From NCBI RefSeq assembly GCF_014298075.1, contig NZ_CP060418.1, positions 2,108,001 through 2,172,000 on the forward strand: a stretch of 64,000 nucleotides of DNA. Reading direction: 5' to 3'. The notes under the pieces are model-generated. The model ran no database searches, was not told where the DNA came from, and saw only the letters and a program-made list of their open reading frames with translations. A program made the position numbers and the translations under genes. Below are positions 1 to 64,000 of the stretch, in pieces; the stretch's first letter is position 1; every line of letters starts with the position of its first letter. The stretch is from Enterobacter sp. JUb54. GTDB taxonomy: Bacteria > Pseudomonadota > Gammaproteobacteria > Enterobacterales > Enterobacteriaceae.

Positions 1-210
1 CCCAAGCTCGCTGTCGCCACCGTTACGCAGGGTCACTTTGATGCCGGTTTCTTTGGTGAAACCATCCACCCACGACTTGACCAGGTTTTCATGCTGGGCG
101 TTATACACCACGATGCCTTCAGCGTTGTCAGCCGCCATGGCCTGAGGGGCAAGGTATAACGATGAGGCGACAAGCGCGACGGAACAGTAGGACGACAGGC
201 GAAAATTCAT
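1..210 (-). CDS. Ferric iron ABC transporter substrate-binding protein (N-terminal part)
   Basis: Seventy codons from an ATG at 210 run off the left edge, so the C-terminus is missing. The N-terminus is a signal peptide ending near AMA|ADNA. The mature start, with VVYNAQHENLVKSW and ETGIKVTLRNGGDSELG, is typical of periplasmic Fe(III)-binding proteins of the FbpA/SfuA/KfuA/AfuA type, which feed ferric iron to an inner-membrane ABC permease. A Fur-like site lies 75 bases upstream, which fits iron repression. KfuA is the likely name in Klebsiella, but the symbol is left blank because only a third of the gene is visible. Confidence 0.8.
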   Translation of the reverse strand, partial: MNFRLSSYCSVALVASSLYLAPQAMAADNAEGIVVYNAQHENLVKSWVDGFTKETGIKVTLRNGGDSELG

Positions 211-283
211 ATGCTAATCCTTAGTATGTTTGAATAAATGGCCGCCGATAGCCTGGCCGAAAAGGATTAAAACACAGCGAAAT

Positions 284-308
284 GGGAATGATAATGAAAA
301 CAATTCCC
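284..308. promoter_or_regulatory. Putative Fur box upstream of the iron-binding protein gene
   Basis: The stretch GGGAATGATAATGAAAACAATTCCC has outer arms GGGAAT/ATTCCC and an AT-rich GATAATGA-like core, as in Fur operators. It sits between the iron gene (minus strand) and the leftmost plus-strand genes. Matching was by eye and the core is imperfect. Confidence 0.5.
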
Positions 309-414
309 ATAAAAAGAAAACAGTTAAATATACCGCGCTTAATAATTTGATTATCTGAAAATGCTTTATTTCAAAATAAGAAAAAGGAAAGATTAAAATA
401 ACCTTAAGGCCTTC

Positions 415-489
415 TTATTTATGCTCGCCAAAATGGAAAAATATGATCGCGATAACAATTATCGCTGTGCATGCGCAATTTTGCACCAT
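415..489 (-). CDS. Possible 24-residue hydrophobic small protein
   Basis: A 24-codon frame starts at an ATG (489) preceded by a near-ideal Shine-Dalgarno, GGAGG at 499-495, five bases before the start. The peptide begins MVQNCAC, has one hydrophobic run (AIIVIAIIFF) that could span a membrane, and ends HFGEHK. It lies antisense in the gap between the iron gene and yaiL. I recognise no family. It may be a small membrane protein or a chance frame; the ribosome-binding site is the main argument for it. Confidence 0.35.
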   Translation of the reverse strand: MVQNCACTAIIVIAIIFFHFGEHK

Positions 490-626
490 CCTGTCCTCCA
501 GGGATATGGACGCGATCGACAGGCCTGGCAGGCAGCCACCATGCAGGTTCGTGGGCTGGAACCTGTTACAGTCGTCAAAATTGCAGGTATAATCCCCTGC
601 ATTATTCAACGGGTTCAGAAACGACG

Positions 627-1166
627 ATGACAAAACTTACTTTACAAGAACAGATGCTCAAAGCGGGATTAGTCACCAGTAAGAAGGCGGCTAAGGTCCA
701 GAGAACGGCGAAGAAATCACGCGTTCAGGCCCGTGAGGCCCGTGCGGCGGTCGCTGAAAATAAGCAGTCGCAGCAGGAACGCGACAAGCTGCTGAGTGAA
801 CAACAAAAGCAGGCGACGTTATCAAAAGAGTATAAAGCGCAGGTAAAACAGCTTATTGAAATGAACCGCATCACCATTTCAAAGGGCAATATTACGTTTA
901 ACTTCACCGACGGTAACTTAATCAAGCAGATGACGGTGGACAAGCTGACCCAGGCGCAGCTCACCAATGGCCGGCTTGCTATCGCGCGCCTGACCACTGA
1001 CGCCAATGGCGATAACGTATACGCGATTATCCCTGCCAGCGTGGCCGATAAGATTGCCCAGCGTGACGCCAGCAGCATTGTGTTCAATAGCGACCTGACT
1101 CAGGAAGCGCAGGACGAAGACGATCCGTACGCTGATTTTAAAATTCCTGATGATTTGATGTGGTAA
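627..1166 (+). CDS. yaiL: YaiL family protein (DUF2058)
   Basis: The 179-residue product matches my recollection of E. coli YaiL almost end to end: MTKLTLQEQ at the start, a basic coiled region (KKAAKVQRTAKKSRVQ) at about residues 17-60, NITFNFTDGNLIK in the middle and DPYADFKIPDDLMW at the C-terminus. It belongs to the DUF2058 family, soluble proteins suggested to bind nucleic acid, with no settled function. The ATG at 627 is chosen over an in-frame upstream start (471) because it gives the family's N-terminus. No partner gene is evident. Confidence 0.93.
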   Translation: MTKLTLQEQMLKAGLVTSKKAAKVQRTAKKSRVQAREARAAVAENKQSQQERDKLLSEQQKQATLSKEYKAQVKQLIEMNRITISKGNITFNFTDGNLIKQMTVDKLTQAQLTNGRLAIARLTTDANGDNVYAIIPASVADKIAQRDASSIVFNSDLTQEAQDEDDPYADFKIPDDLMW

Positions 1167-1379
1167 CAGGTGATGGCTGTGCGCTCTGCCAGCCATATAG
1201 TAAACCCGGCGGGTCAAAATCCACGATACAACGGCTGACGGCACCTCTCTTCGCCGTTAGCCACTCGCGCAGCACAAATTTATCGTCCAGACTTAAGCCA
1301 AAGGCGTGGTCTGCGCAGGCATTGTGCTTTACACTGCGCGCTGCAAAAACTGAGTAGATAAACGATTAAGTAGGCGATA

Positions 1380-1871
1380 ATGGCGATGAATGGCACGATC
1401 ACAACCTGGTTTAAAGATAAAGGTTTTGGATTTATCAAAGATGAAAACGGTGATAACCGTTATTTTCATGTGATTAAGGTCGCCAACCCTGACCTGATTA
1501 AGAAAGATGCGGCGGTGACCTTTGAACCCACCACCAATAATAAAGGCCTGTCCGCTTATGCGGTGAAGGTCGTCCCGGAGAGCAAAAATCTCTATATTGC
1601 CGGCGAGCGCCTGAAGATCACCTCGATCAAATCTTACCTCGTGTACAGCGAAGAAGTTCCGGCCGATGCCTCCGTTGATAAAGAGAATGCGGTGCTGTCG
1701 GTAGGGATGCTGATGGGCAATATCAGACCGAAATCCGCCGCGAAACCGGGGGAGATGCGCTCGCTGAAAAAGCTGGCGATCACCACCTTCCAGGGCACGA
1801 CTCTTATCTTCTCGGAAGATGAGATTGACATCGAAGAGACCGTCAAGCTGCTCAAAAACTTAAACCGTTAA
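1380..1871 (+). CDS. Cold-shock-domain protein with long C-terminal extension
   Basis: The first 65 or so residues form a cold-shock domain: GTITTWFKDKGFGFIK contains RNP1 and NRYFHVIKV resembles RNP2, so binding to single-stranded RNA or DNA is expected. CspA-type proteins stop near 70 residues. This one continues to 163 with an alpha/beta-looking domain (YIAGERLKITSIKSYLVYS, then TTLIFSEDEIDIEETVKLLKNL) that I do not recognise. The start at 1380 has AGG six bases upstream; an alternative ATG is at 1386. It stands alone between yaiL and umuC. Confidence 0.8.
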   Translation: MAMNGTITTWFKDKGFGFIKDENGDNRYFHVIKVANPDLIKKDAAVTFEPTTNNKGLSAYAVKVVPESKNLYIAGERLKITSIKSYLVYSEEVPADASVDKENAVLSVGMLMGNIRPKSAAKPGEMRSLKKLAITTFQGTTLIFSEDEIDIEETVKLLKNLNR

Positions 1872-1883
1872 TGGTTTCTGTGC

Positions 1884-1916
1884 CGCCATCCCGGGCGCGT
1901 CCTGCGCCGGATGGCG
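1884..1916. repeat. REP-like palindromic element
   Basis: Arms CGCCATCC (1884-1891) and GGATGGCG (1909-1916) enclose an inner stem GGCGC/GCGCC with a five-base loop and a two-base bulge. This is the usual shape and sequence of enterobacterial REP elements. It sits between convergent genes, just after the cold-shock gene and before the 3' end of umuC. Confidence 0.65.
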
Positions 1917-1974
1917 ACATAACGAGCCTTCAGACACCGCGCCCCCTCTCCACCACCATCACAGCACAGCCTTA

Positions 1975-3240
1975 TCAGCGCACCCGCAGCAGATCGCTGT
2001 AGCGGGTAGTGTAGCGCGGAGAAAGCATATCGCGTTTCATCTGCCATCCGGTCTGTATCCCCTGCCCGGCAAAATAGAGCGCGCCTCTTCCGTTCTTCGC
2101 ATTCAGATCGTCCAGCACCGCCATTAGTTTCTCGCTGTTCTTGCGCGGTGCGTTGTCGTCGAAAAGATTGAGCTGGGCAATCCCCTGGCTGTAAAAATCC
2201 CCCAGCATAACCCCGGCTTTCTGGTAGCGATGCCCCTCTTTCCAGACCGCATCCAGCGAGCGGATGGCCGCCGCAATAATATCCCGGCTGTCCTGCGTCG
2301 GCGTGAGCAGCTTCACCGACGCGCTGTTGCTGTAATAGGGGCTGTTATGCGCAAAGGGGCTGGTTTTGATAAACACCGAAATAAACCGGCAGTACTGATG
2401 CTCGGCGCGCAGCTTCTCGGCGGCACGCGCGGCGTAGCTGCATATCGCCTGGTGCATATCGGGATACGCCGTAATATAGCTGCCAAACGATCGGCTGCAG
2501 ATAATCTCCTGCTTCAGCGGCACAAACTCTTCCAGTGCCAGACAAGGCTCGCCGCGCAGCTCTCTCACCGTCCGCTCCAGGATCACGTTGAAATGTTTGC
2601 GGATAAAACGAATATCGGTATCCGCGAGCTGCAGGACGGTTTTTATGCCCATGGTCTCGAGCTTTGTGCTGATGCGGCGGCCGACGCCCCACACTTCCCC
2701 GACGGGCAGGCGAGCCATCAATTTTCTCTGCCGCTCCCGGTTCGATAAATCCACCACGCCGCCCGTTTGCTGCTGCCACTGTTTTGCTGCATGGTTGGCC
2801 AGCTTGGCCAGAGTTTTGGTCTGGGCAATACCGACGCCGATGGTGAGATGAGTTCTGCGCCCTATCGTTTCGCGAATTTCCCGGCCAAAGTCACTGAGAT
2901 CGCGGCAGTTGCGCACCCCGGTCAGATCGCAAAAAGCCTCATCGATGCTGTAAATTTCACAGCGCGGAGACAGCTCTTCCAGCGTCGTCATGACCCGATT
3001 CGACATGTCCGCGTAGAGCTCGTAATTGCTGCTAAAGCAGATCACGCCGTGCCGACGAAGCTGCTCTTTTTGTTTAAAGTACGGCTCGCCCATCTTCACA
3101 AACGGCTTCGCTTCGGCCGATCGGGCGATCACGCAGCCATCGTTATTTGACAATACCACCACCGGTCGGCCGCTTAAGTCCGGCCTGAAGGCCGTCTCGC
3201 AACTGGCATAAAACGCGTTAACATCACAGAGCGCAAACAT
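1975..3240 (-). CDS. umuC: DNA polymerase V catalytic subunit UmuC
   Basis: A 421-residue Y-family translesion polymerase, full length for UmuC. It begins MFALCDVNAFYASCE with the first catalytic Asp in CDVNAFY. SIDEAFCDLTG near residue 100 carries the second acidic pair, and QLNLFDD near residue 357 is the beta-clamp-binding motif. With UmuD'2 it forms Pol V, which copies past lesions during the SOS response. The gene starts two bases after the umuD stop codon, so both are read from the LexA-controlled umuD promoter. All key motifs look intact. Confidence 0.97.
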   Translation of the reverse strand: MFALCDVNAFYASCETAFRPDLSGRPVVVLSNNDGCVIARSAEAKPFVKMGEPYFKQKEQLRRHGVICFSSNYELYADMSNRVMTTLEELSPRCEIYSIDEAFCDLTGVRNCRDLSDFGREIRETIGRRTHLTIGVGIAQTKTLAKLANHAAKQWQQQTGGVVDLSNRERQRKLMARLPVGEVWGVGRRISTKLETMGIKTVLQLADTDIRFIRKHFNVILERTVRELRGEPCLALEEFVPLKQEIICSRSFGSYITAYPDMHQAICSYAARAAEKLRAEHQYCRFISVFIKTSPFAHNSPYYSNSASVKLLTPTQDSRDIIAAAIRSLDAVWKEGHRYQKAGVMLGDFYSQGIAQLNLFDDNAPRKNSEKLMAVLDDLNAKNGRGALYFAGQGIQTGWQMKRDMLSPRYTTRYSDLLRVR

Positions 3241-3242
3241 AT

Positions 3243-3662
3243 TCAGCCTGCAGATTTAATGATGTAGGTGACGACGCCAAAGACATTGAGGGTCTCTTCG
3301 CTGCCAACGAGGATCGGGGAATAGGCGCTGTTCATCGGGTTAAGCTGTACCAGCGGCCACAATTGCAGCTTTTTGACCGTAAACTCTCCGTCGACCGCGG
3401 CGATCACAATGTCACCGTGCGCGGCCTTGCGTGAACTGTCGACGATCAGCAGATCGCCCTCCCCGATGCCCCCGTCGATCATGCTGTCCCCGGCGGCTTT
3501 CACGAAATAGGTCGCGCTGGGGTGGCTAATCAACAGATCGTTTAAGTCGATGCGTTTTTCGACATAATCCTGCGCCGGGCTGGGAAAGCCGCACTGTACA
3601 ACGTCACTGAATAAGGGGAGCGGAGCCATCTGGTGTAACTCGGCTGGCGTGTAAAACTTCAT
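3243..3662 (-). CDS. umuD: SOS mutagenesis protein UmuD
   Basis: 139 residues, the usual UmuD length. The self-cleavage site Cys24-Gly25 (VQCGFPSP), the nucleophile Ser60 ([10 protein letters not shown]) and the general base Lys97 (FTVKKLQL) are all present, so RecA-stimulated conversion to UmuD' should work. It is a LexA-like S24 family protease that becomes the accessory subunit of Pol V. First gene of umuDC, with a strong LexA box just upstream. Confidence 0.97.
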
Positions 3663-3681
3663 GATAAACCCACCACATAAA

Positions 3682-3701
3682 TACTGATTATATATACAGT
3701 A
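3682..3701. promoter_or_regulatory. LexA box (SOS operator) of umuDC
   Basis: TACTGATTATATATACAGTA fits the LexA consensus CTG-N10-CAG with an AT-rich centre and lies about 20 bases upstream of the umuD start codon. This marks umuDC as SOS-induced. Confidence 0.92.
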
Positions 3702-3854
3702 GTTTTATCAGGTCGGCAGGTCAATATAGGCTGCGGCTATCAATTTCCCAGACAGACGTAACATATTGATGCTATTGGCGAGAAAATTCTTAATGCTGCA
3801 CGGGGGTCTGACTGACTGCTGAGGAAGTAAGCGACGGGGCCGCCAACCCGAATC

Positions 3855-3879
3855 ATCCTGCTAACCGGGTTAGCAGGAT
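3855..3879. repeat. Perfect 12-bp inverted repeat with one-base centre
   Basis: ATCCTGCTAACC, a single G, then GGTTAGCAGGAT. The arms are exact complements. No T-run follows on either strand, so a simple terminator is unlikely. With only one central base it is better read as a protein-binding palindrome or a small mobile-repeat scar than a hairpin. It lies between umuD and the next minus-strand gene. Confidence 0.6.
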
Positions 3880-3972
3880 TATCGTTATGGTATCGCCTCA
3901 TCATCACGGCGCGGGATCGATCCGCGCCCTGTATTCACGCTGCGCCATCCCCTTAAACAGCGTCAGTATGGT

Positions 3973-4254
3973 TCACGACCAGAAATGATCCCGGGATTCC
4001 TGATCTGCCGTCGGTCGCGTCAGCCACGCCAGAAAACCGATCGCCGCCCCCAAAATAAATAGCACCACCGTAATCACTAGCACGATAGAAAGCTCTGTTG
4101 AAAACATTTCAATTGACACACCATTATTCATTTCACTAAAAAGGAATACCCCTTCATCCAGGGTGAAATAGATAAACCAGATACAAAATGCAATAAGCAG
4201 CCATAGAAATATTTTCCCGAGAAGCGTTCTTTTTATCTTCACTTCCTCAGACAT
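3973..4254 (-). CDS. Small two-helix inner membrane protein, unknown
   Basis: 93 residues with two hydrophobic segments: roughly 15-32 (IFLWLLIAFCIWFIYF) and 55-78 (LSIVLVITVVLFILGAAIGFLAWL). The short charged N-terminus (MSEEVKIKR) and polar C-terminus (QESRDHFWS) suggest both ends are in the cytoplasm. I do not recognise a family. It is the last of three small minus-strand envelope genes (4970 down to 3973) in an AT-rich stretch. Confidence 0.6.
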   Translation of the reverse strand: MSEEVKIKRTLLGKIFLWLLIAFCIWFIYFTLDEGVFLFSEMNNGVSIEMFSTELSIVLVITVVLFILGAAIGFLAWLTRPTADQESRDHFWS

Positions 4255-4358
4255 GATATTTTCTCAATATACTGGTGATCGTTCGGGTATAAATACTCAC
4301 GTTAGATACACTGTCGGGATATCACATCCCTGTGCCATCATTCACGACTGTGTCGTTT

Positions 4359-4754
4359 TTATTGCACCGTAACCCCGGCCAGTCTCCCGGAGGTGGTCAT
4401 ATCAAACGCCACCGTGAAGCCTGATTTTTTCCAACGGGTATGTTCATCATTGATGGAATGCCAGCCTTCTTCTTGCATAAAATCTACGGCCTGCCCCTGA
4501 TACATCCCGGCAATATTAGCATCGAGATCGTGCGCAATATCCTCCGCGGCCTCGCGTCTGGCGTTGCGCTTATGGTTATCCGCGTCCTGATACTGGTGAG
4601 AGGCATGCCCGACATGGCATGTCCCGTTCGCTTCACTGACTTGAGTACATCCTGAACGTTCCAGCTGTGCGCGATAAGCTTCGCTGATCGCAAATACCGG
4701 CTGAAACAATGAACCGGCGACCAGCGCCACACCGATAATATATTTCGCTTTCAT
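4359..4754 (-). CDS. Secreted periplasmic protein, unknown
   Basis: 131 residues with a clear signal peptide (MKAKYIIGVALVAGSLFQPVFA|ISEA). The mature part has two cysteines close together (SGCTQVSEANGTCHVGH) that could form a disulfide, a polar helical middle (KRNARREAAEDIAHDLDANIAG) and a compact C-terminal part (WKKSGFTVAFDMTTSGRLAGVTVQ). No family recognised. It follows the small lipoprotein gene by 12 bases, so the two are probably co-transcribed. Confidence 0.65.
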   Translation of the reverse strand: MKAKYIIGVALVAGSLFQPVFAISEAYRAQLERSGCTQVSEANGTCHVGHASHQYQDADNHKRNARREAAEDIAHDLDANIAGMYQGQAVDFMQEEGWHSINDEHTRWKKSGFTVAFDMTTSGRLAGVTVQ

Positions 4755-4766
4755 CTACTGACCCTT

Positions 4767-4970
4767 TCAACGGTACCAACAACGTGAGCCATTATCGGCC
4801 TGACTGGCATCAGGTAAGGTTTCGCAATCCGGCAAAGAAACCCCGTCGCGTGTAATCATCTTGTCGGCATGATGGTGATGATGCCCCTCCTTCGCCGGTG
4901 CGATGACACACCCCGAAAGAAATAATGAACTGACCATCACCCCCATCACTGCGATTGCTCTCTTTTTCAT
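4767..4970 (-). CDS. Small lipoprotein with a five-histidine run
   Basis: 67 residues. The signal sequence ends in a lipobox, LFLSGC, giving a lipid-anchored Cys near residue 21. The mature part starts VIAPAKEG and is followed at once by five consecutive His, then ADKMITRDGVSLPDCETLPDAS and a terminal CWYR. The His run could bind Zn, Cu or Ni. No family recognised. Likely first gene of a three-gene unit with 4359-4754 and 3973-4254. Confidence 0.65.
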   Translation of the reverse strand: MKKRAIAVMGVMVSSLFLSGCVIAPAKEGHHHHHADKMITRDGVSLPDCETLPDASQADNGSRCWYR

Positions 4971-5402
4971 TTTTAACCCTGTCTTATTTTATTTTTAACC
5001 TGACCGATGCCGTTGCAAACCCGGCAAATTTATTCAACAGACTGTGTTGGACAACCGCATCTTATTTGACATAGCAAAACAAGAAAAGAGGTCAGACCTG
5101 GCTGAAAGCTCTGTTTTAACTCATTGTTTTAAATACACTTAAAGTGAATGACGCATTTTTGTTATTAACTTTATAATATTCCATCGCTTATTTTGTTATT
5201 TTTATTTTAATGCTTTAAATATCTTTTGACGCTGGTCGTAGGAATCATTACATTTTCTTAATAATCCCCACTAAAAAAGCTTTTCACCACATTTATTTAA
5301 GACGAATCCTATAAGCTCAAGGTATTTACCACGCTAATTAAATGCAGCCTATTATTAATCACCGCCACGATCGCTATTCGCGGTTATTGATATAACACGA
5401 TT
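4971..5402. other. AT-rich intergenic region without a recognisable gene
   Basis: About 430 bases, visibly much richer in A and T than the surrounding genes, with no frame showing a ribosome-binding site and sensible protein. It should hold the promoter of the lipoprotein gene at its left end. No clear operator was seen. Confidence 0.5.
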
Positions 5403-5438
5403 AAAAAACAGGCCAGCACCGCCTACGGCAGTGTGGCC
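5403..5438 (-). terminator. Rho-independent terminator after manA
   Basis: On the minus strand an imperfect GC-rich stem (5438-5411, arms GGCCACACTGCC and GGCGGTGCTGGCC around a short loop) is followed by six T (5408-5403). It ends the mannan operon about 100 bases beyond manA. A second dyad, CCGGGCA-AGCC-TGCCCGG, lies at 5443-5460. Confidence 0.55.
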
Positions 5439-5534
5439 AAAGCCGGGCAAGCCTGCCCGGAATGAGGGATAACGATGGAGAGTTAAGAATGAAGGCTGAG
5501 GGCTAAAATAAATACTGGCAGATTCACGCCGTCG

Positions 5535-6704
5535 TTAATAACTCACGAGGCAGCATTTCCCCTCCTGAGTCAGTTGATATCCCTGCGCCGAAAACGGGAT
5601 AAAAGCGGACTGTCCGGCAGAGAGCGAAAGCGTTTCACCGCAAGGGTGGCACAGAGTCGCCGAACCTTGTAATACCAGCAGTATTTGCGCGCTGGTGACG
5701 GGGATGATTTTCTGCTGACAGCGGTCGATAACGCTGAACTGAAAATCCTCCACAGGGATCGGGTAGCGATGCGTCACATCGACGTTCCCGGCGCACATTT
5801 TAAGACTCTCGGCCTGCGTCTGCGTAAATACCGTGCATTTTACCAGCTCCGCCAGATTGATATTTTTTGGCGTCAGCCCGGCCCGGAGCACATTATCGGA
5901 GCAGGCCATCACTTCAACCGCGGTGCCGCTCACGTAGGCGTGCAACGTGCCGGCCCACAGGAACATCGCTTCACCGGGGTTAAGCGTAATGCAGTGCAAA
6001 AACAGCGGCGCCAGGATGCCGATATCGCCCGGATAGTCGCGCTGAAGCCGGCTAATAAACGGGTTCAGATGGTTGAGTCCCCCGCTATCAATGCATGCGG
6101 ACAAGCGGGCCAGCACGCTTTCGCGCTGCGCCGGATCCAACTGCATCAGGCTGAGGAAAAAGGGCATCAGCCCGTCGGCGGTCATATTGCTGCGCAGTTC
6201 GGTCAGCGCGCCGGTCAGCTCGGGCGCATTGAGCCGCAGGAAATGATTCACAATCTCCTGATACGGGCGAAAGCCATTCATGGCCATAAATGGCGTCAGG
6301 GCATACACCAGCTCAGGCTTATGATTGTCGTCGTTATAGGCCTCTCCCGGTTGGTTCCCCTGCCGGGAAAACCCCTCTTCCGCCTGCATTTTATTGGGAT
6401 GTACCTGAATAGACAGCGCGCTGTCGGCGGCAAGAAACTTCAGCAAAAACGGGAGCTGCCCGAAGCGCGTGGCGGCGCGTTCGCCCAGCATAGCGGTCAA
6501 ATCTTCTGCAATTAAGGTCTGCAACGACCGGGCGCTTTGCCCACACTCCACCTCGGAACATCCCGCCGGATGCGTTCCCATCCACATCTCGGCCTGTGGC
6601 TGATCGTCAGGGTTTGGCACATGAAATAACGTGTTCAGGGCGGTCCGGCTGCCCCAGGCATAATTCTTGATGTTATTACGCAGACGATAAAATACCTGAG
6701 TCAT
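5535..6704 (-). CDS. manA: Mannose-6-phosphate isomerase, class I
   Basis: 389 residues, the usual type I phosphomannose isomerase length. The Zn-binding motif set is present: Gln and His in SIQVHPNK, Glu in HKPELVYAL and His in GTLHAYVSG. It opens with the family's IKNYAWGSRTAL. It converts mannose-6-P to fructose-6-P. Its place behind a mannanase and a sugar porin suggests a pathway-dedicated copy. A terminator-like hairpin (6815-6842) separates it from the mannanase gene, so it may rely on read-through or its own promoter. Whether another manA exists elsewhere cannot be seen here. Confidence 0.92.
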   Translation of the reverse strand: MTQVFYRLRNNIKNYAWGSRTALNTLFHVPNPDDQPQAEMWMGTHPAGCSEVECGQSARSLQTLIAEDLTAMLGERAATRFGQLPFLLKFLAADSALSIQVHPNKMQAEEGFSRQGNQPGEAYNDDNHKPELVYALTPFMAMNGFRPYQEIVNHFLRLNAPELTGALTELRSNMTADGLMPFFLSLMQLDPAQRESVLARLSACIDSGGLNHLNPFISRLQRDYPGDIGILAPLFLHCITLNPGEAMFLWAGTLHAYVSGTAVEVMACSDNVLRAGLTPKNINLAELVKCTVFTQTQAESLKMCAGNVDVTHRYPIPVEDFQFSVIDRCQQKIIPVTSAQILLVLQGSATLCHPCGETLSLSAGQSAFIPFSAQGYQLTQEGKCCLVSY

Positions 6705-6814
6705 AGGGTGACCTTAATCAATACATCGGGAGTGAAGTGAGAACGGCATGCCCGTTCTGAAAACCAGAGCGGGGCGTTATCTTGCAATGGGTACCGGGTC
6801 ATAACCCCTCCTGT

Positions 6815-6842
6815 AAAAAATGCTGCGCCCAATGGGCGCAGC
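6815..6842 (-). terminator. Intrinsic terminator between the mannanase gene and manA
   Basis: A perfect nine-base stem GCTGCGCCC/GGGCGCAGC with a three-base loop (6822-6842) is followed on the minus strand by A and then six T (6820-6815). It lies directly after the mannanase stop codon and should reduce transcription into manA. Confidence 0.8.
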
Positions 6843-6850
6843 CAAAGCCA

Positions 6851-9046
6851 TTACTCAGCGGTCACGGCAATAGATTGAATAAACATATAGCCCCAGTCGC
6901 CAGAAAACTTACCGAAGCTCACCACGTTTTCACCGGCCTTCAGGGTGACAGGCACGACGATCTGCTGGCCTTTTTCATCCGTCTGCGGGAATTCAATACC
7001 AATCGGCGACCCATCGTTAACCACGAAGGAGTTTTTCTTACCGCCCCACTTCCCATTGAACTTCACATGCAGGACATATTTGCCTTCCCAGGGGGCATTC
7101 ACCTTCCACGTCACCTTATCGCCATCATTGGCAAAAGGACCCAGGAAGCCATCGTCAGCAATAGCCAGCTGGTTTTCACTGCTTTTCACGACGTTTAGTT
7201 CACCCTGCTTAACATCCAGCACCTCGCCGCTGAATTTGCAATAATCGGCAGGCAGCTTGCCGGCAGGCTCGGTGACCGACACCTTCACGGTTTTACTCGC
7301 TTTCAGCAGGCCATCGTTGGCGGTAAAGGTCAGGTCATACTCGCCTGGGGCTGAGAACCAGGCCCGGGTTTCTGCTTTGCTGCTGTCACACACGTGTGCC
7401 TTGTCGTTGCCGCCGGTACTCCACGCCACCGTGACGTGACGCGCGGGGAGCTCGTCATCACGCCATGTGGCAACGAGCGGCACCCCTTTATCCTGCGTGG
7501 TGGTCAGGGCAGCGCCCAGCGTCACCACCGGCGCCAGGTTTTCCTGAGTATGCTTAACGCTGATGACGTTAGAAGGCGCTGATGCACCGCTTTCGTTCTT
7601 CGCAATGACGCGGTAGTAGTAGGTTTTCCCTAATTGCAGGCTGCTGTAATCATCACGGAAGAGCGCCATTTTTGACGGGTCCCACTCATTGACGCCGTCA
7701 GAGACATCCTTGCCGACGATCTTCCACGGCCCTTTCGCGCTGGTGGCTCGTTCAATATCGTAATAACGACCGACCGGCGCCCCCATCCAGTTGATGGCAA
7801 AAGGCGAATCCGTCGCTCTCAGCTTCGGAGCTTTCGGAACGGGAAGCGCAGGCGCTGCGCTCAGGCCGGCCATCTGCGCGGACGCATTGCGAACCAGATT
7901 GACCACCTCCATTTCCTGGTTAGCTTTGCCTTCTACCGGGAAGCCCGGCAGATGGTAGCTATAGTGGCCGGTATACTCTTTGTGCCAGTAGAACCCGCCG
8001 TCATGACGATGGCCGCGGAACCCCCAGATAAAGCCGCCAGCCGCCTGCGCCCCGTTAACATCGGTATGCACGATAGACTGCATGATGTTGTTCAGCTCGT
8101 TGTGGTCCAGCAGACCAAACTCGCCAACCAGGTAAACCTTTTTACCGCCGATGGCCTCCAGATCTTTGCGTACCTGGTCGGGATGGTTGTTGCCCGCGTT
8201 GGTGTAATAGTGGTTACTGACAATGTCGACGTTGGGATCGTTGATGGAAAAATCATTAATCTTTTTATAGGTCCCGTCGACAATCAGCTGATGCGGAGCC
8301 CATTTACGGATCCAGGCTGCGGTCTCTTTAAGGAAGCTCGCATTGGTATCTTCCAGCTCGTTACCCGTTTCCCAGGCCATAATGGCTTTTTCATCGTAAT
8401 AGTGACGGCCCGTAATGCTGTTAACGCGCGTGATCACCTGACGGATGATGTCCTGATATGCTTGATACGTTTTGCTGTCTGTACGGTAAAAATCTTCTGG
8501 TTTTTCATGGTAAAACGCCGCCAGCTGTTCACGCCCGCCCCACCACCACCAGTGGTCGATAAACGGCAGAATCAGCCTTAAGCCCTGCTTGTCCGCTTCG
8601 GCGATCATGTTGTCGTACACTTTCATCGCCGTTTCGTTCAGCCGTGGCATGCCGTCAGGCGTTTCGGGCGCAAGGATATGCGTTTCGCGACCGCAGGCTT
8701 TGTCATTTTCCTGCTGCACGGAGAGCACATAAACCCGCTGTGCCTTCGCGCCCGTTTTCACCATCGCCTTGATCCAGTTTTCCTGCTCTTCTGCGGTGGG
8801 CCACTTGAAGTACTGCCCCCATCCTCGGGGGTCGGCTTTACAGGTTCCGCGTGCATCATCTTCGATGCGGTGCAGTTCCGGGGCATGGATCCCGGCAAAG
8901 CGGAAGACGTGATTGCCATCCTTCAGTTGCGCCCCATCACGGGTGATGAAGTGCTCAAAATGGGACTGTTCCGCCGCCATTGCGCCAGCGCATCCCAGCG
9001 CTGACAGCAGTGAAACCAACAGGATTTTTTTTACGGGGATAAACAT
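6851..9046 (-). CDS. Secreted GH5-type endo-beta-1,4-mannanase with Fn3-like and CBM-like domains
   Basis: 731 residues. Signal peptide to about residue 24 (GCAGAMAA). A GH5 (clan A) barrel at about 30-385 has the general acid Glu230 in AWETGNE and the nucleophile Glu309 in YLVGEFG. TGRHYYDEKAIMAWE is typical of GH5 mannanases. A fibronectin-III-like domain (about 405-500, YYYRVIAKNESGASAPS), a PKD/Ig-like domain (about 505-595) and a beta-rich C-terminal domain (about 600-731) resembling CBM35 follow. It probably cuts mannan or glucomannan outside the inner membrane. AAGGAG precedes the ATG. The porin gene starts the same operon, with 11 bases between them. Mannan specificity is inferred from sequence type and from manA. 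Confidence 0.82.
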   Translation of the reverse strand: MFIPVKKILLVSLLSALGCAGAMAAEQSHFEHFITRDGAQLKDGNHVFRFAGIHAPELHRIEDDARGTCKADPRGWGQYFKWPTAEEQENWIKAMVKTGAKAQRVYVLSVQQENDKACGRETHILAPETPDGMPRLNETAMKVYDNMIAEADKQGLRLILPFIDHWWWWGGREQLAAFYHEKPEDFYRTDSKTYQAYQDIIRQVITRVNSITGRHYYDEKAIMAWETGNELEDTNASFLKETAAWIRKWAPHQLIVDGTYKKINDFSINDPNVDIVSNHYYTNAGNNHPDQVRKDLEAIGGKKVYLVGEFGLLDHNELNNIMQSIVHTDVNGAQAAGGFIWGFRGHRHDGGFYWHKEYTGHYSYHLPGFPVEGKANQEMEVVNLVRNASAQMAGLSAAPALPVPKAPKLRATDSPFAINWMGAPVGRYYDIERATSAKGPWKIVGKDVSDGVNEWDPSKMALFRDDYSSLQLGKTYYYRVIAKNESGASAPSNVISVKHTQENLAPVVTLGAALTTTQDKGVPLVATWRDDELPARHVTVAWSTGGNDKAHVCDSSKAETRAWFSAPGEYDLTFTANDGLLKASKTVKVSVTEPAGKLPADYCKFSGEVLDVKQGELNVVKSSENQLAIADDGFLGPFANDGDKVTWKVNAPWEGKYVLHVKFNGKWGGKKNSFVVNDGSPIGIEFPQTDEKGQQIVVPVTLKAGENVVSFGKFSGDWGYMFIQSIAVTAE

Positions 9047-9057
9047 CGTTCTTCTCC

Positions 9058-10395
9058 TTAGAACCAGACTTCAGCCTGAATACCAAAATTCAGGGTGTCA
9101 GAACTACCCGAGCGGGTATAACTGCCCGAGGTGATGCTGCCGGTGCTCCAGTTGTAGCTACCATCAAGCGCATCAGATACGCCCTTATCCCACTTGGCAT
9201 AAGTGACGAAGAAGCGCAGCTGCGGACGGGCCCAGAACCCGGAATCAAAGGTCAGCGTTGGCGCGATGGTCACTTTGGTCAGCCCGCCCTTACCTTTGCC
9301 ATCAACCCCCATGTAGTTTTTGTCGTCGAGATACTCATAACCCAGCTCGTACTGCATGGCGAAGTTCCTGGTGATCTGGTGATAAGGTCGAATCCCGGCG
9401 ACCCACATGGAGCGCCCCCAGCCATTTTCATCGCTGGTCCACCAGCGGTAATTCTTGTCTTTCTGGTAGAACGCGAAGGTGGAGATTTCCAGATCGCCCA
9501 TCGTCGCCAGGTTATCGAGCACCACCCGCCAGGATTGGGTATCTTCAAGGTTCGCCCAGCCCCAGCCGTTTTTACCCAGCGAGTCAGCCGCCGCAAGCCC
9601 TTTGCCGTACTGGAAGGCAATGCGGGAATATCCGCCGGTCAGGCCATAGAAACCATCAAAGTTGTATACCCCGGTAAAGCCGTAGCCCTTTTCTGCCGAC
9701 GTCGGATGGTTTTCGTTGCGGTTCATATGGTGACCGATAAATTCGAGGTCCAGACCGGTGCCCCCAATTTTCTTGAACCACAGGTTGAGGGAGTAATCAT
9801 CCGGGTAACCCTTGTCGCCCTGATCAACCGGATAGGCATCGGTTTCATCCGTTGGCGAGAAGGCATAAACCCCGGCATCAAAACGGGCGAACCCGAGGTC
9901 CATATTGTCGAAACCACCGCCGGTTCCGTTGTACTGGATGTACTCCCAGTCAAACTGGTGGCTGGAGGTGTTGGAGCTGCTGTAGCGCTTACCGGCCCAG
10001 AAGGTGATATCCGGAGCAAAATCGAGGTTGCTGAGTTCAGCAAACCCTTCACGGAACTGAACGTCATGCCCGTCGTCATCGCGACAGTTCCAGTCGGCGG
10101 TACATTTGGTCTGGTGCGTCAGGTTGGCCTGAATACGGGCCACCGCGCCGGTATCTGATTTCAGCGTCACCGTCGGAATCAGTTCAATTTTGGTGTCTTC
10201 TTCGTTACCAAGACGCCATTTGCCATCCGGCATTAACCCCACAGAGTTGGAACGGTTTCCGTCGCTGTTAGCCAGAATCCCGGAACGCATGTAACCATGC
10301 AGCTGAAAGTCGTATTTATCATCTGCGCTGGCGTAGCTGCTCATTACCGTTACGGCGATCAAGGACAGAGGTATTGATTTAATTAGCTTTCTCAT
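9058..10395 (-). CDS. LamB-type carbohydrate porin
   Basis: 445 residues from the ATG at 10395, chosen because AAGGGA precedes it and the product then starts with a signal peptide (MRKLIKSIPLSLIAVTVMSSYASA|DDKYDF). The rest is the maltoporin-family barrel: FQLHGYMRSGI, ARIQANLTHQ, FWAGKRYSSS, and a C-terminus ending in aromatic residues (NFGIQAEVWF) as required for outer-membrane assembly. With the mannanase next to it, it likely admits manno-oligosaccharides rather than maltodextrins. First gene of the mannan operon, under the CRP and palindrome sites at 10479-10766. Confidence 0.88.
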   Translation of the reverse strand: MRKLIKSIPLSLIAVTVMSSYASADDKYDFQLHGYMRSGILANSDGNRSNSVGLMPDGKWRLGNEEDTKIELIPTVTLKSDTGAVARIQANLTHQTKCTADWNCRDDDGHDVQFREGFAELSNLDFAPDITFWAGKRYSSSNTSSHQFDWEYIQYNGTGGGFDNMDLGFARFDAGVYAFSPTDETDAYPVDQGDKGYPDDYSLNLWFKKIGGTGLDLEFIGHHMNRNENHPTSAEKGYGFTGVYNFDGFYGLTGGYSRIAFQYGKGLAAADSLGKNGWGWANLEDTQSWRVVLDNLATMGDLEISTFAFYQKDKNYRWWTSDENGWGRSMWVAGIRPYHQITRNFAMQYELGYEYLDDKNYMGVDGKGKGGLTKVTIAPTLTFDSGFWARPQLRFFVTYAKWDKGVSDALDGSYNWSTGSITSGSYTRSGSSDTLNFGIQAEVWF

Positions 10396-10478
10396 ATGAT
10401 CCCTTTGTTTATTATTTGCACTGCTTAACGTTGCAGTGGAAATGTACGGATCAAAAAAGGGAATGTACATCCCTTAAC

Positions 10479-10492
10479 GGAAAGCGCTTTCC
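10479..10492. promoter_or_regulatory. LacI-type palindromic operator, copy 1
   Basis: GGAAAGCGCTTTCC is a perfect 14-base palindrome with a central CG, the pattern of LacI/GalR family operators. It lies 84 bases upstream of the porin start codon. An identical core recurs at 10747-10766, with 271 bases between centres, a spacing that would allow DNA looping. Confidence 0.65.
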
Positions 10493-10539
10493 ACATTTAC
10501 CGGACCAAATCACAGATCCGAGATAAAAAAGGATTTATT

Positions 10540-10555
10540 AGTGATTTAAGTCACA
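10540..10555. promoter_or_regulatory. CRP-like site, porin side
   Basis: AGTGA-TTTAAG-TCACA fits TGTGA-N6-TCACA at nine of ten half-site positions. It lies about 145 bases upstream of the porin gene, in the region shared with the divergent small gene. Confidence 0.65.
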
Positions 10556-10715
10556 CAAAAATGCTTAAAGAGGTTATGGATAGCAGCGAAATAGCATATT
10601 CACGAGGCCAGAGATGGCACAAAGCGGATGGCAACGGAAACGATGTATCCAATGATGGGATCGCCGCCATTAATCCAGTACATCCACATCAGATTGTCGG
10701 CAATTGATGATTTCT

Positions 10716-10731
10716 GGTGATCCTAATCACA
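10716..10731. promoter_or_regulatory. CRP-like site, centre of the divergent region
   Basis: GGTGA-TCCTAA-TCACA fits TGTGA-N6-TCACA at nine of ten half-site positions. It abuts the second palindromic operator and could serve the plus-strand gene at 10936. Confidence 0.6.
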
Positions 10732-10746
10732 ATTAATTTCCCCACA

Positions 10747-10766
10747 AACGGAAAGCGCTTTCCGTT
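10747..10766. promoter_or_regulatory. LacI-type palindromic operator, copy 2
   Basis: AACGGAAAGCGCTTTCCGTT is a perfect 20-base palindrome containing the same 14-base core as copy 1. Two exact copies in one divergent control region make chance unlikely. No LacI-family gene is present in the window. A separate nine-base hairpin (10819-10840, loop GTCA) lies in the leader of the gene at 10936. Confidence 0.7.
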
Positions 10767-10935
10767 GTGTCAGGTAATAGCTATAGTCCAGACCAGAAAG
10801 AGAAAGGCGTTGTTGTTGCAGAGCGTGGTCACACGCTCTGGTCAGAAGTCGTCACACCACCATAAAAGCAGATATCCCCTTACACGATGATTATGCAGAA
10901 GATCTCAAGATGAGATTGACCTCAGGAGAAAACCG

Positions 10936-11148
10936 ATGAAACGAACGTTAGCCGTGCCAACCCTCGCTTTCATTGCGGCGATGTCATGCAGTGCCATTGC
11001 TCAGGACGTTATTTTACCACTCAAGGAAGAAGTCCAGACCGATGAGGGTAAAATTTGCATCTATGGAACCGACACGCAAAATGAAAAAGTCATCATGCAG
11101 GGCACCGACAGCTGTCCGCCAACAAAAACGGCTAAACAGCAAAAATGA
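10936..11148 (+). CDS. Small secreted protein, unknown
   Basis: 70 residues with a signal peptide (MKRTLAVPTLAFIAAMSCSAIA|QD). The mature part of about 48 residues has two cysteines (KICIYG and TDSCPPT) that may pair, and a basic tail (KTAKQQK). AGGAG lies eight bases before the ATG. No family recognised. It is transcribed divergently from the mannan operon across the region with two palindromes and two CRP-like sites, so it may belong to the same regulon; that is inference from position only. Confidence 0.7.
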   Translation: MKRTLAVPTLAFIAAMSCSAIAQDVILPLKEEVQTDEGKICIYGTDTQNEKVIMQGTDSCPPTKTAKQQK

Positions 11149-11197
11149 TGCACATGCGATGTGACAGAGACTGTCGCTGGGGTTAGCGCGCGCGGGG

Positions 11198-12112
11198 CTA
11201 TAACGTGGTGCGGTTGCCGCTATTATCCTGCTCGAAGATTTTATGCTGGATAAGCCGATCCCGTAGCCAGTGCAGCGATTTTCCCAACCGTTGGTGCTTC
11301 GACCACAGCAAATCGACCCCGACCACCCAGTCGGTGTGGGGATACTCCTGCTGTCGCAGCTCAACCAGCTGACCTTCGTTAAGCTCTTTTTCGACAAACA
11401 ACCGCGGGAGGGAGGCCCAGCCGAGTCCCGCGCTGGCGGCGGCGATCATCGCGTTATAGCTTTCGACGCGCCACAGCATCGGGCTGCCGAGGTATTCGGT
11501 GGTGGCAATGTGCTGTTGCTGGGGACCAAAGGTAATATGGCGCCAGCGATGCAGATCGGCGAAAGAGACCGGGCCCTGGCTCGCCAGCGGGTGCGAGGCG
11601 CTGACCACGTGCACCATAATAACCTTGCCTAACTGGACGAACTGCAGCCGATCGCCGTCAATTCTGCGGGAAATCACGATCCCGGCGTCCACCTCGCCTC
11701 TGCTCACCAGCCCCGTCACATCCCCCTGATGCGGCTCGCGGATATGGATATCAACCTGAGGAAAAGTCATAGCAAATTCATATAAAACCGGGGCGATAGT
11801 CGGGTAAGGCACTTCGATCGCCAGGGTCAGGCTGGCTTCGGTCTGCACATTGTAGGCACCGACCCGCTGCTCCAGCACGTTGCACTGTTCGAGCACGGTT
11901 TTGATGTATTCGCGTAGCACCGCGCCCTCCCCGGTCAGCGTGACCTGGCGCGGCGAGCGCTCGAATAAGCGGACATTAAATTCGTCTTCAAGATTGCTCA
12001 TCGCCATATTCACCGACGACTGCGATCGCTTCAGTACCCGTGCGGCAGCAGAAAACGAGCCGGAGCGGGCAACCTGCTCGAAGACCATAAGTTGCTCCAA
12101 TGAATAGCGCAT
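11198..12112 (-). CDS. LysR-family regulator of the permease/deaminase pair
   Basis: 304 residues. The N-terminal winged helix-turn-helix (SLEQLMVFEQVARSGSFSAAARVLKRSQSSVNMAMSNLE) and the substrate-binding effector domain from about residue 90 are typical. It is divergent from the NCS2 permease gene with 106 bases between start codons, the usual arrangement for a LysR regulator and its target, so it probably responds to a nucleobase or breakdown product. The effector is unknown. Confidence 0.85.
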   Translation of the reverse strand: MRYSLEQLMVFEQVARSGSFSAAARVLKRSQSSVNMAMSNLEDEFNVRLFERSPRQVTLTGEGAVLREYIKTVLEQCNVLEQRVGAYNVQTEASLTLAIEVPYPTIAPVLYEFAMTFPQVDIHIREPHQGDVTGLVSRGEVDAGIVISRRIDGDRLQFVQLGKVIMVHVVSASHPLASQGPVSFADLHRWRHITFGPQQQHIATTEYLGSPMLWRVESYNAMIAAASAGLGWASLPRLFVEKELNEGQLVELRQQEYPHTDWVVGVDLLWSKHQRLGKSLHWLRDRLIQHKIFEQDNSGNRTTL

Positions 12113-12218
12113 TTTGCTCCCCAGATTTCAATAAAACTGAAAACAGCTGACTAACTTATATCACGTTTCCCCACATATAGTGGCGGCCTCTTCCTTCGCG
12201 TATTTTCAGGGGATTACC

Positions 12219-13538
12219 ATGGCTACCGTTTTAGAAAACCACAGCACCACCCACTCGCTTAGCGTAAAACGCATTGCCTCTCTTGGACTCCAGCACGTCC
12301 TGGTGATGTATGCCGGCACCGTCACCGTCCCGCTGATTCTGGCGGCCGTGTTGAAGCTGAGCAGTAGCGAAACGATTACCCTGATCAATGCCTGCCTGCT
12401 GACTTCGGGGCTGGCCACGCTTTTACAGGCGATCGGGATTGGCCGTTTCGGCAGTCGCTTGCCGCTGATCCAGGGATGTTCTTTTATCGTGCTGGCGCCG
12501 ATGTTGATGATCGGGCAGCAGTACGGCATCGCCACTATCTTCGGTTCGGTGATCGCCTGCGGCCTGTTCACGCTGCTGGTGGCCCCGATATTTAGCCGCC
12601 TGGTGCGCTTTTTCCCGCCGCTGGTGATTGGCTGCGTCATCGCGCTGATTGGTATTTCACTGATGCCGGCCGCGGCAATCTGGTTGGGAGGCGGGATCCC
12701 GGATGCGCCCGATTTTGCCCAGCCGCGTAATTTGCTGCTCGGCTTTGCCACCCTCGTCGTGACCCTGCTGTTTTATTGCAATACCCGCGGCGTGATGCGT
12801 AACTTCAGTATCCTGTTCGGGCTGCTGATCGGCACGCTGGGAGCCTGGCTGTGCGGCTTAAGCCATTTCGACGCCGTGACGCAGGCCTCCTGGGTCGGCT
12901 TCAGCCTGCCGTTCGCCTTTGGGATGCCGCAGTTTTCGCTCGCGCCGATTGTGGTGCTGTGCCTGTCGATGTTGATCGTAATGACCGAGACCACGGGCAA
13001 TATTCTGCTGATCGATAAGCTGATTGGCCAACCCACCACCTCCCGGCGTCTGGCTGACGCGATCCGCGCCGACGGGCTATCGACCCTGGTCGGCGGGTGC
13101 CTGAACAGCTTCCCCTACAACGCCTTTTCTCAAAATGCCGGTCTGCTGATGCTGACCAGGGTCACCAGCCGCAGCATCCTGATCGCCGCGGGGCTGATTC
13201 TGGTGGCCCTGGGTCTGTTTCCCAAGCTCGGCGCCATCGTGGCGATCATTCCCAGCCCGGTGCTCGGCGGCGTGGCGGTACTGATGTTTGGGATGACCCT
13301 GGCGGCCGGCGTGCGGGAGTTAAAAGCCGTCGATTTTAACGATGAGAAAAATGTCCTGATCGTCTCGGTATCCATAGCGGTTGGCGTGCTGCCTGTAGCC
13401 TTCCCGGCCCTGTTCCAGCACCTTCCGCCCTCGGTAAAACTGTTTATGGACAGCGGGATTTTTATCGGCGGCTTCACCGCCGTCCTGCTGAATGCCTTAC
13501 TTCATCGCCGCCCATCTGACACGGAGACAGCACTTTGA
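12219..13538 (+). CDS. NCS2-family nucleobase permease
   Basis: 439 residues from the ATG at 12219, preferred over an upstream GTG (12180) because AGGGG precedes it. Many hydrophobic helices; GLQHVLVMYAGTVTVPLIL is the NCS2 N-terminal signature (UraA/XanQ/UacT type) and VMTETTGNILLIDKLIG and NSFPYNAFSQNAGLLMLT carry the conserved substrate-site regions. Expected to import a purine or pyrimidine base by proton symport. The next gene encodes a deaminase and overlaps its stop codon. The exact base cannot be told from sequence. Confidence 0.88.
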   Translation: MATVLENHSTTHSLSVKRIASLGLQHVLVMYAGTVTVPLILAAVLKLSSSETITLINACLLTSGLATLLQAIGIGRFGSRLPLIQGCSFIVLAPMLMIGQQYGIATIFGSVIACGLFTLLVAPIFSRLVRFFPPLVIGCVIALIGISLMPAAAIWLGGGIPDAPDFAQPRNLLLGFATLVVTLLFYCNTRGVMRNFSILFGLLIGTLGAWLCGLSHFDAVTQASWVGFSLPFAFGMPQFSLAPIVVLCLSMLIVMTETTGNILLIDKLIGQPTTSRRLADAIRADGLSTLVGGCLNSFPYNAFSQNAGLLMLTRVTSRSILIAAGLILVALGLFPKLGAIVAIIPSPVLGGVAVLMFGMTLAAGVRELKAVDFNDEKNVLIVSVSIAVGVLPVAFPALFQHLPPSVKLFMDSGIFIGGFTAVLLNALLHRRPSDTETAL

Positions 13539-14011
13539 TTACCCCTGGTGATATTCAGTTTCTCAGACTTTCCAACGAGGTGGGCCGCCGGGCAATTGCC
13601 CTCGGCAAACACCCTTTCGGCGCGGTACTGGTGGCGCCGGATGGCCACACTGTGCTGCTTACCCAGTGCAACATTGATACCGTTAACCATGCGGAGTCGA
13701 CGCTGGCGCGCATCGCCGCCAGCAACTACCCGGCGGAGTATCTCTGGCAATGCACGCTCTACACGGCGGTTGAGCCCTGCTGCATGTGCGCGGGTACCAT
13801 TTACTGGGCCAATATTGGCAGAGTGGTTTACGGCATGAGTGAAGAACAGCTGCTGGCCTGCACCGGCAGCCATCAGGAAAACCCGACGATGAGAGTTCCG
13901 GCCTCCTGGATCTTCAGCCACGGGCAGAAAGCGATTTCGCTGCTCGGGCCGGTGGCAGAGATCGAAGAAGAAACTCTGGCCTTACAACGCGAGTTCTGGC
14001 TGACGCGCTAA
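13535..14011 (+). CDS. Cytidine/deoxycytidylate-type deaminase, probably a nucleobase deaminase
   Basis: 158 residues with both zinc motifs of the CMP/dCMP deaminase fold: NHAEST (His ligand and catalytic Glu) and EPCCMCAG (PCxxC ligands). Size and layout match guanine-deaminase-like and TadA-like enzymes, not cytidine deaminase CDA. The start is a TTG that overlaps the permease stop (TTGA), so translation is coupled. Next to an NCS2 permease, deamination of an imported base such as guanine is the best guess. Confidence 0.82.
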   Translation: MITPGDIQFLRLSNEVGRRAIALGKHPFGAVLVAPDGHTVLLTQCNIDTVNHAESTLARIAASNYPAEYLWQCTLYTAVEPCCMCAGTIYWANIGRVVYGMSEEQLLACTGSHQENPTMRVPASWIFSHGQKAISLLGPVAEIEEETLALQREFWLTR

Positions 14012-14066
14012 AGCTGCGACGAGTGTTGGGAGCGGGTGGCATGCTTTGAATAACAACCGGGGCATA

Positions 14067-14654
14067 TCAGAAGGTGACGGGGGTGTTTACCCACAGAACT
14101 TTCGCCACCACGCTGCCCACATTACGGTACCCGTGGGGAACCTGGCTTGGAAAATAGAAGGAATCCCCCTGCGTCAGGCGCCATACGTCGTCGCCGAGCC
14201 GCAGCTCCACTTCGCCTTCCAGCACATAGCCCATTTCTTCGCCATGGTGTTCAATCAGGCCATCGCTCTCCACGCCGGGCTCAATAATATGAATATTGCC
14301 CTGCAGCAGCCCGCCTTTGTGGTGCCAGGTGAGGTTCTCCAGCTCAATGCCGCCCTTTTTGTTACGTTGCAGGAAGCGCTTACGCTGGCGCTGTTCGGGC
14401 TTCAGGATCGGCGCATCAGCCACCCAGTCCTCCGCCATCAGGTCAGCAATGCTGGTGTCCAGCGCTTTGGCTAACCGATGCAGCATCGCCAGCGACGGAC
14501 TTGCCGCTTCATTCTCAAGCTTCGACAGCAAACTTTCCGAGCACCCCACCTTCTGCGCCAGCTGCTTAAGCGTCATTTCCTGCACCAGCCTGGCATGGCG
14601 CAAGCGCATGCCGAGACGCGTTCCCGAAGATTTCAGTTCAGTCGTATTTTTCAT
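14067..14654 (-). CDS. XRE-cupin transcriptional regulator
   Basis: 195 residues: an N-terminal helix-turn-helix (about 12-70, TLKQLAQKVGCSESLLSKLENEAASPSL) and a C-terminal cupin (about 110-190, HHGEEMGYVLEGEVELRLGD, then FPSQVPHGYRN). This architecture is common in local repressors that sense small amino or organic acids. It is last on the minus strand after the DUF1989 gene and ABC operon, with 59 bases and a GC-rich dyad (near 14682-14700) between, so it may have its own promoter. Confidence 0.85.
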   Translation of the reverse strand: MKNTTELKSSGTRLGMRLRHARLVQEMTLKQLAQKVGCSESLLSKLENEAASPSLAMLHRLAKALDTSIADLMAEDWVADAPILKPEQRQRKRFLQRNKKGGIELENLTWHHKGGLLQGNIHIIEPGVESDGLIEHHGEEMGYVLEGEVELRLGDDVWRLTQGDSFYFPSQVPHGYRNVGSVVAKVLWVNTPVTF

Positions 14655-14713
14655 GTATGAGTTTCATTCAATCCCGCAACAGGCCCGCTTGCGGCGGGCC
14701 CGGACATTATCCA

Positions 14714-15415
14714 TCACGCCATCACGATGAACTGGACCTCTTGTGGCGAACAGCCGTTGATCGGCACGATATCCTGAGGGCACGCGGACATCACCGCCAC
14801 GCAGTCCAGTTCAGCACGAATCTCTACATAATCACCCGCTTTACTGACCGTAGGCAACCAGGAAATGGTGTAGTCCGGATTGACCGGCGTATTCATCCAC
14901 AGGTTCAGCGGCTGGGGCACTTCGCGGGCGCGCAGCCCAATCGCCTGCAGCGCCATCCGCAGGTTGTCGGCGCAGCTATCGTGGTACTCCGTGATCCCCA
15001 TATTACTGTAACGGTAGAGGTCGCAGGCGGCGATCATCGTGTCATGCACGCCCGGCGAGGTATCGGTCAGCAGCGTGGCGATGGCCCGGCGGTGGTTGGT
15101 TGCCAGCACATCGCCCGGCTGGGGGATGATTTTGTCGATGAACGCACGGGTGTGCTCCATCGAGGCAAACTCGCTCAGATCGGCGTGATTGAAAAACCAG
15201 GTATCGCACACCTGGCTCCCCGGGGTGTTGATGATGCGGATCACCTGACCTTTTTTCAGCAGCACCGCACGACCGCAGCGCGGTGGGATGGTGTAGAGTT
15301 CGTTAATCACCGGCGCGCCATCCGGCGAGATCGGAGTGGTCGCCGTCGGGTTCACGCCGAGGGCGTCGCCATTGTCGTGGTCACAGCAAGCGGGATAATG
15401 GGTCGTCGTGGTCAT
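14714..15415 (-). CDS. DUF1989 (urea amidolyase-associated) protein
   Basis: 233 residues with family hallmarks: IPPRCGRAVLLKKGQVIRIINTPGSQVCDTWFFN, and MALQAIGLRAREVPQPLNLWMNTPV toward the C-terminus. DUF1989 proteins are found with urea carboxylase/allophanate hydrolase and carbamoyl-nitrogen genes, and some are carboxyguanidine deiminases. Here it lies two bases after the stop of an N-carbamoyl-type hydrolase gene, in the same operon, which points to ureido or guanidino nitrogen handling. Exact reaction unknown. Confidence 0.85.
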   Translation of the reverse strand: MTTTTHYPACCDHDNGDALGVNPTATTPISPDGAPVINELYTIPPRCGRAVLLKKGQVIRIINTPGSQVCDTWFFNHADLSEFASMEHTRAFIDKIIPQPGDVLATNHRRAIATLLTDTSPGVHDTMIAACDLYRYSNMGITEYHDSCADNLRMALQAIGLRAREVPQPLNLWMNTPVNPDYTISWLPTVSKAGDYVEIRAELDCVAVMSACPQDIVPINGCSPQEVQFIVMA

Positions 15416-15417
15416 GG

Positions 15418-16665
15418 TTAAACTCCTTCAAAAGTAGCGGAAAGCTCGGTCAGGGCGCAGGCTAATGTACGAGCGCCTGCGGCCAACGAGCGTGGTTCGG
15501 TAAATTCAGCCGGGTTATGGCTAATGCCTTGATGGCTGGGGACAAATAACATGCTGGTGGGACAGTGCTCCGCCAGATACATCGCGTCATGAAAGGCTCC
15601 GGACAGCAGCGCCATATGGGCTGTATCCAGCGCATTTGCGGCGTTGGTTAACACCTGATTCATTGACGCGTCAAAAGCCACCGGCGCTTTGGCTAACAGC
15701 GTATCGACGGTCACCCGTTCGCTGGTCAGCCCGGCCATCAGGGCATCGAGCCGGCGCAGGGTCTCATCCGCGGGATGGCGGAAATCCAGGGTAAAGCTCA
15801 CCTGCGAGGGAATGGTGTTGATGGCGTTAGGAGTGACCTGCCAGCGGCCGAAGGTCATGCGCAGCTGCGCATCGTCGGTATCGCCCATCGTCCGTTCAAT
15901 GTGGCTCACCAGCTCCCGCGCGAGGCTCATCGCATCCTGACGCAGGCCCATCGGCGTGGTTCCCGCATGGGCCGATACCCCCTGACAGGTCACCTGATAC
16001 CAGCGCACGCCCTGGATACCCTGCACCACCGCCAGCGATAAATCCTGAGCCTCCAGAACCGGTCCCTGTTCGATATGCAGTTCGACAAAGCAGGCCAGCT
16101 CACGATCTGGCCGCGGCGCTATCTCCGGGAAACGCTGCTGGTGGCGCGCTAACGCCTCGTTAAAGGGCACGCCATCTTCCCCAATAGCCGCCAGATAGCC
16201 GACCAGCCGCGCGGGTTCGACAAAAGCACTGGATCCCATCGCGCCGGGCGCGAAGCGGGTTCCCTCTTCGTTGGTCCAGATAACCACCTCGACCGAACGT
16301 TCGGTGACTACCTGGGCGTCATTGAGCGCTTTCAGGCATGCCAGCCCGGCGATCACCCCGTAGCAACCATCGTAGTTGCCGCCGCAGGGTTGGGTATCGA
16401 TATGGCTGCCGGTGCCGACCGGTGGTAAAGCCCTGCGTCCGGGGCGGCGGAAAAACAGGTTTGCCGCCGCGTCGCCGTAGATCTCGCAGCCGAGTTCACG
16501 CGCGAGGCCGATAAGCCAGGCCCGCGCATCAAGTTCCACGTCGCTCAGCGCCTGGCGATCCACGCCGCCGTTGGCCAGTCTGCCAAACCCGGCGAGCTCC
16601 GCCAGCTGCTGTTGCAGCCACGCGTCATCGAGATGCTGAGCAACCTGTAAGCTGGCTTCCATCAT
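15418..16665 (-). CDS. M20-family N-carbamoyl-L-amino acid hydrolase / allantoate amidohydrolase-like
   Basis: 415 residues, the usual length of the HyuC/AllC/beta-ureidopropionase branch of peptidase family M20. Metal-site motifs are intact: GSHIDTQPCGGNYDG, NEEGTRFAPGAMGS, ELHIEQGPVLE, and a late SHQGISHN. Such enzymes split a ureido group into ammonia, CO2 and an amino acid. The substrate could be an N-carbamoyl amino acid, an allantoate-like compound or ureidopropionate. Its ATG overlaps the stop of the upstream ABC ATPase gene. Confidence 0.85.
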   Translation of the reverse strand: MMEASLQVAQHLDDAWLQQQLAELAGFGRLANGGVDRQALSDVELDARAWLIGLARELGCEIYGDAAANLFFRRPGRRALPPVGTGSHIDTQPCGGNYDGCYGVIAGLACLKALNDAQVVTERSVEVVIWTNEEGTRFAPGAMGSSAFVEPARLVGYLAAIGEDGVPFNEALARHQQRFPEIAPRPDRELACFVELHIEQGPVLEAQDLSLAVVQGIQGVRWYQVTCQGVSAHAGTTPMGLRQDAMSLARELVSHIERTMGDTDDAQLRMTFGRWQVTPNAINTIPSQVSFTLDFRHPADETLRRLDALMAGLTSERVTVDTLLAKAPVAFDASMNQVLTNAANALDTAHMALLSGAFHDAMYLAEHCPTSMLFVPSHQGISHNPAEFTEPRSLAAGARTLACALTELSATFEGV

Positions 16666-17477
16666 GCTAATTTCTCCAGCTCTTCGGTTTGTAAGGGACG
16701 GCGAAACAGCGGCGCAAGGAAGCTACGCAACCGCTCGCTCTGGGGACGGGTGAACATCTGCCGCGGCGTCCCGCTTTCGATAATCTGTCCGTCGGCCATA
16801 AATACCAGCCGCGAAGAGATATGGGCGGCGAAGGCCATTTCATGGGTCACCATCACCATGGTCATCCCCTGCCCGGCCAGGTCGCGGATGACGTCGAGCA
16901 CCTCTTCGACACGTTCCGGGTCAAGCGCCGAGGTGGGCTCATCCAGCAGCAGCAGTTCCGGGTTCAGCGCCAGCGCGCGGGCAATGCCGACCCGCTGCTG
17001 CTGCCCGCCGGACAGGCGTACCGGCCAGTCGCCGGCTTTTTGCGCCATCCCCACCCGGGCAAGCGCGGCCAGGGCTGCCTGCTTTGCCTCATGGCGGGGC
17101 ATTTTTTTCCCCAGTACCAACGGCGCGGTGACGTTCTCCAGCACCGTCATATGCGGCCAGAGATTGAACTGCTGAAAGACCATGGCCAGCGGCTTACGGA
17201 CTTCCGCAATCAGGCTGGCGCTGTCAATGCAGGACGGGCCTCGCTGGGTGCCGGAATAGCCAAGGAGCTGCCCTTTGATCAGCACCTCCCCGCGATCGTA
17301 GGCTTCCAGAAAATTCATGCAGCGCAGGGCGGTCGTCTTCCCGGACCCCGAGGGTCCGATCAGCGTGACGATCTCCCCGTGGTGGACGCTCAGATTGAAA
17401 TCATGCAGAACCACATGGTCGGCGAATGACTTGCCTACATGTCGCATTTCAAGTACAGGTGCGGATGTATTGCTCAC
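16662..17477 (-). CDS. Polar amino acid ABC transporter ATP-binding protein
   Basis: 271 residues with Walker A (GPSGSGKTT), Q-loop (MVFQQFNLW), signature (LSGGQQQRVGIARALA), Walker B (LLLLDEPTSALD) and the H-loop (VMVTHEMAF). The pattern is that of the GlnQ/HisP/polar amino acid group. Fourth gene of the SBP-permease-permease-ATPase series, overlapping the hydrolase start by four bases. Confidence 0.93.
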   Translation of the reverse strand: MSNTSAPVLEMRHVGKSFADHVVLHDFNLSVHHGEIVTLIGPSGSGKTTALRCMNFLEAYDRGEVLIKGQLLGYSGTQRGPSCIDSASLIAEVRKPLAMVFQQFNLWPHMTVLENVTAPLVLGKKMPRHEAKQAALAALARVGMAQKAGDWPVRLSGGQQQRVGIARALALNPELLLLDEPTSALDPERVEEVLDVIRDLAGQGMTMVMVTHEMAFAAHISSRLVFMADGQIIESGTPRQMFTRPQSERLRSFLAPLFRRPLQTEELEKLA

Positions 17478-17478
17478 G

Positions 17479-18120
17479 TTATTCTCCGGTTCTCAGGACG
17501 TGGCTTAGCGTTTTGACGCTCAGGCTTACTCCCTGGGCCAGCAGCCAGTAGCTGATAATCAGCAGGGTGTAAGGCAGAACGTAGCTATAGGTATTGGCGA
17601 CAATCTGACTCGTGGTCATGGTCAATTCCGGAACCGTTATGACCGAGGCGATCGCGCTCTCTTTGATGGTCAAAATAAACTGGTTACCGAGCAGCGGCAG
17701 GGCAAAGCGCAGGGCCTGCGGCGTCTGGATATGCCAGAAGCAGCGGAACGAAGAGATATTGTTCGCCAGCGCCGCTTCCCGCTGTCCGGACGGGATGCTG
17801 TTCCACGCCGCCCGAAAGATTTCGCTAAAGTAGGCTGCGCTATAGAGCATCAGCGAGAGGATCGTCGCCTCGACGGCGCTGAGCATGATGCCGACCGACG
17901 GCAGTCCAAAATAGATAACCGCCAGCTGCGCCAGGAACGGCGTGCCGCGAATGACCCAGACGTAGGTGCGCCACAGACGAAAGGCCACCGCGTGGTGACG
18001 GCACAAGCTGTGCATCATAAATCCGACCACCATGCCGCCGCAGGCGGCGCACAGGCTCAGCCATAACGTGACGCCGAGGGCCTGTAGATACTCGGGCAGA
18101 TACTGCATCAATTCACTCAT
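17479..18120 (-). CDS. Amino acid ABC transporter permease (HisM type)
   Basis: 213 residues, about five membrane helices, with the EAA-type coupling loop REAALANNISSFRCFWHIQ that contacts the ATPase, and WVIRGTPFLAQLAVIYFGLP, the usual motif of polar amino acid permeases. It pairs with the next permease to form a heterodimeric channel. Its start overlaps the upstream permease stop. Confidence 0.92.
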   Translation of the reverse strand: MSELMQYLPEYLQALGVTLWLSLCAACGGMVVGFMMHSLCRHHAVAFRLWRTYVWVIRGTPFLAQLAVIYFGLPSVGIMLSAVEATILSLMLYSAAYFSEIFRAAWNSIPSGQREAALANNISSFRCFWHIQTPQALRFALPLLGNQFILTIKESAIASVITVPELTMTTSQIVANTYSYVLPYTLLIISYWLLAQGVSLSVKTLSHVLRTGE

Positions 18121-18782
18121 CGTTGTTCCCTCTGCCAGTGACGCTCCGCCTGACGCCCGAGCAGGGCCAGCAAGCTGGTAAGCAGCAGATAGACCAGCGC
18201 GACGGCGAGGTACACCTGCAGCGGCTGGTAGGTCGAAGAAGCCAGCTGCTGCCCCACGCGCATCAGGTCAGTCAAGGCAATCACCGACACCACCGCCGAG
18301 GCCTTCACCACATCAATCAGTTCAGAGATCAATGAAGGCAACGTGGCGCGCACCACCTGCGGTATCTGAATGCGCCATAGAATTTGCGCCGGCGTGAGGC
18401 CGCAGATAGCCGCCGCCTCCAGCTGGCCTTGGGCCAGGCTGGCAAAGCCGCTTTTCAGGATCTGCGACTGGTAGGCAGCCGTATTGAGCGTCAGGGCAAG
18501 CGCCGCCGCCACAAAACCGGGAATATCCAGCCCGAACCAGGAGGGCAGATAAAAGCACAGCAACAGCTGAGCCAGCACCGGCGTGCCGCGAAACAGGCTG
18601 ACCCAGCCATGGGCCACACAGCGATACAGCCGTGACGAACTTATCGACAGGCGCCAGACGCCCGTCCCCACTAAAAATCCGGCCGCCATCGCCGTCAGGC
18701 ACAGCGTTGCCGTCGTTAATGCCCCCTCCAGCAGAACCGGGAGCCAGCGGACAAAGCTGGTGATGAAATCCGTCATCGTCAA
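18117..18782 (-). CDS. Amino acid ABC transporter permease, second subunit
   Basis: 221 residues with the same fold: VSLFRGTPVLAQLLLCFYLP near residue 62 and the EAA loop LEAAAICGLTPAQILWRIQIPQ near 140. It ends in a basic cytoplasmic tail (QAERHWQREQR). Four bases separate it from the binding-protein gene upstream and it overlaps the next permease, so all are one transcript. Confidence 0.92.
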   Translation of the reverse strand: MTMTDFITSFVRWLPVLLEGALTTATLCLTAMAAGFLVGTGVWRLSISSSRLYRCVAHGWVSLFRGTPVLAQLLLCFYLPSWFGLDIPGFVAAALALTLNTAAYQSQILKSGFASLAQGQLEAAAICGLTPAQILWRIQIPQVVRATLPSLISELIDVVKASAVVSVIALTDLMRVGQQLASSTYQPLQVYLAVALVYLLLTSLLALLGRQAERHWQREQR

Positions 18783-18786
18783 CGAC

Positions 18787-19644
18787 TCACAGCGCCGGGG
18801 CAGGCATGTCGCTTGCCGGAATGGTCATGGTGAAGCCGAACCATTTTTGTTGCAGCGCTTTCATCGTGCCGTCGCGGTTGGCCTCGACGATCCCGTCGCT
18901 GATCACTTTCACCAGCGAGGCGCTATCCGCGTCTTTGCGCCCTACCCAGCCGAAGTAGGTCTGTGGACCGATCATCTCCGGTAAGGTGGCGAAGACCCCA
19001 GGGCGCGTTTTGATCAGCGGCCCAAGGTTTGAGAGGGACTGGGCGACGCCGTCCAGACGATGAGACGCCAGGTCAGCGTAGGCTTCATCGAAAGCGACGT
19101 ACTGTTTGATCTCTTTAATGCCTGGTTTACCTTCCGCCCGCAGCGCGCTGTCGAAGGACTGCAATACCTGGAGCTGGCCCGAACCGGCCTGGGAGCCAAT
19201 CACTTTGCCGCTGAGGTCTGCCGGGGTCTTAATGGCGCTATCATCGGCCCGTTTCAGCAGCGCAACCGTGGATTCCGCAATCGGGGCCGTAAAGGCAAAA
19301 TGCCCCATCCGCTGCTTGTTCACGGTCACCGCCGTGACGACAAAATCGAACTTCCCGGCATCCAGCCCCGGGAGAATGCCCTGGAAAGGCAGATCCAGCT
19401 GTTTAACCTTCACCCCAGGCAGCGACTTTTCTAGGATATGGTTCATCAAATCCACGTCGTAGCCGACGATTTTGCCGTTATCAACATATTCAAACGGGGC
19501 ATATCGCGCTTCGGTCGCCACGGTGATGACTTTCGCCTCCTTCACGCGTTGCAGAAGATCGGCGCTAAAGGCGGCAGACGAAAACAGGCTGGCGGATAGC
19601 AACATTGCCCCACAGGCAGATACGGAAAAACGGGTCGGTTTCAT
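18787..19644 (-). CDS. Periplasmic polar amino acid-type binding protein
   Basis: 285 residues from the ATG at 19644, which gives a proper signal peptide (MKPTRFSVSACGAMLLSASLFSSAAFS|ADLL); a longer frame reaching back to 19824 has no export signal at its start. SBP family 3 motifs: VATEARYAPFEYVDNGKIVGYDVDLM and LSGKVIGSQAGSGQLQVL. It should bring an amino acid or N-carbamoyl amino acid to the permeases. First gene of the operon that ends with the hydrolase and DUF1989 gene. A sigma-54 type promoter lies 59 bases upstream. Confidence 0.9.
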   Translation of the reverse strand: MKPTRFSVSACGAMLLSASLFSSAAFSADLLQRVKEAKVITVATEARYAPFEYVDNGKIVGYDVDLMNHILEKSLPGVKVKQLDLPFQGILPGLDAGKFDFVVTAVTVNKQRMGHFAFTAPIAESTVALLKRADDSAIKTPADLSGKVIGSQAGSGQLQVLQSFDSALRAEGKPGIKEIKQYVAFDEAYADLASHRLDGVAQSLSNLGPLIKTRPGVFATLPEMIGPQTYFGWVGRKDADSASLVKVISDGIVEANRDGTMKALQQKWFGFTMTIPASDMPAPAL

Positions 19645-19702
19645 GGTTCGCTCTCTGAAAGTTGTTTGAACGTTAGTCAAGTAACTTGAACAGAATGATA
19701 AG

Positions 19703-19719
19703 AGCATGAAACATGCCAA
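19703..19719 (-). promoter_or_regulatory. Sigma-54 promoter of the amino-acid ABC/hydrolase operon
   Basis: Read on the minus strand: TTGGCAT-GTTTC-ATGCT. GG and GC of the -24/-12 elements are exactly 10 bases apart, as sigma-54 (RpoN) requires, and TTGGCA matches the -24 consensus; the -12 element is ATGC rather than TTGC. It implies nitrogen-limited (NtrC-type) activation, which suits the operon's content. Confidence 0.68.
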
Positions 19720-19790
19720 TGAGGGACATTGGTCGGTTAAAAAAATAACAGTTTGATAATCAACAATAAAAATGAGGATGGGCAGGAATG

Positions 19791-19815
19791 AAAAAACGGG
19801 CGCAAAGCAACGCCC
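19791..19815 (-). terminator. Terminator downstream of rarA
   Basis: On the minus strand a GGGCG/CGCCC stem around an eight-base loop is followed by G and six T (19796-19791). It lies between rarA and the ABC operon and insulates them. Confidence 0.6.
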
Positions 19816-19955
19816 TGCACACATTCAATGCTGAGGCTGCACGCTAACGGTGCAGTTGCACAGGTCTAAGCCGCCGGCGAGGATCGGATCAATGCCTCCA
19901 GAAAGCGCGCACGGCCTTCACCCCGAGCGCTTTTGATCCCCTGAATGCACGGATA

Positions 19956-20315
19956 TCAGCGGTGCTGGCAGGCCGGGTTCGTCGCGGCGGCGGCCAGATT
20001 ACGGCGCCAGACGCCCGGGGCCTGGCCGTACTGGCGCTTGAAGCTGCGGTTGAAGGACTGCTGGGAATCAAAGCCCAGCGCGATGGCCACGTTCAGGATC
20101 GGCTCGTCGCTGTCGGTTAAGCGCTCCAGTGATTTTTGCAGCTTGCGGGCGCGGATGTATTCGGCAATGGCGTGGCCGGTATGCGCTTTGAAGATCCGCT
20201 GCAGGTGCCATTTTGAGTACCCTGCCCGCCTGGAGACCGTGTCAATATCGAGGCGGCTTTCAATGTGGTTATCAATCCAGTCGAGTAAATCATGCATAAA
20301 AGTGCCGGTGCTCAT
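19956..20315 (-). CDS. rarA: RarA, AraC-family activator of the oqxAB pump
   Basis: 119 residues with two helix-turn-helix motifs of the MarA/SoxS/RamA/Rob group: YSKWHLQRIFKAHTGHAIAEYIRARKL and DSQQSFNRSFKRQYGQAPGVWR. Position divergent from oqxAB identifies it as RarA, known in Klebsiella to raise oqxAB and acrAB expression. The ATG at 20315 (AAGGGG upstream, product MSTGTFMHDLLDW) is preferred over the start at 20339. After the TGA stop the frame stays open for 29 sense codons to a TAG at 19866-19868. Confidence 0.92.
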   Translation of the reverse strand: MSTGTFMHDLLDWIDNHIESRLDIDTVSRRAGYSKWHLQRIFKAHTGHAIAEYIRARKLQKSLERLTDSDEPILNVAIALGFDSQQSFNRSFKRQYGQAPGVWRRNLAAAATNPACQHR

Positions 20316-20461
20316 GTTGGATCCCCTTGTGCACAGCATAAAAGTATTTCTATTTATTGCATTTAAAAGTGGCTGTTTTTCGCGTTAATTGCAAGTTTTA
20401 TTGTTGCACTAAAATCCCCGGTCTGCCGATGTGTGACAAACCTGACAGCGTCGGCAAAAAA

Positions 20462-20480
20462 ACAGCACTTAAAGTGAAAC
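20462..20480. promoter_or_regulatory. Marbox-like site upstream of oqxA
   Basis: ACAGCACTTAAAGTGAAAC matches the MarA/SoxS/Rob/RamA consensus AYNGCACNNWNNRYYAAAY at all defined positions but one. It ends eight bases before the -35 element of the predicted oqxA promoter, a usual activating position. RarA is the natural ligand. Confidence 0.6.
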
Positions 20481-20488
20481 AATTATTA

Positions 20489-20517
20489 TTGCACTTAGTC
20501 TGTCACCTTCCTACAAT
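20489..20517 (+). promoter_or_regulatory. Predicted sigma-70 promoter of oqxAB
   Basis: TTGCAC (20489-20494), a 17-base spacer, then TACAAT (20512-20517). A 5+3+5 dyad AACTG-TTA-CAGTT at 20538-20550 lies at about +20 and is a candidate operator for the repressor OqxR. The leader of roughly 130 bases to the oqxA ATG also contains a TAGCG/CGCTA hairpin near 20607-20621. Confidence 0.6.
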
Positions 20518-20658
20518 CGCCGTGATAGTGTATTCGTAACTGTTACAGTTTTGTGGCGATGAACGGCACAAATGACCTCAGGCCGACCGGACACAGGAAG
20601 TGGCGTAGCGTGCTTCGCTATGTCTTGCCCGGCGGCAATAATCACCGGAATAAAAATA

Positions 20659-21834
20659 ATGAGCCTGCAAAAATACTGGGTTAACTTTCCTCTGCGCTTA
20701 ACAGGGGGCGCACTCATCGCACTGCTGCTTGCCAGCTGCGACAACAGCGTCGCGCAGAACGCCGCCCCCCCGGCCCCTGTGGTCAGCGCCGCCGACGTGG
20801 TGGTGAAATCCATTAGCCAGTGGGATAGTTTTAACGGGCGGATTGAAGCGGTGGAGAGCGTGCAGCTCCGCCCGCGCGTCTCTGGTTACATCGAGAAAGT
20901 GAACTACACCGACGGCCAGGAAGTGAAAAAAGGCGAAGTGCTGTTCACTATCGATGACCGCACCTATCGCGCCGCGCTGGAGCAGGCGCAGGCCACGCTG
21001 GCCAGAGCCAAAACCCAGGCCAGCCTGGCGCGCAGCGAGGCCAATCGCACCGATAAACTCATCAATACCAACGTGGTATCCCGTGAAGAGTGGGAACAGC
21101 GCCGTTCCGCCGCCACCCAGGCCCAGGCCGATATTCGCGCCGCGCAGGCAGCGGTAGATGCTGCCCAGCTGAACCAGGACTTTACCAAGGTGACCGCCCC
21201 CATCGATGGCCGGGCCAGCCGGGCGCTGATCACCAGCGGCAACCTCGTGACGGCGGGCGACAGCGCCAGCGTACTCACCACCGTGGTCTCGCAGAAGACG
21301 GTCTACGTCTACTTTGACGTGGACGAGTCGACCTATCTTCACTATCAAAACCTTGCCCGCAGCGGCCAGGGTGCCGCCAGTAACCATCTGGCGCTGCCGG
21401 TGGAGATTGGCCTGGTTGGCGAGGACGGTTACCCCCATCAGGGAAAAGTCGACTTTCTCGATAATCAGTTAACGCCGAGCACCGGCACGATCCGCATGCG
21501 CGCGCTGTTGGATAACGCCCAGCGGCTGTTTACGCCGGGATTATTTGCCCGCGTGCGTCTGCCGGGCAGCGCCGAATTCAAAGCCACGCTGATAGACGAC
21601 AAAGCGGTGCTTACCGATCAGGACCGCAAATACGTTTACATCGTGGATAAAGAGGGCAAAGCACAGCGCCGCGATATCAAGCCGGGCCGCCTGGCTGCCG
21701 GGTTACGCATCGTCCAGCAGGGGCTGAACCCGGGCGATAAAGTCATCGTCGACGGTTTACAAAAAGTGTTTATGCCGGGCATGCCGGTAGACGCGAAAAC
21801 CGTCGCAATGACCACCAGCCCTGCCCTTAACTGA
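20659..21834 (+). CDS. oqxA: RND efflux periplasmic adaptor OqxA
   Basis: 391 residues, the OqxA length, from the ATG at 20659 (MSLQK). It has a lipobox LLASCDNS, the HlyD/MFP core (RPRVSGYIEKVNYTDGQEVKKGEVLF), a coiled-coil hairpin (about 95-165) and beta-barrel segments. From memory it is about 90 percent like K. pneumoniae OqxA but clearly not identical, consistent with a chromosomal copy in a related species. It links OqxB to an outer-membrane TolC channel. Confidence 0.95.
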   Translation: MSLQKYWVNFPLRLTGGALIALLLASCDNSVAQNAAPPAPVVSAADVVVKSISQWDSFNGRIEAVESVQLRPRVSGYIEKVNYTDGQEVKKGEVLFTIDDRTYRAALEQAQATLARAKTQASLARSEANRTDKLINTNVVSREEWEQRRSAATQAQADIRAAQAAVDAAQLNQDFTKVTAPIDGRASRALITSGNLVTAGDSASVLTTVVSQKTVYVYFDVDESTYLHYQNLARSGQGAASNHLALPVEIGLVGEDGYPHQGKVDFLDNQLTPSTGTIRMRALLDNAQRLFTPGLFARVRLPGSAEFKATLIDDKAVLTDQDRKYVYIVDKEGKAQRRDIKPGRLAAGLRIVQQGLNPGDKVIVDGLQKVFMPGMPVDAKTVAMTTSPALN

Positions 21835-21857
21835 TCCCTTACCAGAGAATCCAACGC

Positions 21858-24800
21858 ATGGACTTTTCCCGCTTTTTTATCGACAGGCCGATTTTTGCCG
21901 CGGTGCTGTCGATTTTGATTTTTATTACCGGGCTCATTGCGATTCCACTGCTGCCGGTCAGTGAATACCCTGACGTCGTGCCGCCCAGCGTGCAGGTGCG
22001 CGCCGAATACCCCGGCGCCAATCCGAAAGTGATCGCCGAAACCGTGGCGACGCCGCTGGAAGAAGCAATCAACGGCGTTGAAAACATGATGTACATGAAA
22101 TCCGTCGCCGGCTCCGATGGCGTGCTGGTCACCACCGTGACCTTCCGTCCGGGTACCGACCCTGACCAGGCGCAGGTTCAGGTGCAGAACCGGGTTTCGC
22201 AGGCCGAAGCGCGCCTGCCGGAAGACGTTCGTCGTCTGGGGATCACCACCCAGAAGCAGTCGCCGACGTTGACCCTGGTGGTCCATCTGTTCTCGCCAAA
22301 CGGCAAGTACGACTCGCTGTATATGCGCAACTACGCCACGCTGAAGGTGAAAGATGAGCTGGCGCGCCTGCCGGGCGTCGGGCAGATCCAGATTTTCGGC
22401 TCCGGCGAATACGCCATGCGCGTGTGGTTAGATCCCAATAAAGTAGCGGCGCGCGGGCTGACCGCCTCGGACGTGGTCACCGCGATGCAGGAACAAAACG
22501 TTCAGGTATCCGCCGGGCAACTGGGCGCCGAACCGCTGCCGAAAGAGAGCGATTTCCTGATCTCGATTAACGCCCAGGGCCGTCTGCATACCGAAGAAGA
22601 GTTCGGCAACATTATTCTTAAAACGGCCCAGGACGGTTCGCTGGTGCGTCTGCGCGATGTCGCGCGCATCGAAATGGGATCGGGCAGCTACGCCCTGCGC
22701 TCCCAGCTGAATAATAAAGACGCGGTCGGGATCGGTATCTTCCAGTCGCCGGGGGCCAACGCCATCGACTTATCTAATGCGGTACGCGCCAAAATGGACG
22801 AGCTGTCCACGCGCTTCCCGGAAGATATGAAATGGGCCGCCCCGTATGACCCTACGGTATTTGTCCGCGACTCGATTCGCGCGGTGGTGCAAACCCTGCT
22901 CGAAGCGGTGGTGCTGGTGGTGCTGGTAGTTATCCTGTTCCTGCAGACCTGGCGCGCCTCGATCATCCCGCTGATTGCGGTACCGGTGTCGGTGGTCGGG
23001 ACGTTCAGCGTGCTCTATCTGCTTGGCTTCTCGCTGAATACCCTGAGCCTGTTTGGCCTGGTCCTCGCCATTGGGATCGTGGTGGACGATGCGATTGTGG
23101 TGGTGGAAAACGTCGAGCGTAATATCGAAGAGGGGCTGGCCCCGCTGCAGGCGGCGCACCAGGCGATGCGTGAAGTCTCCGGGCCGATTATCGCTATCGC
23201 GCTGGTGCTGTGCGCGGTGTTCGTGCCGATGGCGTTTCTCTCCGGCGTTACCGGGCAGTTCTATAAGCAGTTTGCGGTGACCATCGCCATTTCGACGGTG
23301 ATCTCCGCCATTAACTCGCTGACGCTCTCCCCGGCGCTGGCCGCCCTGCTGCTGAAACCGCACGGGGCGCCGAAGGACCTCCCTACCCGGCTGATCGACC
23401 GTCTGCTCGGCTGGCTGTTCCGCCCGTTCAACCGCTTCTTCCTGCGCAGTTCGCACGGCTACCAGGCGCTGGTGGGTAAAACTCTGGGACGTCGTGGCGC
23501 GGTGTTTGTCGTGTATGTGCTGCTGCTGTGCGCCGCCGGCGTGATGTTTAAAGCCGTCCCCGGCGGGTTTATTCCGACCCAGGATAAGCTCTACCTGATC
23601 GGCGGCGTCAAAATGCCGGAAGGCTCGTCGCTGTCGCGCACCGATGCGGTGATCCGCCAGATGAGCGAAATCGGGATGAATACCGAAGGCGTGGATTACG
23701 CGGTGGCGTTTCCCGGGCTGAACGCGCTGCAGTTCACCAACACCCCGAACACCGGCACGGTATTTTTTGGCCTGAAACCGTTCGATCAGCGCAAGCATAC
23801 GGCGGCGGAGATTAACGCCGAGATCAACGCCAAAATCGCGCAGATCCAGCAGGGCTTCGGCTTCTCGATCCTGCCGCCGCCGATTCTCGGGTTAGGCCAG
23901 GGGTCCGGCTACTCGCTGTATATTCAGGACCGCGGCGGATTAGGCTACGGCACCCTGCAAACGGCGGTAAATACTCTGTCCGGGGCGATCATGCAGACGC
24001 CGGGAATGCATTTCCCGATTTCGACCTATCAGGCCAACGTGCCGCAGCTGGAGGTGCAGGTCGATCGCGATAAGGCCAAAGCCCAGGGGGTGTCGCTGAC
24101 CGATCTGTTCGGCACGCTGCAAACCTATCTGGGATCGTCCTATGTGAACGACTTTAACCAGTTTGGCCGCACCTGGCGCGTGATGGCGCAGGCCGACGGG
24201 CCGTTCCGCGACAGCGTGGAGGATATTGCGAATCTGCGCACGCGCAATAGCCAGGGCGAAATGGTGCCGATTGGCAGTATGGTCAATATCAGCACCACCT
24301 ACGGGCCGGACCCGGTGATCCGTTATAACGGCTATCCGGCGGCGGACCTGATTGGCGATGCCGACCCTCGCGTGCTCTCATCAGCCCAGGCGATGACGCA
24401 GGTAGCCGAGATGTCGAAACAGCTGCTGCCAAACGGGATGAATATTGAATGGACCGACCTGAGTTTCCAGCAGGCGACCCAGGGGAATACCGCGCTGATT
24501 GTCTTCCCGGTGGCGGTACTGCTGGCCTTCCTGGTGCTGGCGGCGCTGTATGAGAGCTGGACCCTGCCGCTGGCGGTGATCCTCATCGTGCCGATGACCC
24601 TGCTCTCCGCCCTGTTTGGCGTGTGGCTAACCGGGGGCGATAATAACGTCTTCGTGCAGGTCGGGCTGGTGGTGTTGATGGGGCTGGCCTGTAAAAACGC
24701 GATTCTGATCGTTGAGTTTGCGCGTGAGCTGGAAATCCAGGGGAAAGGCATTATGGAGTCGGCGCTGGAGGCCTGTCGCCTGCGTTTGCGCCCGATTGTA

Positions 24801-25010
24801 ATGACCTCTATCGCCTTTATTGCCGGGACCATTCCGCTGATCCTCGGCCACGGCGCCGGAGCCGAAGTGCGCGGCGTGACCGGGATTACGGTGTTCTCCG
24901 GGATGCTTGGGGTCACGCTGTTTGGTCTGTTCCTGACCCCGGTGTTTTACGTCGCGCTGCGCAAGCTCGTCGCGCGTAGAAAACCAGAGGCCGGGATTTT
25001 GCCGGGTTAA
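21858..25010 (+). CDS. oqxB: RND multidrug efflux transporter OqxB
   Basis: 1050 residues, the full HAE1-family length. Starts MDFSRFFIDRPIFAAVLSIL. The proton-relay aspartates in TM4 are present (GIVVDDAIVVVENVER), and the second half repeats the fold (GLACKNAILIVEFARELE carries the TM10 Lys). It exports quinolones, chloramphenicol and olaquindox-type compounds in Klebsiella. It begins 23 bases after oqxA and ends before a strong terminator. No break or missing key residue seen. Confidence 0.96.
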   Translation: MDFSRFFIDRPIFAAVLSILIFITGLIAIPLLPVSEYPDVVPPSVQVRAEYPGANPKVIAETVATPLEEAINGVENMMYMKSVAGSDGVLVTTVTFRPGTDPDQAQVQVQNRVSQAEARLPEDVRRLGITTQKQSPTLTLVVHLFSPNGKYDSLYMRNYATLKVKDELARLPGVGQIQIFGSGEYAMRVWLDPNKVAARGLTASDVVTAMQEQNVQVSAGQLGAEPLPKESDFLISINAQGRLHTEEEFGNIILKTAQDGSLVRLRDVARIEMGSGSYALRSQLNNKDAVGIGIFQSPGANAIDLSNAVRAKMDELSTRFPEDMKWAAPYDPTVFVRDSIRAVVQTLLEAVVLVVLVVILFLQTWRASIIPLIAVPVSVVGTFSVLYLLGFSLNTLSLFGLVLAIGIVVDDAIVVVENVERNIEEGLAPLQAAHQAMREVSGPIIAIALVLCAVFVPMAFLSGVTGQFYKQFAVTIAISTVISAINSLTLSPALAALLLKPHGAPKDLPTRLIDRLLGWLFRPFNRFFLRSSHGYQALVGKTLGRRGAVFVVYVLLLCAAGVMFKAVPGGFIPTQDKLYLIGGVKMPEGSSLSRTDAVIRQMSEIGMNTEGVDYAVAFPGLNALQFTNTPNTGTVFFGLKPFDQRKHTAAEINAEINAKIAQIQQGFGFSILPPPILGLGQGSGYSLYIQDRGGLGYGTLQTAVNTLSGAIMQTPGMHFPISTYQANVPQLEVQVDRDKAKAQGVSLTDLFGTLQTYLGSSYVNDFNQFGRTWRVMAQADGPFRDSVEDIANLRTRNSQGEMVPIGSMVNISTTYGPDPVIRYNGYPAADLIGDADPRVLSSAQAMTQVAEMSKQLLPNGMNIEWTDLSFQQATQGNTALIVFPVAVLLAFLVLAALYESWTLPLAVILIVPMTLLSALFGVWLTGGDNNVFVQVGLVVLMGLACKNAILIVEFARELEIQGKGIMESALEACRLRLRPIVMTSIAFIAGTIPLILGHGAGAEVRGVTGITVFSGMLGVTLFGLFLTPVFYVALRKLVARRKPEAGILPG

Positions 25011-25024
25011 ATCCCGCAGGCAAT

Positions 25025-25065
25025 AAAAAACCGCCTTCAGGCATGTGCTGAAGGCGGTTTTTTTT
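25025..25065. terminator. Bidirectional terminator between oqxB and oqxR
   Basis: A perfect ten-base stem CCGCCTTCAG/CTGAAGGCGG (25031-25057) with a seven-base loop, flanked by A-run on the left and eight T on the right (25058-25065). It serves the convergent oqxB and oqxR. Confidence 0.92.
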
Positions 25066-25079
25066 ACGCTAAAGCCACG

Positions 25080-25559
25080 CTAGCGGGCTTTTTTATCGCG
25101 GGTATCCAGTTCAGGCACCGCGACGCATCCGCTGGTATCGCCCTTTTTGACTTTGGCCAGCGCGCTGGCCACGGTATGACGAGCCAGCACATCCAGCGAG
25201 GCCTGCTCTGCTTCATCGGCAATAGATTTGAAATACCAGCAGGCGTTAGCGCTCACCACGCAACGTGCCGGCACATCGGGCCGGGATGCCCACAGTTTTT
25301 TATCTTCGATAACCGAGATGTAGATATCACGCAGGGTGATGCTTTCTGCCGGGCGGCCAAGATGAATAGAACCGTTACGGCCCAGCGTGGAGACAATAAT
25401 TCCGTCACGGGTCAGCGGTACCATGAGTTTGCGGATTAAGCTCGGGTTGGCTTCCAGGCCGTAGGCCAGAATCGAACTCGTCGAACGTTCACCCATCTCC
25501 TCCGCCATCGCTACGCTAAGAACCATCTGCAAAGCTGTCGGGAAGCGGTAATCTAACAT
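25080..25559 (-). CDS. oqxR: OqxR, Rrf2-family repressor of oqxAB
   Basis: 159 residues from the ATG at 25559 (AGGAAG upstream). Rrf2 layout: DYRFPTALQMVLSVAMAEE start, winged helix with NPSLIRKLMVPLTRDGIIVSTLGRNGSIHLGR, then a C-terminal part with a few Cys (ARCVVSANACWYF). It ends KKGDTSGCVAVPEL. In Klebsiella, loss of OqxR derepresses oqxAB. Here the frame is intact, so the pump should be repressed at baseline. Confidence 0.93.
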   Translation of the reverse strand: MLDYRFPTALQMVLSVAMAEEMGERSTSSILAYGLEANPSLIRKLMVPLTRDGIIVSTLGRNGSIHLGRPAESITLRDIYISVIEDKKLWASRPDVPARCVVSANACWYFKSIADEAEQASLDVLARHTVASALAKVKKGDTSGCVAVPELDTRDKKAR

Positions 25560-25744
25560 GTTGTCTTCCTGGGTCGCGGTGAATCTTGTTCTTTTTGGCA
25601 CCGCAGAGGTGAATAATCAATAAGCAACAATATAACAAACATGGTCATTATTTTGAAGCTATCTACTGCGGGGATGCGGCGTAAAACAAGCTTTCCGTGC
25701 CATATTTGTGACCACTCAGGGTATTCCTTAGCCGCGGTGGCGCG

Positions 25745-26092
25745 CTAAAGCTGCTTCCAGTCCGGCAGGTTGTTCGCGCGTTTACGCCAGGCGTGGAATA
25801 GCGCCATAAAAAAGCCGAATAACATCCCGGAACAGGCGCTGAGGTACAGGGCATAAGTCACGCTATGCCCCTGATCTCGCCAGCCGCTAAACCACATCAG
25901 AAGTCCCCATACCGGGCCAAACCAGCCAGCAAAAAACACCATGTTCAGCCAGAACGGCGCAAACGGCGGCGGCGGCATTTTCCATCCGGCATTCCACAGC
26001 AGACGCAACAGCGGTGGCGCATAGTTGCTGCGCCACATATTTTTCTCTTGCATCAACGCAATCGCTTTTTGTTTCTTCTCTTCAAAGGCCAT
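25745..26092 (-). CDS. DUF6404 family small membrane protein
   Basis: 115 residues from the ATG at 26092 (MAFEEKKQKAIALMQ); another in-frame ATG lies at 26101 and cannot be excluded. A charged N-terminal helix, then SNYAPPLLRLLWNAGWKMPPPPF and two membrane segments (about 48-70 and 82-104), ending AWRKRANNLPDW. This is the layout of DUF6404 proteins as I recall them; function unknown. It stands alone. Confidence 0.7.
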   Translation of the reverse strand: MAFEEKKQKAIALMQEKNMWRSNYAPPLLRLLWNAGWKMPPPPFAPFWLNMVFFAGWFGPVWGLLMWFSGWRDQGHSVTYALYLSACSGMLFGFFMALFHAWRKRANNLPDWKQL

Positions 26093-26331
26093 GTTTTGCA
26101 TCCTTTCCTGTCTGTCACCGGCGATGAAATGAGCATCGCGGAATATCCATTGATGTTAACGCTTAAGAAAGTGCTTTTCACTGAAATAGCCAGTTGGTGG
26201 TCCATTTTAGCTAATTCCGCTGACGTTCTGTCTACTGTAAAGCCCTCTGCGGATGACTCTTCACCCTGAACGCCCACGATTGCCCTCCCCCGCGTTCATT
26301 CCAGACGGAATAGTTTCAGCAAACAATTAAG

Positions 26332-26388
26332 TTGACACGCTTATGCATGCGATCAAAACTAAACCGTACAGTTCACATAACAGTGAAC
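26332..26388 (+). promoter_or_regulatory. Promoter and operators of the pqi-like operon
   Basis: TTGACA at 26332-26337 is a perfect -35; the -10 is weak (AAAACT, 17 bases on). Overlapping and just after it is AACTAAACCGTACAGT (26357-26372), found with one change upstream of the TetR gene at 31386-31401. Next comes a perfect dyad GTTCAC-ATAACA-GTGAAC (26371-26388). Together they look like a repressor-controlled promoter. Confidence 0.6.
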
Positions 26389-26451
26389 ATCAGGGTGTCT
26401 ATTGCGGGCTTGCCGGTACGCGGCCCTTAACCACAACGAAAGGATCTGCAC

Positions 26452-27114
26452 ATGAAGACGTTAAGGCAAATCGGTGGGCTGGCGGCTATCGCTGTTCCGC
26501 TGCTGTTGGTGGGGTGTGCTGGAAAAGAACCGGTGCGTTACAGCGGTATCGATTCATCGTCAAAGCTGACCGCGAATACCGATGATAATGCCGATCGCAT
26601 GCCCTATCGTTATTCGCCTCTCGTCGACTGGCGCAAGTACGACAGCATTATTATTGACCCGGTAAAAATTTATCAGGGCCACGATGGGCAGTTTGATGAT
26701 ATGGCGCAGGCCGATCGCCAGCTGCTCGCCAACCACATGCAGGAACAGTTCAGCAAAGCATTAAGCCCTCGCTTTAAAGAGGTCTCCGCCCCTGCTGCCA
26801 ACACCCTACGGCTGAAGTTGACCCTGACGGGCGCGGACACCACGCCTCAGGTGGTGGGTACCTTTACTAAATTCGATCTGGCGGGCGGGCCTTACAACAT
26901 CGTGCAATCGATACGCGGAGGCCAGGGACTGATGAGCGGTTCGGTGGATTATGCCGTCGAAATTTATGACGCCAACAGCCACGATCTGTTGAAAGCGTAC
27001 GTCGCCCGGCAGTATCCGAATGCCATGAACGTCTCTGCCAGCATCGGCTCCCTGAGCGCCGCTGAAGTGGGTATTGAAAAAGGCGCAGAAGAGCTGGCGG
27101 AGTTGCTCAGGTAG
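26452..27114 (+). CDS. DUF3313 lipoprotein
   Basis: 220 residues with a lipobox (LLLVGCAGK) near residue 20. The mature part resembles DUF3313 lipoproteins: YRYSPLVDWRKYDSIIIDPVKIY, then LTLTGADTTPQVVGTF and a C-terminal VGIEKGAEELAELL. Function is not established. It begins the transcript that continues into pqiA-, pqiB- and pqiC-like genes, so it is probably an envelope component of the same system. AAAGGA lies eight bases before the ATG. Confidence 0.82.
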   Translation: MKTLRQIGGLAAIAVPLLLVGCAGKEPVRYSGIDSSSKLTANTDDNADRMPYRYSPLVDWRKYDSIIIDPVKIYQGHDGQFDDMAQADRQLLANHMQEQFSKALSPRFKEVSAPAANTLRLKLTLTGADTTPQVVGTFTKFDLAGGPYNIVQSIRGGQGLMSGSVDYAVEIYDANSHDLLKAYVARQYPNAMNVSASIGSLSAAEVGIEKGAEELAELLR

Positions 27115-27201
27115 CCTCCCAGACAACACATGCAGCCGGAAACGCTCAGGCAAAACCGGCTGTCATTTTCCCTATCAGTTATCTCCTGGCGACCCGGTGC
27201 T

Positions 27202-27828
27202 ATGAAGATATTCCCGCATCTGACTATCTGCCCGCATTGCGATAGTGTCTACCAGACATTGCCCTGCATGTCGGGCGAAATTGCCCTCTGCCAGCGTTGT
27301 CACGCCGTGCTATGGCGTGGTCACCGGCGTGTGCCTGGCCATCTGCTGCCGCTGATGATAACAGCGGCCGTGGCTTTAGCGATCGCCGCGCTTTTTCCGG
27401 TGCTCTCGGTTGGGTTTCACGGGATGGTGAACGATGCCACGTTGTGGAATGTGGCCTGGGCACTGACTGCCGGCGACAGTTCTCCCGCGATGGCTATCGG
27501 TAGCGTTTTTCTGCTGCTGATCGCGCCCTTCTTACAGGTCATGCTAATGGCATGGCTGCTGAGCTTTGCCCATTTCGCCCGTCCGGCACCGGCGTTTATC
27601 GGCACCATGCGGGTGCTCAAATGGCTGCATCCCTGGAGCATGGTGGAAGTTGGCATGCTGGGATTTCTGATTGCCGGGATCAAGCTGTCGTCACTGCTGG
27701 ATGTCTCCATAGGCCCTGGCGGTTGGGCGCTGGCCCTCTCCTGCGTGCTGGTGGTCTTCATCAACAGTCACGATCTGCATCCGCTGTGGGATCTGCTGTC
27801 GTACGAGGAGCAAAACCATGACCAATAA
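27202..27828 (+). CDS. PqiA-like membrane protein, first half
   Basis: 208 residues from the ATG at 27202; an earlier in-frame ATG at 27130 is possible but neither has a strong ribosome-binding site. It opens with a zinc ribbon (CPHCD ... CQRCH) and has four membrane helices, corresponding to one PqiA repeat. E. coli PqiA and YebS carry two such repeats in one chain of over 400 residues. Here the second repeat is the next gene, overlapping by 11 bases. PqiA-type proteins sit in the inner membrane with MCE partners and support lipid transport. Confidence 0.82.
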   Translation: MKIFPHLTICPHCDSVYQTLPCMSGEIALCQRCHAVLWRGHRRVPGHLLPLMITAAVALAIAALFPVLSVGFHGMVNDATLWNVAWALTAGDSSPAMAIGSVFLLLIAPFLQVMLMAWLLSFAHFARPAPAFIGTMRVLKWLHPWSMVEVGMLGFLIAGIKLSSLLDVSIGPGGWALALSCVLVVFINSHDLHPLWDLLSYEEQNHDQ

Positions 27829-28441
27829 GGCCCCTTTTGCCCGCCAGATGCTACTGTGTCGCTGCATGCTCTGCGGGCTGGTGTGTGCTGACGACACGGC
27901 GTCCGGCGATGACCGGAAATGTCCGCGCTGTCAGACGACGCTGCCCCACCGCCAGCCTGGACGCCGACATCTCAGCTGGGCGCTGCTGTTAACCTCTGTG
28001 ATCCTGTATCTGCCCGCCAATATTTTGCCGGTGATGTACACCACGCTGCTCGGCCATGGCAGCGAAAGCACCATCCTTTCCGGCATTGTGGCCTTCTGGC
28101 ACAGCGGCTCATGGGGCATCGCGGCGATCATCTTTATTGCCAGCGTCATGGTGCCGTGTCTGAAATTTTTGTCATTGGGTGTCCTGCTGATCTCCGCGTC
28201 CCGCCAGAGTTATTGGGCCAGACGCGAACGGACCCGGCTGTACCGGCTGACCGAGTGGATTGGTTGCTGGTCAATGCTGGATGTGGTTGTCGTTGCCGTG
28301 GTGTGTTGCCTGCTGCGGTTTCGTCCGCTGAGTGAAGCCGAACCTCGTATCGGGATCCTGTTTTTCGCCCTGGTGGTCGTCCTGACCATGCTGTGTGCGC
28401 TGAGTGTTGAACCAAAAACGCTATGGGAAGACAAGCAATGA
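27818..28441 (+). CDS. PqiA-like membrane protein, second half
   Basis: 207 residues: a second zinc-ribbon-like stretch (CRCMLCGLVC ... KCPRCQ) and four helices with the family's LPANILPVMYTTLLG signature and MVPCLKFLSLGVLLIS. It matches one PqiA domain and starts inside the previous gene, so the pair is made together. Its stop overlaps the pqiB-like start (ATGA). Both halves look intact, which argues for a genuine two-gene form and against a frameshift. Confidence 0.85.
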   Translation: MTNKAPFARQMLLCRCMLCGLVCADDTASGDDRKCPRCQTTLPHRQPGRRHLSWALLLTSVILYLPANILPVMYTTLLGHGSESTILSGIVAFWHSGSWGIAAIIFIASVMVPCLKFLSLGVLLISASRQSYWARRERTRLYRLTEWIGCWSMLDVVVVAVVCCLLRFRPLSEAEPRIGILFFALVVVLTMLCALSVEPKTLWEDKQ

Positions 28442-30072
28442 AGCGTCCTGTTTCGGGTACCCCTCTTTTTTATTACGGGCGCTGGCGCAATGCCCTGATC
28501 TGGTTGCTCCCCGTTATTGCGTTTGTTGTCGCGATGTCGATGGTTATCCAAGCGCGCTTAACCATCGGCCCTGAAGTTGTGATTGCCTTTCGTAGCGCCG
28601 CCGGCCTCGAAGCCGGTAAAACCGCGGTGAAATATAAAGATGTCACCGTCGGCATCGTTAAGGAGATAACCCTCAGCCCCGATAACAGCCAGGTGCTGGT
28701 GCGGGTCACTCTTGCCCGAAACGCGCAGAATCTGGCGCGCGCCGACACCCGATTCTGGGTGGTGAGGCCACGGGTCGGAATAAGCGGCGTGAGCGGCATT
28801 GATACCCTGTTGTCAGGGGCTTACATCGGCGCGGACCGGGGGAAATCCGAGGAGAACAGATACCGGTTCACCGGTATGGAAACGCCGCCGGCTATCGTCA
28901 ACGACATGGCCGGCAGCCAGTTTATGCTGGAAGCCGACGACCTTGGCTCGCTGGATATTAACGCGCCGGTTTACTATCGCCGCATTCCGGTCGGGCGGAT
29001 AACCTCTTACCAACTGCGTAAAGACGGCAAAGGGATCGATCTCAACGTCTTTATTGATGCCCCCTATGACCGCCTGGTCACCGCCGATTCGCGATTCTGG
29101 AATGCCAGCGGCGTGGATCTGTCGGTCGGCAGCGATGGTTTTCAGCTTAAAACCCAGACCGTTGCCGCCATTATGGCCGGGGGCATCGCCTTCTCCAGCC
29201 CGGAGAACCCCACCCAGGGCGTGATCCACAAGCAAACCCGTTACAAACTGGCAGCGGATGAAGAAACCGCGATGGCGCCTGCGGACGGGCCGCCGGTGCG
29301 TTTTCAGCTGCGTTTTGAACACACCTTGCATGGCCTGAACGTGGGCGCCCCGGTTGAGTTTTCCAGCGTGCGGATTGGACGTGTCGCCTCCGTTGAGCTC
29401 GACTTTAACCCCGAGGGATACCGCTTTCCGACCATCGTGGATATTGAGGTCTATCCCTCGCGGATGGGCCACGTGCTCGAAAAACTCCCCAAACCGACGG
29501 GCGACACCGACCTCAATACGGTCATTTTCACCCGCGAAATGATCGCGCATGGACTGCGGGCGCAGGCCACCTCCAGCAGCCTGCTGACGGGGCAACTTTA
29601 TATCTCACTTGATTTCATACCGGATGCGCCGAAAGTGAAATTTGACGCAACAAAGCGCCCGGTTGAACTGCCGACCGTCAATGGCGGGCTGACCATCCTG
29701 CAGGATCAGCTCACCGATATCGCCAGAAAAATCAACAAAATGCCTCTGGATCAAATCGGAAATAACATGAACAACACGCTGCTAGAACTGAATAAAACGT
29801 TGCGCATGGTAAACAGCCAGTCTCTGCCAGCCGCCAACCACCTGATGCAACAAACGCAGCGAACGACGCAAGACGTGCACAACCTGCTGGCGGAAGATTC
29901 ACCCCTGATGATTAACCTGTTGCAGTCTTTACAGGAAACCACCCGAACGCTACGGGCGGTGCGTGGCCTGACAAACCAGCTGGACCGCCGCCCGGAGTCG
30001 TTATTGCAAGGCCGCGCGGCAGACGCGTCGCTGGACGAACCCCGTTCACGTAAAGCAGGAGAGCAGCCATGA
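28438..30072 (+). CDS. PqiB-like MCE protein (intermembrane transport tunnel subunit)
   Basis: 544 residues from the ATG at 28438. One N-terminal membrane helix (IWLLPVIAFVVAMSMVI), then three MCE domains at about 40-130, 155-230 and 280-390, seen from repeated GLEAGKTAVKYKDVTVGIV, SLDINAPVYYRRIPVGRI and GLNVGAPVEFSSVRIGRV motifs, then a long helical C-terminus that would form the periplasmic tunnel. This is the PqiB arrangement. It overlaps the gene before it and is overlapped by the lipoprotein gene after it. Confidence 0.92.
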   Translation: MKRPVSGTPLFYYGRWRNALIWLLPVIAFVVAMSMVIQARLTIGPEVVIAFRSAAGLEAGKTAVKYKDVTVGIVKEITLSPDNSQVLVRVTLARNAQNLARADTRFWVVRPRVGISGVSGIDTLLSGAYIGADRGKSEENRYRFTGMETPPAIVNDMAGSQFMLEADDLGSLDINAPVYYRRIPVGRITSYQLRKDGKGIDLNVFIDAPYDRLVTADSRFWNASGVDLSVGSDGFQLKTQTVAAIMAGGIAFSSPENPTQGVIHKQTRYKLAADEETAMAPADGPPVRFQLRFEHTLHGLNVGAPVEFSSVRIGRVASVELDFNPEGYRFPTIVDIEVYPSRMGHVLEKLPKPTGDTDLNTVIFTREMIAHGLRAQATSSSLLTGQLYISLDFIPDAPKVKFDATKRPVELPTVNGGLTILQDQLTDIARKINKMPLDQIGNNMNNTLLELNKTLRMVNSQSLPAANHLMQQTQRTTQDVHNLLAEDSPLMINLLQSLQETTRTLRAVRGLTNQLDRRPESLLQGRAADASLDEPRSRKAGEQP

Positions 30073-30674
30073 GAACGGTTTTGTGTCTGGTGATCGGCAT
30101 CATCTGCACGCTGGCTGGCTGCTCATCTCCCCAGGTGCGTTACCACACCCTGGTCAGCCCTGATCCCGTTTCCCGGGTCGTCGACCCGCCAGGGTTTGTG
30201 ATGGCGCTGCTGCCCGTCGGGGTTCCGGCCCAGCTGGATAGCCAACAAGTGGTGGTCCGCCAGAGCGACAGTCGCATGGTGGTTCTGGACAACGATCGCT
30301 GGTTAAGTCCGTTGGGCGATGAGCTACAGACGGCGCTGTCCCTCGCGATGACGCAGCAACTCAACACCGAGGATGTGGCAGGGCTCGCGCGCGATGACAG
30401 CAAACCAGTGGTGCGGGTGCTGTTGCAGATTCGCCGTTTTGACAGCTGGCCCGGCAATGCCGTCAGTCTGGATGCTGACTGGAGCTTATCGACATCGCAA
30501 GGAAATGAGAATCGCCGGCTGGTGTGCCGAAGCCACCTTTCGCAAAGCGTCTCCGGCGATCCGGCACAGATGTTTGCCGCCTGGCAAGACGTGGTTGAGC
30601 GCCTGGCAACCCAGACCGCAGAGACCGCAGCCCAGTGGATGGCAACCGGCAGCGCCGCGTGTCGCCGGGGCTAG
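30069..30674 (+). CDS. PqiC-like outer-membrane lipoprotein
   Basis: 201 residues with a lipobox (CTLAGCSS) near residue 18 and YHTLVSP just after, as in PqiC and other ABC-type auxiliary lipoproteins (DUF330). Toward the end LVCRSHLSQSVSGD and a helical tail are typical. In E. coli PqiC caps the PqiB tunnel at the outer membrane. Overlaps pqiB by four bases; last gene of the operon. Confidence 0.88.
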   Translation: MRTVLCLVIGIICTLAGCSSPQVRYHTLVSPDPVSRVVDPPGFVMALLPVGVPAQLDSQQVVVRQSDSRMVVLDNDRWLSPLGDELQTALSLAMTQQLNTEDVAGLARDDSKPVVRVLLQIRRFDSWPGNAVSLDADWSLSTSQGNENRRLVCRSHLSQSVSGDPAQMFAAWQDVVERLATQTAETAAQWMATGSAACRRG

Positions 30675-30722
30675 CGGGCGTAAACCGGGTTCGCGGCCGC
30701 GAATCCGGTCGGCATATGCCGG

Positions 30723-31346
30723 TCACGCCGGCTTTTTAACGGCGCCATCAAGAAACATCCTCACGCCATTCATGACCATATCATTGACTTTTTCCTGCGT
30801 GAAATCAGGCATCTGACGCATGAAAAACAGGATCTCGCTTTCCGCTTTGATCAGTGAAGTAAACTGGATGGCGCGCAGCATCGGGTCCGATGGCGCCAGT
30901 TCACCACGTTCCATTGCCGCTTTCATTTCCTGAGCCAGCGCCTCCATGCTTTGGCGGATGCCGGATTCCAGAAACAGCTGACCGATATCGGAATGCGCGG
31001 CTTCGCCCAGCACGACGCGATAGATTTGCAGGGCCTGATTATCGCACGTCACTACCCGCAGCATATCCTGACCAAAGCGGATGAGTTTCTGTTCCAGAGA
31101 TAAGTGCTGGTTTTCCGGTTGAGCGAGCCCGTTTGCCGCTTCGGTAAGAAAGCGGGCGCTACAGTTGCGCACGACCGTTTCAAACAGCGCCTCTTTTGAA
31201 GCGAAGTATTTATAGAGCGTGGCCTTGGAGCCACCGGCACGTCTGGCTACTTCATCCATGGAAGCGCGTTCGTAGCCTATCTCCATAAACACCTCCGCGG
31301 CGGCGGCCACGATCCCCTGGCGGCGCGCTTGCGTCAGTACCTTCAT
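30723..31346 (-). CDS. TetR-family repressor next to the pqi-like operon
   Basis: 207 residues. The N-terminal helix-turn-helix (IVAAAAEVFMEIGYERASMDEVARRAGGSKATLYKYFASKEALFE) is typical TetR/AcrR; the C-terminal ligand domain holds FFMRQMPDFTQEKVNDMVMNGVRMFLDG. It is convergent with the operon. A 16-base sequence upstream of its own start recurs, with one mismatch, at the operon promoter, so it probably represses both. The ligand is unknown. Confidence 0.88.
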   Translation of the reverse strand: MKVLTQARRQGIVAAAAEVFMEIGYERASMDEVARRAGGSKATLYKYFASKEALFETVVRNCSARFLTEAANGLAQPENQHLSLEQKLIRFGQDMLRVVTCDNQALQIYRVVLGEAAHSDIGQLFLESGIRQSMEALAQEMKAAMERGELAPSDPMLRAIQFTSLIKAESEILFFMRQMPDFTQEKVNDMVMNGVRMFLDGAVKKPA

Positions 31347-31385
31347 GTTGAACCCTTAGCTGGTTTTAAAGCGATGCTTAAACAT

Positions 31386-31401
31386 AACTACACCGTACAG
31401 T
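31386..31401. promoter_or_regulatory. Predicted TetR operator, autoregulatory copy
   Basis: AACTACACCGTACAGT matches the element at 26357-26372 at 15 of 16 positions. It is 40 bases upstream of the TetR start codon. Its core ACCGTACAGT is a near-palindrome around GTAC. A weaker relative, ACCGTACTCT, occurs at 31666-31675. Confidence 0.6.
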
Positions 31402-31830
31402 ATGGGTTTATTATGCCATGCCGGGGCGTTAAATGCCCCGTTCGGGAGCCCGGAGTGTGACCTGTGGACAGGCAATGATGTATCTGGATGTGAATCGGAT
31501 CCAGGTGGATTTTCTGCCAGAAGCATGTAGGTACTGATGAGAAAGAATTATTGCTCCACCCGCGCATGCTTACCCCCTTTTTCCTTTCGGGTGAAACTAC
31601 GCTATTCCATGTGGAAATCTCAGAGTCTGTTTTTATCACTATAAAAATGAATATCTACATAGCGCACCGTACTCTTCAAACCCATCACAATACGATTTGG
31701 TTATTTTATATATTTAAATGACATATCTGACTGCTATCAACAAATAACGAATAACTGTTCATATCAACATTTCCTTTAAACGCTTAAATTTCAACTTCAA
31801 ATAAGAAATTTCGCCCCAGGAATAAATAAT
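31402..31830. other. Intergenic region upstream of the orphan sulfite reductase gene
   Basis: About 430 bases with no convincing coding frame. It becomes strongly AT-rich from about 31640, as is the gene that follows. The promoter of that gene must lie here; no clear CysB site could be singled out by eye. Confidence 0.45.
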
Positions 31831-33525
31831 ATGAGCAATGATAAATTATCAGATAATGAGCGTCTAAAATCGAAAAGTCAGTTACTAAGAGGAACATTAA
31901 CCGAAGATTTATCCAATGATATCACCGGTGGATTTATTGGCGATAATTTTCAATTAATCCGTTTCCATGGCATGTATCAGCAGGACGATCGGGATATCCG
32001 TTCAGAACGTGTTGCGCAGATGCTTGAACCTCTGCATACCGTGATGTTGCGAGTCCGCCTTCCTGGGGGGATTATTACGCCGCAGCAGTGGTCCGGGATC
32101 GATGATTTTGCCTCAAAACACACGCAATATGGCAGCATTCGAATTACCAACAGGCAGGCTTTGCAGCTTCACGGTGTATTGAAAAAAAACATCAAACCCG
32201 TGCACAAACTGCTCCATCATTTAGGTCTCGATTCCCGAGCAACTGCTGGTGATGTCAACCGCAACGTACTGTGTACCTCGAATCCGGTAGAGTCCGCTAT
32301 TCATATTCAAGCATATGAGTGGGCAAAGAAAATATCTGAACACCTGTTACCGAAAACCAATGCCTATGCCGAAGTTTGGCTTGATGGCGAAAAAGTGAAA
32401 CACCCGGAAGAAGAAACAATACTTGGTAATAGTTACCTGCCGAGAAAATTCAAAACGGCCGTTGTCATTCCCCCACAAAATGATGTTGATCTGCATGCCA
32501 ATGATCTGAACTTTATCGCAATTGGTGCCGACGGTGAATTGCAAGGATTTAATGTCCTGGTCGGTGGTGGCCTGGCCATGACGCATGGCGACAAAAGCAC
32601 CTACCCTCGCCTTGCAAGTGAGTTAGGGTTTATACCGCTGGAAAAGACATTATCTGTTGCAGAGGCGATCGTCTCTACTCAACGTGATTGGGGTGACAGG
32701 AAAAATCGTCGCAATGCCAAAACAAAATATACGCTCGACCGGGTCGGTGTAGATGTATTCAAAACAGAAGTAGAACGACGAGTCGGATTTACGTTTCAGA
32801 CAATAAGGCCATACCAGTTCACCGAGCGTGGCGATCGAATTGGTTGGGTAAATGGGACGGATAATAAATTCCATCTGACACTTTTTGTGCCCAGCGGACG
32901 ATTGATCGACACGCCGGAAAAGCCGTTAAAATCAGGCCTCGCCGCTATTGCACAGATTCATGACGGCGATTTCAGACTCACGCCCAATCAAAATATTATC
33001 ATTGCCGGAGTATCCGCAGAGGATAAAGAGAAAATAGATGCGCTCGCACGCCAGTACGGATTAATTGATAATAACATTTCGCTACAACGCAAACAGTCTA
33101 TGGCCTGCGTCTCATATCCGACCTGTCCGTTGGCAATGGCTGAAGCTGAGCGTGTCTTGCCAGGCATGATTGATAAGCTCGATGCAATCCTGCTACACAA
33201 TCAACTGTCTTCAGAATCCATAATATTCAGGGTAACCGGATGTCCAAATGGCTGCGGCAGAGCCATGCTTGCAGAAATAGGGTTGGTGGGAAGAGCCCTG
33301 GACCGCTATGACGTGTACATCGGTGGCAATCGCGAAGGAACGAGAATCCCCCGGCTTTATCTCGAAAATGAACAAACAGAAAGTATCATTGCAGAGCTGG
33401 AATCATTGATTACCCTATGGGCGAACAATCGTGAAGGTCATGAAGCATTTGGTGACTTCATCATTCGCCAGGGTATTATTAAGCCCGTGGTTAATTCAAC
33501 CATTGACTTTTACCGTCAGGATTAA
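31831..33525 (+). CDS. Sulfite reductase (NADPH) hemoprotein beta subunit, orphan CysI homologue
   Basis: 564 residues, near E. coli CysI (570). The siroheme/4Fe-4S cysteines are all present: CVSYPTC (C-x5-C) and TGCPNGC (C-x3-C). Substrate-site basic motifs remain ([31 protein letters not shown]). It should reduce sulfite to sulfide by six electrons if given a reductase. There is no cysJ or cysH beside it, and its codon use is clearly more AT-rich than flanking genes, suggesting acquisition. A housekeeping cysJIH presumably lies elsewhere. Symbol left blank because it is probably a paralogue. Confidence 0.88.
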
Positions 33526-33559
33526 CATATCAAAATTTATCGTCATTATTAAAATGGGG

Positions 33560-33578
33560 GAACCGCCAGCGGCGGTTC
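33560..33578. repeat. Eight-base perfect hairpin after the sulfite reductase gene
   Basis: GAACCGCC-AGC-GGCGGTTC, 35 bases after the stop codon. There is no T-run, so it may be a weak terminator or an RNA-stabilising hairpin. Confidence 0.45.
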
Positions 33579-33684
33579 TCAATGGGGCAGGCGAAAAAAT
33601 ATTATTTTCCCGACAATATTTCCGCGCCTCATTCGTCTACCTCAGCAGAAGCTATTTTTAGTGATTCACTGAGGAGTGAAAGCC

Positions 33685-34170
33685 ATGAGAGATTTTGATA
33701 TGCGTAGACAGGGTTGGGGACACGGTCGCGGGTTTGGCGGGCGCAGTATGGCGAAGCCGATCGTGATTGGCGTGGTGCTGGTGGTGGCGCTGGGGTTACT
33801 GGTGATGTCCCTGTGGAACGCGGTGCTTCCCGCCCTGATTGGCGTAAAGAGTATTGGTTTCTGGCAGGCGCTGGGTCTGCTGGTGCTGTGCCGGATCTTA
33901 TTTGGCGGACTGGGCATGCGCCCGGGAATGTTTGGCGCCCGTCGGCGGATGCATGAACGCTGGATGCAGATGACCCCGGAACAGCGCGAGCAGTTTATGC
34001 AGCATCGTCGCGCTGGCGGCTGTCATCATGAGCACCGCTGGCACGGCTTCGCCCGTCATCGCGACGGAGAGTGGCCACGGGACGGCCAGCGCGAGTCTCA
34101 GGACGCTAAAACCACTGCCCAGCCGCAGTCGGACGAGACAAATCCGCAGAAACCCGCGGGTACCGAGTAA
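33685..34170 (+). CDS. His-rich membrane protein paired with an ECF sigma factor
   Basis: 161 residues from the ATG at 33685 (GAGGAG eight bases upstream; GTG at 33676 is less likely). The basic Gly/Arg N-terminus is followed by two membrane helices (about 25-47 and 55-72), then a cytoplasmic tail with WMQMTPEQREQFMQHRR, like the LTxxQ-type motif of Spy/CpxP metal-stress proteins, and a Cys/His cluster GGCHHEHRWHGFARH. It ends in a polar low-complexity tail. Five bases separate it from the sigma gene, so it may act as anti-sigma or sensor. No known anti-sigma domain is seen. Confidence 0.65.
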   Translation: MRDFDMRRQGWGHGRGFGGRSMAKPIVIGVVLVVALGLLVMSLWNAVLPALIGVKSIGFWQALGLLVLCRILFGGLGMRPGMFGARRRMHERWMQMTPEQREQFMQHRRAGGCHHEHRWHGFARHRDGEWPRDGQRESQDAKTTAQPQSDETNPQKPAGTE

Positions 34171-34175
34171 GCGGT

Positions 34176-34739
34176 ATGAGCGCTGAAAAAGCGAAAGACT
34201 CCCCGCTGGTCTCGGCCCTTGTAGCCTGCAGAGTTAAGTTATCGGCATTTATTCGCGGCCGCACGGCGGTGCGCGATGATGCGGACGATATCCTGCAGGA
34301 GGTCACGTATCAGCTGATGAAAGTGGAACAGCCGGTGGAGAACGTCGCCGCCTGGCTGTTCCGCGCCGCGCGCAATGAGATGACCGACCGGTCGCGGAAA
34401 AAACGTGAACTCCCGCTGTCGACCTGGTTTACCGATGGCGAAGACGATGAGTCGTTTCCCGAAGACGAACTGGCGGAGACCCTGTTTGGGGTCCCACAGT
34501 CGCCGGAAGAGGCCCGGCTGAGCGAAATGATTTGGGCAGAACTGGATCAGGCGCTGTCGGAACTGCCCGCAGCCCAACGCGAGGTGTTCGAGAAAACCGA
34601 GCTTGAAGGCTACAGCTTTAAAGCGCTGGCGGAGGAAACCGGCGTCAGCGTTCAGGCGCTGCTGTCGCGTAAACACAAGGCCGTGCTCTACCTGCGCACT
34701 CGCCTGCGTACGCTTTATGATGAGCTCATTGGGGAGTAA
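34176..34739 (+). CDS. ECF-type RNA polymerase sigma factor
   Basis: 187 residues. Region 2 (RDDADDILQEVTYQLMK, then AWLFRAARNEMTDRSRKK) and region 4 (LSELPAAQREVFEKTELEGYSFKALAEETGVSVQALLSRKHKAVLYLR) are clear, with no regions 1 or 3, as in extracytoplasmic-function sigma factors. It is not RpoE or FecI by sequence. It follows a His-rich membrane protein, probably in one operon. The stimulus may be metal or envelope stress, which is inference. A terminator was not seen before the convergent gene at 34766. Confidence 0.88.
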   Translation: MSAEKAKDSPLVSALVACRVKLSAFIRGRTAVRDDADDILQEVTYQLMKVEQPVENVAAWLFRAARNEMTDRSRKKRELPLSTWFTDGEDDESFPEDELAETLFGVPQSPEEARLSEMIWAELDQALSELPAAQREVFEKTELEGYSFKALAEETGVSVQALLSRKHKAVLYLRTRLRTLYDELIGE

Positions 34740-34765
34740 ATCCCGGGCCACGCCGGCACCCGCCG

Positions 34766-35824
34766 TCAAGGAATAACCCGCGCGGCCCTCAGCTGCGCAA
34801 ACAGCTCAAAGAACATTTCGTCGGTGGCCTGCATTCGGGTGAAACCCGCCCGACGCAGCTTGCTGCCGTCGCCGAACATGTCGTAATGCCAGCCAAAGAC
34901 AAAATCAGCAAAGGTCCCGTCGCTCAGCCGCAGGATATCCGCTTCCACCAGCCCCCCTTCCCCGGCAAGCTCGCGCCATTCTGCCCGGTAGTCGCGAAAC
35001 AACTGCTGAAATGACAGCCTGACCGGCGGCGCACACTCAAGATCAAACCAGCGGGCGATGAGCGGCCACAGCTCGCTCCAGCGCCACAGATCGCCGTTAT
35101 TGACGTTAAAGGCCTGATTCTCAGCGCTCTGCGCGGTTGCCGCCCACAGCGTCGCCTCGGCCAGCAACCCGCCATCCGTATAATCAACCATGCTGTGCCA
35201 GGTGTGTTCCGATCCGGGAAAGCGCAGCGGTAGCCCCTGCGCTTTACACAGCGAGGCGTACAGGGCGATGCTCAGCGCGAGATTCATGGTATTGCCCGGT
35301 ACCGCGCTGCCCACGACACCCGGCCTGATGGCATTCCAGTGCCAGGTTTTTCCCCGCTGAAACTCGCTGAGCCAGCTGAGCTGGGCGGCGTTAAATTCCG
35401 CGCCGGGGACGCCGGGATCGCTTTCACGCGCCGGCGTTTTGAACGGCCCCAGATGGGCGCCATAGACTTTGTAGCCCTGCATTAAGCTTACCGTCTGCAG
35501 CGGCGAGGTTTTCTCTATATTGCTGACCAGATTGCGCAGCATGGTGACGTTCGGTTCCACCATCTCGGTCCAGTTGGCGGCGTTCACCCAGGCACTGTAA
35601 AAAATATGGCTGACATTCTTCAGCGGTTGCAGCATCTGCACGCTATGCTGCGCATCCAGCAAATCGACGTTAACCAACGGAATATTATCGCGATGGGAGG
35701 ACGCCTGGCGGCTCAGGCCAATAACCTGCCACCGATTGCGCAGCAGCGTGGTGACCAACTGTCGTCCGACAATTCCGCTGGCACCGGCAACCAGCGCGAC
35801 GTTTTGTGGCAGCATCTTATTCAT
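34766..35824 (-). CDS. NAD(P)-dependent epimerase/reductase-like protein (extended SDR)
   Basis: 352 residues from the ATG at 35824 (GGAG upstream). The nucleotide-binding motif ALVAGASGIVGRQL is at residues 8-22. LMQGYKVYGAH and FQRGKTWHWNAIRP resemble the PRISE / progesterone 5-beta-reductase-like branch of extended SDRs, where the catalytic Tyr lies in the first motif (KVYG). Substrates in this group are enones. It is divergent from a LysR regulator gene, 97 bases apart, which probably controls it. Confidence 0.8.
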   Translation of the reverse strand: MNKMLPQNVALVAGASGIVGRQLVTTLLRNRWQVIGLSRQASSHRDNIPLVNVDLLDAQHSVQMLQPLKNVSHIFYSAWVNAANWTEMVEPNVTMLRNLVSNIEKTSPLQTVSLMQGYKVYGAHLGPFKTPARESDPGVPGAEFNAAQLSWLSEFQRGKTWHWNAIRPGVVGSAVPGNTMNLALSIALYASLCKAQGLPLRFPGSEHTWHSMVDYTDGGLLAEATLWAATAQSAENQAFNVNNGDLWRWSELWPLIARWFDLECAPPVRLSFQQLFRDYRAEWRELAGEGGLVEADILRLSDGTFADFVFGWHYDMFGDGSKLRRAGFTRMQATDEMFFELFAQLRAARVIP

Positions 35825-35921
35825 GGTGACTCTCCAGAAAGGGTGACAGACACAGTGTGATCTATTATTTTTTCTACACATATCCCATGAAACTGATGGT
35901 ACTTATAAGCAGAATCATTAA

Positions 35922-36809
35922 ATGAATAATAAGCTCAACGCCATTGCCACTTTCTTACGCGTTGCCGAAGCGGGCTCCTTCTCCGCCGCCGCCCGCCAGA
36001 GCGGTATCAAGCAGTCTGCCGTCAGTCAGCAAATCGCCGCGCTTGAGGAGGAACTGGGCGTGGTCCTGCTGCACCGAACCACCCGGGCGATGGCGCTGAC
36101 GGCGCAAGGGGAAATCTATCGCCGCGATATGACCCTGCTGCTGGACGCCATGCGGGAAGCAGAAAGACGCCTGAACCCTGCCGACCCACAATGGCAAGGC
36201 ACGGTGCACCTGCAGCTCCCCAGCGGCCTCGGCCAGCTCATGCTGCCGCACCTGCTGACGCTGCAGCAGATGCACCCGGACTTACACCTGACGCTGTCAC
36301 TGGATGACCGCATCGCCGATCTGGTCACCGAAGGGGTCGATGTCGCGCTGCGGCTCAGCCATGAGCCTCCACAAACGCATGCGGCACGGGCGCTGGCACG
36401 GATTGAAACCCCGCTTTATGCTGCCCCCGGTTGTCAACCGCTTCATTCGGTCAGCGAACTGGCGGTACATCCACACGTGCGCTTCAGCGGCATCGCACGG
36501 GAGGCGCCGCTGCGGTTAGTGTCGGGCGATGAAACCCTCGAGGTAAAAGTGAATACCGTGTTTCGGGCCAACACCAGCGATGCGCTGCTACAGGCGATTG
36601 AGTCCGGCATCGGTATCGGCGGCATGCAGCGGCCCCTCGCCGCCAGAGCGTTGCAGACCGGCAGACTGGTTCCGGTTCTCCCCGCCTACCGGCTTCCCGA
36701 TCGCTTCCTCTACGCGGTCTATCCCGACGCCCGCTTCATTCCCCAGCGAGTCAGGAGCATTATCAACGTAATTGAAGGCGTGCTGGCTGGCATAACGGAG
36801 GGGCGCTGA
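35922..36809 (+). CDS. LysR-family regulator divergent from the SDR gene
   Basis: 295 residues. Helix-turn-helix at the N-terminus (LNAIATFLRVAEAGSFSAAARQSGIKQSAVSQQIAALEEELG) and a substrate-binding domain with a typical GVDVALRL near residue 145. It belongs to the CrgA-like group of LysR proteins that often control reductases. Its natural target is the divergent gene at 34766-35824. Confidence 0.88.
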   Translation: MNNKLNAIATFLRVAEAGSFSAAARQSGIKQSAVSQQIAALEEELGVVLLHRTTRAMALTAQGEIYRRDMTLLLDAMREAERRLNPADPQWQGTVHLQLPSGLGQLMLPHLLTLQQMHPDLHLTLSLDDRIADLVTEGVDVALRLSHEPPQTHAARALARIETPLYAAPGCQPLHSVSELAVHPHVRFSGIAREAPLRLVSGDETLEVKVNTVFRANTSDALLQAIESGIGIGGMQRPLAARALQTGRLVPVLPAYRLPDRFLYAVYPDARFIPQRVRSIINVIEGVLAGITEGR

Positions 36810-36961
36810 GGTTCCCAGATGATGTACTTCCCGAGCGCAATGTGCTCACCGACGACGACACAACCCGACGGCCCTGGACCAGTGATACTTTTGCTGCCGG
36901 GACTGCTGATGAAACCGCAGGGCTATTTATGCCGAACATCACCTTTTTGTAGGATATAACC

Positions 36962-37414
36962 ATGATAACTGTAGAGAAATCAGATCCCTTTTCTTCAGAA
37001 TCCCATCGCTTAATTGAAATGCTATCGGCAGAGCTGGCCACGATTACGGGCGATAACGGCAAAAGTCATTTCACCATTGATGCCATGAATGATGATAACG
37101 CGTTATGGATACTGGCAAAGAATGCGCATGGCGATGCGATAGGATGCGGTGCTATCCGGCCATTCGCGCAAAATATAGCCGAGGTGAAAAGAATGTTTTC
37201 CGACCGTAGTGTGCCGGGCGTGGGGAACGCCTTGCTCACTTACCTCGAAGCCGCCGCCACAGAAATGGGATATCGCGAGCTGAGGCTGGAAACCCGGCAT
37301 ATCAACCTGCGGGCGGTACAGTTTTACGAGAAAAATGGCTATGTCCGTATTGAGAATTATGGTCCGTACGTCGGCAGAGAAGAAGCCGTCTGTTTCTCAA
37401 AAGCGTTGTGTTAA
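36962..37414 (+). CDS. GNAT-family N-acetyltransferase
   Basis: 150 residues. The acetyl-CoA binding region is RMFSDRSVPGVGNALLTYLEAAATEMGYRELRLET, followed by INLRAVQFYEKNGYVRIENYGPY, the usual GNAT motif A and B order. TAGGA precedes the ATG. Similar proteins acetylate small amines, but the substrate cannot be told. It is alone, between a gene remnant-like stretch (36810-36961) and the AT-rich immunity/GIY-YIG patch. Confidence 0.82.
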   Translation: MITVEKSDPFSSESHRLIEMLSAELATITGDNGKSHFTIDAMNDDNALWILAKNAHGDAIGCGAIRPFAQNIAEVKRMFSDRSVPGVGNALLTYLEAAATEMGYRELRLETRHINLRAVQFYEKNGYVRIENYGPYVGREEAVCFSKALC

Positions 37415-37639
37415 TAACGAACGTGATTGCAATGTCTTCAACGCATCGAGCTTATCGCCTCCGTTCAGAGATCGCCGGAATTTCTTCTCTATTGGATTTC
37501 GTTTCCGCCGTGATAGGCCATCAGTTAATAACAACCGGCACGCTATACTGACTCCTTTGCTTCTTTTCGGGGTGCTTTTCCCCATCCTTTAAGTGCCGTT
37601 GTATGATAATCTTGCTATCGTACAAAAACAAAGCAATCT

Positions 37640-38002
37640 ATGGCGGGTTCCTCAAGGATGACTTTAAGATACTATCTACGACATTGTTTATGGGGGTGGT
37701 GTGGCCAGGGCTATCTGATCTATTTTATCGTTCGTGATATGTATGACGGGCACATTTTCCCACCATATATCCCTTTTATGCCGTATGCGGTTGCGTATCT
37801 CGTATTCAGCGCTATCACCTACCCTTTTGCTTATTATGCTTCAGAAAATATGGCGTTTAAAATAATGTCTAAGGATTTCTGGGATAAGTACCTTGGGGAG
37901 AGAAGTTCTGCGTGTAGGATGTTCATTTTTGTATATTTATTCTGCATATTATTTTCCGCACCTCTGTTTATTATTTATTTATTAGCAATGAAAAGACGCT
38001 AA
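37640..38002 (+). CDS. Colicin E1-type (pore-forming colicin) immunity protein, orphan
   Basis: 120 residues, or 114 if the ATG at 37658 is used, which would match the family start LRYYL. Three hydrophobic segments (about 10-32, 45-68, 92-113). LRYYLRH at the start, YPFAYYASENMAFKIMSKDFWDKYLG in the middle and IFVYLFCILFSAPLFIIYLL at the end follow the same order as colicin E1 immunity protein (Pfam Microcin/ColE1 immunity). Such proteins block the colicin pore in the inner membrane. No colicin or lysis gene is nearby. The gene is AT-rich. Confidence 0.78.
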   Translation: MAGSSRMTLRYYLRHCLWGWCGQGYLIYFIVRDMYDGHIFPPYIPFMPYAVAYLVFSAITYPFAYYASENMAFKIMSKDFWDKYLGERSSACRMFIFVYLFCILFSAPLFIIYLLAMKRR

Positions 38003-38057
38003 GTGGTTTCCATACATTAATATCGTCTTTACGGTATTTCGCCATCAAAAAATGAAA

Positions 38058-38795
38058 CTATAGTTTCATCATGTTTTGCGTGATCAACTCGAAAGGGACA
38101 ACATCACCAATTGCGTAATTGCGTTGAAAATACTGTTTCAGCTCAACGCCCCCCATGATGCGGGGTGAACCAGACTGATTGGCTGTTCGGTTAATCATTG
38201 CAGTGATGGTAGACACACCATCACTAAGAACAATCATGATGTTCTCACCATCTTTACCAAAGTTTTGAGAACTCACCACTGGCACATTGAAGAACCCTCT
38301 ATGCCAGTACGTATCGGTCATGTTGAAAGTGAATTTTTTATTACTACTATGTGTGATGATTTCAGATTCAGTTGATACTACCTCATCACTATTCAGTACT
38401 GGCCTCTGGATGCCATTCCATTCAGGACGAATGACGCTAATAATTGAATCCTCAAGACCAGCAGCAAGATTCAAGTGAAACTGTCCGTAGTGCATCAGTC
38501 CTGAATCTGGAAGTACTAAGATATCAACGGCAATATTGTTAGACAGCATATCAATGATGTTAGCGTTATTTTTAATATTCGTAGATTGGGAAGAACCAGG
38601 ACGTGAATAATGGTACATCCTGTTGCGTAGTAAACGAGTGGTTTTACCAACGTACTTTACTTCACCATCACAAACAAATGCATATAGGTTGTTCTTAACA
38701 TCTGTAAATCTGCCATCGAGATGATACTTCAGGCTGCCATCTATAATTTGCCAGAATCCTGCTTTGATAAAACCAATCTCAGTTAAACGATTCAT
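38058..38795 (-). CDS. GIY-YIG nuclease family protein with unknown C-terminal domain
   Basis: 245 residues from the ATG at 38795; an in-frame TTG at 38846 would add 17. The N-terminal part has a GIY-YIG core: NLYAFVCDGEVKYVGKTTRLLRNRM, with KYVGKT as the YIG element and Arg and later Glu as expected catalytic positions. The last 80 residues (MIVLSDGVSTITAMINR, PRIMGGVELKQYFQRNYAIGDVVPFELI) form a separate domain I cannot name. Such solitary proteins may be restriction-like or repair nucleases. No methylase or partner is adjacent. AT-rich like its neighbour. Confidence 0.75.
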   Translation of the reverse strand: MNRLTEIGFIKAGFWQIIDGSLKYHLDGRFTDVKNNLYAFVCDGEVKYVGKTTRLLRNRMYHYSRPGSSQSTNIKNNANIIDMLSNNIAVDILVLPDSGLMHYGQFHLNLAAGLEDSIISVIRPEWNGIQRPVLNSDEVVSTESEIITHSSNKKFTFNMTDTYWHRGFFNVPVVSSQNFGKDGENIMIVLSDGVSTITAMINRTANQSGSPRIMGGVELKQYFQRNYAIGDVVPFELITQNMMKL

Positions 38796-39007
38796 GTTAG
38801 GGTTCCATATGGGGAGAGTAAAAGCATTATACCCCTCATATTTCAAGTTTCATGAACTTTAGCTTTTCGGTAACTCGAATTATTTAGGGTATATCCATGC
38901 TGAACTTCTGACCGTAGTTTAACAAAGTTTGCTGTCAGCAATCTCCGCTCCTGGCACATACGAAGCGCCGACGAGCAATCCTCTCATCAGCGCTCAGTCC
39001 TTCCCCT

Positions 39008-41317
39008 CTACGGCCTGACAAACACAGGCGGATCGAAGGCGGTCACCGGCAGCAGCGCCTCGCGCCACGGTTCAATCTCCACCCAGCAGCTTTGCGCGCT
39101 ACAGCCCTGACCCAGCCGAGAACTGCCGCGATCTTCGGTTAATACGTTAGGGTTGCCATGTTTATCCAGCGACCCCTTTTCATTGGGGTCCAGAGGATCG
39201 TACCAGGCGCCGGTCGACATCTGCACCACCCCCGGCAAAATCTGTTCGCTCAGGTGCACGCCGGCCAGGATCGCGCCGCGCGCGTTATACACCTTCACCA
39301 CGCTGCCTTCGCCGATCTCCCGCGCCTGCGCATCCTGCGGGTGCATCCACAGCGGCTCGCGGCCCTGGATTTTGGTTGCCCGGCTGACGCTGCCGTGATC
39401 GTACTGGCTATGCAGGCGGGTGCGCGGCTGGCTGGAGAGCAGATGCAGCGGCCAGCGCGCCGCTTCCTGCCGTTGCCAGGCAGCCTCCTGCTCGTCCCAC
39501 CACGGGTGGCCGGGGCATTCACGATAGCCAAAACCGGCAATCGTTTCGGAGAACAGCTCGATCTTGCCGGACGGTGTGGAAAGCGGATAACGCTGCGGAT
39601 CGGCCCGGAAGTCCGCCAGGAATATCTGCGGCTTCTCCGGCGCGCTGTACTCCAGTACCCCTTGCTGCCAGAACGCCTCAAACGACGGCAGCTCAATCCC
39701 CTCTTCCTGCGCTCGCGGACGCGACTCTTCGTAGATCTGCCGCAGCCACTGCCCGGCATCGCGCCCTTCGCTAAAACTCTCGCCGCAGCCCAGCCGTTCG
39801 GCCAGGTCACAGAAGATAGCGTAATCATCGCGCGCTTCGCCCACCGGCGGGATTTGCGCGCTCATGGCAATCATAAACCCGTCGTGGCCGCCGCTGCCGA
39901 TATCTTCCCGCTCCAGCGAGGTGGTGACCGGCAGAACGATATCGGAAAACTTGGCCTGCGCGGTCCAGTACTGCTCGTGCACCACCACCGTTTCCGGCCG
40001 CCGCCAGGCTTCACACAGACGGTTGATATCCTGATGGTGATGAAACGCATTGCCGCCGGCCCAGTAGACCAGGCGAATATCGGGATAGCGCAGATGCTGG
40101 CCATCAAACTCATAGGCTTCCCCCGGATGCAGCAGCATATCGGAAAGCCTCGCCACCGGGATCACGCTGTTCACCGCATTTTTGCCGGCAGGCAGTCGCG
40201 GCCCGGAAAACGCTTTACGCGCCGCCCCCGCCAGATTGGTACAGGCATAGCCAAACCCCAGCCCGCCGCCCGGGGTACCGATTTGCCCCAGCAGCGCGGT
40301 GAGCGCCACCGTCGCCCAGTAGGCCTGCTCGCCCTGGCGCGCGCGCTGTATCGACCACGAAATATTCACCATCGTGCGCTGGCTGGCCATCTCACGCGCC
40401 AGCGCGGTAATCTGCTGCGCATCAATGCCGGTGATCGCTGCCGCCCATGCCGGTGTTTTTGCCACACCGTCGCTCTCCCCCATCAGGTAGGCGCGATACG
40501 GTGCAAAACCCACCGTGTGGCTGGCGACAAAACCGCTGTCGTACAGGGATTCGTTAATCAGAACGTAACAGAGCGCCAGCAGCAGCGCGGTATCCGTCCC
40601 CGGCCGCACAGCAAGCCACTCGGCGCTCTCGACGGCGCTCAGGTCATTGCGCACCGGGCTGATATTCACAAAGCGCGTCCCCTGCTCCTGCATCTTCTCC
40701 AGCCAGTACTTCAGCATATGGTCGTTGGCGCCGCCGCCGCTGACCTGCGAATTACGCAGCGGCAGGCCGCCAATCGCCACAAACAGCTGGCACTCCCGCG
40801 CCAGCTCGGAGAAATGGGTATGCTGACGGTGCAGCGGGCTCAGCGGCCCGAGGACATGCGGAAGAATACGCTCGCCCGCCGCGCTGCTGTAGGTGTTGGT
40901 GCTGGCGGTGTAGCCGCCAAAGGATTTGAGAAAACGGTGCAGCTGGCTTTGGGCATGGTGAAAACGCCCGGCGCTGGCCCAACCGTAGGAGCCGCCGAAA
41001 ATCGCCTCGTTGCCGCAACGCGTTTTGACCGAGTTCAGCTCGCGGGCCAGCAGGTCGAGCGCCACCTCCCAGCTCACTTCAACAAACGGCTCTTTGCCGC
41101 GCCCCTCGCGCGACGCCGGGCCATGCTGTAAGTAGCCAGCACGCACCGCCGGACGGCGAATTCGCGTCTTGCTGGTGACCGCATCGGGGAGCGACTGACC
41201 GATGCGGGAGGGTTTTTTATCCCACGGCACCGGGGTCACTGCGTCAATTTTGCCGTCGCGGGCCTCGACCTGCCAGGTTCCCCAGTGCATCACGGTCAGA
41301 TTGTGTTGTTTTCTCAT
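39008..41317 (-). CDS. Molybdopterin oxidoreductase, BisC/DMSO-reductase family
   Basis: 769 residues from the ATG at 41317 (MRKQHNL), near the length of biotin sulfoxide reductase. FGGSYGWASAGRFHHAQSQLHRF and the following TNTYSSAAGERILPHVLG match the BisC/TorA region that supplies the serine ligand to molybdenum. VVHEQYWTAQAKFSDIVLPVTTSLER is also typical. There is no Tat signal and no N-terminal 4Fe-4S motif, so it is a cytoplasmic single-subunit enzyme like BisC, reducing an S- or N-oxide. It is diverged from BisC itself. No membrane cytochrome partner gene is adjacent. Confidence 0.85.
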   Translation of the reverse strand: MRKQHNLTVMHWGTWQVEARDGKIDAVTPVPWDKKPSRIGQSLPDAVTSKTRIRRPAVRAGYLQHGPASREGRGKEPFVEVSWEVALDLLARELNSVKTRCGNEAIFGGSYGWASAGRFHHAQSQLHRFLKSFGGYTASTNTYSSAAGERILPHVLGPLSPLHRQHTHFSELARECQLFVAIGGLPLRNSQVSGGGANDHMLKYWLEKMQEQGTRFVNISPVRNDLSAVESAEWLAVRPGTDTALLLALCYVLINESLYDSGFVASHTVGFAPYRAYLMGESDGVAKTPAWAAAITGIDAQQITALAREMASQRTMVNISWSIQRARQGEQAYWATVALTALLGQIGTPGGGLGFGYACTNLAGAARKAFSGPRLPAGKNAVNSVIPVARLSDMLLHPGEAYEFDGQHLRYPDIRLVYWAGGNAFHHHQDINRLCEAWRRPETVVVHEQYWTAQAKFSDIVLPVTTSLEREDIGSGGHDGFMIAMSAQIPPVGEARDDYAIFCDLAERLGCGESFSEGRDAGQWLRQIYEESRPRAQEEGIELPSFEAFWQQGVLEYSAPEKPQIFLADFRADPQRYPLSTPSGKIELFSETIAGFGYRECPGHPWWDEQEAAWQRQEAARWPLHLLSSQPRTRLHSQYDHGSVSRATKIQGREPLWMHPQDAQAREIGEGSVVKVYNARGAILAGVHLSEQILPGVVQMSTGAWYDPLDPNEKGSLDKHGNPNVLTEDRGSSRLGQGCSAQSCWVEIEPWREALLPVTAFDPPVFVRP

Positions 41318-41363
41318 AGCGCCTGTTTTCTTTTCTCGCCCGATAACCATCGCCATAATAAAT

Positions 41364-41396
41364 GGTGATAATCATGGGAATAACCCATGCATCACC
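41364..41396. promoter_or_regulatory. Interrupted dyad upstream of the BisC-like gene
   Basis: GGTGAT / ATCACC outer arms and ATGGG / CCCAT inner arms share one centre with short mismatched gaps. It lies 47 bases upstream of the BisC-like start codon and may be an operator. The rest of 41397-41732 is AT-rich non-coding sequence that should hold the promoter of the sugar ABC operon. Confidence 0.35.
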
Positions 41397-41732
41397 CTAT
41401 AATCTGCTACACAGGAAGGATTATTCACGCAGAACAACTCTGTATTATTCCTGGGTGCGATATATTACAGCGACAGAATAATTATAATTAAAGCGCAATT
41501 TTTATTTGAATTAATAAGGCATGCAAGCGATTTAAATCCACAAATTAAAGATGGATTAATCCGCATCATGAAATATTTTCAGGTTGCAGGTGACAAATTT
41601 AAGTTTTCCTCAGACATTTCTTCGATATAACATTGTTGATATAGCTTATATATTTTTTGTATTTGAGGTTGAGTGGCGATTATTGTCATGCTACTGCTCC
41701 GCTGCCTCCTCCATCACAGGACCATAATAAGA

Positions 41733-42713
41733 ATGTCGCAGAAAATGAAATTATTGCCCATCGCGCTGGGTCTGCTCTCGCTCGCCTCCGTAAACGCCCT
41801 GGCGGCAGAGGCCTTATCACTTCAGGGAAAAACCATCGGCGTCGCCGTTGTCGGCACCCAGCACTTCTGGGATCGTGAAGCCTATAAAGGCGCCACCGAA
41901 GAAGTCGAGAAACTGGGTGGCAAAGTGATCGGCGTCGACGGCGGCCGTGATAACCAGGTTCATGCCAACAACCACGATATTTTACTGTCGCGTAAAGTCG
42001 ATGCGGTAATTAGCATTCTGGGCGATAGCGCCGTTGAGCCAAAATTCAAAGCGCTGCGCGATGCGGGCATTCCGGTATTTACCGTTGACCATGTATCAAA
42101 ATACTCCGTCAATAACACCACCTCCGATAACTACACCCTTGGGTCAACCATTGGTCGTTATATGGCCGATGAGTTAGGCGGCAAAGGTAACGTTGCGGTA
42201 TTTAACGCATTCTCCAGTTCCCTGCGTATTTGCGGCATTCGTTACGACCAGTGGAAATATGTCCTTAAGGATTACCCGGACATTCATATTATTCAGCCAG
42301 AGCTGGCGGAACAATTTGCCAACTCGCCGGAAGATGCGCGTAAGAAAACCCTCGAACTGCTGAGCCAGTACCCGAAAGGTAAACTCGACGCCATCCACGT
42401 TGCCTGCTGGGATCAGCCGGCTATCGGTATCGTCCAGGCGCTGGAAGAGACCGGGCGCGATAAAGACGTTAAGGTCACCGCCATTGATGCCGGCCCGGAA
42501 ACGCTGGAAATCATGGCCGAACCGGGCAGCCCGTTCGTTGCCAACGTCGCCCAGCAGCCGCATCTGATTGGCCAGACCTCCGCCGATAACGTCGCCCGCT
42601 ACTTCGACAAACAGAAGCTGCCGGTGCAGACCTTTATTCCGGTGGTTCCGGTGAAAGGTCCGCAGGAGGCGAAAGCGGTCTACAAACAGCTGGGATATGG
42701 CGAACTGCAGTGA
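41733..42713 (+). CDS. Sugar ABC transporter periplasmic binding protein (ribose type)
   Basis: 326 residues from the ATG at 41733, which gives a signal peptide (LPIALGLLSLASVNALA|AEAL). Type I periplasmic binding fold: KTIGVAVVGTQHFWDREAYKGA, then DAVISILGDSAVEPKFKALRDAGIPVFTVDH, and DVKVTAIDAGPETLEIM. It resembles RbsB/XylF-like proteins. It captures the sugar used by the cluster, which is unknown. First gene of a five-gene run with overlapping or adjacent stops and starts. Confidence 0.9.
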   Translation: MSQKMKLLPIALGLLSLASVNALAAEALSLQGKTIGVAVVGTQHFWDREAYKGATEEVEKLGGKVIGVDGGRDNQVHANNHDILLSRKVDAVISILGDSAVEPKFKALRDAGIPVFTVDHVSKYSVNNTTSDNYTLGSTIGRYMADELGGKGNVAVFNAFSSSLRICGIRYDQWKYVLKDYPDIHIIQPELAEQFANSPEDARKKTLELLSQYPKGKLDAIHVACWDQPAIGIVQALEETGRDKDVKVTAIDAGPETLEIMAEPGSPFVANVAQQPHLIGQTSADNVARYFDKQKLPVQTFIPVVPVKGPQEAKAVYKQLGYGELQ

Positions 42714-44263
42714 TAACTCAATCCTCCGGCGGGGTCCATCCCGCCGCTGGTCTGGCGATGAACCAGATCAGCAAAACCTTTGCCAACGTGACTGCATTAA
42801 ATGCGGTCACGCTGCTTCTGAACCCCGGTGAAATTCACGGCCTGATCGGCGAGAACGGCGCGGGAAAATCCACGCTCATAAAGATCCTCGCCGGTGTGTA
42901 CCAGGCCGATAGCGGCAACGCCACCCTCGACGGCGCGCCTCTGCCGCTCGGCAATCCTGCGGCGATCGAAGCCCTGGGCATCCGCGTGATTCACCAGGAG
43001 CTGAACCTGATCCCGCACTTTACCGTCGCGGAATCGGTGTTTCTGGGTCAGGAGTACCGCACCCGCTGGGGCGCGCTGGACCGGCGGCGCATGAATGCCG
43101 CCACCGCCGCGTTTTTCCGCGACAGCTGGCAGCTGGACATCAACCCACGTCGCCTGATCCGCGACCTCAGCCTCGCCGAACGCAAGCTGGTGCAGATAGC
43201 CCGGGCATTGATCGATGGCGCCGCAAAGCTGGTGGTGTTCGATGAGCCCACCGCCCCGCTGGAAGCGCAGGAGGCCAGCCTGGTCTCCTCGGCGATCCTG
43301 CGTCTGCGGGAACAGGGGATCGCGATTCTCTATATTTCTCACTATCTCAACGAAATCGCTGCCCTGTGCGATCGCGGCACGGTGCTGCGCAACGGCGAGG
43401 TCGTCGGTTACCCTGACCGGGAGCTGCTGCAAAATACCGACGCACTGATAAAAATGATGGTCGGTCGCGATATTGAGCAGCTGTATACCCCGCGCCAGAG
43501 CAGCGCTCAGGAAGTCGATGCTGCTGCCCCGGTGCTCTCCGTGCGCCACCTTAGCGACGGCCAGCAATTAAACGATATTACCTTTGATATTCAGCCAGGC
43601 GAGATTGTCGGCGTCGCCGGGCTGCTGGGCGCAGGGCGCGACGTGCTGGTCGATCTCCTTTACGGACTGCGCCGCCCCCGCAACGGCACAATCAGCATCG
43701 ACGGCCAGCTGAAACGGCTGCGCACGCCGTATCAGGCCACCCGCGCCGGGCTGGCGCTGGTCCCGCGCGACCGCCGCCATCAGGGGCTGATCCTCCCCTT
43801 CTCCACCGCCGATAATATTAATCTTGCCTCGCTGCCGGACACCGCCACCTTCGGCTGGGAACGTCGCGGCCGAGCGCTGGAAAAAGCGCGCAGCTGGATT
43901 GACCAGCTCTCCATCCGCCCAGGCCGCCCGGAACTGCCGGTGCGCTTGATGAGCGGCGGCAACCAGCAAAAGGCGATTCTCGCCCGCTGGCTGGGCACCG
44001 ACGCGCGGCTGTTCATTCTCGATGAACCCACCCTCGGGGTGGATATCGGCGCGCGTAGCGATATTTATCAGCGCACCCGCGAGCTGGCGGACCGCGGTCG
44101 CGGCGTGCTGGTCTCTTCCAGCGACGCACCAGAATTATTGGGCCTGTGCGACCGCATCCTGGTGATGTGGCGCGGCGAGCTGGTAGCCAATCTCCCGACC
44201 CAGGGACTAACGCTGGACGCGTTACTGGTGACGATTAACGGTGGACAGGAACAACAGGTATGA
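42710..44263 (+). CDS. Sugar ABC transporter ATPase, double nucleotide-binding domain
   Basis: 517 residues. Two ABC domains: the first with GENGAGKST, LSLAERKLVQIARAL and VVFDEPTAPLE; the second with degenerate Walker A GLLGAGRDVL, MSGGNQQKAILARWL and FILDEPTLGVD. This is the RbsA/MglA/AraG type. The GTG start at 42710 overlaps the previous stop (GTGA); an ATG at 42758 is the alternative. It energises the two permeases that follow. Confidence 0.92.
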   Translation: MITQSSGGVHPAAGLAMNQISKTFANVTALNAVTLLLNPGEIHGLIGENGAGKSTLIKILAGVYQADSGNATLDGAPLPLGNPAAIEALGIRVIHQELNLIPHFTVAESVFLGQEYRTRWGALDRRRMNAATAAFFRDSWQLDINPRRLIRDLSLAERKLVQIARALIDGAAKLVVFDEPTAPLEAQEASLVSSAILRLREQGIAILYISHYLNEIAALCDRGTVLRNGEVVGYPDRELLQNTDALIKMMVGRDIEQLYTPRQSSAQEVDAAAPVLSVRHLSDGQQLNDITFDIQPGEIVGVAGLLGAGRDVLVDLLYGLRRPRNGTISIDGQLKRLRTPYQATRAGLALVPRDRRHQGLILPFSTADNINLASLPDTATFGWERRGRALEKARSWIDQLSIRPGRPELPVRLMSGGNQQKAILARWLGTDARLFILDEPTLGVDIGARSDIYQRTRELADRGRGVLVSSSDAPELLGLCDRILVMWRGELVANLPTQGLTLDALLVTINGGQEQQV

Positions 44264-45246
44264 GTGCAGGCATCCAGCGTCGCCCCCTTCCGGGCCTCAC
44301 GACGCTTATCGAAAAATTCCCCCTGATTCTCTTTTTTGCGCTGCTGGTGTGGCTCAGCCTCCAGTCGCCCTTCTTTTTAAGCTGGCAGAATATCAGCATG
44401 ATGCTGGTGCAGAGCGTGCCGCTGGCGATCCTCTGCTTCGGTCTGGTGTGCGTGATAGCCGTCGGCGGCGATGATGTGGTTTCCGGCGGGATTGACCTGT
44501 CGCTGCCCGCCATTGCGGTGCTTGGCGTGGCGCTGCTGAGCCTCGGCATGGCGGAGTGGAACACCCCTTACCTGCTGCTGTTGTTACTGCTGATTGCCGT
44601 CAGTCTGGCCTGCGGCGCGGTCAACGCCACGCTGGTGCTGGTGGCGGGTCTGCCGCCGCTGCTGGCGACCCTGTCGACCTCGGTGGCCTTCACCGGGCTG
44701 ACCGACCTGCTGACCGGCCAGCGACGTATCGCGGTCAATGACCCGCTGATGGTGGCCTTTCGCGATAACGACCTGTTCGGCATCCCGTGGCCGCTGATCT
44801 ATCTGCTGGCGGTCTTCGCGCTGTTCCAGTTTCTGCTGCATCACTCCCGCTTCGGCCAGCATTTACAGGCGGTTGGCGGCAACCGCGATATGGCGCAGAT
44901 GAGCGGACTCAACGTGCGCCGTTTGACCATTATTGTCTGGCTGCTGGCGGGGATCGCCGCCGGACTGGCGATCATGCCGCTGCTCAGCCAGGGCTCCGGC
45001 AGCTCCAGCGGCACGGCGACGCCATTGCTGCTGGAAACCGTCCTCGCCACCTTTATCGGCGCGGCGTTCTCGCGCCGTCGGGTGGTCACCATCTGGGGCG
45101 CGCTGCTCGGTGCGGTGCTGGTCAACGCCCTCTCCAACGGGCTGGGTCTGCTGGGGGTGAATATTTTCTGGATGGGGGCTATCAAAGGCGGCCTGATCCT
45201 CGTGGTGCTGGCGGCGTCGGCGGTCAGACATAAAGGAGGCAACTGA
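44260..45246 (+). CDS. Sugar ABC transporter permease, subunit 1
   Basis: 328 residues, eight to ten membrane helices, with the RbsC-family sequences VVSGGIDLSLPAIAVLGVAL near residue 77 and GGNRDMAQMSGLNVRRLTIIVWLLAG near 205. It overlaps the ATPase stop by four bases and its own stop overlaps the next permease start. The two distinct permeases probably form a heterodimer. Confidence 0.92.
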   Translation: MSAGIQRRPLPGLTTLIEKFPLILFFALLVWLSLQSPFFLSWQNISMMLVQSVPLAILCFGLVCVIAVGGDDVVSGGIDLSLPAIAVLGVALLSLGMAEWNTPYLLLLLLLIAVSLACGAVNATLVLVAGLPPLLATLSTSVAFTGLTDLLTGQRRIAVNDPLMVAFRDNDLFGIPWPLIYLLAVFALFQFLLHHSRFGQHLQAVGGNRDMAQMSGLNVRRLTIIVWLLAGIAAGLAIMPLLSQGSGSSSGTATPLLLETVLATFIGAAFSRRRVVTIWGALLGAVLVNALSNGLGLLGVNIFWMGAIKGGLILVVLAASAVRHKGGN

Positions 45247-46247
45247 TGAGCCAGTTGACGCTCAAGACCCCATCAACGGGGCAAACCGCCAGCAGCCCGC
45301 TGGCGTGGCTGTCGCGGGCAGGATTCGGCGTCATTACCCTGCTGGCGATTGCCCTGTTCGGCTGGGCCAACCCGGTATTTTTGACCTTCGATAACTGGGC
45401 CAACCTGCTGCAGGGCAGCGCCATTCTGTTGATTGTGGCGATGGCGATGACCCTTATCGTCAGCGCCGGGGCGATTGACCTCTCCGTCGGCGTGGCGCTG
45501 GATTTCGGCGCGGCCTTTGCGCTGGTGGCGCTCAAAACCTGGCACCTGCCGTGGCAAGCAGCTGTGGGCTGCGCGCTGCTCGGCGGGGTGATTATCGGCC
45601 TGCTGAACGCCTTCCTGATCCTTATCTGCCAGATCCGTCCGTTCCTCGCCACCCTCGGCACCTGGTTTATCGCCAGCAGCGCCGAGCGCATCTATACCGA
45701 CGGCGGCGGCTCCATCTCTTATCGCCGGATGGCGCCGGAGTATCACGATCTGGCGGTCGGCACTATCGCCGGTATTCCCACGCCGGTGGTGATTGTGCTG
45801 GTGCTGTGGCTGGCGACCTGGCTGATTACCGAACGAACGCTGTTCGGCAAATACGTTCGCGCGATCGGCCAGAACGGCGAAGCGGCGCGTATCGCCGGGA
45901 TCCGCGACCGCCGGACCATGCTGTGGGTGCTGGTGGCGGCCTCCGCGCTGTGCGCCGTCGGCGGCGTGATCCTCTCCGCCAACCTGCGCCAGTTTACGCC
46001 GCTGGCTGGCCAGGCCTATCTGATGGACGCTATCGCCGCGGTATTTATCGGCACCGCCTTTAACCGGCTAGGCCGGGTCAGCATCGCCGGCACCCTCGGC
46101 GGCGTGCTGTTCCTCGCGATTATTGATAACGGCCTGAACCTGATGGGGCTGAACTACCTGGTGAAAGATGCGCTGGTGGGCGTGATTCTGGTGGTGGCGC
46201 TGGCCCTCTCCTTCTGGCAGGCGCGTCTGCGTCAAACGCATCGTTAA
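45246..46247 (+). CDS. Sugar ABC transporter permease, subunit 2
   Basis: 333 residues of the RbsC type: VSAGAIDLSVGVALDFGAAFAL near residue 75, IGQNGEAARIAGIRDRRTMLWVLVA near 205 and a C-terminal LNLMGLNYLVKDALVGVILVVALALSF. Overlaps the first permease gene by one base. Eleven bases lie between its stop and the PfkB kinase gene. Confidence 0.92.
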   Translation: MSQLTLKTPSTGQTASSPLAWLSRAGFGVITLLAIALFGWANPVFLTFDNWANLLQGSAILLIVAMAMTLIVSAGAIDLSVGVALDFGAAFALVALKTWHLPWQAAVGCALLGGVIIGLLNAFLILICQIRPFLATLGTWFIASSAERIYTDGGGSISYRRMAPEYHDLAVGTIAGIPTPVVIVLVLWLATWLITERTLFGKYVRAIGQNGEAARIAGIRDRRTMLWVLVAASALCAVGGVILSANLRQFTPLAGQAYLMDAIAAVFIGTAFNRLGRVSIAGTLGGVLFLAIIDNGLNLMGLNYLVKDALVGVILVVALALSFWQARLRQTHR

Positions 46248-46258
46248 GTGGAGCACGT

Positions 46259-47200
46259 ATGGCAACTTTTGACGCCGTCTTTGTCGGCCTGACTATTCTT
46301 GATATCGCCGGACGCCCGGTTAGCGACATCCCGCCGCGCGGCGGGGTGGCCTTTATCGAACAGATCCGCCTGAACCCCGCCGGCACCGCCGCCGGGGCCA
46401 ATATTAACGCGGCCAGGCTGGGGATCCGTACCGCTGCGGTGGCCTGCCTGGGCGAAGACGAAAAAGCCGATTTTATCCTCGCCAGCTATGCCCGGCTGGG
46501 TATCGACTGCTCGCTGATCCAGCGCACGACGCTGAAGGAAACGTCAGCGACGATCCTGCCCATTCGTCCCAATGGCGAGCGCCCGGCGCTGCACTGCCGG
46601 GGGGCTTCCGATGCCCTTTTCGTCAGTGAAGAGCAGTTCGCCGATATTCTTGATTGTCGCTTCCTGCACCACGGCGGCACCGGCCTGCTGGCGGCGATGG
46701 ACAACGGGCAAAGCGCGCTTCTGCTGCAGGCGGCGAAAGCCCGCGGCGTGACCACCAGCTTCGATCTCATTGCCCCCGATGAGCACACCCTGGATCTGCT
46801 GCGCCCGCTGCTGCCTTCGGTGGACTACTTTATGCCTTCCCTTGAGGAAGCCGCGTATCTCTCCGGGCAGACGCAGCCGGAAGCGATCGCCCGTTTCTTC
46901 TTCGGGCTTGGCGTCGGGACCTGCATTCTGAAAGATGGCGAGAACGGCTCCTGGCTGCTGACCCGCGATGGCGCGGTTGAGCATATTGCGCCATTCAGAG
47001 TCGATGCTGTCGACACCACCGGCTGCGGCGACAGCTACTGCGGCGGCTTTATTGCCGCGCTGGCCCGTGGGTTAAGCGTCAAAGCGGCGTGTGAGGTGGC
47101 TTCTGCCGTCGCCGCGCTGGTGGCGACCGGGATGGGTTCGGATGCGGGGGTGGTTGACTGGGAACAGACTCAGGCGTTTATGGCGGCAAACCGCCGCTGA
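46259..47200 (+). CDS. PfkB-family sugar kinase
   Basis: 313 residues of the ribokinase fold. The N-terminal motif is NPAGTAAGANINAARLG and the C-terminal one DTTGCGDSYCGGFIAAL contains the catalytic Asp and anion hole. It phosphorylates a sugar or sugar acid. It lies at the end of the ABC transporter operon and so probably acts on the imported compound or an intermediate. A second kinase of the FGGY family sits in the convergent operon. Confidence 0.9.
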   Translation: MATFDAVFVGLTILDIAGRPVSDIPPRGGVAFIEQIRLNPAGTAAGANINAARLGIRTAAVACLGEDEKADFILASYARLGIDCSLIQRTTLKETSATILPIRPNGERPALHCRGASDALFVSEEQFADILDCRFLHHGGTGLLAAMDNGQSALLLQAAKARGVTTSFDLIAPDEHTLDLLRPLLPSVDYFMPSLEEAAYLSGQTQPEAIARFFFGLGVGTCILKDGENGSWLLTRDGAVEHIAPFRVDAVDTTGCGDSYCGGFIAALARGLSVKAACEVASAVAALVATGMGSDAGVVDWEQTQAFMAANRR

Positions 47201-47210
47201 TAGCAGCATC

Positions 47211-47231
47211 GCCGCCGCATCTCGCGGCGGC
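47211..47231. terminator. GC-rich hairpin between convergent operons
   Basis: A perfect eight-base stem GCCGCCGC/GCGGCGGC with a five-base loop occupies the gap between the two convergent sugar operons. It lacks a T-run on either strand, so it may slow polymerase or aid Rho termination; classification as terminator is by position. Confidence 0.4.
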
Positions 47232-47240
47232 AGAAACGGC

Positions 47241-48269
47241 TTAGCGCCACTGATAAAGCAGCGGCTCCCCGGCAACATAGCGCTGGAGGTCGGCGGCAAT
47301 CATCGCGGTATGCTTCGCGATGCTCTCCCGCGTCGCCCCGGCAATATGCGGGGTGATAATCACGTTATCAAACTCGGTGACAAACGGATGGTCGCGCCAC
47401 AGCGGTTCCCGATGGTACACATCCAGCCCCGCGCCGCCCAGCGGGCCGTGGCGCAGCGCCTGAATCAACGCCTCTTCATCTACCACCGCGGCGCGGGAGG
47501 TGTTAATCAGCAGCGCCCCCGGCTTCATGCTCTTGAGCAATGGCGCGTTAACCAGGCCATCGCTGTGCGGGCCGCTGCTCAAATGCAGGCTGACGATGTC
47601 GGCCTCACGGAACAGCGCCTCAAGCGTCGTTTTCTGTAATCCCGGCTCGTTGATATCCTCGGCGGCGACAAACGGATCCACCACCAGCACCGCCATGCCA
47701 AAGGCACGGGCAATACGCGCCACCCGGCGGCCAATATTGCCGTAGCCGATCAGCCCCAGGGTTTTATTACGCAGTTCGCTGCCTTTAAACACTTCATAAG
47801 GGCTTTCCGGGCTGACGTCCCACACGACATCGCGGCGCAGCCCGCTCTGGGTAGAGTGCGCGGCGTTCTCGGCGTTAGTGAATTCACCACGCTTTAGCGC
47901 GGCGTAGGATTGCGGAATGTGTCGCGCCAGGCTCAGCATCAGCCCCAGCGTCAGTTCTGCGGCGGCGTCGGCGTTGCGGCCCGGCGTATAGAGCACCCGG
48001 ATATTGCGCGCCTGGGCGGCTTTGGTATCAATATTCACCGGATTGGCGCGGGTGCAGGCGATGACCTTCAAACGCGGACAGGCGGCTATCACCTCCTCCG
48101 TCACATCATCATAGCTGGTCACCAGCACGTCGGCGTCGTGGGCCAGATCGATCAGCTGGCCAGCGCTTAGCTTCGGCTTGCCCAGCGCCCAGCCTTCCAC
48201 CCGCAGTTCACCGAGTTGCTGAAATGCGCTGAGATCGCCGGCGTGTTCGGCGGTAAAAACAATTTTCAT
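47241..48269 (-). CDS. D-2-hydroxyacid dehydrogenase family protein
   Basis: 342 residues. The NAD-binding motif GLIGYGNIGRRVARIARAFG starts near residue 176, and SRAAVVDEEAL and NVIITPHIAGAT carry the Arg/Glu/His catalytic positions of the family. Close to phosphoglycerate and hydroxypyruvate reductase-like enzymes. In the sugar cluster it could oxidise or reduce a sugar acid. Third gene of the minus-strand operon behind the FGGY kinase gene, five bases apart. Confidence 0.88.
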   Translation of the reverse strand: MKIVFTAEHAGDLSAFQQLGELRVEGWALGKPKLSAGQLIDLAHDADVLVTSYDDVTEEVIAACPRLKVIACTRANPVNIDTKAAQARNIRVLYTPGRNADAAAELTLGLMLSLARHIPQSYAALKRGEFTNAENAAHSTQSGLRRDVVWDVSPESPYEVFKGSELRNKTLGLIGYGNIGRRVARIARAFGMAVLVVDPFVAAEDINEPGLQKTTLEALFREADIVSLHLSSGPHSDGLVNAPLLKSMKPGALLINTSRAAVVDEEALIQALRHGPLGGAGLDVYHREPLWRDHPFVTEFDNVIITPHIAGATRESIAKHTAMIAADLQRYVAGEPLLYQWR

Positions 48270-48274
48270 GTGCG

Positions 48275-49762
48275 TTATTCCTGAGAAAGAGCGTGAAGCG
48301 CCTCGTGGCGGGCCTGCCAGACCGGGAGCATCTGCTCGCGCAGCAGGCGATAAACCGGGTAGAGTGCGGCGTAACGGTGATGCGCCTGCGGATTGGGCTG
48401 ATAGCGGGTCTGCTCCAGCGCCGGGTAATGGCTCAGGGCATCGACGCTGCGCGCTGCCAGAATCGCCGCACCGCGCGCGCTCAGCTCGTTGAACGTGCTG
48501 GAGACCACCGTTCTGCCGGTACAGTCGGCAATGATTTGCAGCCAGGTGGCTGAAGCCGCGCCGCCGCCGGTCAGATACAGTTCACCGCCCTGCGGGTAGC
48601 CCTGAAGCGAGTCGACGATGGCGTATGCCAGCCCTTCAAACACCGCCCGCTGTAGCTCTGCGCGGGTGGTGTGCTGGCTGATACCGAAATAACCGGCCCG
48701 CGCCTCGGGGCTAAAGAACGGTGCGCGTTCGCCGTTAAGATAGGGCTGCCAGAACACCCCGCCGCTGCCCGGCTCAACGCTGGCGATGCTCTGCTCCAGC
48801 TGCTGTAAATCCGGGTTTAGCGAAATCTGCTGCTGGAGCCAGTCGATGTTCGGCGTCCCGGCCTGCATCGGAAACAGATTAATGAAGCGGCCCGCTTCGG
48901 TATGGGTGACGTAACGCGTCCCCTCGTTGACCGTCTGACGACCGTGGCAGACGATCCCGGTGCAGCAGGTGGTGCCAAGAATGGTGTAGATATCACCGTC
49001 GTTCACCGCGCCGCAGCCGAGGGCCGCGCTGCACACGTCAAGCGCGCCAGCCGCCACCGGGGTGGCAACGGGAAGCCCGGTCAGCAAGGCGACCTCTTCA
49101 CGCAGCGTACCGGCCTGGGCATCCGGCGCCAGCAGCGGCGGGAACAGATGCGCTAAATCCGCGAGACCCATGTCATTCAGCACCACCGTGGATAACGTCC
49201 CGCTCTGCTGATTGAGCAAAGAGGTGCTGGCATCGGTGAGATCCAGCGCCGCGACGCCGGTGAGACGAAAGCGGATCCAGTCTTTAGCGAAAAACAGATA
49301 ACGGGCCGCCGCCAGCCGCTCCGGCTGATGATGTTTCAGCCAGCACAGCTGCATGCTGGTATTGCAGGGCTGCAGGTGGGTACCGGTATCGTCGAAGAAA
49401 CGGCGGTCAAAACCAGGGCGACTGAGCAGTTCGCTCATCAGCTCGCGGCTGCGGGTATCGCTCCACAACATTCCCGGCCCGACCGGTTCACCTTCGGCGT
49501 CGCTGAGCCAGACGCCTTCGCCCTGCCCGGCCAGGCCAATCGCGCGTAAACGCCCGTTTTGCAGCGCCGGGTGCTGGGCTATGTCACGCAGGATCGTCAC
49601 CACCGATTGCCACAGTTGGGCCATGTCCTGTTCGGCGTACCCGTTGGCCGACAGCCGCGGGCCGGTATTCTGCGCCGCGCTGGCGCACGCCTGAAAATAT
49701 TCATCAAACAGCACCGCTTTGACGCGCGAGGTGCCGATATCGATTCCGAGATAAAAATCCAT
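48275..49762 (-). CDS. FGGY-family carbohydrate kinase
   Basis: 495 residues, the usual xylulokinase-group length. It starts FYLGIDIGTSRVKAVLFD (phosphate-binding), has GLAGQGEGVWLSD and WSDTRS near residue 100, TILGTTCCTGIVC in the second ATPase domain and LYLTGGGAASATWLQIIAD near residue 395. It phosphorylates a ketose or sugar alcohol, typically at C1 or C5, giving the substrate for the aldolase encoded upstream. The specific sugar is unknown. Confidence 0.9.
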   Translation of the reverse strand: MDFYLGIDIGTSRVKAVLFDEYFQACASAAQNTGPRLSANGYAEQDMAQLWQSVVTILRDIAQHPALQNGRLRAIGLAGQGEGVWLSDAEGEPVGPGMLWSDTRSRELMSELLSRPGFDRRFFDDTGTHLQPCNTSMQLCWLKHHQPERLAAARYLFFAKDWIRFRLTGVAALDLTDASTSLLNQQSGTLSTVVLNDMGLADLAHLFPPLLAPDAQAGTLREEVALLTGLPVATPVAAGALDVCSAALGCGAVNDGDIYTILGTTCCTGIVCHGRQTVNEGTRYVTHTEAGRFINLFPMQAGTPNIDWLQQQISLNPDLQQLEQSIASVEPGSGGVFWQPYLNGERAPFFSPEARAGYFGISQHTTRAELQRAVFEGLAYAIVDSLQGYPQGGELYLTGGGAASATWLQIIADCTGRTVVSSTFNELSARGAAILAARSVDALSHYPALEQTRYQPNPQAHHRYAALYPVYRLLREQMLPVWQARHEALHALSQE

Positions 49763-49813
49763 GACTGACCCGTTGGTGGAGAGAGATTTAGAACCTAATC
49801 GTGCTGGCTCTGG

Positions 49814-50422
49814 TCACGGCTCGTAGCGGCGGCGCATCAGCTCGCACTCGAACAAAAACTCCAGCCCTTCCAGCTGGCGACGGGCCTCATTAATATCTTT
49901 ACCCCAGCAGGTCAAACCGTGGCCGCGCAGCAGGAAACCGTAACGCAGCGGGTTGGTCTGGGCGTAATCTTCAATGCGCGCCGCCAGGGCATCGATATCC
50001 TGGTCGTTATCGAAAATTGCCACCGGTACGGTATCGAGATGGCTGTGCTGGCCGGTGAGGGTTTTTTGCATTTCATAGCCCTGCAGCGCCAGGGTGCCGC
50101 TTTTTTCAATGCGCGACAGTACGGTGGCGTTGACGGTATGTACGTGCAGCACCACGTTGGCCTCCGGGAACAGGCGATACACCAGGGTGTGCAGACCGGT
50201 TTCCGCGGAAGGTTTGCGCCCGGAAGGCGCGGTATTGCTGGCGATCTCAACCTGGAGGAAATCTTCCGTCGTCAGGCTGCCCTTATCGCGTCCTGACTCG
50301 CTGAGCCAGCACCAGGTCTCATCCTGACGCACCGACATATTGCCGCCGGTGGCCGGTGCCCAGCCTTTCGCGCCGATCCAATGACAGGTGGTGACCAGTT
50401 GCGCGAGTCTTTCTTGCCACAT
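49814..50422 (-). CDS. Class II aldolase/dehydratase, MtnB-like
   Basis: 202 residues. GWAPATGGNMSVR, SGRDKGSLTTEDFL, PSAETGLHTLVYRLFPEANVVLHVHTVNATVLSR and LRGHGLTCWGKDINEARRQLEGLEFLFECEL follow methylthioribulose-1-phosphate dehydratase (MtnB) closely, including the His ligands HVH and HG and the Glu in SAETGLH. MtnB works in methionine salvage beside mtnC, mtnD, mtnK and mtnA, none of which are here. In this operon it more likely acts on a pentulose phosphate from the FGGY kinase, as an aldolase or dehydratase. AAGGA precedes the ATG. Confidence 0.8.
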   Translation of the reverse strand: MWQERLAQLVTTCHWIGAKGWAPATGGNMSVRQDETWCWLSESGRDKGSLTTEDFLQVEIASNTAPSGRKPSAETGLHTLVYRLFPEANVVLHVHTVNATVLSRIEKSGTLALQGYEMQKTLTGQHSHLDTVPVAIFDNDQDIDALAARIEDYAQTNPLRYGFLLRGHGLTCWGKDINEARRQLEGLEFLFECELMRRRYEP

Positions 50423-50530
50423 AGCAGTTCCTTAGTTTAGCGATGTTGATTTGAGAACCTTTACGGCCAGGCGTTATGTTGCAGGCAGTGTGGTCGCGGT
50501 CAGCGCGCAACACCCGGAACGTACAGGGAG

Positions 50531-50587
50531 TACGTGCGGAGCGTGAACTCAGCCCATGTCCAGAATGGCCAATGAAATAGCCTGACG
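50531..50587 (+). repeat. Intergenic repeat, copy A
   Basis: A 57-base segment from TACGTGCGGA to AGCCTGACG aligns without gaps to 60668-60724 at 44 of 57 positions, in the same orientation. It lies in the otherwise empty 50423-50799 stretch upstream of the aldolase gene, where I see no coding frame. Confidence 0.6.
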
Positions 50588-50799
50588 AAAGGTTCTTTAG
50601 CCGTCTAAATGGCTATTCACCCGATACTAACACCGCTCGCTGGCGCGAACAATATTTCAGGAAAGACCGACATTGATAATGGTTATATCAGAAATGCATA
50701 TGAAATTAGCAATTTCAACAACGATACAACCAGGTGTTTTCATGACACCAACATTACCCGCTATAGGCTGCCGGTAACGTGGAGGATCGTTCTGCAAGA

Positions 50800-50833
50800 A
50801 AGAAACAGGATGCGCCCGCAGAAATCGGGCGCA
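50800..50833 (-). terminator. Terminator of the alcohol dehydrogenase gene
   Basis: A perfect eight-base stem TGCGCCCG/CGGGCGCA (50811-50833) with a seven-base loop is followed on the minus strand by a T-rich run (TCCTGTTTCTTTC). It begins eight bases after the ADH stop codon. Confidence 0.6.
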
Positions 50834-50840
50834 GTGGCGG

Positions 50841-51890
50841 TTAGAGCGCCGTGGCGGCCATATCAATCACAAAGCGGTATTTCACCTCCCCTTTCAGCAT
50901 CCGGCTGAACGCCGCTTCAACCTCCTCGCCGCGAATCATCTCGATATCAGCGGTAATGTTGTGCTGGCCGCAGAAATCCAGCATCTGCTGGGTCTCCTGG
51001 ATGCTGCCGATGGAGGTGCCGCTGATGCTAAGGCGACGGAACACCAGCGGCGTGACATCCGGCGCGGGGTGAGGACTGTCGGGGATCCCCACCAGCACCA
51101 GTCGGCCGTTGGTTTTCAGGGCCGCCAGATAGGGGTCCAGGTCGTGCGGGGCGGCGACGCAATCAAGAATGATGTCGAGGCTGGTGGCACAGGCCGCCAT
51201 CTGTGCGCTATCGCGGGAAATCACCACCCGGCTTGCCCCCAGACGCCGCGCGTCTTCGCCTTTTTCCGGCGAAGTGGTAAACAGCGTGACCTCCGCCCCC
51301 AGCGCGCTGGCCAGCTTGACCGCCATATGCCCCAGGCCGCCCAGACCGATCACCCCGACCCGGTCTCCCGGCTTGACGTCGAAGTAGCGCAGCGGCGACC
51401 ACACGGTAACGCCGGCACACAGCAGCGGCGCGACACCGGCCGGGTCAAGATTCTCCGGCACGCTCACCACAAAGCGCTGGTCAACGACGATATTCTGCGC
51501 ATAGCCGCCGCAAGTCAGCTCGCCGGTATAGCGGTCAGTGCCGTTATAGGTCGGCGTAAAGCCGCTGTCGCAATATTGCTCTTCATGCTGCTGGCAAAAG
51601 GCGCACTGACCGCAGGAGTCGACCATGACGCCCACCCCCACCAGCTGGCCCGGCGTAAAGCGCGTTGCCGCCTTGCCGCTCTGGCGAACCCGACCCACAA
51701 TCTCGTGACCCGGGACCAGCGGGTACTGGCTGACGCCCCATTCATTGCGCGCCATATGCAGATCGGAGTGGCACACGCCGCAGTAGAGAATATCGATCAG
51801 CACATCGTTATCCTGAACGTCGCGCAGGGACATTTCCCCCACCCGCAGCGGCTGGTCGGCAGCGGTGGCCATCATTCCACGAATCTTCAT
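50841..51890 (-). CDS. Zinc-dependent NAD(P) alcohol dehydrogenase (YahK/cinnamyl type)
   Basis: 349 residues from the ATG at 51890 (GAGGT upstream). Medium-chain dehydrogenase with catalytic zinc ligands in CGVCHSDLH and GHEIVG, the four structural-zinc cysteines in CGQCAFCQQHEEQYC, and the Rossmann motif GLGGLGHMA. The order and sequence match the YahK/AdhA branch that reduces aldehydes with NADPH. It is divergent from an HxlR-type regulator gene with an inverted repeat between, suggesting aldehyde-responsive control. Confidence 0.92.
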   Translation of the reverse strand: MKIRGMMATAADQPLRVGEMSLRDVQDNDVLIDILYCGVCHSDLHMARNEWGVSQYPLVPGHEIVGRVRQSGKAATRFTPGQLVGVGVMVDSCGQCAFCQQHEEQYCDSGFTPTYNGTDRYTGELTCGGYAQNIVVDQRFVVSVPENLDPAGVAPLLCAGVTVWSPLRYFDVKPGDRVGVIGLGGLGHMAVKLASALGAEVTLFTTSPEKGEDARRLGASRVVISRDSAQMAACATSLDIILDCVAAPHDLDPYLAALKTNGRLVLVGIPDSPHPAPDVTPLVFRRLSISGTSIGSIQETQQMLDFCGQHNITADIEMIRGEEVEAAFSRMLKGEVKYRFVIDMAATAL

Positions 51891-51948
51891 CTTTACCTCA
51901 GGTCTGGCTGTAAAAAGGCCGCACACTATAGACATGAGGTTTCCATAT

Positions 51949-51963
51949 TGGTAGTAGTTACCA
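51949..51963. promoter_or_regulatory. Candidate HxlR operator between the ADH and regulator genes
   Basis: TGGTA-GTAGT-TACCA is a perfect 5+5+5 inverted repeat, with a further GGTGACC dyad seven bases on. It lies between the divergent starts at 51890 and 51994. Confidence 0.5.
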
Positions 51964-51993
51964 TTTGGTGACCATAAAAAGAGAGGAGCAAAA

Positions 51994-52392
51994 ATGCCTG
52001 TTATCGTCGAGGGGAAACTCTATTTCTATGCCGATTCAGCCCCGCGCAGGTTGATGGATCTTTTTTCACTAAAGTGGTCCTCCATGGTGCTGCACGCGCT
52101 GTGGCACTGGCCGAATCATCGCTGCCGCACCGCTGAACTGCAGCGCAGCCTGCAGGGGATTTCAAAAAAGATGCTGATCCAGACCCTGCGCGAGCTGGAG
52201 ATGCGCGGCTTGATTAGTCGCCATGTGTATCCGGTGGTGCCGCCAAAGGTGGAATATGCGCTGACCGAGTTGGGCAAAACCTTCGCCCAGCCGATTGAAC
52301 AGATGTATCAGTGGGGACTGGAAAATCAGGCCGCGCTGGATGAGATGGAAGCGCATTACCGGGCGGCTGCGGAAAAAAGCGCGTCGTCCTGA
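51994..52392 (+). CDS. HxlR-family transcriptional regulator
   Basis: 132 residues. The winged helix (DLFSLKWSSMVLHALWHWPNHRCRTAELQRSLQGISKKMLIQTLRELEMRGLISR) fits HxlR, although the usual N-terminal Cys near the helix is absent. GAGG precedes the ATG. Divergent from the alcohol dehydrogenase gene, its likely target. Related regulators respond to aldehydes or quinones. Confidence 0.85.
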   Translation: MPVIVEGKLYFYADSAPRRLMDLFSLKWSSMVLHALWHWPNHRCRTAELQRSLQGISKKMLIQTLRELEMRGLISRHVYPVVPPKVEYALTELGKTFAQPIEQMYQWGLENQAALDEMEAHYRAAAEKSASS

Positions 52393-52404
52393 AAATACCC
52401 TTCG

Positions 52405-52438
52405 GCACTGCTCCACGGCAGTGCAAAACTTTGCACTG
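52405..52438. promoter_or_regulatory. Overlapping palindromes upstream of codB
   Basis: Two exact inverted repeats share the segment CAGTGC: GCACTGC-TCCACG-GCAGTGC (52405-52424) and CAGTGCAAA-AC-TTTGCACTG (52419-52438). Both use GCAC/GTGC half-sites. They lie upstream of a sigma-54 promoter, where NtrC-type enhancers are expected, although NtrC sites normally have a seven-base gap. TGCACACTATTCTGGCA at 52439-52455 is nearer that form. They could instead be the terminator or operator of the regulator gene before them. Confidence 0.45.
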
Positions 52439-52480
52439 TGCACACTATTCTGGCAAACGCCTGCGGGTTAATGGTTTTTT

Positions 52481-52497
52481 ATGTGCATAGTGCACAT
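52481..52497. promoter_or_regulatory. Palindrome ATGTGCA-TAG-TGCACAT upstream of codB
   Basis: A perfect 7+3+7 inverted repeat, 30 bases upstream of the -24 element. It shares the TGCAC half-site with the palindromes at 52405-52438 and may bind the PucR regulator encoded in the operon or a nitrogen regulator. Confidence 0.5.
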
Positions 52498-52526
52498 CGC
52501 ATTGTGTTAACCCTGCCCCGATTTTA

Positions 52527-52543
52527 TTGGCATACCTCTTGCT
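52527..52543 (+). promoter_or_regulatory. Sigma-54 promoter of codB-pucR-codA
   Basis: TTGGCAT-ACCTC-TTGCT matches the RpoN consensus TTGGCAC-N5-TTGCW at all but one position; GG and GC are exactly 10 bases apart. It lies 44 bases upstream of the codB ATG. Cytosine use is therefore probably induced by nitrogen limitation. Confidence 0.8.
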
Positions 52544-52587
52544 ACCCCTCTGCATCGCCATTCGGATAGCCACTCAGAGGTTCCACT

Positions 52588-53850
52588 ATGTCAAACAGCA
52601 ATGATTTTCCGCTCGTCGAAGCGCCTGCGACCGGACGCAAGGGCGTATTTTCGATCTCCATGGTTCTGTTCAGCTTCACCTTTTTTACCGGCACGATGTT
52701 CGCAGGCGGCAAGCTTGGCGTCTCTTTTTCCATCGTAAACCTGCTGTGGATTGCGGTTATCGGTAACTTTCTGCTGGCCCTGTACGCCGCATCGCTCGGC
52801 TGGATTGCCGCTCGGAGCGGGCTGAATACCGTGCTAATGGGGCGTTTTTGCTTCGGAGAAATCGGCAGCAAGCTCGCTGATTTTATTCTCGGCTTCGCCG
52901 AACTGGGCTGGTACGCCTGGGGGACGGCAACGGTCGCTATCTCGCTGGTCAAAATCCTCGCCCTGCCCGAGGTTGCGACCATTCCGCTGATGATCCTGTT
53001 CGGGATCCTGTTCTGCGTGACCGCGCTGGTGGGCTATAAGGGGCTGGACGCGCTGTCGCGTATTTCGGTGCCGCTGATGTTTATTCTGCTGGTGGTGTCG
53101 ATGTACCTTGCCGCCCATCACGCCGGTGGCTGGCAGGCGATGACCCAAATAGAACCGAGCGAAACCATGACCTGGTCGGCCGCCATCACCATGGTGTTCG
53201 GCACCTTCGCCAGCGGCGCCACCCAGGCGACGAACTGGACCCGGCTGGCTAATTCCAGCCGCACCGCCATCATCGCCAGCATGAGCAGCTTCCTCGTCGG
53301 TAACGGGCTGATGATTGTCGCCGGGGCCTGGTGCGCCATCGTCTATCAGCAGGCCGATATCGTCGAGGTACTGATTTTGCAGGGGCTTTCCGTCGCCGCG
53401 GTGGTGATGCTGTGCCTCAACCTGCTGACGATTCAGGGCCCGACAATCTATAACGTTTCTGCCGCCGCCTGCCACCTGCTGCGCAGCGAGCGCCGCCGTA
53501 CGCTGACCGTCGCCGCCGCTGGCGTCGGTATTCTGCTGGCAATTGGCGGTATGTACGAAATGCTGATCCCTTTCCTGGTGCTACTGGGCAGCATTATTCC
53601 GCCTATCGGCGGCGTGATCCTCGCCGACTATTGGTTTTATCGCGGCGGCCGTTACCCTCTGCTGCAAACCGCCCGTTTGCCGCGTTTTAACTGGCTGGGG
53701 CTTGGCGCCTACGCCGTGGGCGCGGTGGTGGCTTATCTGTCGCCGTGGATTGCGCCGCTGGTGGGCATTACCGTTTCTGCGCTGGTCTACATCGCCCTGA
53801 CGCGTCTGAGCAAACGTCAGCCCGCCGCTGATTCCGTTGCGGAGCAGTAA
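52588..53850 (+). CDS. codB: Cytosine permease
   Basis: 420 residues, near E. coli CodB (419). NCS1-family transporter with about 12 helices; FTFFTGTMFAGGKLGVSFSI and GFAELGWYAWGTATVAISLVKIL are conserved CodB regions. It imports cytosine with a cation. AGAGG precedes the ATG. Two bases separate its stop from the regulator gene, which is inserted between codB and codA; E. coli codBA has no such gene. Confidence 0.92.
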   Translation: MSNSNDFPLVEAPATGRKGVFSISMVLFSFTFFTGTMFAGGKLGVSFSIVNLLWIAVIGNFLLALYAASLGWIAARSGLNTVLMGRFCFGEIGSKLADFILGFAELGWYAWGTATVAISLVKILALPEVATIPLMILFGILFCVTALVGYKGLDALSRISVPLMFILLVVSMYLAAHHAGGWQAMTQIEPSETMTWSAAITMVFGTFASGATQATNWTRLANSSRTAIIASMSSFLVGNGLMIVAGAWCAIVYQQADIVEVLILQGLSVAAVVMLCLNLLTIQGPTIYNVSAAACHLLRSERRRTLTVAAAGVGILLAIGGMYEMLIPFLVLLGSIIPPIGGVILADYWFYRGGRYPLLQTARLPRFNWLGLGAYAVGAVVAYLSPWIAPLVGITVSALVYIALTRLSKRQPAADSVAEQ

Positions 53851-53852
53851 CC

Positions 53853-55088
53853 ATGAGCCTGACGGTCAGCGAAATCCTCGCCCTTGACGGCCTTTCCGCC
53901 ATGCGCCTGCGGGCAGGCAAACAGGGGCTACAGCTGGCGGTTCGCTGGTACTACTTGGCGGAAAATGAAAATATCGCCGAGTGGATTATGGGCGGGGAAC
54001 TGGTGTTTATCACCGGGATCAACCATCCCCGCGATGAGGACAACCTGATCCATTTGCTGATGGAGGGCAAGCAGCGCGGGATCGCCGGGATGGTGATCCT
54101 CACCGGCGACGCCTATATTCAGGCGATCCCGCCGCGGCTGATCGCCCTCGCCGACGAACTCGGCATACCGCTGATCGAGCAACCCTATCTGCTGAAGATG
54201 GTGATTGTGACGGAACGCATCGGCACCGCGTTGGTACGTAGCGAGAATGCCCTGCAATCACAGCGCGATATTCTGATGCAGCTGCTCACTGGCGATTATC
54301 CCGACCTGCAAATCCTGCATCAGCGCGCGCTCCACCAGCAGCTGGATTTTACCCGTCCGCTGCGGGTCGCGGCGCTGCGCCTGGAGGGAATACAGCGGCT
54401 GTTTCGTCAGTCGCCACCTGAGCAGGCCGAAGCCTGGCTACAGCAGGCCCGCCGCACTGTGCGTCAGAGATTGCAGCAGCAGCTCAACCAACAGGGCAAC
54501 CCTTTCCCGCTGGTGGAGCGCAGCAATATGTTTCTGTTCCTGCTGCCGGATGAGGAAGGTGAGTTTTATCAGCAGAAAAAATGGTTAGAACAGTGGCTGC
54601 TCGCGCTGGCGCAAGGCAACGACGGGCTGTCGCTGCTGTGCGGCCTTTCCGCGCCGGTGCAGCAGCTACAGGGATACCAGCGCGCGCTCTCGCAGGCGCG
54701 TCAGGCGCTGGATCTCAGCGATAACCTGCGCCCGGCCCAGCGTATCAGTGACTATCAGCAACTGGGCTTTATCAAACTGCTTTCCGCCGTCAGCGATCCT
54801 ACGCTGCTGAGCGATTTTATGCATGACACCCTCGGCTGCCTGATCGAACCTGACCGCAAAAGCCCGTGGCTACTACTGGAGACGCTGGAAACGCTGCTTC
54901 AGGAGAACGGCAACGTGGTCAGGGCCGCTGAGCGCTTGGGTATTCACCGCAACACGTTGCATCAGCGCATCCAACGCATTGAAAAACTGACCCGCTATCC
55001 GGTCAGTCATTCGCAATTTCATCTCAACGCCTCTGTCGCCTTAGCGATCTGGCGTATGTCGCAAAACCATTTACGGGAACAACCATGA
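53853..55088 (+). CDS. PucR-family regulator between codB and codA
   Basis: 411 residues. The N-terminal domain (about 5-125, VSEILALDGLSAMRLRAGKQGLQLAVRWYYLAE) is the purine-catabolism regulator domain. The C-terminal helix-turn-helix is LLETLETLLQENGNVVRAAERLGIHRNTLHQRIQRIEKL. PucR proteins sense nucleobase status and activate catabolic genes. Overlaps codA by four bases, so it is co-expressed with the genes it probably controls. Confidence 0.9.
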   Translation: MSLTVSEILALDGLSAMRLRAGKQGLQLAVRWYYLAENENIAEWIMGGELVFITGINHPRDEDNLIHLLMEGKQRGIAGMVILTGDAYIQAIPPRLIALADELGIPLIEQPYLLKMVIVTERIGTALVRSENALQSQRDILMQLLTGDYPDLQILHQRALHQQLDFTRPLRVAALRLEGIQRLFRQSPPEQAEAWLQQARRTVRQRLQQQLNQQGNPFPLVERSNMFLFLLPDEEGEFYQQKKWLEQWLLALAQGNDGLSLLCGLSAPVQQLQGYQRALSQARQALDLSDNLRPAQRISDYQQLGFIKLLSAVSDPTLLSDFMHDTLGCLIEPDRKSPWLLLETLETLLQENGNVVRAAERLGIHRNTLHQRIQRIEKLTRYPVSHSQFHLNASVALAIWRMSQNHLREQP

Positions 55089-56323
55089 AAATTATCAACG
55101 CGCGCCTGCGCCATAAAACAGCACTGTATACACTTGATTTACAGGATGGTGTGATTAAGAGCATCGTGGCGCAAACCGCAGCCCAGGCGACCAACGCCTG
55201 CGATATCGACGCCCAGCAAAAACTGGTTATCCCGCCGTTTGTCGAGCCGCATATTCATCTTGATGCCACCCTGACGGCGGGCGAGCCGGAGTGGAATATG
55301 AGCGGTACGCTGTTTGAGGGCATTACCCGCTGGAGCCAGCGTAAAGCGAGCGTCACGGTGGAAGATACGCGCCAGCGCGCGCTGAAGACGATCGGCATGC
55401 TGCGCGATAACGGCGTGCAGCACGTGCGCACACATATTGATGTCACCGATCCGTCTCTGACGGCCCTTGAAGCGATGCTGCAGGTGAAAAAAGAGGCGGC
55501 CCATCTTATCGACCTGCAAATCGTGGCTTTCCCGCAGGAGGGCATCGAATCCTTCCCCGGCGGGCGCGAGCTGATGACCCGCGCCATTGAGATGGGCGCC
55601 GACGTGGTGGGCGGTATTCCACATTACGAAAACACCCGCGATAAGGGAGTCAGCTCGCTGGTCTTTCTGATGGACCTGGCCCAGCGCCACGGCTGTCTGG
55701 TGGATGTCCACTGCGATGAAATCGACGACCCGCAGTCGCGCTTCCTGGAAGTCCTGGCAGAAGAGGCCCGGGTTCGCGGCATGGGCGCGCAGGTTACCGC
55801 CAGCCATACCTGCGCCATGGGCTCCTACGATAATGCCTACTGCTCGAAGCTGTTCCGACTGTTAAAGGCGTCGGGCATCAACTTTATCTCCTGCCCGACC
55901 GAAAGCATTCACCTGCAGGGGCGCTTCGATACCTGGCCAAAACGCCGCGGCGTGACGCGGGTGGCGGAACTGGAGCGCGCCGGGATCAACGTTTGCTTTG
56001 CGCAGGACTCCATTCAGGATCCGTGGTACCCGCTGGGCAACGGCAACATTATGCGCATCCTGGATGCCGGGCTGCATATCTGCCATATGCTGGGGTATGA
56101 AGATTTGCAGCGCTGTCTCGACCTTATTACCGATAACAGCGCCCGGGCACTGTGCCTGGGCGATAACTACGGTATTGCCGAGGGGCGTCCGGCGAACCTG
56201 CTGATCCTTGATGCAGAAAATGATTATGATGCGGTATGCCGCCAGGCTAAAGTGCTGACCTCCATTCGTCACGGCAACATCATTATGCAACGCCAGCCGG
56301 AGCAGGTTTGCTATTCAAACTGA
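55085..56323 (+). CDS. codA: Cytosine deaminase
   Basis: 412 residues of the amidohydrolase fold. Metal and catalytic residues are in place: HIH in PHIHLDATLTAGEP, the His and Glu in VDVHCDEIDD, His in ASHTCAMGSYD and Asp in CFAQDSIQDPW. It hydrolyses cytosine to uracil and ammonia and may also act on isocytosine or creatinine-like rings. Somewhat shorter than E. coli CodA (427). Last gene of the sigma-54 operon. Confidence 0.92.
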   Translation: MKIINARLRHKTALYTLDLQDGVIKSIVAQTAAQATNACDIDAQQKLVIPPFVEPHIHLDATLTAGEPEWNMSGTLFEGITRWSQRKASVTVEDTRQRALKTIGMLRDNGVQHVRTHIDVTDPSLTALEAMLQVKKEAAHLIDLQIVAFPQEGIESFPGGRELMTRAIEMGADVVGGIPHYENTRDKGVSSLVFLMDLAQRHGCLVDVHCDEIDDPQSRFLEVLAEEARVRGMGAQVTASHTCAMGSYDNAYCSKLFRLLKASGINFISCPTESIHLQGRFDTWPKRRGVTRVAELERAGINVCFAQDSIQDPWYPLGNGNIMRILDAGLHICHMLGYEDLQRCLDLITDNSARALCLGDNYGIAEGRPANLLILDAENDYDAVCRQAKVLTSIRHGNIIMQRQPEQVCYSN

Positions 56324-56341
56324 ATAAATAAAGGGATGCTA

Positions 56342-56617
56342 ATGATTAAGCTGACGGGTCGTTTAGTGTGTAAAGATGCCGACGAGGCGGAGCTTGTGCG
56401 CCAGTACCTTCCGCAACACAAGAAACTGACAAAGGAAGAAAGCGGATGCGTGTCATTCGAGGTTACGGAAACGGTGGATCCTTTGATCTGGAAAGTCGAA
56501 GAGCTTTTTAGCAACCAGACGACCTTTGACGCTCATCAGACAAGAACCAGGGCTTCAGTCTGGGGAAAAGAAACCCGCGCGATCGCCCGGGAATATGAAA
56601 TCTCAACGGTTGAATAG
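56342..56617 (+). CDS. Antibiotic biosynthesis monooxygenase-like (ABM) small protein
   Basis: 91 residues from the ATG at 56342, which has GGGA at a good distance; an ATG at 56336 is too close to it. The dimeric alpha/beta-barrel fold of YgiN-type proteins is suggested by LVRQYLPQHKKLTKEESGCVSFEVTE, WKVEELFSNQTTFDAHQTRT and a C-terminal helix. Members are small monooxygenases or quinol-binding proteins. It is 18 bases after codA and may be part of that transcript, ending at the terminator at 56643. Confidence 0.75.
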   Translation: MIKLTGRLVCKDADEAELVRQYLPQHKKLTKEESGCVSFEVTETVDPLIWKVEELFSNQTTFDAHQTRTRASVWGKETRAIAREYEISTVE

Positions 56618-56642
56618 CCGCCCCGCTGATATCCTTTTCAAC

Positions 56643-56665
56643 AAGCCGCCCGTGGCGGCTTTTTT
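56643..56665 (+). terminator. Intrinsic terminator after the ABM-domain gene
   Basis: AAGCCGCC-CGT-GGCGGCTT stem followed by T residues to 56665. It closes the cod transcript on the plus strand. Confidence 0.85.
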
Positions 56666-56755
56666 CACCTGTCGCTGATTTCCGCCTCTGGCACTAAATA
56701 GCCCCCGGCAATAGTCAGGGAGCGTTCGGTTGAACACCGCCAGATTCAGACCCTG

Positions 56756-57490
56756 TTATTGCAAATCTTCGCGCGTTGGCCCCTGGAAGTAGATCGTACC
56801 AATGTGGCAGCTTCGAGGTTGCGTCAGCACAAAACGAATCGTTTCCCAGACAGAACGGCCATTCATTAAACGCTCCCCCATTCTGCATTGCTCATCAACA
56901 AGCGCATCCAGCCCGGTCAGTTCAAAATCCGGTGGATACAAACCGGTTACCCGGATATTTTCTTTGGATAATTGTTTCGACAGCGTCGTTGTAAAGCCGC
57001 TAAGCCCGTTTTTGCTGGCAAAAAAAGCAGGATGGGCAATGGAGTCTGTGAAATTCGCGATACCGCATACCGATATAATTGAAACGATATCAGCACCGTC
57101 TGAGCGCCTTAATCCTGGAAGCAATGCCTGGGTGAGTAAAATTGAACCTGTCAGGCCTGAACTGATGGTATTGATGATTTCAGTGTCCGGTTGTTGGTCT
57201 ATTGTCCCTGACAACCACTGAGCAGCATTAAGGATCAAAATATCGATGGGCTGCTCTGAATGTAAGAGCCGGGAAGCAAATTGAGAAATAGATTCCGGCT
57301 GGGTTAAATCACAGATATACCCTTTTGCGTGACCACCTTCAGCAGTGATGATGCTGCAGGTTTTTTCAATATCAGCAACGCGCCGGGCGCAAAAATCCAC
57401 CTCGACCCCTTCTCGCGCTAACCACACGCACAGCGCCTGACCAAATCCCCCGCCCCCACCAGTGATAACGGCTCTTTTACCCTTCAGCAT
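56756..57490 (-). CDS. Short-chain dehydrogenase/reductase with catalytic Tyr replaced
   Basis: 244 residues. The cofactor motif TGGGGGFGQAL, the NAA of LILNAAQW and the Ser region SIISVCGIANF are present. The active-site YxxxK reads FFASK (HPAFFASKNGL), so the usual Tyr is Phe; the codons are TTT TTT within a run of seven T. Activity as a normal SDR is doubtful. It stands alone and is followed by no obvious partner. Confidence 0.8.
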   Translation of the reverse strand: MLKGKRAVITGGGGGFGQALCVWLAREGVEVDFCARRVADIEKTCSIITAEGGHAKGYICDLTQPESISQFASRLLHSEQPIDILILNAAQWLSGTIDQQPDTEIINTISSGLTGSILLTQALLPGLRRSDGADIVSIISVCGIANFTDSIAHPAFFASKNGLSGFTTTLSKQLSKENIRVTGLYPPDFELTGLDALVDEQCRMGERLMNGRSVWETIRFVLTQPRSCHIGTIYFQGPTREDLQ

Positions 57491-57676
57491 GGTTTGCTCC
57501 CTTTCCGCGATCGGTATCTGCGAGGGATATATAGCATGGGGCGGTGGGGTAACATCTTCCCGTTAGTGCCATTTAGCGCGGGCGCTTTGTATCGTGTTCC
57601 TGGGGGTGAGCAATGTCCGCTTCTGGCTGTTAGCTCAACGGGTCGATACAACGTTATCCAGAAACGAGAGAGCCAC

Positions 57677-58585
57677 TCATTCTTTCGGATCTTCTGTATG
57701 AGCGATTAGAAATTCAATGAGGGCCTTCACTCTTTTCATTTTGCCCGCGCTTTTCGGGTAATAGAGATAAACCGGCGGATACGTTCTCCAGTAACGCTCC
57801 ATAACGGGAAGAAACGTCTCCCTGTCTGGCTGTAATCGGTGAATAGGTTCAAATAAGCGACCAATCCCCAGCCCGTTGCGGATACCGTCGGCCATGACGT
57901 CAATATCGTTGCTGATAAGCTGGCCGGGCATTTCAACGGTCAGTTGTTCTCCGTTGTCATTCAGGATCAGAGGGAGGATGCGGTTATTGGTGATGAAGCG
58001 ATAGCCGATAAGCCGGTGCTGGCGGAGATCGGCCGGCACCACAGGCATGCCATATTCGGCAAGATAGGCTGCCGAAGCATACAGTCCTTCACGAAACGGT
58101 TTCATTAAAGGACGCGCCACCACCCCGCCCTCCAGAATATCGCCAAAGCGAATCCCCAGATCAAAACGGTCGTCGATGATGTTCACGGTGCCATCGTAGA
58201 CCGATACCTCAAGCTGAATACCTGGGTATTCACGGCAGAATGCAGCCATCGCGGGCTTTAAAATCAACAGATAGGCGAAACGCGAGAGCGTAATCCGCAC
58301 CAGGCCCGACGGTTCCTGATTCTGATCGCGGATACTTTCCAGCGACTTTTCCAGCGAATCCACCGCCGCTGTGGTTTGCTCCAGCAGCTGTTGTCCGGTT
58401 TCTGTCAGCTCAATGCGCCGGGTAGTGCGCAGGAAAAGAGGATGCCCGATGTGCTGTTCTAAAAGCTTGAGGGCATTGCTGACCGATGGCGGAGTAATTT
58501 CAAGTTTCCTGGCCGCCGCCGAGATACTGCCTTCACGCGCAATGCTTTGAAAGATACGTATCTGATTATAAATGGCGTTATTCAT
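57677..58585 (-). CDS. LysR-family regulator of the quinone/aldehyde stress genes
   Basis: 302 residues from the ATG at 58585 (GAGGAT upstream; a TTG at 58603 is less likely). N-terminal helix-turn-helix IYNQIRIFQSIAREGSISAAARKLEITPPSVSNALKLLEQ, then a CrgA-type effector domain with DDRFDLGIRFGD. Divergent by 131 bases from the flavodoxin-fold reductase, YciI-like and aldo/keto reductase genes, which it probably controls. Confidence 0.88.
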   Translation of the reverse strand: MNNAIYNQIRIFQSIAREGSISAAARKLEITPPSVSNALKLLEQHIGHPLFLRTTRRIELTETGQQLLEQTTAAVDSLEKSLESIRDQNQEPSGLVRITLSRFAYLLILKPAMAAFCREYPGIQLEVSVYDGTVNIIDDRFDLGIRFGDILEGGVVARPLMKPFREGLYASAAYLAEYGMPVVPADLRQHRLIGYRFITNNRILPLILNDNGEQLTVEMPGQLISNDIDVMADGIRNGLGIGRLFEPIHRLQPDRETFLPVMERYWRTYPPVYLYYPKSAGKMKRVKALIEFLIAHTEDPKE

Positions 58586-58716
58586 AGGATCATCCTCAAG
58601 CAATGGCCGGTCAATTATTAGCTACAGGCTAAAAGTGATTAAGGCATTACTGCTCTAAAAAAAACAATGTCGTCGCCCTATACTGGATCCAAGATCAACA
58701 ACGGCTAATTAACACA

Positions 58717-59298
58717 TTGAAAATGAAAAATATCCTGATTGTTTCCGGGCATCCAGACCTGAACCACTCCGTGGCGAATGCCACCATTCTGGACGAAGTG
58801 GCGACTGCCCTGCCTGACGCTGAAATACGCCGGCTGGACGGGTTATATCCTGACGGCAAAATCAACATCAGCGCGGAGCAGGAAAGCCTGCTGAAGGCAG
58901 ATGTGATTGTCTGGCAGTTCCCTTTTTCCTGGTATGGTCTCCCTGGGCTCATGAAGTGCTGGCTGGACGAGGTTTTTGTTCATGGTTTCGCCCATGGTTC
59001 AACGGCAAAACTGGGTGGTAAAAAACTGATCCTGTCATTCACCACAGGCGCGCCACAGGCACTGTATTCAGCAGATGGCTTCTTTGAACACAACATCGAA
59101 GATTACCTCGTCCCGTTCGAAACCACGGCCAGGCTTTGCAATCTGCAATGGCAACAACCGGTTTATACCTGCGGTATCAGCTATGCCGACAGGGATACAG
59201 CTAAAATCGCCCAACAGAAAGCCCTTGCTCAAGACCACGCCTCTCGCCTGGTCGCCATGCTGAGCACCTTATCTGCTGACACGAATGTGGCTGGTTAA
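58717..59298 (+). CDS. NAD(P)H oxidoreductase, flavodoxin-like fold (KefF/MdaB/NQO group)
   Basis: 193 residues (alternative ATG at 58723). The FMN/FAD phosphate motif is ILIVSGHPDLNHSVAN, and WQFPFSWYGLPGLMKCWLDEVF is the family's hallmark. STAKLGGKKLILSFTTGAPQ follows. Such enzymes reduce quinones or other electrophiles with two electrons. First of three plus-strand genes with a YciI-like protein and an aldo/keto reductase. Confidence 0.9.
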   Translation: MKMKNILIVSGHPDLNHSVANATILDEVATALPDAEIRRLDGLYPDGKINISAEQESLLKADVIVWQFPFSWYGLPGLMKCWLDEVFVHGFAHGSTAKLGGKKLILSFTTGAPQALYSADGFFEHNIEDYLVPFETTARLCNLQWQQPVYTCGISYADRDTAKIAQQKALAQDHASRLVAMLSTLSADTNVAG

Positions 59299-59311
59299 GG
59301 AGAACAAGACA

Positions 59312-59608
59312 ATGTTTATCATCACCATAACGGTCAGCGATGCGCTCTCGCCAGAACAGCATAATTCATTATTCCCCGGGCATGTGCAGTGGTTCCAGCA
59401 TCATTTCTCGACCGGTGCATTTGTGGTCGTCGGGCCTTATATCGACCGCGAAAGATCCGGGGTCATTATGGCCAACACGGAGAGTCGCGGTGCCCTGATG
59501 GCGATCCTGGAAGAGGATCCCTATTACCCCGACCTGGCGACGTATGACATCCGGGAGTTTGTGCCCGCAATGGTTGCGGAAAACCTGCATCAGCTTCAGC
59601 AATCATAA
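59312..59608 (+). CDS. YciI-like small protein
   Basis: 98 residues from the ATG at 59312 (GGAG upstream); an earlier frame start at 59285 runs over the previous stop region. The sequence (FIITITVSDALSPEQHNSLFPGHVQWFQHHFSTGAFVVVGPYID, then EEDPYYPDLATYDIREFVPAM) is a YciI/YCII domain with the His and Asp typical of the putative active site. Function unknown; family members occur in stress and degradation operons. It lies 13 bases after the reductase gene. Confidence 0.85.
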   Translation: MFIITITVSDALSPEQHNSLFPGHVQWFQHHFSTGAFVVVGPYIDRERSGVIMANTESRGALMAILEEDPYYPDLATYDIREFVPAMVAENLHQLQQS

Positions 59609-59639
59609 GCTCATTCCTGAAACTGATAAGACGGAGTAA

Positions 59640-60674
59640 ATGACAATGCAATATACCCGGCTTGGTAAAAGTGACTTAACGGTATCCCGTATTTGTATGG
59701 GGTGCATGGGGTTTGGCGACCCGTCGACGGGCCAGCATCGCTGGACGTTGGGCGAAGCAGAAAGCCGCGACATTATTCGCTATGGTCTTGAGCGAGGCAT
59801 CAATTTCTACGATACCGCCATTGCCTATCAGAACGGTTCCAGCGAGAGGTACGTTGGCAAGGCGCTGCGTGACATGGCAAAACGTCAAGACGTGGTGGTC
59901 GCCACTAAGTTCCTGCCCCGTACGTCCGAACAGATTGCTAACGGCGTCAGCGGTAAACAGGCCATTGCGCAGTCGCTTAATCAGAGCCTGCGCAATCTCG
60001 GCATGGACTATATCGATCTTTATATCTATCACATCTGGGATTACAACACGCCGGTTATTGAGGTGCTTGAAGCGCTGCATGAGGCCATTAGCGCCGGTAA
60101 GATCCGCGCCATCGGTATATCCAACTGCTATGCATGGCAGTTGGCTAAAGCAAACGCCCTTGCCGCACGCCATGGACTGACCCCGTTTGTTGCCGTACAG
60201 AGCCACTACAACCTGATTATGCGTGAAGATGAGCGGGAGCTTTTCGGATTATGCGCTGAGGACAGAATTGCGATGACGCCCTACAGTGCGCTGGCCAGTG
60301 GTCGTCTTGCGCGTCAGGCTGAGACTCAAACCCTACGAGCCGCTGAGGATGATTATGCCAAAGGGAAATATGACGCAACGGCGGATCTGGATCGCAAGAT
60401 CATTGACCGTGTGGCGGAACTTGCCGAACGATATCAGGTTTCGATGACCGCGGTTTCTCTCGCATGGCTGCTGACCAAAGCGACTGCGCCGGTCGTCGGC
60501 GCGACCCGAAAACAGCACATTGACGGCGCGACAGACGCGGTTGATCTGCAGCTGAGTCCCGAGGATATCCAGTATCTGGAAGCGTGCTACCAACCGCATG
60601 CGCTGACCGGGATCATGGCGCAAAACACTCTGCGAACCAAAGACGCAAAACAGGTGTGGACGCGCAGTACGTGA
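59640..60674 (+). CDS. Aldo/keto reductase
   Basis: 344 residues (second ATG at 59646). The catalytic tetrad is readable: Asp and Tyr in YDTAIAYQNGSSE, Lys in VVATKFLPR, His in YIYHIWDY. The layout matches YajO/Tas-like AKRs that reduce aldehydes and ketones with NADPH. It ends TKDAKQVWTRST; the last codon and stop fall inside the repeat at 60668-60724. Third gene of the LysR-controlled set. Confidence 0.9.
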   Translation: MTMQYTRLGKSDLTVSRICMGCMGFGDPSTGQHRWTLGEAESRDIIRYGLERGINFYDTAIAYQNGSSERYVGKALRDMAKRQDVVVATKFLPRTSEQIANGVSGKQAIAQSLNQSLRNLGMDYIDLYIYHIWDYNTPVIEVLEALHEAISAGKIRAIGISNCYAWQLAKANALAARHGLTPFVAVQSHYNLIMREDERELFGLCAEDRIAMTPYSALASGRLARQAETQTLRAAEDDYAKGKYDATADLDRKIIDRVAELAERYQVSMTAVSLAWLLTKATAPVVGATRKQHIDGATDAVDLQLSPEDIQYLEACYQPHALTGIMAQNTLRTKDAKQVWTRST

Positions 60675-60724
60675 GGATGGTGAGCACTGCCCAGGGCCAA
60701 AATGGCAAATAAAATAGCCTAATG
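60668..60724 (+). repeat. Intergenic repeat, copy B
   Basis: TACGTGAGGA to AGCCTAATG, ungapped match to copy A at 50531-50587 (44 of 57). The stop codon of the aldo/keto reductase (60672-60674) lies within it, so the element either inserted at the end of the gene or supplies the stop. Confidence 0.6.
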
Positions 60725-60770
60725 GGGCACTTAGCCGAAAGCAATGGCATGCGGGGAACGGCAGAAATGA

Positions 60771-60804
60771 AAAAACCCCAGGATATTAACTATCCTGGGG
60801 TTTT
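60771..60804 (-). terminator. Terminator of the tRNA-Ser gene
   Basis: AACCCCAGGATA-TTAAC-TATCCTGGGGTT forms a near-perfect stem with A/T runs on both sides; read on the minus strand it ends in a run of T. It lies just beyond the 3' end of the tRNA and may also stop plus-strand transcripts. Confidence 0.9.
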
Positions 60805-60809
60805 ATATT

Positions 60810-60897
60810 TGGCGGAAGCGTAGAGATTCGAACTCTAGAACCCTTTCGGGTCGCCGGTTTTCAAGACCGGTGCCTTCAACCGCTCGGCCACGCTTCC
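60810..60897 (-). tRNA. serT: tRNA-Ser (anticodon UGA)
   Basis: On the minus strand the 88 bases run from GGAAGCG to CTTCCGCCA with the CCA encoded. The acceptor stem GGAAGCG/CGCTTCC pairs fully, the anticodon loop reads CTTGAAA (UGA), and a long variable arm (CGACCCGAAAGGGTT) marks a class II serine tRNA. It is nearly identical to E. coli serT, which also lies close to yccA. Confidence 0.97.
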
Positions 60898-60909
60898 GGT
60901 ATGGGGCGC

Positions 60910-60938
60910 ACTATAAACACCTCTGCGTAGGCTGTAAA
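60910..60938 (-). promoter_or_regulatory. Promoter of the tRNA-Ser gene
   Basis: Minus strand: TTTACA (60938-60933), a 17-base spacer, TATAGT (60915-60910), then a GC-rich discriminator GCGCCCC just before the tRNA, as in stringently controlled stable-RNA promoters. Confidence 0.8.
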
Positions 60939-61041
60939 GCCCGATTTTGTTCAACTGCCGCAAAAACAAACAAAAATGCGTTATTCGTCTGAAATATAGG
61001 CACATTGCATAAAAAAACGACGTCAATCGGGCCAGCTACGG

Positions 61042-62670
61042 TCAATGTTTTTTGATATACATATCTTTCGTGAAGTAGTACCCCAGCTTATCCGGTGTAA
61101 ATCCGCCCACCCACGGCTTCACCAGGTGCGTTCTGACATAGTGATAGACCGGGATTGCGGGCACATCTTTCCCAAGCAAATCCTCTGCCTGCTGATAGTA
61201 CTTGCCACGGGCGACAACATCCGGCGCTTTGGCGGCGTTCTTCAACGCTTCATCATAGGCAGGATTGCTGTACTGGCTGGTATTTTCACTGTCGCCGGTG
61301 CGGAAGTTATTCAGGAAGGTAGCCGCATCATCGTAATCGGCAATCCACGCGTAGCGCACCGCATCAAAAGTATGCGTGTGCATGGTATCGAGCATGGTCT
61401 TCCACTCCTGGTTTTGCAGCTTCGCTTCCACGCCGAGGTTTTTCTTCCACATCGAACTGGCGGCAATCGCCACCCGCTGGTGCGATTCAGACGTGTTGTA
61501 CAGCAGATTAAACACCAGCGGATGCGAATCGTTGTACCCGGCCTCACTCAGCAGCTTTTTAGCCTCGGCAATCCGTTTATCCCGCGGCCAGCTGGCGTAA
61601 TCCGGGTTTTGCAGTTTTACGCCACCAATATCAGGCTGGCTGATCACCCAGGCCGGGCGCTGCCCCTGCCCCAGCACTTTTTCCGCGATGATGTCTTTAT
61701 CCAGCGCCATATTCAGCGCCAGGCGCACACGCGGATCGTTAAACGGCGCTTTGGTCGTATTGAACTCGTAGTAATAGGTCGCCAGCTGCGGTGATACGTC
61801 CAGCTGATCGCCCATGGTTTTTTTAAGCTGGGCAAACTGGTTGATCGGCACCGTATAGACAATGTCGATTTCACCGGCTTTATAACGGTTAACGTCGGCC
61901 GCTTCCGAATGAATCGGCAGATAGGTCACTTTGTTGATAACGGTATGCGCGTTATCCCAATAGCGCGGGTTGCGCTCAGCGACGATGCGCTCGTTGACCA
62001 CCCACGCGGACAGCTTATAAGGACCGCTGGTCACCATATGCTGCGGTTTGGTCCACTGCTCGCCAAAACGGTTCACCAGCACTTTATCAATCGGCACCAG
62101 CGAAGGGTGCGCCAGCATCGCCAGAAACGCGGCGTTCGGCTGCGTCAACGTCACTTCAAAAGTGGCATCATCAATCGCTTTCACGCCCAGCGTTTCCGGC
62201 GCTTTTTTCCCCTCGGCAATCTCCTGCGCATTCACGATGTGCATATTGCCGGGATAGCTGGCGTACGGCGACGCGGTCAGCGGCGATACCAGGCGTTGCC
62301 AGCTCCAGACAATGTCCTGCGCGGTGATGGCGGTGCCGTCCGACCAGGTGATGCCTGGGCGTAAATGGAAGGTCCAGACGGTGTTATCTTTATTATCCCA
62401 CTTCTCCGCCAGCCGCGGCTGGATCTCACCTTGCGGCGAGACGCTGACCAGCCCCTCAAACAGATCGCTGATGATATTAAACTCAACATCGCTTTCGACT
62501 TTATGCGGGTCCAGTGATGCCGGTTCGCTGCCGTTATTTCTGACCAGCTCCTGCTTTTCTGCCAGCACCGTACCCGGTGGCACCTGGGCGGCGAAAGCCG
62601 TTGCCGTCGAGCAGAGTAAACCGATAGCCAGTAATGCTTGTGTGATGTGATTGTATTTTTGTGATTTCAT
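61042..62670 (-). CDS. OppA/MppA-like periplasmic oligopeptide-binding protein
   Basis: 542 residues from the ATG at 62670 (AAGGG upstream), the OppA length (543). Signal peptide ends at AFA|AQVPPG. SBP family 5 motifs: NGSEPASLDPHKVESDVEFNII, LAEKWDNKDNTVWTFHLRPGITWSDG and YAWIADYDDAATFLNNF, the last being the OppA peptide-pocket region. No opp permease or ATPase genes adjoin it, so like MppA it may use a shared membrane complex or bind murein peptide. Located between serT and yccA, where E. coli has no such gene as far as I recall. Confidence 0.9.
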   Translation of the reverse strand: MKSQKYNHITQALLAIGLLCSTATAFAAQVPPGTVLAEKQELVRNNGSEPASLDPHKVESDVEFNIISDLFEGLVSVSPQGEIQPRLAEKWDNKDNTVWTFHLRPGITWSDGTAITAQDIVWSWQRLVSPLTASPYASYPGNMHIVNAQEIAEGKKAPETLGVKAIDDATFEVTLTQPNAAFLAMLAHPSLVPIDKVLVNRFGEQWTKPQHMVTSGPYKLSAWVVNERIVAERNPRYWDNAHTVINKVTYLPIHSEAADVNRYKAGEIDIVYTVPINQFAQLKKTMGDQLDVSPQLATYYYEFNTTKAPFNDPRVRLALNMALDKDIIAEKVLGQGQRPAWVISQPDIGGVKLQNPDYASWPRDKRIAEAKKLLSEAGYNDSHPLVFNLLYNTSESHQRVAIAASSMWKKNLGVEAKLQNQEWKTMLDTMHTHTFDAVRYAWIADYDDAATFLNNFRTGDSENTSQYSNPAYDEALKNAAKAPDVVARGKYYQQAEDLLGKDVPAIPVYHYVRTHLVKPWVGGFTPDKLGYYFTKDMYIKKH

Positions 62671-62938
62671 ATCCCTTGCCTTTATTACGCTTCGTTTGTA
62701 CCCTCTCCACACTTAGCCACAGAATGGCAATAACGCAATATTTTTCAGTAACCTATCAGATTCCGATCTGGTTCCTGATGCCAAACGCACAAACGCACCG
62801 CCTTAGCATCATTTATTAGAATAAAATGCTATGACATTGCGCTGTGAGGCAAAGTAAAGATGGGTAAAAGCACTATGGCTTCTGGCGTGGTTTTTTTATG
62901 CTTCGTTATTAATTACATCTGTCATAAGAGAGTGACTC

Positions 62939-63598
62939 ATGGATCGTATAATTACGTCGTCGCGTGACCGTTCATCGCTGCTCAGCACGCACAAAGTTCT
63001 GCGGAACACCTATTTCCTCCTCAGTCTGACACTGGCATTTTCCGCTATCACAGCGACGGCCAGTACGGTACTGATGTTGCCCTCTCCGGGGCTGATTCTG
63101 ACGCTGGTCGGGATGTATGGTCTGATGTTCCTGACCTATAAACTGGCCAACAAACCGACCGGGATTCTGGCGGCGTTCGCCTTTACCGGCTTCCTGGGAT
63201 ATATCCTTGGCCCGATGCTGAATGCCTATTTGTCCGCGGGCATGGGCGATCTGATCGGCCTGGCGCTGGGCGGTACCGCACTGGTGTTCTTCTGCTGCTC
63301 GGCCTACGTGCTGACCACGCGTAAAGACATGTCCTTCCTCGGCGGTATGCTGATGGCTGGCGTGGTGGTGGTGCTTATCGGGATGGTGGCGAACATCTTC
63401 CTGCAGTTGCCGGCTCTGCACCTGGCAATCAGCGCGGTGTTTATCCTGATTTCTTCAGGCGCAATCCTGTTTGAAACCAGCAACATCATCCGCGGCGGCG
63501 AGACCAACTATATCCGCGCTACCGTGAGCCTTTACGTGTCGCTGTACAACATCTTCATCAGCCTGCTGAGCATCCTTGGCTTCGCAAGCAGAGACTAA
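62939..63598 (+). CDS. yccA: FtsH protease modulator YccA (BAX inhibitor-1 family)
   Basis: 219 residues, matching recalled E. coli YccA almost throughout: MDRI start, [38 protein letters not shown] and the C-terminal [12 protein letters not shown]. Seven membrane helices. It is an inner-membrane substrate and inhibitor of FtsH that protects SecY when translocation is jammed. The gene is followed by a clear terminator and tusE, as in E. coli. Confidence 0.97.
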
Positions 63599-63618
63599 CC
63601 TCTCCTACCGTAGTTCAC

Positions 63619-63648
63619 AGGCCCTGCTTATGCGGGGCCTTATTTTTT
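63619..63648 (+). terminator. Terminator after yccA
   Basis: AGGCCCTGC-TTAT-GCGGGGCCT (one G-T pair) followed by TATTTTTT. Confidence 0.9.
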
Positions 63649-63686
63649 GCTAAACTGCCGCCAGTCTGAACGGTATGTGAAGAATT

Positions 63687-64000
63687 ATGTTTATCTTTGA
63701 AGGCAATGAAATAGAGACCGATAGCGAAGGCTATCTGAAAGATACCACGCAGTGGAACGAGGCAATGGCGGTGGTTATCGCCGAACAGGAGGGCATTACC
63801 CTCTCCGTCGAACACTGGGAAGTGGTGCGCTTCGTGCGTGATTTTTATCTGGAATTCAACACCTCACCGGCTATACGCATGCTGGTGAAGGCGATGGCCA
63901 ATAAGTTTGGCGAAGAGAAAGGCAACAGCCGCTATCTCTACCGTCTGTTCCCGAAAGGCCCGGCCAAACAGGCGACTAAAGTTGCCGGCCTGCCTAAACC
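63687..64000 (+). CDS. tusE: tRNA 2-thiouridine synthesis sulfur carrier TusE (partial)
   Basis: About 104 codons from the ATG at 63687 to the window edge; the last few residues, including the C-terminal Cys that carries persulfide in TusE, are beyond it. The sequence ([59 protein letters not shown]) matches recalled E. coli TusE and the DsrC family. TusE passes sulfur from TusBCD to MnmA for the wobble uridine of tRNA-Lys, -Glu and -Gln. Confidence 0.95.

Follow-up and report, generated by a model that had tools for sequence, protein, structure and literature searches.

A horizontally travelling enterobacterial MCE operon with two half-PqiA genes and a predicted operator shared with its convergent tetR gene

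The window analysed here is a stretch of 64,000 nucleotides from Enterobacter sp. JUb54. Open reading frames and Pfam matches placed a DUF3313 lipoprotein gene, two half-PqiA genes, a PqiB-like and a PqiC-like gene in a single run that faces a convergent tetR gene (Table 1), in agreement with the gene order, domains and orientation proposed in an initial annotation of this DNA. The short intergenic gaps in the window suggest that the operon genes share one transcript. PqiA1 probably starts at 27202 and not at the mechanical ORF start at 27130; close relatives are 208 residues long. A ribosome-site-like GAGGAG stretch precedes the ATG of PqiA2, and an alternative PqiB start at 28438 would create an ATGA overlap with the PqiA2 stop codon.

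Table 1. Features of the operon and of its predicted control region (positions in the window)
Feature	Position	Strand	Evidence or remark
Whole cassette, block common to relatives	26292-31437		flanks unrelated
-35 box TTGACA, operon promoter	26332-26337	+	kept in 4/4 loci compared
Operator 1 (predicted), core ACTAAACCGTACAGT at 26358-26372	26354-26381	+	PWM 34.6 bits
DUF3313 lipoprotein, operon type	26452-27114	+	PF11769, E 2.3e-54; lipobox Cys22
PqiA1, N-terminal half of PqiA/LetA	27202-27828	+	PF04403; cysteines C10 C13 C30 C33
PqiA2, C-terminal half of PqiA/LetA	27818-28441	+	PF04403; cysteines C16 C19 C35 C38
PqiB-like, three MCE domains	28423-30072	+	three MlaD matches (Pfam)
PqiC-like lipoprotein, Cys18	30069-30674	+	ABC_trans_aux PF03886, E 1.8e-33
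TetR repressor (predicted), AefR/NalC-like	30723-31346	-	TetR_N + TetR_C_7
Operator 2 (predicted), core ACTACACCGTACAGT at 31387-31401	31383-31410	+	PWM 28.0 bits
Extended -10 like element TGGCATAAT, tetR promoter (role inferred)	31410-31418	-	kept in 4/4 loci

The two half-PqiA genes overlap by 11 bases (27818-27828) in different frames. Residues 9-198 of PqiA1 match the N half of solved LetA (9n8w, E 1.9e-17) and residues 30-204 of PqiA2 its C half (E 1.1e-34), LetA being the sole PqiA-domain structure matched by both. In a tree, PqiA2 clusters with the C-terminal halves of both PqiA and LetA (support 100/99). Both proteins can thus be assigned to the LetA/PqiA transporter family, and their cysteines predict a zinc ribbon in each. 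The overlap, together with matches to the N and C parts of one protein, could also be produced by a frameshifted pseudogene or by a sequencing error in a single two-domain gene. However, both halves are present in 78 of 80 related loci and in none of the 78 do they share a frame; the four zinc-ribbon cysteines are kept in each half in 27/27 cases, and PqiA2 has its own ribosome-site-like stretch. The relatives therefore rule out a broken pqiA, a reading that we consider hardly conceivable. The two overlapping half-length genes described initially are indeed separate and real; they are not peculiar to this locus, the split being the rule in the lineage.

The PqiB-like protein has the three MCE domains of the Pqi type (type III) and matches solved PqiB (5uvn) and LetB by sequence. 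The two PqiA domains typical of such operons lie upstream, but as two genes, and a DUF330/ABC_trans_aux lipoprotein follows, with a lipobox cysteine invariant in 10/10 sequences and a match to solved PqiC (8q2c, E 4.2e-5). Two PqiA domains, a three-MCE PqiB, a PqiC lipoprotein and their order are shared with E. coli PqiABC. There, PqiA is a single fused protein and the operon is not known to include DUF3313 or TetR. LetAB (YebST) likewise pairs a membrane partner carrying two PqiA domains with an MCE tunnel, but LetA is fused whereas PqiA is split here. LetB has seven MCE domains and LetAB is not known to include lipoproteins (see also PMC12436622). NCBIfam equivalog cut-offs were missed by PqiB (385.8 of 525 bits), by PqiC (37.1 of 200) and by the PqiA halves (63.6 and 179.9 of 562, which a half-length protein can hardly reach). 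Judged from these comparisons, the operon products are related to E. coli PqiABC and are not its orthologs. In a tree, the PqiB lineage of the operon is separate from PqiB and LetB; the PqiB of the genome's other pqi operon shares 33% identity with it and sits on another branch. Fused pqiABC and letAB, for which the initial annotation had advised a check, are indeed both present at other places in this genome, and their frames are open. The operon is therefore a third, separate system, as that annotation had supposed.

The operon is accessory and occurs in 3 of 20 genomes of the genus, and in E. coli genomes a megablast search showed no near DNA match. Comparison with relatives showed that the cassette moves as one block between unrelated sites. 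Relatives also occur on plasmids, one of which is recorded as a conjugative plasmid of Klebsiella pneumoniae. Insertion-site repeats and a tRNA were looked for at the cassette ends and none was found. Because it is decayed in loci L151/L168 and L170, the operon is dispensable. Overall, it is real and travels horizontally among enterobacteria.

A motif common to the operon promoter and the tetR upstream region had been proposed initially, and the two copies (26357-26372 and 31386-31401) indeed agree with zero mismatches. A matrix (PWM) trained on the sites of 28 relatives, window sites excluded, ranked these two first in the window, the next site elsewhere reaching 9.1 bits. With up to three mismatches, the window holds 3 matches as compared to 0.21 expected, and the 15-base core has exact matches in the 5.30-Mb genome at the two window sites only. 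Together with the matrix ranking, these counts rule out chance. The dyad spans 20 bp, is idealised as ACTAAACCGTACGGTTTAGT and is centred between GT and AC. Operator 1 follows the conserved -35 box and covers the place where the -10/+1 region of the operon is expected, and operator 2 covers the start region of tetR; promoter conservation was scored in the window, L083, L151 and L082. A consensus promoter scan did not list the operon -35 box, and the -10 after it is poor.

Allowing up to three mismatches, the operator was observed at the DUF3313 promoters of 19/19 relatives and at the tetR promoters of 14/16 (18/19 and 13/16 without corrected, further-downstream ORF starts for L162 DUF3313 and L155 tetR); it is missing at tetR in L172 and L230. 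The DUF3313 count is partly circular, because five of the 19 relatives (L170, L172, L180, L181 and L186) were recruited via the motif itself; among those recruited by protein, the operator was present in 14/14. An operator-like site is also kept in the Rahnella loci L088 and L164 and in L227, with no tetR seen in the locus DNA examined. Position and conservation thus mark the repeated motif as a conserved operator linked to TetR. A genome-wide regulon was rejected, because only the two local sites are exact and relaxed matches (up to two mismatches) number 10, both included, as compared to 22 in a reversed control. Matches with at most one mismatch occur in 56 of 246 family genomes. Operon-type DUF3313 genes were found in the DNA around 7 of 19 such matches, and L182 showed tetR-like genes only. 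Since so few of these 19 regions held such a gene, many matches are chance, and a motif match alone is weak evidence of the operon.

Of the solved proteins with a name, NalC and AefR come nearest to the regulator; the scores of two TetR entries without a name are higher. For NalC and AefR, the consulted parts of two reports give chlorinated phenols (PMC6018408) and flavonoids (PMC11915855) as ligands; NalC and AefR operator letters were not found in those parts nor in that of PMC6821364. The conserved dyad at the regulator's own and its target promoter is as expected of a locally acting, autoregulated TetR repressor. Because the operator follows the operon -35 box and covers the tetR start region, TetR likely represses the operon and autoregulates, and this neighbouring repressor probably keeps the operon off.

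The initial annotation set the split PqiA and the TetR gene against E. coli pqiABC only; a split pqi system under TetR repression has been in print since 2014. As described in the consulted part of PMC4204640, TetR of Acidovorax avenae RS-1 represses a tetR-pqiAA'B cluster and was shown by gel shift to bind the intergenic region that holds its promoter. That cluster shares with ours a split pqiA, pqiB, an adjacent repressing TetR and, according to its authors, horizontal acquisition. By description, it differs in that tetR is upstream in tandem, whereas it is convergent here; four genes are described, DUF3313, pqiC and a lipoprotein are unmentioned in that part, and no operator sequence was found there. 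Herminiimonas loci L122 and L125 have a tandem order similar to that of Acidovorax, and the L122 regulator carries TetR_C_7 as in the window. The split pump gene and its repressor control are therefore known in broad outline from other bacteria; what is newer is the addition of DUF3313 and the mapping of the operator. In PMC5698278, PMC3997438 and PMC11460718, DUF3313 appears in tables only, as far as their consulted parts go, and a search of mostly openly accessible papers found no description of a DUF3313-pqi operon.

The absence of DUF3313 from E. coli pqiABC, put forward initially, is an incomplete account, since E. coli has a DUF3313 protein of the same Pfam family, YdcL, encoded elsewhere. 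A model trained on operon-type proteins gives YdcL-like proteins 22-42 bits as compared to 305-438 for the operon type, and the genes of the YdcL-like group carry the operator in 0/38 cases, L225 and L232 included. We therefore assign the operon type, on sequence grounds, to a subfamily other than YdcL. Its lipobox residues G21 and C22 are invariant (9/9 aligned).

We are fairly confident that this operon, acquired by horizontal transfer, specifies a third MCE complex of the Pqi type that would span the envelope; TetR would repress it at both promoters until a ligand releases the repressor. PqiA1 and PqiA2 would together form the two-domain inner-membrane transporter of the LetA/PqiA kind, PqiB the periplasmic MCE conduit and PqiC an outer-membrane ring, to which DUF3313 would add a second outer-membrane lipoprotein; the cargo would be lipid, as the initial annotation had also supposed. 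By binding the dyad just downstream of the operon -35 box and at the start region of tetR, TetR would block both promoters until released by a small amphiphile or a lipid-like ligand. As the operon comes with a probable switch of its own and with a delimited operator, a simple reporter would allow its inducer to be screened for, and this inducer may hint at what the complex carries. With the pump split, the two PqiA domains can also be tested apart.

The cargo may be something other than a membrane lipid. In a possible though less favoured reading, the complex confers tolerance to amphiphilic toxicants (detergents, phenolics, redox dyes) or acts on them in an efflux-like manner, and these compounds induce it via the AefR/NalC-like TetR. 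The reported ligands of NalC and AefR and the accessory nature of the operon are in line with it, as are, in the consulted parts of the reports, the higher paraquat and H2O2 tolerance upon tetR loss in Acidovorax (PMC4204640) and the inhibition of E. coli pqiAB mutants by lauryl sulfobetaine (PMC5561183). However, phospholipid binding is reported for the MCE proteins of E. coli (same part of PMC5561183). It is rather improbable that TetR mainly controls DUF3313, with the pqi genes carried along downstream of its promoter in certain lineages. In favour of this, 4 of 20 operon-type loci (L172, L180, L181 and L231) have DUF3313 and the operator without pqi, the first three with a tetR-like gene nearby and L231 without. 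But three of these four came from the motif search itself, the pqi genes are open in 14 of the 20 (L155 lacks a PqiC match) and decayed in two more, and the short gaps in the window suggest one transcript.

By sequence, no convincing relative of DUF3313 was found among solved structures (best E 0.46), and an hhalign profile comparison with PqiC matched in the signal and lipobox region only. We think it doubtful, but worth stating, that DUF3313 forms rings in the outer membrane as a second lipoprotein of the PqiC/PelC/TraT type and serves as the TetR-controlled outer gate of a mobile third MCE conduit; that TetR and DUF3313 make up a regulated module that stands on its own and has captured pqi cassettes; and that its long invariant loop (residues ~136-165, poorly modelled) inserts in the membrane or contacts the conduit. 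A low-confidence model (pLDDT 57.6) may resemble PqiC, PelC, TraT and HpaA, with VIA Z scores of 8.2-8.6 to the PqiC entries 8q2c and 6osx, 9.6 to TraT and 10.3 to HpaA. A second model (pLDDT 56.7, confidence no higher) showed the main strands and helices in the same order.

The window lies in a genome assembled as a single contig of 5.30 Mb. The initial annotation took the operon for a separate envelope lipid-transport system, unlike E. coli pqiABC. Its separateness from pqiABC and letAB (yebST) is confirmed, since both sets are present elsewhere in the same genome: a fused PqiA frame of 425 codons with its PqiB at 2.19 Mb, and a fused LetA of 427 codons with LetB at 0.67 Mb. The genome also encodes one protein with a single MCE domain, presumably MlaD. 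The window PqiB shares 33% identity with the genome's own PqiB and 36% with the start of LetB, and in the PqiB tree it stands on a separate branch together with beta-proteobacterial and Acinetobacter proteins. PqiB and PqiC score under the NCBIfam equivalog cut-offs for the E. coli proteins. The PqiA halves also remain under theirs, though proteins of half length could hardly reach it.

Reading frames and Pfam domains bear out the positions first proposed for all six genes. Close relatives measure 208 amino acids, which makes 27202 the most likely start of the first PqiA half. A PqiB start at 28438 is possible and would give an ATGA overlap; an overlap of the same kind joins PqiB and PqiC. The lipobox cysteine is invariant in the aligned DUF3313 (9/9) and PqiC (10/10) sequences, and in both window proteins the residue after it is not aspartate. 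By the +2 rule, a non-aspartate residue after this cysteine sends a lipoprotein to the outer membrane, which points to this destination for both DUF3313 and PqiC.

Coordinates of features in the window and in related loci of other genomes (L numbers; positions within the locus)
Feature	Position	Remark
OqxB multidrug pump gene, Rrf2-type regulator	21858-25601	directly left of cassette
DNA homology, two same-genus relatives	26292 to 31437 and 31440	
DNA homology, Serratia marcescens	26305 to 31420	
Operator 1	26354-26381	operon promoter
pqiA1	27202-27828	
Overlap of PqiA halves	27818-27828	11 bases
pqiA2	27818-28441	
pqiB/pqiC overlap	30069-30072	ATGA
tetR	30723-31346	minus strand
Operator 2	31383-31410	tetR start region
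Sulfite reductase hemoprotein (CysI) gene	31831-33525	adjoins operon
Small GTG-start frame	33676-34170	before sigma-70 family gene; no Pfam match
Sigma-70 family gene	34176-34739	region 2 and 4
Sugar-type ABC transporter, then pfkB kinase	41673-47200	binding protein, ATPase, two permeases
Purine/cytosine-type permease, PucR-type regulator, amidohydrolase	52588-56323	one run
L084, second TetR-like gene	4095-4769	divergent
L155, exact operator	4872	common to DUF3313 and tetR
L162, operator with one mismatch	2739	before DUF3313 at its annotated start
L162, IS481 transposase gene	3561-4601	
L162, further exact operator	8541	between pqiC and tetR end
L163, second TetR-like gene	3337-3825	divergent
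L172, exact operator	7921-7935	between DUF3313 and tetR-like gene 3' end, not at tetR promoter

PqiA1 matches the N half of the solved LetA structure (9n8w) and PqiA2 its C half. That these are two distinct genes and not one reading frame is upheld by the related loci of the genome scan: among the best 80 of 84, both half genes occur in 78, never in the same frame (0/78). The two exceptions are L145, with one gene of 410 amino acids, and L102, cut by a contig end. Neither half has lost any of its four zinc-ribbon cysteines in the sequences compared (27/27). As judged from these loci, split pqiA is the normal state in this lineage. Comparison of the halves with PqiA and YebS (LetA) in a tree of 76 half sequences succeeded in part. 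PqiA2 clusters with the PqiA and LetA C halves (support 100/99), while PqiA1 could not be placed among the N halves, where deep branches are poorly supported (51/74). The fused proteins are not united in one clade of the C-half group: PqiA pairs with split Colwellia genes (99/93) and LetA with split beta-proteobacterial and Acinetobacter genes (91/95). Fusion or fission may have happened more than once, a hint weakened by the long-branch warning on the Colwellia-PqiA join.

The motif noticed at both the operon promoter and the tetR upstream region proves to be a conserved site. Its exact 15-base core occurs twice in the whole genome, both times at this locus. A matrix built from 28 sites, window left out, gives 34.6 and 28.0 for the window sites and 9.1 for the best non-overlapping place. 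Relatives carry the operator before the same two genes. With no more than three mismatches it precedes DUF3313 in 19/19 promoters and tetR in 14/16, using the annotated DUF3313 start in L162 and the aligned tetR start in L155 (18/19 and 13/16 without these); among the 16 tetR promoters, those of L172 and L230 have no such operator. Five of the 19 DUF3313 loci (L170, L172, L180, L181, L186) were found through the motif itself and the other 14 by protein. The tetR set includes L087, which is without DUF3313, and two tetR-like genes of L084. As divergent genes share some sites, the 31 sites (18 DUF3313 and 13 tetR promoters) comprise 28 unique ones. As a control, 14 of 400 random 380-base pieces of the same loci had a match with at most three mismatches; these 14 include the operon promoters.

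At several loci, opposite-strand matches lie 5 bases apart, placing the dyad centre between GT and AC. Operator 1 is preceded, at a distance of 20 bases, by a TTGACA box, and operator 2, read on the tetR strand, directly by an extended -10 like element; each element is present in 4/4 loci compared. This layout is that of a steric, self-limiting repressor; repression itself is probable. The TetR is akin to NalC and AefR, and this kinship suggests, as a guess, an aromatic or amphiphilic ligand class. In L163 and in L084 a second, divergent TetR-like gene shares the operator of DUF3313; TetR_C_7 but not TetR_N was detected in that of L084, the L163 counterpart is a short frame, and both may be decaying or DNA-binding-poor paralogs.

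A DUF3313 protein is encoded in 60/149 family genomes. The window genome has a second DUF3313 gene at 1.544 Mb, matched in 5362/5426 E. coli genomes, where it is ydcL. Typing covered part of the 69 DUF3313 places found in the family: a model from operon-type proteins gave 305-438 bits for that type and 22-42 bits for the others, of which 0/38 had an operator with at most three mismatches. In 4/20 operon-type loci (L172, L180, L181, L231) the surrounding DNA examined is without pqi; the operator is nonetheless present in each, though it was the motif itself that led to three of them. Two low-confidence DUF3313 models (pLDDT 57.6 and 56.7) agree in the order of main strands and helices, and the first resembles HpaA (Z 10.3), TraT (9.6), PqiC (8.2-8.6), and also PelC and LptE. 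This fold group includes ring-forming outer-membrane lipoproteins; the likeness is a lead only, because Z scores of this size can reflect a common arrangement.

Beyond the homology ends, no match was found in the flanking DNA examined of the two same-genus relatives and Serratia marcescens. Window-type PqiB occurs in 3/20 genus genomes, once partial. Related operons are plasmid-borne in Klebsiella michiganensis, K. pneumoniae (a conjugative IncFIB/IncHI1B record) and Rahnella. In the PqiB tree, Serratia marcescens adjoins the window group and a K. pneumoniae plasmid stands beside Erwinia, at odds with species relationships. Decayed copies occur in L151/L168 and L170; in L151 and L170, from two genomes, pqiB and pqiC pieces are missing or broken. 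On a K. michiganensis plasmid (L162), an IS481 transposase gene separates DUF3313 from the pqi genes, yet operators still precede DUF3313 and tetR.

The initial observation is confirmed, for a kind of system already known from print. Liu et al. 2014 (PMC4204640) report a tetR gene next to a split pqiAA'B set in Acidovorax avenae: without tetR, the pqi genes rose 6- to 8-fold and tolerance of paraquat and H2O2 increased, and the TetR shifted intergenic DNA. According to a 2017 MCE survey (PMC5561183), most MCE genes of types III and IV have two PqiA domains upstream. The newer part is the enterobacterial version, which combines DUF3313 with a defined operator and of which our literature search found no account.

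Concerning the flanks, another cysI-like match lies at 5.095 Mb (66% DNA identity). The window OqxB scores above its NCBIfam cut-off, and oqxB-like DNA is also present in sister genomes without the operon.
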